DNA of 14,414 nt from Pseudomonadota bacterium (GTDB taxonomy: Bacteria; Pseudomonadota; Gammaproteobacteria; Xanthomonadales; Xanthomonadaceae), in NCBI GenBank assembly GCA_023391775.1, contig JAEWAG010000409.1:1-14414 (forward strand), read 5' to 3'. This document shows positions 1-14,414 of this stretch, one piece after another. The notes under the pieces are model-generated. The model was not told the DNA's origin, searched no databases, and saw nothing but the letters and a program-made list of their open reading frames with translations. The position numbers and the translations under genes are program-made. Position 1 is the first letter of the stretch; each line of letters begins with the position of its first letter.

Positions 1-636
1 CGGGGCCAGCGGCGCCTCCATGTCCAGCAGCATGATGTTCACCGGCAGCGGGGAGGCGGCACACAGCGAACGCACCAGGCCGGGTTCCACGAGGCCCGGG
101 ACGAACAGGCTTCCCGCGCCGGCCGCCTGCCAGGCATGCGCGCGCCCGATCGCCTGCTCCAGCAGCGAGGCATGCGTTTCCGGGCGACCCTGCAGGAACA
201 GGTCGGTGCGGGCATTCACGAACAGTCCGGCGGCGGCGACTGCGGCGATGCGCCCGGCCTGCCCGTCAATCGCACGCACGCCGTGGCCGAGCCGGTCCTC
301 GAGGTTGCAGCCGATCGCGCCGGCGTCGCGAAGACGGCGGGCGTTCGCGGCCACCTCGGCCACGGAGTCGCCATAGCCGGCCTCGAAATCCACGCTCAGC
401 GGCAGCTCGACGCTGCGCGCGACCAGTCCGGCGACCCGTACCAGCTCCCCGAAGGCCAGCGCCTCGCCATCCGGCAGCGCCATGGATGCCGCGACCGCCC
501 AGCTGCTGGTCGCGATCGCACGCGCGCCCGCCCTGCCTATCGCGCGTGCGCTGCCGGCGTCCCAGGCATTGGCCAGCACCAGGGGCTCGCCCGGGCGATG
601 CAGGGCACGGAAGCCTTCAAGCGGCTCGTTGTTCAT
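1..636 (-). CDS. isocitrate lyase/PEP mutase family protein, 3' end outside window
   Basis: The reading frame starts with ATG at 636 and stays open to the window edge, giving the first 212 residues; the C terminus is missing. A Shine-Dalgarno AGGAG lies 9 nt before the ATG. The N-terminal stretch NAWDAGSAR (23-31), the ATSSWAVA segment (42-49), the metal-binding type motif SVDFEAGYGD (81-90, with D83 and E85), NLEDR (111-115) and NARTDLFL (142-149, R143) are all typical of the small PEP mutase/isocitrate lyase superfamily of Mg-dependent C-C or P-C bond enzymes. The KKCGH signature of true isocitrate lyase is absent, so it is probably a methylisocitrate lyase-like or oxaloacetate decarboxylase-like member. 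Substrate cannot be told from sequence. It has no signal peptide, so it should be cytoplasmic. It stands apart from the cell-wall locus to the right. Confidence 0.88.
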   Translation of the reverse strand, partial: MNNEPLEGFRALHRPGEPLVLANAWDAGSARAIGRAGARAIATSSWAVAASMALPDGEALAFGELVRVAGLVARSVELPLSVDFEAGYGDSVAEVAANARRLRDAGAIGCNLEDRLGHGVRAIDGQAGRIAAVAAAGLFVNARTDLFLQGRPETHASLLEQAIGRAHAWQAAGAGSLFVPGLVEPGLVRSLCAASPLPVNIMLLDMEAPLAP

Positions 637-935
637 TGCGGTCTTCTCCTGGATGGCGATCGTGCCGATGCGCCCGCGTTTGCCGGCGCGGGATGCCGGC
701 GGGCGTCACATCGTCCGGGCCCCATCGCCGCGTCGCTGGCCGGAAACGGACTTCATCCCTGCGGCCGCTTGCGATTGATGGCGGCGCGTGCCGGGTTGCG
801 GGTCGCAACCTGCGCGCAAAGGCCGGCGCAAACGACGTTCCGGACCTCGGCCAGCGGGGTCTTTGGCAGTGACGCTGGAATCGGCCATGGCCAGCGCATT
901 TGCGCCGCGCCATGCCATGGCGGACCTGCGGTGCC
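637..935. other. intergenic stretch, no gene seen
   Basis: This 299-bp gap lies between the stop of the HAD phosphatase gene and the start of the PEP mutase-like gene, both on the minus strand. The open frames here give basic, low-complexity peptides without a recognisable domain, so I call none. It holds a short perfect hairpin, GGTTGCG-GGT-CGCAACC at 794-810, and a GCCGGC repeat pair at 683-700. Neither is followed by a T run in either direction, so neither is a convincing intrinsic terminator. I see no clear sigma-70 promoter for the PEP mutase-like gene. Confidence 0.5.
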
Positions 936-1661
936 TCAGCCCGCGGCGGCGCCGTCCGCTATCCCGCCGATCACCCCGGGCAGCTCCGCCGCGGTGGTCG
1001 CGGTGCGCACGCGTGGGTGCTCCTCGGCCAGGCCGTGCTCGGCCTCGTGCGCCCAGGTGATCGCGTAGGGCAGGTGCACGCCCCAGCCGCCAAGGCGCAC
1101 GACAGGCTCGATGTCAGACCGCAGCGAGTTGCCGACCATCACGAACTGCGAGGCATCGATGCCGAACTCGGCCAGGACGCGCGCGTAGGTCGGCGGATCC
1201 TTCTCGGACACCACCTCGATGCGCGGGAACAGGTCGGTCAGGCCGGAGCGGGCGATCTTGTCTTCCTGGTGGAACAGGTCGCCCTTGGTGATCAGCACCA
1301 CCGGCCAGCGCGCGGCCACCGCTTCCACCGCCTCGCGGATGCCCTCCAGCAGTTCAACCGGATGGTCCAGGGTCTGGCGCCCGATCTCGATCACTTGGCC
1401 GATGTCATGGGCGCTGATGCGGGCGTCGGTCAGTTCGATCGCCGCCTCGATCATCGACAGGGTCATGCCCTTCACCCCGTAGCCGAAGATCCGCAGGTTG
1501 CGGCGCTCCACTTCCAGCAGGTGGCGCAGGGTGCTGGCGTCATGCAGGTCGATGTAGCGGCCGATGATCTCCTCGTAGCGCTTCTCGGCGGCGCGGTAAT
1601 AGTCCTCGCTGCGCCAGAGGGTGTCGTCGCCGTCGAAGCCGACCAGTTGGATGTCCTGCAT
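936..1661 (-). CDS. HAD-superfamily hydrolase (phosphatase-like)
   Basis: The 241-residue protein carries all four HAD motifs. Motif I is FDGDDTLW, with nucleophile D10 and acid/base D12. Motif II is LITKGD with T125. Motif III is probably K154 in SEKDPP. Motif IV is VGNSLRSDIEP (176-186), where D183 is the likely Mg ligand. Residues 17-100 form a helical cap between motifs I and II, as in C1-cap HAD phosphatases such as YjjG-type enzymes. No signal peptide is present, so it acts in the cytoplasm on a small phosphorylated substrate that cannot be named. The ATG is the first in frame and is preceded by a weak CGGAA about 4 nt away. The gene sits 109 bp downstream of the EF-hand gene but behind that gene's terminator, so it probably has its own promoter. 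Confidence 0.9.
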   Translation of the reverse strand: MQDIQLVGFDGDDTLWRSEDYYRAAEKRYEEIIGRYIDLHDASTLRHLLEVERRNLRIFGYGVKGMTLSMIEAAIELTDARISAHDIGQVIEIGRQTLDHPVELLEGIREAVEAVAARWPVVLITKGDLFHQEDKIARSGLTDLFPRIEVVSEKDPPTYARVLAEFGIDASQFVMVGNSLRSDIEPVVRLGGWGVHLPYAITWAHEAEHGLAEEHPRVRTATTAAELPGVIGGIADGAAAG

Positions 1662-1723
1662 GGGATTCCGGTGCGCCGCCGCGTGGCCTTGCAGGATAGC
1701 AGCGCGGCTGTGCGCCCATATAA

Positions 1724-1749
1724 GGAAAGCGGGCCGATGCCCGCTTTCC
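1724..1749 (-). terminator. intrinsic terminator of the EF-hand gene
   Basis: A perfect 11-bp inverted repeat, GGAAAGCGGGC and GCCCGCTTTCC, is separated by a 4-nt loop. Read on the minus strand it begins 21 nt after the stop codon of the EF-hand gene and is followed by TTATAT, a short T-rich tail. The position between two same-strand genes fits termination of the EF-hand transcript before the HAD gene. Confidence 0.8.
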
Positions 1750-1770
1750 GAAGCGCCCGATGCGGTGCTG

Positions 1771-2148
1771 TTACTCCTGCGCGGCGCCCTGCTGCTGGTT
1801 CTGGATGAAGGTGCGGTACTCGTCGGCGGTCAGTTCGCCGTCGCCGTCGGCATCAGCGGTGCCGAACACGCCACTCAGCGCGGAATGGGCCTGGGCCTCG
1901 GTACGGCTGATGCTGCCGTTGCCGTCGGTATCAAGGTCCGCCCAGCCCTGGCCCTGGCCGCTGGCGCCGGACTGCTGGCGCTGCTGCTCGGCGGCGCCAG
2001 TCGCGGTCTCGCTCTGGGTCTGGGTCTGCTGCGCCTGCGGCACCTGCTGCTGGGTGGGCGTGGTGCTCTGCGCGAACGCGAGCGGCGCGGCGGCAATCAT
2101 GCCCAGGAACAGCAGGCCGGTCGGGGTGCGGGTGTTGTGCTTGTTCAT
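1771..2148 (-). CDS. secreted protein with two EF-hand calcium-binding loops
   Basis: The 125-residue product has a signal peptide (about 1-26, ending in PLAFA before QS), so it is exported. A glutamine-, serine- and threonine-rich linker (27-68) precedes two canonical 12-residue EF-hand loops, DTDGNGSISRTE (73-84) and DADGDGELTADE (99-110). Both keep the acidic or Asn ligands at positions 1, 3 and 5, glycine at 6 and glutamate at 12. Small EF-hand proteins of this layout are common in Xanthomonadaceae, but their function is not known; calcium binding in the periplasm is the only role the sequence supports. The ATG is preceded by GGAG 8 nt upstream. A strong terminator follows the stop, so the gene seems monocistronic. 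Confidence 0.9.
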   Translation of the reverse strand: MNKHNTRTPTGLLFLGMIAAAPLAFAQSTTPTQQQVPQAQQTQTQSETATGAAEQQRQQSGASGQGQGWADLDTDGNGSISRTEAQAHSALSGVFGTADADGDGELTADEYRTFIQNQQQGAAQE

Positions 2149-2354
2149 TGGGGGTACTCCGTCGGGTGGAAGGACGTGTCTGCATGTCGCAGGTCACGGC
2201 CCGCACCTTGCACCGCCGCGGATGAACCGGATTTGCGCCCCGATCGCACGGAGAACGGCCTCTTAACCACCGCGGCGGGAGCGCGTTGTAGCCGCTCGTT
2301 AGGCGCGTGTGGATGCGCCGTTAGCAGGCAATTCAACCCGTTGCGGAAAACGGT
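2149..2354. other. intergenic stretch upstream of the EF-hand gene
   Basis: This 206-bp gap has no convincing gene. On the minus strand, just after the membrane-protein stop, lies an imperfect stem (CCGTT / AACGG, 2334-2354), too weak to call a terminator. At 2297-2324 the hexamer CGTTAG occurs twice, 22 bp apart, bracketing an inverted repeat GGCGC / GCGCC with an 8-nt loop. The promoter of the EF-hand gene should be here, but I could not pick good -35 and -10 boxes. Confidence 0.45.
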
Positions 2355-2747
2355 TTAGTCGCCGCGCCCGATGTCCGTGGAGGCGTCACGCGCGGCCGGC
2401 CGCGCGCTGAACAGCCACCAGCCCAGCACGGTGCCACTGACGGCACCGATCACTTCGAACAGCACGCGGGTGCCCAGGTTGTCCGCATCGTGGATGCCGG
2501 CCAGCGCCAGCCGCGCGTACAGCGGCGACTCGAGCTTGACCATGCCGATGTAGAACAGGTTCCAGATGTCCAGGCCGGCGCTGATGACCACGGCGATCAC
2601 CGCCGCCCATCCGACCATGTGGCCGATCGGCATCTGCGTGCGCCGACCCAGCCAGGACCACAGCCCGTACACCAGCACGCCAATGAGGAAGGCGATCAGG
2701 CCGGCTTCAAGGCAGCCAAGCAGGCCGGTGTGCAGGGGCAGGTTCAT
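2355..2747 (-). CDS. small inner-membrane protein with three predicted helices
   Basis: From the ATG at 2747 the protein is 130 residues. An in-frame GTG at 2792 would add 15 residues (MAARLCALC...), but it has no good ribosome site, while AAGGA lies 12 nt before the ATG. Three hydrophobic segments are visible at about 8-33, 43-65 and 94-114. Each contains an acidic residue (E14, D60, E98), which is unusual in a membrane helix and might mark a functional pore or proton site. I do not recognise the family. It is the last gene of the leftward series, 66 bp after the CPXCG gene, so it may be co-transcribed with the dipeptidase and serine hydrolase, but nothing in its sequence ties it to cell-wall metabolism. 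Confidence 0.75.
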   Translation of the reverse strand: MNLPLHTGLLGCLEAGLIAFLIGVLVYGLWSWLGRRTQMPIGHMVGWAAVIAVVISAGLDIWNLFYIGMVKLESPLYARLALAGIHDADNLGTRVLFEVIGAVSGTVLGWWLFSARPAARDASTDIGRGD

Positions 2748-2813
2748 GGGCGGGCGCGGTCCTTGGCAAAGGGCGCACAGTCTAGCCGCCACTTCGCCGG
2801 TGGTGGCACCGGC

Positions 2814-3002
2814 TCAGTCGCCGCCCTCGCGCGAGGCGGCCAGGCTCGCCTCGCACGCGTCGTCCACGTCCACCTGCAGCACGATCGGCCGGCAGCAGAC
2901 CTGGCAGTCCTCCACGTACTGCTGGTCGCCGGCGCTGGCGTCGACGGCGGTGTCATAGCGCTCCCCACACCACGGGCAGCGCAGGGGCAGCCACTGCAGC
3001 AT
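2814..3002 (-). CDS. CPXCG-motif cysteine-rich zinc-ribbon protein
   Basis: The 62-residue product starts at the ATG at 3002, whose A is also the last base of the TGA stop of the dipeptidase gene (TGATG), a layout that suggests translational coupling. CPWCG (C9, C12) and CQVC (C33, C36) form two knuckles of a probable zinc ribbon, with the QQYVEDCQVCCRP block (27-39) typical of the small CPXCG cysteine-rich family found in many Proteobacteria. No signal peptide is present. The family has no known function. An upstream in-frame start at 3068 is possible, but it would lie deep inside the dipeptidase gene and adds a stretch unlike the family. Confidence 0.85.
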   Translation of the reverse strand: MLQWLPLRCPWCGERYDTAVDASAGDQQYVEDCQVCCRPIVLQVDVDDACEASLAASREGGD

Positions 3003-3757
3003 CAGCGCACCGGAAAGTCGTAGGCGGTGGTCGCATCCGGCTCCGGCTGCAGGGTGTAGTGCCACCACTCGCCGGGATAGTTGCGGAAACCGGCGGTCTC
3101 CATGGCCGCGCGCAGGCGGTCGCGGTTGGCGCGCTGCTGCGGCGCGACCGGCGCGTCGGTATTGGCGACGGGATCGAAGAAGTCGAAGGGCGTACCCATG
3201 TCCAGCGGCTGGCAGGCGGCGCCCGCGTCGCAGCGGACCAGGGTCAGGTCCACGGTGGCACCGCGGCTGTGGCCGGAACTGTCGGCGATGTAGCCAGGCA
3301 CCAGCGTGTTCTTGTCCAGACGTGGGTACCAGCGTGCTCTGAGCGCGGGGTCGTCTGGCGCCTGCGCCCAGCGCATGAATGCCTGCACCGAATGCACCGG
3401 GCGATAGCAGTCGTACACCAGCAGGCCCAGCCCCTCCTCCTCCAGCGCCGCCTGCACGCGGGCCAGGGCCTCGGCGGCCGGGCGCAGCAGCAGGCAGCGC
3501 GCGGCCTCGTAGCCGGGCACCGGCGCGCCGGTGAAATTGTCGCTGCCGGCGTAGCGCACCTCGGTGCGGATCGACGGGGCCAGGGCCTGCACGTCGACCA
3601 TGCCTGCAGCCGCCGCGTCGGACGCAGGCGAGACCCGCACCTGGGCGCCGGCCAGCGCCGGCACCAGCAGCAGCGCCGCGGCGATCGACCCGGCCTGTCG
3701 CCGGCAGCGTTCAGCCGCAGTCGCCGGTGCGCTGGAACGCGAGGTCCTCGTAGTCAT
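3002..3757 (-). CDS. exported D-alanyl-D-alanine dipeptidase (VanX/DdpX type, peptidase M15D)
   Basis: This 251-residue zinc peptidase is expected to split D-Ala-D-Ala or related D-dipeptides. The family signatures are YAGSDNFTG (69-77), VYDCYRP (114-120, with transition-state R119), SGHSRGATVDLTL (161-173, zinc ligands H163 and D170) and EWWHY (230-234, catalytic E230 and ligand H233). A hydrophobic segment at about 24-38, ending ALAGA, looks like a signal peptide after a long arginine-rich n-region, so it should work in the periplasm, unlike cytoplasmic VanX. The ATG at 3757 is the only usable start before residue 53; GGAGG lies 12 nt upstream. The start overlaps the serine hydrolase gene by 47 nt and the stop overlaps the CPXCG gene by one base. 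In this locus it would release D-alanine from cell-wall peptides. Confidence 0.93.
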   Translation of the reverse strand: MTTRTSRSSAPATAAERCRRQAGSIAAALLLVPALAGAQVRVSPASDAAAAGMVDVQALAPSIRTEVRYAGSDNFTGAPVPGYEAARCLLLRPAAEALARVQAALEEEGLGLLVYDCYRPVHSVQAFMRWAQAPDDPALRARWYPRLDKNTLVPGYIADSSGHSRGATVDLTLVRCDAGAACQPLDMGTPFDFFDPVANTDAPVAPQQRANRDRLRAAMETAGFRNYPGEWWHYTLQPEPDATTAYDFPVR

Positions 3758-5270
3758 AGCTGAAGTCCGCCTCCGGATCGACCTTGGAAAGCCGCAGGGT
3801 AGCCTCCCCGTCGCCGGGCGGGTGAAGCCAGGCCTCCGCGTCGACCGAATCCTCGTCCCAGTCCACCAGCCAGCGCGCGTCCACCCGCATCAGGCGGCCG
3901 CGCAGGCGCGGCGAACGCGCCGAGGCCAGGGCGATGCCGTCCGCGCGCGGGCATACGCCGATTTCGCCGAACCACGGGTCGCGCCACACCCCCAGCAGCG
4001 CCGCCGTTTCGCTGGCGGTGGCCGGACGCCGCGCGGAGGTATCCGGCAACGGCTGCGCCGCGCGCCGCGCTTCGCGCTCGCGGTCCAGCAGGCCCGCGTA
4101 GTGCGCCACGTCCAGCGACGCATCCGGCGCGGTGTAGTGCTTGAGCAGCACCTGCCCCAGCACGGTGCGCGCGTCTTCGGGCTCGCCGTTGACCAGGATG
4201 ACGATGCCCACGCGCCGGTCCGGCAGCAGGATCGTGGAGGAGTACATGCCGGACAGCGTGCCGGTATGGGCCACCTTCCACTGCCCGTCCACGTCCGACA
4301 GGCGCCAGCCGTAGCCGTAGGCATGGAAGTGGCTGTTGTCCCAGGCGCGCATGCGCTCGCCCACCGGCATGGGCATGTGCCCGGTCCAGGCCGCGCGACG
4401 CTGTGCCGGCGACAGCCACGGCTCGGACGGGTCCAGCCAGGCGCGCACCCAGCGCAGCATGTCATCCAGGCCGCAGCGGATGCCGCCGGCGGCCATCGAG
4501 GTGATGTCCGGCACCTCGCCGCGCTCGGCCGCGGCGGGAAGGTTGCGGCCCTGTACGCGCCGGTGCGGGCGTGCGACCGGGCCGGCCTGCTCCACCTGCC
4601 ACGCACCGACGCGACATCCGTCCATGCCCAGCGGCGCGAACACCTGCTCGCGCACCAGTTCCGCGTACGGCTTGCCGCCGGCGGCGGCCGCCACCTCGCC
4701 GGCCACCACGTACAGCAGGTTGTCGTAGGCGTAGCCGGAGCGGAAGCTGGTCACCGGGCGCAGATGCGCCAGCCCGGCGATGATGTCCTCGCGGCTGAAG
4801 TCGTTCGGCTCCGGCCACAGCATCAGGTCGCCGGCACCCAGCGGAAGGCCGCTGTTGTGTATGAGCAGGTCGCGCACCTGCATCTGCTGCGTGACCCACG
4901 GGTCGTGCATGCGGAAATCCGGCAGGTGCCGGGTGACCGGGTCGTCCCAGCGCAGGCGACCCTGGTCCACCAGCCGCGCCAGCACCGCCGCGGTCATGGC
5001 CTTGGTATTGGAGGCGATCTTGAACAGCGCCTCGGGCGTAACCGGCTGGCCGCTGCCGGCGGCCAGCTCGCCGCGGGTCACTACCGCAACGACCTCGCCG
5101 TCCTCGACCACGCCCACGGCGATGCCCGGCAGGTCGTAGCGGGCCACGGCGGCGTCCACCGCCTGTTCGACCCTGGCCTGGGCCGGCACGCGCTCCGCGG
5201 CGGCCGCGCCCGCAGGCGGGCAAAAAAATGCGGCCACCAGGGCGGCCGCAAGTGGGAGGAAACGATGCAT
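3711..5270 (-). CDS. exported serine hydrolase of the beta-lactamase / class C penicillin-binding family
   Basis: From the ATG at 5270 the protein is 519 residues; GGAG 6 nt upstream supports this start over an in-frame GTG at 5282. A signal peptide covers about 1-24 (hydrophobic LPLAAALVAAFF). The catalytic triad motifs of class C serine hydrolases are complete: SNTK (S87-K90), YDN (Y182, N184) and HTG (335-337). The C-terminal part (about 400-519, LLGVWRDPWFGEIGV...) resembles the DUF3471-like beta domain of this family. Members include D-aminopeptidases, DD-carboxypeptidases and esterases; exact activity cannot be read off. Next to a D-Ala-D-Ala dipeptidase, action on D-amino-acid ends of cell-wall peptides is the best guess. 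It follows the TonB receptor gene by 55 bp, with a strong hairpin between them, and overlaps the dipeptidase gene. Confidence 0.93.
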   Translation of the reverse strand: MHRFLPLAAALVAAFFCPPAGAAAAERVPAQARVEQAVDAAVARYDLPGIAVGVVEDGEVVAVVTRGELAAGSGQPVTPEALFKIASNTKAMTAAVLARLVDQGRLRWDDPVTRHLPDFRMHDPWVTQQMQVRDLLIHNSGLPLGAGDLMLWPEPNDFSREDIIAGLAHLRPVTSFRSGYAYDNLLYVVAGEVAAAAGGKPYAELVREQVFAPLGMDGCRVGAWQVEQAGPVARPHRRVQGRNLPAAAERGEVPDITSMAAGGIRCGLDDMLRWVRAWLDPSEPWLSPAQRRAAWTGHMPMPVGERMRAWDNSHFHAYGYGWRLSDVDGQWKVAHTGTLSGMYSSTILLPDRRVGIVILVNGEPEDARTVLGQVLLKHYTAPDASLDVAHYAGLLDREREARRAAQPLPDTSARRPATASETAALLGVWRDPWFGEIGVCPRADGIALASARSPRLRGRLMRVDARWLVDWDEDSVDAEAWLHPPGDGEATLRLSKVDPEADFSYDYEDLAFQRTGDCG

Positions 5271-5285
5271 CACAGGCTCCACCGG

Positions 5286-5318
5286 GCGGGCCGGCCGGGA
5301 GGGAACCGGCCGGCCCGC
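5286..5318 (-). promoter_or_regulatory. strong intercistronic hairpin between receptor and serine hydrolase genes
   Basis: A perfect 13-bp inverted repeat, GCGGGCCGGCCGG and CCGGCCGGCCCGC, with a 7-nt loop, fills most of the 55-bp gap. It starts 7 nt after the receptor stop codon and ends about 15 nt before the next ATG. There is no T run after it on the minus strand, so it is not a classic intrinsic terminator. It may be a 3' stabiliser of the receptor mRNA, a partial terminator that lowers downstream expression, or a modulator of initiation at the serine hydrolase gene. Confidence 0.7.
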
Positions 5319-5325
5319 ATTGCCA

Positions 5326-8300
5326 TCAGAAGTTCCAGGTCACCACCAGCTGCGCGTAGCGCGGGGACTGCCAGCGCGTGCCGGTGCCGAAGGTCGGCCG
5401 GTAGTCGCCGGGCTGCTTCTCGTAGCGGGCGCGCACGTTGATGACTTCCTGGTCGTTGAGCAGGTTGTACACCGACAGGCGCACCTTCAGGTCGATGTCC
5501 TCCACCGGCAGCGCCCAGGTCACGCTGGCACCGACGTTGTAGATCCACGGCATGCGCCCGAACGCGCCGCGCGGCGAGTACTGGTACTCGCGCTCGGCAT
5601 TGGGCGCGGTGCAGTTGGCCACGCAGATCCAGCCGGTGCCACCGCCGCTGCCCTCGCTGGTGTAGCTGGCCACCGAGTCCTCGCCCGGCCAGGAGGTGCC
5701 GAAAGCGGTGATCGGGCCGCCGGACAGCGCGGTGACCGTGCCGCCGAACAGCCACTGCTCGTTGAGCCGGTAGCTGCCGCGCAGCTTGACCTGGTGGCGG
5801 TGGTCGTTGAACAGGTCGCCGTAACGCTGGTTGTTGGCCGGGTGGTCCCAGTGCTGGACCATGCCGGTGTCGCCGTAGTTGGTGTCGGAGTTGACCGGGC
5901 CTTCGTGGTTGCCCTCCAGCTTGGACCACAGGTACGAGGCGTTGAACGCCCACTTGTCATCCCAGGCGCGGTCGATCTGCAGCTCCACGCCCTTGTAGGT
6001 GCGCTCGGGCTTGAAGTAGCCGATGACCTGGTTGCTGCCGGCCATCATGTAGCCCTCGCGGGAGGTGTCGATGGTCACCCAGCCGTCCTGCGCGCAGCCC
6101 ATGTCGGTGGTGCCCCACAGGGTGACCTTGTCGCCGGGGTTGGCAATCGGCCACAGGTTGCTGTGGCGCACGCCGCACAGGGCGTTGATGCGCATGTCGT
6201 CCACCGCGTGGGTCATGTCGCGGTAGGTCGCGTTGACGCCCCAGGACCAGGCCTGGTCGATCATGCTCTGGAAGCCGAGGATGTACTCGTCCTGGTACAT
6301 CGCCTCCAGGTCGCGGTCCACGCTCTGCCGCAGGTCGCCGACGCCGATGTTCATGTCATCGTCCACTCGCCCGATCTGCGCGCCCAGCACCGGGTTCATG
6401 TAGGCGGTGCCGGTGACCGGGTTGGTAGCCGTGGCCCAGCCGTCCAGCGCGTAGTAGGTGTACTCGTCGACCAGGCCGCCGGCGAAGGTGTAGTTGATGA
6501 TGTTGTTGACCGGCAGGTAGTAGCGGCCGGCGTTGCCGAACAGCTTGGTGCGGCCGTCGCCGCGCACGTCCCAGGAGAAGCCCAGGCGCGGGGAGACCAG
6601 GTCGTCGAGCTTGATGAAGCTGGAGCCGGTGGCGGTCTTGTAGTCCAGGCTGTCCACGCGCACGCCGATGTTCAGCAGCAGGTTCTGGGTGACGCTCCAG
6701 TTGTCCTCGATGTACCAGGCGCTGGCCTCGGTATCGAACACGCCGCCGTCGCGGCGCTCGCGGCCCATGGCCACGGCGCTCACCCCGGCCGGCACGGCGG
6801 CGCCGTTGCCCAGCACCGCGCCCGGCGCGTAGGAGTAGATGGTGTAGCGCTGCGCCGTCGGACCCGGATAGAAGGTCGTGCGGTCGGTGGTCATGGTCTC
6901 GGTGTCCACGCCGAGCCGCAGCAGGTGGTTGCCCAGGCTCCACTCGAAGTCCAGGCGGGCCACCTCGCGTTCGTCGTGGTGGTCGACCACCGAGGCCGAG
7001 GAGCTGGGGTGGCAGCTCACCGGCGGGCGGCCCATCACCGTGTACACCGCGTTGTAGCTGGAGTTGATGATCACCTGGGCGCATTCCAGGTCCGAGGGCG
7101 AGGTGACCACGCTCTTGCTGCGGTTGGTGCCCCACATCGCCTTGGCCACCAGGTTGTCGCCGAAGCGGCCGGTGTAGGTGACCGAGCCGCTCTTGCCGCC
7201 GCTCTCGGCGGTGCTCACGCCGCTGATGTCGCCGCGCTCGCGCCCGTCCCAGTCGTAGGCGTAGCTGGTGGTGTCGGTCTCGGCCTCGTCGGAGAAGGCC
7301 AGCAGTTCCAGCAGGTGGTTCTCGTTGATGTTCCAGTCCAGCTTGGCGCCCCAGAACCCGTTGTTGGCGTCGCCGTCGTGCCAGCTGGCGCCGGAATTGA
7401 GGGTGTAGCCCGAATCGACCTGCTGCTGCTCGTACATGGCGAACAGGAACAGGCGGTCGTTGACCAGCGGGCCGGAGGCCCAGACGTTGCCCTTGACCAG
7501 GCTGCTGCGGTCGCGGCTGGAGCGGTAGTCCACCGGCACCGGGTTGCCGGCGCCGTCCACGTCGTAGAAGCGGTGGTCCTCGGCGGTGGAGCTGAGCGCC
7601 TCCGGCTCGAAGGTGAACTCCACGCCGCCGCGCACCTCGTTGCTGCCGGAGCGGGTGACCGCGTTGATCACGCCGCCGGTGCTGCGCCCGACCTCGACCG
7701 AGTAGCCGCCGGTCTTGATCTGGAACTGGTCGATGAAGGCGAACGGCGCGGTGGAGAAGCTCTGCCGGCGGTAGAAGTCGGTGACGTTGAGGCCGTTGAT
7801 GTAGACCGAGTTCTCGGCAATCGACGAGCCGCCGAAGGAGATGCCGCCCAGCGAGGAGTTGCCGCCGATCACGCCCGGGGCCAGCAGCGCGACCGAGCTG
7901 AGGTCCTGCGGCACCGGCAGCCGGGCGATGTCCTCGCGGCTGACGTTGGTCGCCGTCTCGATCGAGAACACGTCCACGCGGTTGACCACCCGCGAGCCGA
8001 CCACCTCGATCGCATCGAGGTTGGCCACGGCGCCGTCGCTGCCCAGGTTCACCGAAGTGGTGCCACCCAGGGCGACGCTGACCTCCACCGGCTCGCCCAC
8101 CGGCTGCCCGTCGCGCAGCACCTGCAGCCGGTAGTTGCCGACCGGCAGCTGGCTCAGGCGGTAGCTGCCGTCGCCGCTGGCGGTGACCGTGCGGCTCAGC
8201 CCGGTCTGCTGGCTGGTCAGCACCAGCTGGTCGCCGGCCGTCGCCCGTCCCGCCACCGCGCCGGTGGCACTCTGCGCCATCACCACCGGCGCCATCGTGC

Positions 8301-8358
8301 CAAGGCACGCACCCAGCGCCACTGCCAGCGCCGCTTTCCTCACGATCCTGCTGTTCAT
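5326..8358 (-). CDS. TonB-dependent outer-membrane receptor, Oar-like with carboxypeptidase-regulatory domain
   Basis: The 1010-residue protein has a signal peptide (1-28, ...APVVMA before QS), a carboxypeptidase-regulatory-like beta domain (about 30-105, containing DGSYRLSQLPVGNYRLQV-type strands), a TonB-box-like AIEVVGSR (116-123), a plug domain (about 130-245, with DVSYINGL-like and GGYSVEVGRSTGGVINAVT motifs) and a long barrel ending in ...VVTWNF with the terminal phenylalanine needed for barrel assembly. It should import a large solute across the outer membrane with energy from TonB. Several extracellular-loop-like stretches carry cysteine pairs (for example WICVANC). The start at 8358 shares ATGA with the stop of the transglutaminase-like gene; GGGAG lies 10 nt upstream. 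The substrate is unknown. The surrounding peptidases suggest cell-wall peptides, but this is inference, since Xanthomonadaceae have many such receptors. Confidence 0.95.
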   Translation of the reverse strand: MNSRIVRKAALAVALGACLGTMAPVVMAQSATGAVAGRATAGDQLVLTSQQTGLSRTVTASGDGSYRLSQLPVGNYRLQVLRDGQPVGEPVEVSVALGGTTSVNLGSDGAVANLDAIEVVGSRVVNRVDVFSIETATNVSREDIARLPVPQDLSSVALLAPGVIGGNSSLGGISFGGSSIAENSVYINGLNVTDFYRRQSFSTAPFAFIDQFQIKTGGYSVEVGRSTGGVINAVTRSGSNEVRGGVEFTFEPEALSSTAEDHRFYDVDGAGNPVPVDYRSSRDRSSLVKGNVWASGPLVNDRLFLFAMYEQQQVDSGYTLNSGASWHDGDANNGFWGAKLDWNINENHLLELLAFSDEAETDTTSYAYDWDGRERGDISGVSTAESGGKSGSVTYTGRFGDNLVAKAMWGTNRSKSVVTSPSDLECAQVIINSSYNAVYTVMGRPPVSCHPSSSASVVDHHDEREVARLDFEWSLGNHLLRLGVDTETMTTDRTTFYPGPTAQRYTIYSYAPGAVLGNGAAVPAGVSAVAMGRERRDGGVFDTEASAWYIEDNWSVTQNLLLNIGVRVDSLDYKTATGSSFIKLDDLVSPRLGFSWDVRGDGRTKLFGNAGRYYLPVNNIINYTFAGGLVDEYTYYALDGWATATNPVTGTAYMNPVLGAQIGRVDDDMNIGVGDLRQSVDRDLEAMYQDEYILGFQSMIDQAWSWGVNATYRDMTHAVDDMRINALCGVRHSNLWPIANPGDKVTLWGTTDMGCAQDGWVTIDTSREGYMMAGSNQVIGYFKPERTYKGVELQIDRAWDDKWAFNASYLWSKLEGNHEGPVNSDTNYGDTGMVQHWDHPANNQRYGDLFNDHRHQVKLRGSYRLNEQWLFGGTVTALSGGPITAFGTSWPGEDSVASYTSEGSGGGTGWICVANCTAPNAEREYQYSPRGAFGRMPWIYNVGASVTWALPVEDIDLKVRLSVYNLLNDQEVINVRARYEKQPGDYRPTFGTGTRWQSPRYAQLVVTWNF

Positions 8359-9923
8359 CCCGGTGTCTCTCCCACAGTGGTGTTGGTGTCGTCCCCGCCC
8401 GTCCGATTGCTGCCGTCGGCTGGCAGCATCCGCCACTGGAACCTGTAGTCCCACTGGTCGAAATAGAGGTTTCCGCCGCGCCATTCGGCCTCGCCACGCT
8501 GCGAGTCCACGGTCTCGGAGCGGAAGTGGGTCTTGGCGGGCACGAACCCGCGCGCGTAGTCGTCGTTGAAGGCGATGCGGTAGGCGTCCAGGCCGCCCAG
8601 GTAGAACCAGCGCAGCGCCGGGTCGTCGCTTTCCAGCAGGCCGGTGGTCACGTCCATCGGCAGCCAGCCGTAGGGCGCCAGGTACAGCCAGCCCCAGTCG
8701 TGCATGTTGTCGTACCCGACCGCGTCGTCCGAGTAGGTCCAGCCGGACTGCCAGCGCGCGGGGATGCCGTTGAGCCGCAGCAGCGAGATCAGCAGCAGGG
8801 TCTGCTGGCCACAGTCTGCGTGGCCGGCGGACAGGGCGTAGTCGCTGATGTTGGAGATGGTGGAGTACTCGCGCGCGCCGGCCCAGGGAATGCGGTCCAC
8901 CGCCTCGAACAGCTTCTGCGCGATGCGGTACGGATGCGTTTCTCCGCCCACCACCTCGCGCGAAAACGCGCGCAGCTGCGGGGTGAACACCACGTGCGGC
9001 GGGCGTTCCTCCAGGTAGGGCGTCAGTGCCGGGTCGTCGCGCGGCACCGGCACCACCGCGTCCGGGTCCACGGCCACGTGGCGCGCGTGCACGATCAGCT
9101 CGTAGGTGATGGAGAACGTGGTGGCCTCGCCGGCCCGTGCGGGCGCCTCCAGGTACACGGTGCGCATGGCCGTGTCCTCCGGGGCCACCTGGCCCCCGGC
9201 GGGCGTGGTGCGCAGCAGGCGGATGTCCTCCTGCTGGCCGGCGATGGCGCGCGGGAACGGAATCCACGCACGCACCGTCTCGCCGGGCGGAACCGCGTCC
9301 GGCTTGACCACCAGCGACTGGGTCACCTCCAGCCGGCGCGGGGCCACGCTGCTGGCGCCTCCAGCCGCGGCGGCGGCAAGCACTTCGGAATGATGCGGAT
9401 GCAGGCGCTCGAACGGGCCTTCGCTGAAGGGCCGCACCGGCGGTGCCCGCCGCGCCGCCGCCTCCGGGCTGAGCCGGAACAGGTTGGAAACCGAACGGTT
9501 GAACCAGCGGCGCTGGCCGTCGATATCCATGTGTTCGATCAGGCCGGCGCGGTCCCAGGCCTCGAACTCCGCCTCGTCCAGGTCCGGGATGGACTGGCGC
9601 AGCCGCGCCAGCACCGCGGCGCGGTCCAGGCTGAAGTCCATGCGGATGCGGCGCATGCGCTCGCGTTCGAACTCCAGCGAGCACCGCTGCGTGCCCGCCG
9701 GATTCCCATCGGCGAGCAGCGCAGCGATCCGGGCCTCCGCCTCGGCAAAGCGTCCGCTGTCCACCGCCGCCACGACCTGTGGCAACGGATCGGCGCCTGC
9801 GGCCATCGCACTCCCCAGTGCGAGGCACAGCAGCGCAACGATGCCGGATCCGGCAAGGCGCCCGGCACGGACGGGGGTCCGCGTGGTGGCACATGCCGCT
9901 GGCTGGCGAAGACGGGCTTCCAC
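8355..9923 (-). CDS. exported transglutaminase-like domain protein
   Basis: The frame is open far upstream, but the credible start is GTG at 9923, with GGAAG 7 nt before it. It gives a 522-residue protein with a twin-part signal: an arginine-rich n-region, then GIVALLCLALGSAMA (27-41). No in-frame ATG serves. After an N-terminal region of unknown fold (about 45-195) comes a beta-rich segment (about 200-290, with VRAWIPFP at 217-224, typical of the domain preceding transglutaminase cores) and the papain-like core: HADCGQQTLL (C371), NMHDWGWLYL (H408) and GWLPMDV (D424), a complete Cys-His-Asp triad. Bacterial members are usually cysteine proteases or amidases rather than crosslinkers. Its stop overlaps the receptor start by 4 nt, so the two are probably translated together. 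It is the first gene of the leftward transcript and should act in the periplasm. Confidence 0.9.
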   Translation of the reverse strand: MEARLRQPAACATTRTPVRAGRLAGSGIVALLCLALGSAMAAGADPLPQVVAAVDSGRFAEAEARIAALLADGNPAGTQRCSLEFERERMRRIRMDFSLDRAAVLARLRQSIPDLDEAEFEAWDRAGLIEHMDIDGQRRWFNRSVSNLFRLSPEAAARRAPPVRPFSEGPFERLHPHHSEVLAAAAAGGASSVAPRRLEVTQSLVVKPDAVPPGETVRAWIPFPRAIAGQQEDIRLLRTTPAGGQVAPEDTAMRTVYLEAPARAGEATTFSITYELIVHARHVAVDPDAVVPVPRDDPALTPYLEERPPHVVFTPQLRAFSREVVGGETHPYRIAQKLFEAVDRIPWAGAREYSTISNISDYALSAGHADCGQQTLLLISLLRLNGIPARWQSGWTYSDDAVGYDNMHDWGWLYLAPYGWLPMDVTTGLLESDDPALRWFYLGGLDAYRIAFNDDYARGFVPAKTHFRSETVDSQRGEAEWRGGNLYFDQWDYRFQWRMLPADGSNRTGGDDTNTTVGETPG

Positions 9924-9954
9924 GACGACACTTCCCGGGTGCGGTGGTGTTGCC

Positions 9955-9983
9955 GATGTAACACGCGCTGCGCACGCGGTCAA
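9955..9983 (-). promoter_or_regulatory. probable sigma-70 promoter for the leftward series
   Basis: On the minus strand TTGACC (9983-9978) is followed after 17 bp by TACATC (9960-9955), a good -35 and a moderate -10. Transcription would begin near 9948, leaving about 25 nt of leader with the GGAAG ribosome site and the GTG start at 9923. Confidence 0.5.
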
Positions 9984-9993
9984 TAATTTATTC

Positions 9994-10022
9994 TTGACTC
10001 GGCAAATATTCGGAATAACTAT
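9994..10022 (+). promoter_or_regulatory. probable sigma-70 promoter for the rightward series
   Basis: TTGACT at 9994-9999 is close to the -35 consensus. After 16-17 bp comes TAACTAT (10016-10022), a plausible -10. The predicted start site near 10029 leaves a short leader containing AGGGGAG about 7 nt before the ATG at 10056. The -10 overlaps the palindrome at 10013-10024. Confidence 0.55.
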
Positions 10023-10024
10023 TC
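10013..10024. promoter_or_regulatory. candidate operator palindrome in the divergent control region
   Basis: GAATA-AC-TATTC is a perfect 12-bp palindrome lying over the -10 of the rightward promoter. The half-site TATTC recurs at 9989-9993 and 10007-10011, and TATTCTT at 9989-9995 is repeated at 10020-10026, 31 bp apart (about three helical turns). This AT-rich block differs sharply from its GC-rich surroundings. It is a reasonable binding site for the MurR/RpiR-type regulator encoded downstream. That pairing is inference. Confidence 0.45.
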
Positions 10025-10055
10025 TTCCGCATACCTGCCGAAGGGGAGCACCACG

Positions 10056-11513
10056 ATGAGAGCGCTGTTTGCGCGCGGAACCCTGCACGGCCGGCGCGCC
10101 ACCTGCCTGGCCCGACCGTTGCTGGCCGGCCTGCTGCTGGCGAGCACCCTGCACGCCTGGGCGGCCACCCCGGCCGCGGCCGATACGCCCACGTCGGTGA
10201 TCGGCGTCAGCCTGGCCGACCTGGAGCCGCAGCACTGGATCGGCCAGCTGGACGAGCCCCACCGGGTGATCCTGGACCGCGCGGCCATCGACGCGCAGAA
10301 CGCGCGCATGCGCGCTTCCGATGCCTCGATCCACGACATCGCCGCCCTGCCCGACCCGCTGCCGCGCGCCTGGGTGCGCGAGCGGATCGAGTCCCTCTCC
10401 AGCCTGCCCACCCGCACCCTGTACGACGAACGCGGGCAGGTGGTGCCGGCCGCCGCCCTGGCGGAGCTGCAGCGGGCAGTGGCGCTGGAGACCATCCCGG
10501 CCAGCCAGCCGACGCGCTACGGGCTGGTGGTGCATCGCGCCGCGCTGCGCGCGTTCCCGACCGCGCTGCGGGTGTTCTCCACCGCCGGGGAAACGGATAT
10601 CGACCGCTTCCAGGAATCGGCGCTGTTCCCGGGTGATGCGGTGGCGGTCCTGCATGCCAGCCGCGACGGGCAATGGCTGTTCGTGGCCAGCGAGCGCTAC
10701 ATGGCCTGGATCGAGGCGCGCCACGTGGCCGTTGGCGACCGCGCCGCGGTGCTGGGCTATGCCAGCCGTGCGCCGTACATCGTGGTCACCGGCGCCCGGG
10801 TGCGCACCACCTGGACCCCGGAGGAGCCGCGCGTTTCGGACCTGCAGCTGGAGATGGGCCTGCGCCTGCCGCTGCGCACCGGCCTGCCGCCGGAGCGCCC
10901 GGTCAACGGCCAGCATCCCTACGCCTCGCACGTGGTCGACCTGCCGGCCCGGCGCAGCGACGGCAGCCTGGAGTTCGTGCCGGCGCTGGTGCCGCGCTCG
11001 GCCGACGTGGCCAGCGACTACCTGCCCCTGACCCCGGCCAACCTGATCACTCAGGCCTTCAAGTTCCTCGGGGAGCGCTACGGCTGGGGCCACTCCTACG
11101 ACGCGCGCGACTGTAGCGGCTTCGTCTCGGAGATCTACCGCAGCTTCGGCGTGCTGGTGCCGCGCAATACCCGCGACCAGGCGGTGAGCCCGGCCCTGGA
11201 CCGCATCGGCTTCGAGCCGTCCAGCGGCCGCGACGCACGCCTGGCCGCGGTGCGCGGGCTGCAGCCCGGCGACCTGGTCTACATCCCCGGCCACGTGATG
11301 ATGGCCATCGGCCACCAGGACGGCATGGCCTACGTGATCCACGACACCAATGGCGGCGGCTGGCGCGGCGCCGATGGCAAGCGCGTGCGCGCCGCGCTCA
11401 ACGGCGTGTCGGTCACCCCGCTGGAGCCGCTGTTGTTCGACGACGACGACAGCTACGTGGACCGCATGACCAGCATCCAGCGCCTCCGCCCGCGCACCGC
11501 TTCCCGGGACTGA
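10056..11513 (+). CDS. exported SH3-NlpC/P60 endopeptidase (YkfC-like gamma-D-glutamyl-diamino acid peptidase)
   Basis: The 485-residue protein has a signal peptide (about 1-37, LLAGLLLASTLHAWA), an N-terminal region typical of the NlpC/P60 stabilising domain (about 50-145), bacterial SH3-like segments (about 155-315, with MAWIEARHVAVGDR) and a C-terminal NlpC/P60 catalytic domain (about 325-480). Catalytic residues are visible as C353 in ARDCSGFVSEIYRSFG, H413 in GHVMMAIG and H429 in VIHD. Proteins of this architecture cut the gamma-D-Glu to diamino-acid bond of stem peptides, typically those with a free L-Ala, yielding L-Ala-D-Glu. The ATG has AGGGGAG about 7 nt upstream. It is the first gene of the rightward series, three bases before the epimerase gene that would use its product. 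The signal peptide places it in the periplasm. Confidence 0.94.
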   Translation: MRALFARGTLHGRRATCLARPLLAGLLLASTLHAWAATPAAADTPTSVIGVSLADLEPQHWIGQLDEPHRVILDRAAIDAQNARMRASDASIHDIAALPDPLPRAWVRERIESLSSLPTRTLYDERGQVVPAAALAELQRAVALETIPASQPTRYGLVVHRAALRAFPTALRVFSTAGETDIDRFQESALFPGDAVAVLHASRDGQWLFVASERYMAWIEARHVAVGDRAAVLGYASRAPYIVVTGARVRTTWTPEEPRVSDLQLEMGLRLPLRTGLPPERPVNGQHPYASHVVDLPARRSDGSLEFVPALVPRSADVASDYLPLTPANLITQAFKFLGERYGWGHSYDARDCSGFVSEIYRSFGVLVPRNTRDQAVSPALDRIGFEPSSGRDARLAAVRGLQPGDLVYIPGHVMMAIGHQDGMAYVIHDTNGGGWRGADGKRVRAALNGVSVTPLEPLLFDDDDSYVDRMTSIQRLRPRTASRD

Positions 11514-11516
11514 TAC

Positions 11517-12614
11517 GTGAAAATCACCGACATCGAACTGCGCATGCTGCGCGTGCCGCTGAAGACCCCGTTCAAGACCGCGCTGCGCACGGTGGACACG
11601 GTCGAGGACATCGTGGTCCTGGTGCGCACCGACACCGGCCATACCGGCCACGGCGAAGCGCCGGCCACCGCGGTGATCACCGGCGACACCCACGGCTCGA
11701 TCGCCGCGGCCATCGAGCGCTTCATCAAGCCGCGCCTGATCGGCCAGGAGATCGCCAACCTCAACCACATCTGCGGGCTGATCCAGGGTGCGCTGGAGCG
11801 CAACACCAGCGCCAAGGCGGCGGTCGAGATCGCGGTCTACGACCTGTGGGGCCAGCTCTACGGCGCGCCGCTGTACCGCATGCTCGGCGGCGGCGACCCG
11901 GTGATCACCACCGACATCACCATCTCCGTGGACCACATCGACAAGATGGTGGCCGATTCGATTTCGGCGGTGGAGCGCGGCTTCGACTCGCTGAAGCTCA
12001 AGGTGGGCAAGGACATCGGCCTGGACATCGAGCGGGTCAAGGCCGTGCACGCGGCGGTCGAGGGCCGTGCCCTGCTGCGCCTGGACGCCAATCAGGGCTG
12101 GACGCCGAAGCAGGCGGTGTTCGCCATGCACGCGCTGGAGAACGCCGGGGTCATGCTCGAGCTGCTGGAGCAGCCGGTGAAGGCCGCGGACCTGGAAGGC
12201 CTCAAGTACGTCACCGACCGGGTGCACACCCCGGTGATGGCCGACGAGAGCGTGTTCGGCCCCGAGCAGGTGTTCGACCTGATCCAGCGCCGCGCGGCGG
12301 ACATCATCAACATCAAGCTGATGAAGACCGGCGGCCTGTCCAATGCCATCCGCATCGCCGACATCGCTTCGATCTACGGCGTGCAGTGCATGATCGGCTG
12401 CATGATCGAGTCGGCCATCTCGGTGGCTGCCGCGGTGCACCTGGCGGTGGCCAAGTCCGGCGCGATCACCAAGGTCGACCTGGACGGCCCCTCGCTGGGC
12501 CAGTTCAACCCGGTCGAGGGCGGGGTGATCTTCAACGAATCGGAGATCAGCATCACCGAGGCGCCGGGCCTGGGCATCCGCCAGATCCGCGGGCTCGAGC
12601 CGCTGGCGCCCTGA
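11517..12614 (+). CDS. L-Ala-D/L-Glu (dipeptide) epimerase, enolase superfamily
   Basis: This 365-residue cytoplasmic enzyme has no signal peptide and converts L-Ala-D-Glu to L-Ala-L-Glu so ordinary dipeptidases can finish the job. It shows every key residue of the family: K160 and K162 in LKLKVG, metal ligands D190 (DANQGW), E218 (LEQPV) and D243 (ADESV), second catalytic lysine K267 (IKLMKTGG), and the VDLDGP motif with D321 and D323, the DxD pair that binds the dipeptide amino group and marks the L-Ala-D/L-Glu type (YcjG of E. coli, YkfB of B. subtilis). The start is GTG at 11517, only three bases after the NlpC/P60 stop, so the two are surely one transcript. Specificity for another dipeptide cannot be excluded, but the context supports L-Ala-D-Glu. 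Confidence 0.95.
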   Translation: MKITDIELRMLRVPLKTPFKTALRTVDTVEDIVVLVRTDTGHTGHGEAPATAVITGDTHGSIAAAIERFIKPRLIGQEIANLNHICGLIQGALERNTSAKAAVEIAVYDLWGQLYGAPLYRMLGGGDPVITTDITISVDHIDKMVADSISAVERGFDSLKLKVGKDIGLDIERVKAVHAAVEGRALLRLDANQGWTPKQAVFAMHALENAGVMLELLEQPVKAADLEGLKYVTDRVHTPVMADESVFGPEQVFDLIQRRAADIINIKLMKTGGLSNAIRIADIASIYGVQCMIGCMIESAISVAAAVHLAVAKSGAITKVDLDGPSLGQFNPVEGGVIFNESEISITEAPGLGIRQIRGLEPLAP

Positions 12615-12643
12615 GCGCGGGTTGCCACGCGACCGCCGGCCGG

Positions 12644-13504
12644 ATGAATATCCCTGCCATGCCGCCCCTGGTGAAGATCCGTTCCGAACGTGACCAGATG
12701 TCGGCCATCGAGCGCCGCATCGCCGATTTCATCCTGGAAAACGCCCACCTGCTGCGCGACTACTCCTCGCAGCAGCTGGCCAGCGCGCTGGGGGTGAGCC
12801 AGTCCTCGGTGGTCAAGTTCAGCCAGAAATTCGGCTTCCGCGGCTACCCGGACCTGAAGTACAGCATCGGCCAGGCCCTGGCCCGCAATGGCGACTCGGC
12901 TCCGGCTGGGGAGCCGCCGGAGCCGGGCGATGCCTACGCGCGGCTGGAGGAAGGGCTGCGCCGCAGCAAGGCCGCGGCCGAGGAGGAAACCCGGCTGCTC
13001 AATCCGCGCGAGCGGATCGAGGCGATCGTCGATCTGGTCGATGGCGCCGGCAAGGTGTTCGTCTGCGGCCTGGGCGACGACGGCCTGTTCGCGCGCGAGT
13101 TCGCCATGCGCCTGTCGTTGCTGGGCGTGCTCACCGTGCACCACGCCGACCCGATCCTGATGATGGCCAACCTCTCGGCGGCCCGCCCCGGCGACGTGCT
13201 GCTGCTGTTCTCCGAGTTCGGCCAGCTGCCGCAGCTGTCCCAGCTCAGCCGCCAGTTCCAGGCGTGCGAAGGCAAGGTGGTGTCGATCACCCGGCACACC
13301 GCCAACCCGCTGCGCGCGCATGCCGATGCGGCGCTGGCGGTGTCGGCGCACGATCCGGCACCGCACGTGGCCCAGCTGCTGTACCGCTCCTCGCTGCAGT
13401 ACCTGCTGGACTTCCTGTTCGTGCTGCTGTGCCAGGCCAACCCGGAGCGGCACCGGCAGCTCAACATCAACCTGGAACGCATCCAGCACCTGCTGGATAC
13501 CTGA
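12644..13504 (+). CDS. MurR/RpiR family transcriptional regulator
   Basis: The 286-residue protein has an N-terminal RpiR helix-turn-helix domain (about 8-80), with the recognition region SSQQLASALGVSQSSVVKF (41-59) followed by GFRGYPDLK, and a C-terminal SIS (sugar isomerase) domain (about 122-265). MurR of E. coli controls MurNAc use, and family members often sit with cell-wall recycling genes. Two phosphosugar-contact loops look changed: GLGDDG (142-147), where the usual small or serine residue is acidic, and FSEFGQ (189-194) in place of SxSG-type. The ligand may therefore not be a sugar phosphate. ATG 12644 is the first good start, 29 bp after the epimerase stop; a second in-frame ATG lies at 12659 and neither has a strong ribosome site. 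It probably controls both divergent transcripts. Confidence 0.92.
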   Translation: MNIPAMPPLVKIRSERDQMSAIERRIADFILENAHLLRDYSSQQLASALGVSQSSVVKFSQKFGFRGYPDLKYSIGQALARNGDSAPAGEPPEPGDAYARLEEGLRRSKAAAEEETRLLNPRERIEAIVDLVDGAGKVFVCGLGDDGLFAREFAMRLSLLGVLTVHHADPILMMANLSAARPGDVLLLFSEFGQLPQLSQLSRQFQACEGKVVSITRHTANPLRAHADAALAVSAHDPAPHVAQLLYRSSLQYLLDFLFVLLCQANPERHRQLNINLERIQHLLDT

Positions 13505-13512
13505 CCGTGCCG

Positions 13513-14337
13513 ATGCCGACCCTTTCCCTGCTTTCCACGGTGCGCTTCCCTGCCCTGCTCCACCTCGCAGGCGCGGTGGCGCTGCTGGCCGCGATGCTGC
13601 TGCCGGCGCCGGCGCGTGCCATAGCGTCTTCTACGGGCCTGGTCGATTCGCGCCAGGTGGTGCTGGTCACCTCTGACGGCTGGGATTCGAACCAGGCAAC
13701 GCTGCGGCGGTTCGAACGCGCCGGCGACACGCAGGCGTGGCAGGAAGTGGGCGCGGCCTTCGCGGTCAGCCTGGGTCGCAACGGCAGTGCCTGGGGCACC
13801 GGCCTGCACGCACCCGCCGACCAGGCCGCAGGCCCGGTCAAGCGCGAAGGCGACGGCCGCAGCCCGGCCGGCATCTTCGGCATCGGCCAGGCTTTCGGCT
13901 ACGCAGCCGACGCCGGTCCGCTACGCCTGCGCTACGAGCAGATGGATGCCACGGACTACTGCATCGACGTGCCGGCATCGCCGCTGTACAACCGCATCGT
14001 CGATTCGCGCGACGTTGGCGCCGCCGCGGTCGAGGGCTCGACCGAGCCGATGCGGCTGGACCTGCACAAGGACGGCGACCCGCGCTACCGCCTGGGCCTG
14101 GTGATCGAACACAACACCCGCGCCGAGCCGGACCAGGGCAGCTGCATCTTCGCCCACCTGTGGCGCACGCCCGGCGAGCCGACCGCCGGCTGCACGGCCA
14201 TGGCCGATGCCGACATGGAAGCGCTGCTGGCCTGGCTGGACCCGGCCGCCCAGCCGCGCTTCGTCCTCCTTCCGGTGGCCGAGTACAGGCGACTGGCCGC
14301 GCCCTGGCAGCTGCCGCTGGTGGAGGCCTCCCGGTGA
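13513..14337 (+). CDS. exported YkuD-type L,D-transpeptidase family protein
   Basis: From the ATG at 13513 the protein is 274 residues; an in-frame GTG at 13507 would add two and has a slightly better spaced GGA. A signal peptide covers about 1-36 (LHLAGAVALLAAMLLPAPARA). The C-terminal domain has the variant YkuD signature of the COG3786-like group: IEHN with H200, CIFAHLW (211-217, H215) and PTAGCTAM (223-230) with the probable catalytic C227, in place of the classic SHGCIR. The family forms or breaks L,D bonds on peptidoglycan; this branch is poorly studied. It begins 8 bp after the regulator stop and its stop overlaps the next gene, so it is part of the rightward operon. Whether it is a transpeptidase or an L,D-carboxypeptidase cannot be told. 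Confidence 0.88.
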   Translation: MPTLSLLSTVRFPALLHLAGAVALLAAMLLPAPARAIASSTGLVDSRQVVLVTSDGWDSNQATLRRFERAGDTQAWQEVGAAFAVSLGRNGSAWGTGLHAPADQAAGPVKREGDGRSPAGIFGIGQAFGYAADAGPLRLRYEQMDATDYCIDVPASPLYNRIVDSRDVGAAAVEGSTEPMRLDLHKDGDPRYRLGLVIEHNTRAEPDQGSCIFAHLWRTPGEPTAGCTAMADADMEALLAWLDPAAQPRFVLLPVAEYRRLAAPWQLPLVEASR

Positions 14338-14414
14338 GGTGGCCCGGCGCCACCGCGCGGGTGCTCATCGCCCTGGCAGCCGGCGCCGTGGTCGGCCTGG
14401 CCCTGGCCCAGGGC
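14334..14414 (+). CDS. start of a membrane protein, probably dicarboxylate/amino acid:cation symporter
   Basis: Only the first 27 codons are present. The GTG at 14334 overlaps the TGA of the preceding gene (GTGA) and has a perfect GGAGG 7 nt upstream (14322-14326), so initiation here is convincing. After MRWPGATA comes a hydrophobic helix, RVLIALAAGAVVGLALAQG. This resembles the first helix of sodium- or proton-coupled dicarboxylate/glutamate symporters (GltP/DctA family), which often read LIxLxxGxxxG. With so little sequence the family is a guess, though a glutamate or small-acid importer would fit the operon. Confidence 0.6.
   Translation, partial: MRWPGATARVLIALAAGAVVGLALAQG

What the first reader, a model, noticed from the sequence alone, without database searches (positions are those of the whole stretch)
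3002..14414. Divergent locus for capture and breakdown of peptidoglycan peptides with its own TonB receptor
Motifs identify an NlpC/P60 endopeptidase, L-Ala-D/L-Glu epimerase, D-Ala-D-Ala dipeptidase, class C serine hydrolase, YkuD protein and transglutaminase-like protein round one short control region, together with a MurR/RpiR regulator, a TonB receptor and a probable symporter. Known murein-peptide recycling genes (ykfABCD, mpaA-ycjG) pair an endopeptidase with the epimerase, but dedicated outer-membrane uptake is not part of them. The set suggests scavenging of cell-wall peptides from outside, as would suit a predatory or lytic bacterium, or recapture of its own released fragments.
Basis: partly seen in the sequence, partly recalled or inferred. 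Interest (0 to 1): 0.72.

Follow-up and report, generated by a model that had tools for sequence, protein, structure and literature searches.

The report
Cell-wall peptide scavenging locus with receptor
A conserved block of genes in Xanthomonas-like bacteria pairs an outer-membrane gate with enzymes that look fit to dismantle cell-wall peptides, apparently under one shared switch; the enzymes stay constant while the gate differs as if exchanged.

Summary
The window is Pseudoxanthomonas-like (nearest fetched locus: Pseudoxanthomonas sp. J31). Left arm: transglutaminase-like protein (TGL), TonB receptor, class C-type serine hydrolase, M15 dipeptidase. Right arm: NlpC/P60, Ala-Glu-type epimerase, RpiR, YkuD and the start of an SDF symporter.

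Of 80 named epimerase loci, 74 have enough flank: a TonB receptor lies within 10.2 kb upstream in 74 of 74, NlpC in 74 of 74, TGL in 69 of 74. In a wider set of 38 that I chose, 22 have a receptor. The motif GTCAATAAWTTATTC occurs in 81 of 92 loci with adjacent RpiR, 0 of 29 without, and once per genome in 11 of 12 genomes.

Distant loci join receptor, amidase and epimerase to MurQ and NamZ; one fuses TGL to YkuD and serine hydrolase to amidase. Receptor trees conflict with those of the neighbours.

Best reading: a RpiR-switched, TonB-dependent peptidoglycan-peptide uptake and breakdown locus. The ligand is not shown, a YkfC-defining residue is absent, and predation is untested. New variant of a known kind; a Bacteroidota precedent is in print.

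The parts
3002..3757 (-). D-Ala-D-Ala dipeptidase-like enzyme (peptidase M15, VanX/DdpX-like), export signal by eye
   Evidence: PF01427 155.9 bits; closest solved chain 1r44 D-alanyl-D-alanine dipeptidase, 157 bits; below the VanX and DdpX equivalog cut-offs
3711..5270 (-). Class C-type serine hydrolase, export signal by eye
   Evidence: PF00144 222 bits; best NCBIfam AmpH, far below its cut-off; its domain is fused to an Amidase_2 domain in L169
5326..8358 (-). TonB-dependent outer-membrane receptor, CarboxypepD_reg + Plug + barrel
   Evidence: Pfam; predicted model pLDDT 82, best PDB match FusA 4zgv; no second copy above 37% identity in six related genomes; tree conflicts with neighbours
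8355..9923 (-). Transglutaminase-like cysteine enzyme (TGL); GTG start and export signal by eye
9924..10055 (.). Divergent control region between the two arms
   Evidence: 132 bases
9979..9993 (+). Operator-like motif GTCAATAATTTATTC
   Evidence: GTCAATAAWTTATTC in 81 of 92 loci (window included) with RpiR next to the epimerase, 0 of 29 without; one copy per genome in 11 of 12 genomes
10012..10024 (+). Second palindrome-like element GGAATAACTATTC
   Evidence: Sequence and footprint; looser than the first: GAANNNNTATTC lies 18-19 bases after the motif in 41 of 87 motif copies
10056..11513 (+). NlpC/P60 endopeptidase with SH3b-type domain, export signal by eye
   Evidence: PF12913 and PF00877; [quoted passage not shown] catalytic Cys353 by alignment
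11517..12614 (+). L-Ala-D/L-Glu-type dipeptide epimerase, no export signal seen
   Evidence: PF13378/PF02746; closest solved chain 1jpm/1tkk L-Ala-D/L-Glu epimerase, 349 bits; nine catalytic, metal and substrate residues kept in 119-120 of 120 loci
12644..13504 (+). RpiR-family regulator (HTH_6 + SIS)
   Evidence: PF01418, PF01380; adjacent in 75 of 75 informative named loci
13507..14337 (+). YkuD-domain protein, export signal by eye
   Evidence: PF03734 at 23.8 bits, cut-off 23.4; in 62 of 75 informative named loci; fused to TGL in L169
14334..14414 (+). Start (27 codons) of an SDF-family symporter, cut by the window end
   Evidence: By eye matches the start of L001:12792-14069, PF00375 271.9 bits; GTG at 14334; SDF present downstream in 46 of 75 informative named loci

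Best explanation
The window holds a two-armed, RpiR-controlled locus for taking up and dismantling peptidoglycan peptides. Inferred steps: (1) a peptidoglycan-derived peptide or muropeptide too large for porins crosses the outer membrane through the dedicated TonB receptor; (2) in the periplasm exported enzymes trim it: the M15 enzyme and serine hydrolase act on D-Ala ends, TGL and the YkuD protein on further bonds, and NlpC/P60 cuts gamma-D-Glu-diaminopimelate to leave L-Ala-gamma-D-Glu; (3) products cross the inner membrane, perhaps in part through the SDF symporter; (4) the cytoplasmic epimerase turns L-Ala-D-Glu into L-Ala-L-Glu, which ordinary peptidases can use; (5) RpiR, bound between the arms, holds both off until a breakdown product is sensed. 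Shown here: gene content, conserved neighbourhood, a conserved motif that goes with RpiR, joining to MurQ/NamZ/amidase genes in distant loci. Inferred: export (by eye), ligand, direction, each cleavage, RpiR binding and its effector. The source of the peptides (own turnover, dead neighbours or prey) is open.
For: Receptor upstream of the epimerase in 74 of 74 informative named loci, NlpC 74 of 74, TGL 69 of 74, RpiR 75 of 75. Receptor (next best 37% or less) and TGL (no second match at E up to 1e-10) are single in six related genomes, at this locus. The motif goes with RpiR (81 of 92 against 0 of 29) and occurs once in 11 of 12 genomes, at this locus; in six loci (L019, L023, L024, L029, L030, L036) a second copy stands directly before a second receptor gene. 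Eight distant loci (L118, L119, L121, L123, L124, L125, L135, L136) have a receptor and an amidase beside the epimerase; MurQ is seen in six (L118, L119, L121, L123, L124, L135) and NamZ in five (L118, L121, L123, L124, L135) (L123, L124 and L118 proteins checked by profile). L169 adds domain fusions TGL-YkuD, amidase-serine hydrolase and BadF kinase-MurQ. The epimerase matches 1jpm/1tkk best and keeps R24, K160, K162, D190, E218, D243, K267, D321, D323. Where the type A receptor is missing (L018, L026, L029) a TonB receptor of another family is there.
Against: No ligand was tested. 16 of 38 informative loci of the wider set, which I picked for diversity, have the epimerase, most with NlpC, without a receptor upstream, so the enzymes work without it elsewhere. 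The window-like genomes lack MurQ above cut-off in 9 of 9, so the sugar part of the distant loci does not carry over. The NlpC protein lacks the acidic residue of YkfC. Epimerase, RpiR, M15 and serine hydrolase all score below the NCBIfam equivalog cut-offs. The YkuD match is marginal. The receptor end in L169 has no Pfam match; it rests on tblastn, 52% over 38% of the L124 receptor. RpiR-bearing loci look like one clade, so their link with the motif is not independent evidence, and 11 of 92 lack the exact motif.
Confidence: 0.6

Rival explanations
1. The enzymes handle peptidoglycan peptides, but the receptor and TGL bring in and cut something else, for example other peptides or small proteins, and share only the switch. 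TGL would then be a peptidase for the receptor's cargo.
For: Best structural match of the receptor is FusA, a ferredoxin receptor; TGL resembles a putative cysteine protease; the receptor tree conflicts with the enzyme trees, as if its ligand changed; 16 of 38 wider loci have no receptor upstream.
Against: TGL is fused to YkuD inside a MurQ/NamZ/amidase locus; receptors of other families at this place occur in loci that also hold an amidase (L018, L029, L115, L138-L140, L147). FusA is only the top of a long list of generic TonB receptors.
Confidence: 0.22
2. A narrower form of the best explanation: the locus recaptures the cell's own wall fragments that leak out during growth, with no role in feeding on other cells.
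For: Present in genera that I recall as mostly not predatory, such as Stenotrophomonas and Pseudoxanthomonas (names); epimerase in 123 of 299 genomes of the order; no glycan-cutting enzyme among the window proteins scanned.
Against: Also in Lysobacter, a genus that I recall as lytic. Nothing here separates own from foreign fragments; receptor exchange hints at an outside partner.
Confidence: 0.35
3. The receptor moves something outwards or serves the cell surface, as recalled for Oar-type proteins of Myxococcus, and is not an importer here.
For: CarboxypepD_reg plus OMP_b-brl_4 architecture.
Against: Joined to breakdown enzymes and a regulator that fits catabolism; generic receptor fold with plug.
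Confidence: 0.06
4. Neighbourhood by inheritance only: the receptor happens to stay beside the epimerase without functional link.
For: The named loci are, by their titles, nearly all one family.
Against: TonB receptors of other families at the same place, motif before receptor arms, joining in distant loci with different gene order.
Confidence: 0.04

Closest known systems
Bacillus ykfABCD murein-peptide genes (PMC2954226, passages seen)
   Same: NlpC/P60 gamma-D-Glu-diaminopimelate endopeptidase gene next to the L-Ala-D/L-Glu epimerase gene
   Different: B. subtilis YkfC has no signal peptide and its genes lie beside a dipeptide ABC transporter; here the NlpC protein looks exported, lacks Asp256, has no ABC transporter in the window, and a TonB receptor, TGL and RpiR are added
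E. coli mpaA-ycjG (recalled, and introduction passages of PMC2954226)
   Same: Endopeptidase plus epimerase for L-Ala-D-Glu
   Different: MpaA is an unrelated metallopeptidase; no outer-membrane receptor (recalled)
Murein locus of the Bacteroidota symbiont Urechidicola (PMC10199937, passages seen)
   Same: TonB-type transporters (SusCD) with murQ, nagB, ampG, Ala-Glu epimerase, ampD and carboxypeptidase; [quoted passage not shown]
   Different: SusD-paired receptors and a DeoR regulator; the window locus has no SusD match, no sugar genes, and has TGL, RpiR and NlpC/P60
Caulobacter GlcNAc clusters with TonB receptor (PMC13046382, passages seen)
   Same: Outer-membrane receptor in a cluster for a peptidoglycan-related compound
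   Different: Substrate is GlcNAc; the word epimerase does not occur in the paper and no peptide enzyme is named in the passages seen
Oar-type TonB receptors (name recalled)
   Same: CarboxypepD_reg domain, plug, long barrel
   Different: Ligand and direction unknown here; likeness judged from Pfam only

Membership tests
YkfC subfamily of NlpC/P60 | Catalytic Cys and gamma-D-Glu pocket (Tyr226, Trp228, Asp237, Cys238, Ser239 of B. cereus YkfC) | tested here: met
   Aligned to Y342, W344, D352, C353, S354; the catalytic His was not aligned to 3h41
[quoted passage not shown]
   Asn371, kept in at least 97% of 117 locus proteins
YkfC subfamily of NlpC/P60 | SH3b tyrosine Tyr118 | tested here: inconclusive
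   Y215 falls opposite the likely Tyr118 (chain numbering inferred), in a stretch that scores -3.5 bits; Y215 is kept in at least 97% of 117
L-Ala-D/L-Glu epimerase | Enolase-superfamily catalytic lysines, metal ligands, R24 and DxD for the dipeptide (roles recalled) | tested here: met
   R24 119 of 120, K162 119, K160, D190, E218, D243, K267, D321, D323 each 120 of 120; best PDB match 1jpm/1tkk
L-Ala-D/L-Glu epimerase | NCBIfam equivalog cut-offs (NF041118 500 bits, NF011708 343 bits) | tested here: not met
   253.5 and 103.3 bits
ykfABCD operon type | Dipeptide ABC transporter beside the enzymes | tested here: not met
   No such gene among the window proteins scanned; the window ends inside the symporter gene, so what follows it was not seen
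SusCD-type locus | SusD partner lipoprotein | tested here: not met
   No SusD match among the window proteins scanned
TonB-dependent receptor | Plug and outer-membrane barrel | tested here: met
   PF07715, PF25183; 513 Foldseek matches at E up to 0.001, the 50 shown being TonB-dependent receptors or transporters
TonB-dependent peptide importer | TonB-dependent uptake of a peptide | not testable with these tools
   Needs an uptake assay
MurR | NF012026 cut-off 408 bits | tested here: not met
   82.2 bits; it is an RpiR-family protein only
VanX / DdpX | Equivalog cut-offs 320 and 176 bits | tested here: not met
   193.9 and 121.1 bits; Pfam M15 met
Class C beta-lactamase | NF033085 cut-off 415 bits | tested here: not met
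   78.8 bits
Transglutaminase-like cysteine enzyme | PF01841 and Cys-His-Asp triad | tested here: met
   58.9 bits, cut-off 23; C371, H408, D424 invariant in 50 sequences, taken as the triad by position; activity unknown
YkuD L,D-transpeptidase | PF03734 cut-off 23.4 bits | tested here: met
   23.8 bits, marginal

The most novel reading that the evidence does not exclude
A TonB-dependent peptidoglycan-peptide utilisation system is a general trait of the Xanthomonadaceae, with a constant enzyme core and single RpiR switch but an exchangeable outer-membrane receptor: lineages swap the receptor gene alone, between the same neighbours, so as to match the wall peptides of different partners or to escape phages and bacteriocins that use it, while TGL is a new peptidoglycan-peptide processing enzyme that partners YkuD.
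Probability: 0.33. Interest if true: 0.75.

Novelty: new variant of a known kind. Interest (0 to 1): 0.56.

Why it matters
If true, recovery of wall peptides in these bacteria starts at the outer membrane and is an active, regulated uptake, not only recovery across the inner membrane as in E. coli. It would give a ligand class to TonB receptors with unknown substrates, a function to an uncharacterised transglutaminase-like family, and a ready test case of receptor exchange at a fixed locus.

Tried and rejected
Rejected: synteny by chance (density of plug domains; motif and other receptor families at the same place). Rejected: filing NlpC as YkfC (Asp256 absent) and RpiR as MurR. Considered and left open: the SDF symporter as a Glu or dipeptide carrier; in L001 the Arg that (recalled) holds the acidic side chain in GltPh-type carriers is Ala, which argues against acidic substrates; a quick pattern check read that position in only 20 hits (18 Ala, 1 Cys, 1 Ser) among 56 loci with SDF, so this is weak.

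Led nowhere: a promoter consensus scan found one weak + site and none of the -35/-10 pairs that I see by eye; sequence search of the PDB gave no receptor relative at E up to 0.01 and for TGL one chance-level match (E 0.73). Pseudomurein endoisopeptidases appear only as weak TGL matches (E 0.014 and above).

My own errors, found and corrected or discounted: TGL scanned in a wrong frame (redone); RpiR and YkuD queries in a wrong frame (redone); the symporter query in a wrong frame (0 hits, replaced by L001's gene); the query called TB_L138 was read in a wrong frame, so its label TBD proves nothing by itself. The receptors of L115, L138, L139, L140 and L147, counted among the 22 of 38, rest (in-frame query) and for L138 on Pfam; L037 is not counted. 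In one search neighbouring receptors of two types were merged under one label: type A is labelled in 68 of 74, and L042, L054 and L058 also have full-length type A frames, so 71 of 74. Receptors were counted upstream only; L134 (epimerase 33%) shows by eye a TonB-receptor-like frame downstream. My simple gene caller was poor in this high-GC DNA and no count rests on it. A draft of this report said that the second motif copy precedes the amidase; one search shows that it lies between amidase and second receptor, and in six loci, not five.

Most listed papers were not opened, so this is not proof of absence in print.
Full report
What is there. The window carries two divergent gene arms around a 132-base gap, 9924-10055. 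Left arm, minus strand: TGL 8355-9923, receptor 5326-8358 (overlap 4 bases), serine hydrolase 3711-5270 (55-base gap), M15 dipeptidase 3002-3757 (overlap 47). Right arm, plus strand: NlpC/P60 10056-11513, epimerase 11517-12614, RpiR 12644-13504, YkuD 13507-14337, SDF symporter from 14334. Gaps of 3, 29 and 2 bases and a 4-base overlap suggest one transcript per arm. By eye the five hydrolases and the receptor begin with export signals, and epimerase and RpiR do not. Families come from Pfam and NCBIfam.

Where it comes from. The best epimerase match in the genome collection is Pseudoxanthomonas sp. J31 (L001, 95-96%). No whole genome is held for the window.

Conservation. One scan gave 80 loci anchored on the epimerase (255 relatives were found, the best 80 kept; by their titles nearly all Xanthomonadaceae). 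With tblastn, NlpC and RpiR occur in 80 of 80, receptor in 75 (L029 and L051 only in part), TGL in 72, serine hydrolase in 69, YkuD in 64 and M15 in 46 (several loci are cut by contig ends). Among the 74 loci with at least 6.5 kb upstream a TonB receptor lies within 10.2 kb in 74, NlpC in 74, TGL in 69, serine hydrolase in 69, M15 in 40, amidase in 10; among the 75 with at least 4.5 kb downstream RpiR is in 75, YkuD in 62, SDF in 46. Ten genomes of the group hold 28-78 plug domains each, so a receptor by chance in 10 kb is expected in roughly 8-16% of cases. Receptor and TGL are specific: in six genomes the next best receptor is at most 37% identical and TGL has no second copy at E up to 1e-10.

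Wider set. In 299 genomes of the order 123 have the epimerase at E up to 1e-40. I fetched 40 regions, chosen for divergence and not at random. Of 38 with enough flank 22 have a receptor upstream and 16 do not; the latter include several NlpC-epimerase loci with M15 and/or amidase only, and L142, which kept TGL, RpiR and the motif but has neither NlpC nor receptor beside it. In a sample of 398 genomes of the phylum 11 have the epimerase at E up to 1e-60; I fetched the three that were new and divergent.

The bridge to peptidoglycan. Eight distant loci (L118, L119, L121, L123, L124, L125, L135, L136) put a receptor related to that of L124 (58-93% in tblastn) beside an amidase and the epimerase. 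MurQ is seen in six of the eight (L118, L119, L121, L123, L124, L135) and NamZ in five (L118, L121, L123, L124, L135); L125 and L136 are cut short on that side. NagA or NagB, a sodium:solute symporter, LD-carboxypeptidase and alanine racemase also occur. Profiles were run for proteins of L118, L123 and L124 only: NamZ, NagA, symporter, CarboxypepD_reg receptor, amidase, LD-carboxypeptidase, alanine racemase, MurQ, NagB. NamZ occurs in 15 of 299 genomes of the order, so this rich form is a minority. L169, from the phylum sample, carries RpiR, NlpC, epimerase, M15, NamZ and a class IV aminotransferase, and three fusions: TGL with YkuD, amidase with PG_binding_1 and the serine-hydrolase domain, BadF-type kinase with the MurQ region. 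The end of a receptor gene is seen there by tblastn only (52% over 38% of the L124 receptor; no Pfam match). These fusions tie the window's less clear members (TGL, YkuD, serine hydrolase) to wall breakdown. Of the other two phylum loci, L171 has a CarboxypepD_reg receptor and L170 has MurQ and NamZ but no receptor seen. Against a simple carry-over, nine window-like genomes have no MurQ above cut-off; all nine have Amidase_2 genes, outside this locus in all but G003. The window version therefore looks peptide-only.

The switch. GTCAATAAWTTATTC lies between the arms at 9979-9993. Over 121 loci, window included, it is found in 81 of 92 with RpiR next to the epimerase (80 of them 1.3-4.2 kb upstream of the epimerase, L142 nearer) and 0 of 29 without. 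With up to one mismatch it occurs exactly once in 11 of 12 whole genomes, at this locus; G004, the genome of L026, has none. In L019, L023, L024, L029, L030 and L036 a second copy stands directly before a second receptor gene, between it and an amidase gene. A second element, GAATA-NN-TATTC-like, follows about 19 bases on, more loosely kept. RpiR as the binder is inferred; RpiR-bearing loci look like one clade, so the association is not independent. Eleven RpiR loci lack the exact motif: L026, L065 (cut short), L071, L072, L076, L143, L144, L148-L151.

The receptor. Over 79 loci, window included, with all four proteins, pairwise tree distances of the receptor correlate 0.17-0.25 with those of epimerase, NlpC and TGL, while these three correlate 0.67-0.74 with each other. 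Among splits with support of at least 0.9, 38 of 56 receptor splits are contradicted by NlpC, against 12 of 50 NlpC splits by TGL. In that set the window and L001 are nearest relatives for epimerase, NlpC and TGL, yet their receptors are about 50% identical; DNA identity per 300 bases is 0.56-0.69 through most of the receptor gene, with one block at 0.78 near its 5' end, against 0.72-0.95 outside save 0.68 at 13401. G159 has a receptor 91% identical to the window's while its TGL is no closer than L001's. L018, L026 and L029 lack the type A receptor and TGL but have another TonB receptor family there. Some loci hold both types, so loss of one of two receptors explains part of this; the conflict within type A needs exchange or deep paralogy, which I did not separate.

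Print. Passages of PMC10199937 describe a Bacteroidota locus with SusCD pairs and murein genes including the epimerase; those of PMC13046382 link a TonB receptor only to GlcNAc in Caulobacter; PMC6090828 lists a dipeptide epimerase in a Xanthomonas table without this context; PMC5507952 shows no such locus in the passages seen. Other papers were seen in listings only.

Verdict. Not found in ten searches of open papers: the family-wide two-armed form with one RpiR-linked motif, the fusions that draw in TGL and YkuD, and the exchange of the receptor at a fixed place.

Noticed in passing
L062: Record titled Bacillus subtilis strain SK7B5 carries a Stenotrophomonas-like locus (epimerase 85%); the assembly is mislabelled or contaminated.
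   Followed up: no
L046 and L047: Two metagenome assemblies with the same layout and the same tblastn figures; probably one lineage counted twice in the named set.
   Followed up: no
window 936-2792: HAD hydrolase, EF-hand-like protein and small membrane protein (names by eye) keep their order beside the M15 gene in many Stenotrophomonas and Xanthomonas-like loci, also in L116 and L127 where no receptor is present.
   Followed up: partly
L001:12792-14069: SDF symporter has Ala at the place of an Arg of solved acidic amino-acid carriers, hinting at a neutral substrate.
   Followed up: partly
L026: Locus with RpiR but a changed motif (GTCAATTTTTTATTC in the upstream stretch) and a different receptor family; its genome G004 has no copy of the motif.
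   Followed up: no
L142: Keeps TGL, RpiR and the motif but has neither receptor nor NlpC beside the epimerase.
   Followed up: no
window 8355-12440 -: The TGL frame stays open far beyond its start, antisense to the right arm (1361 codons), an effect of the roughly 70% GC content; the extension is not a gene.
   Followed up: yes
L169:13844-15694: MurQ region fused to a BadF-type kinase domain, a possible MurNAc kinase-etherase in one chain.
   Followed up: no
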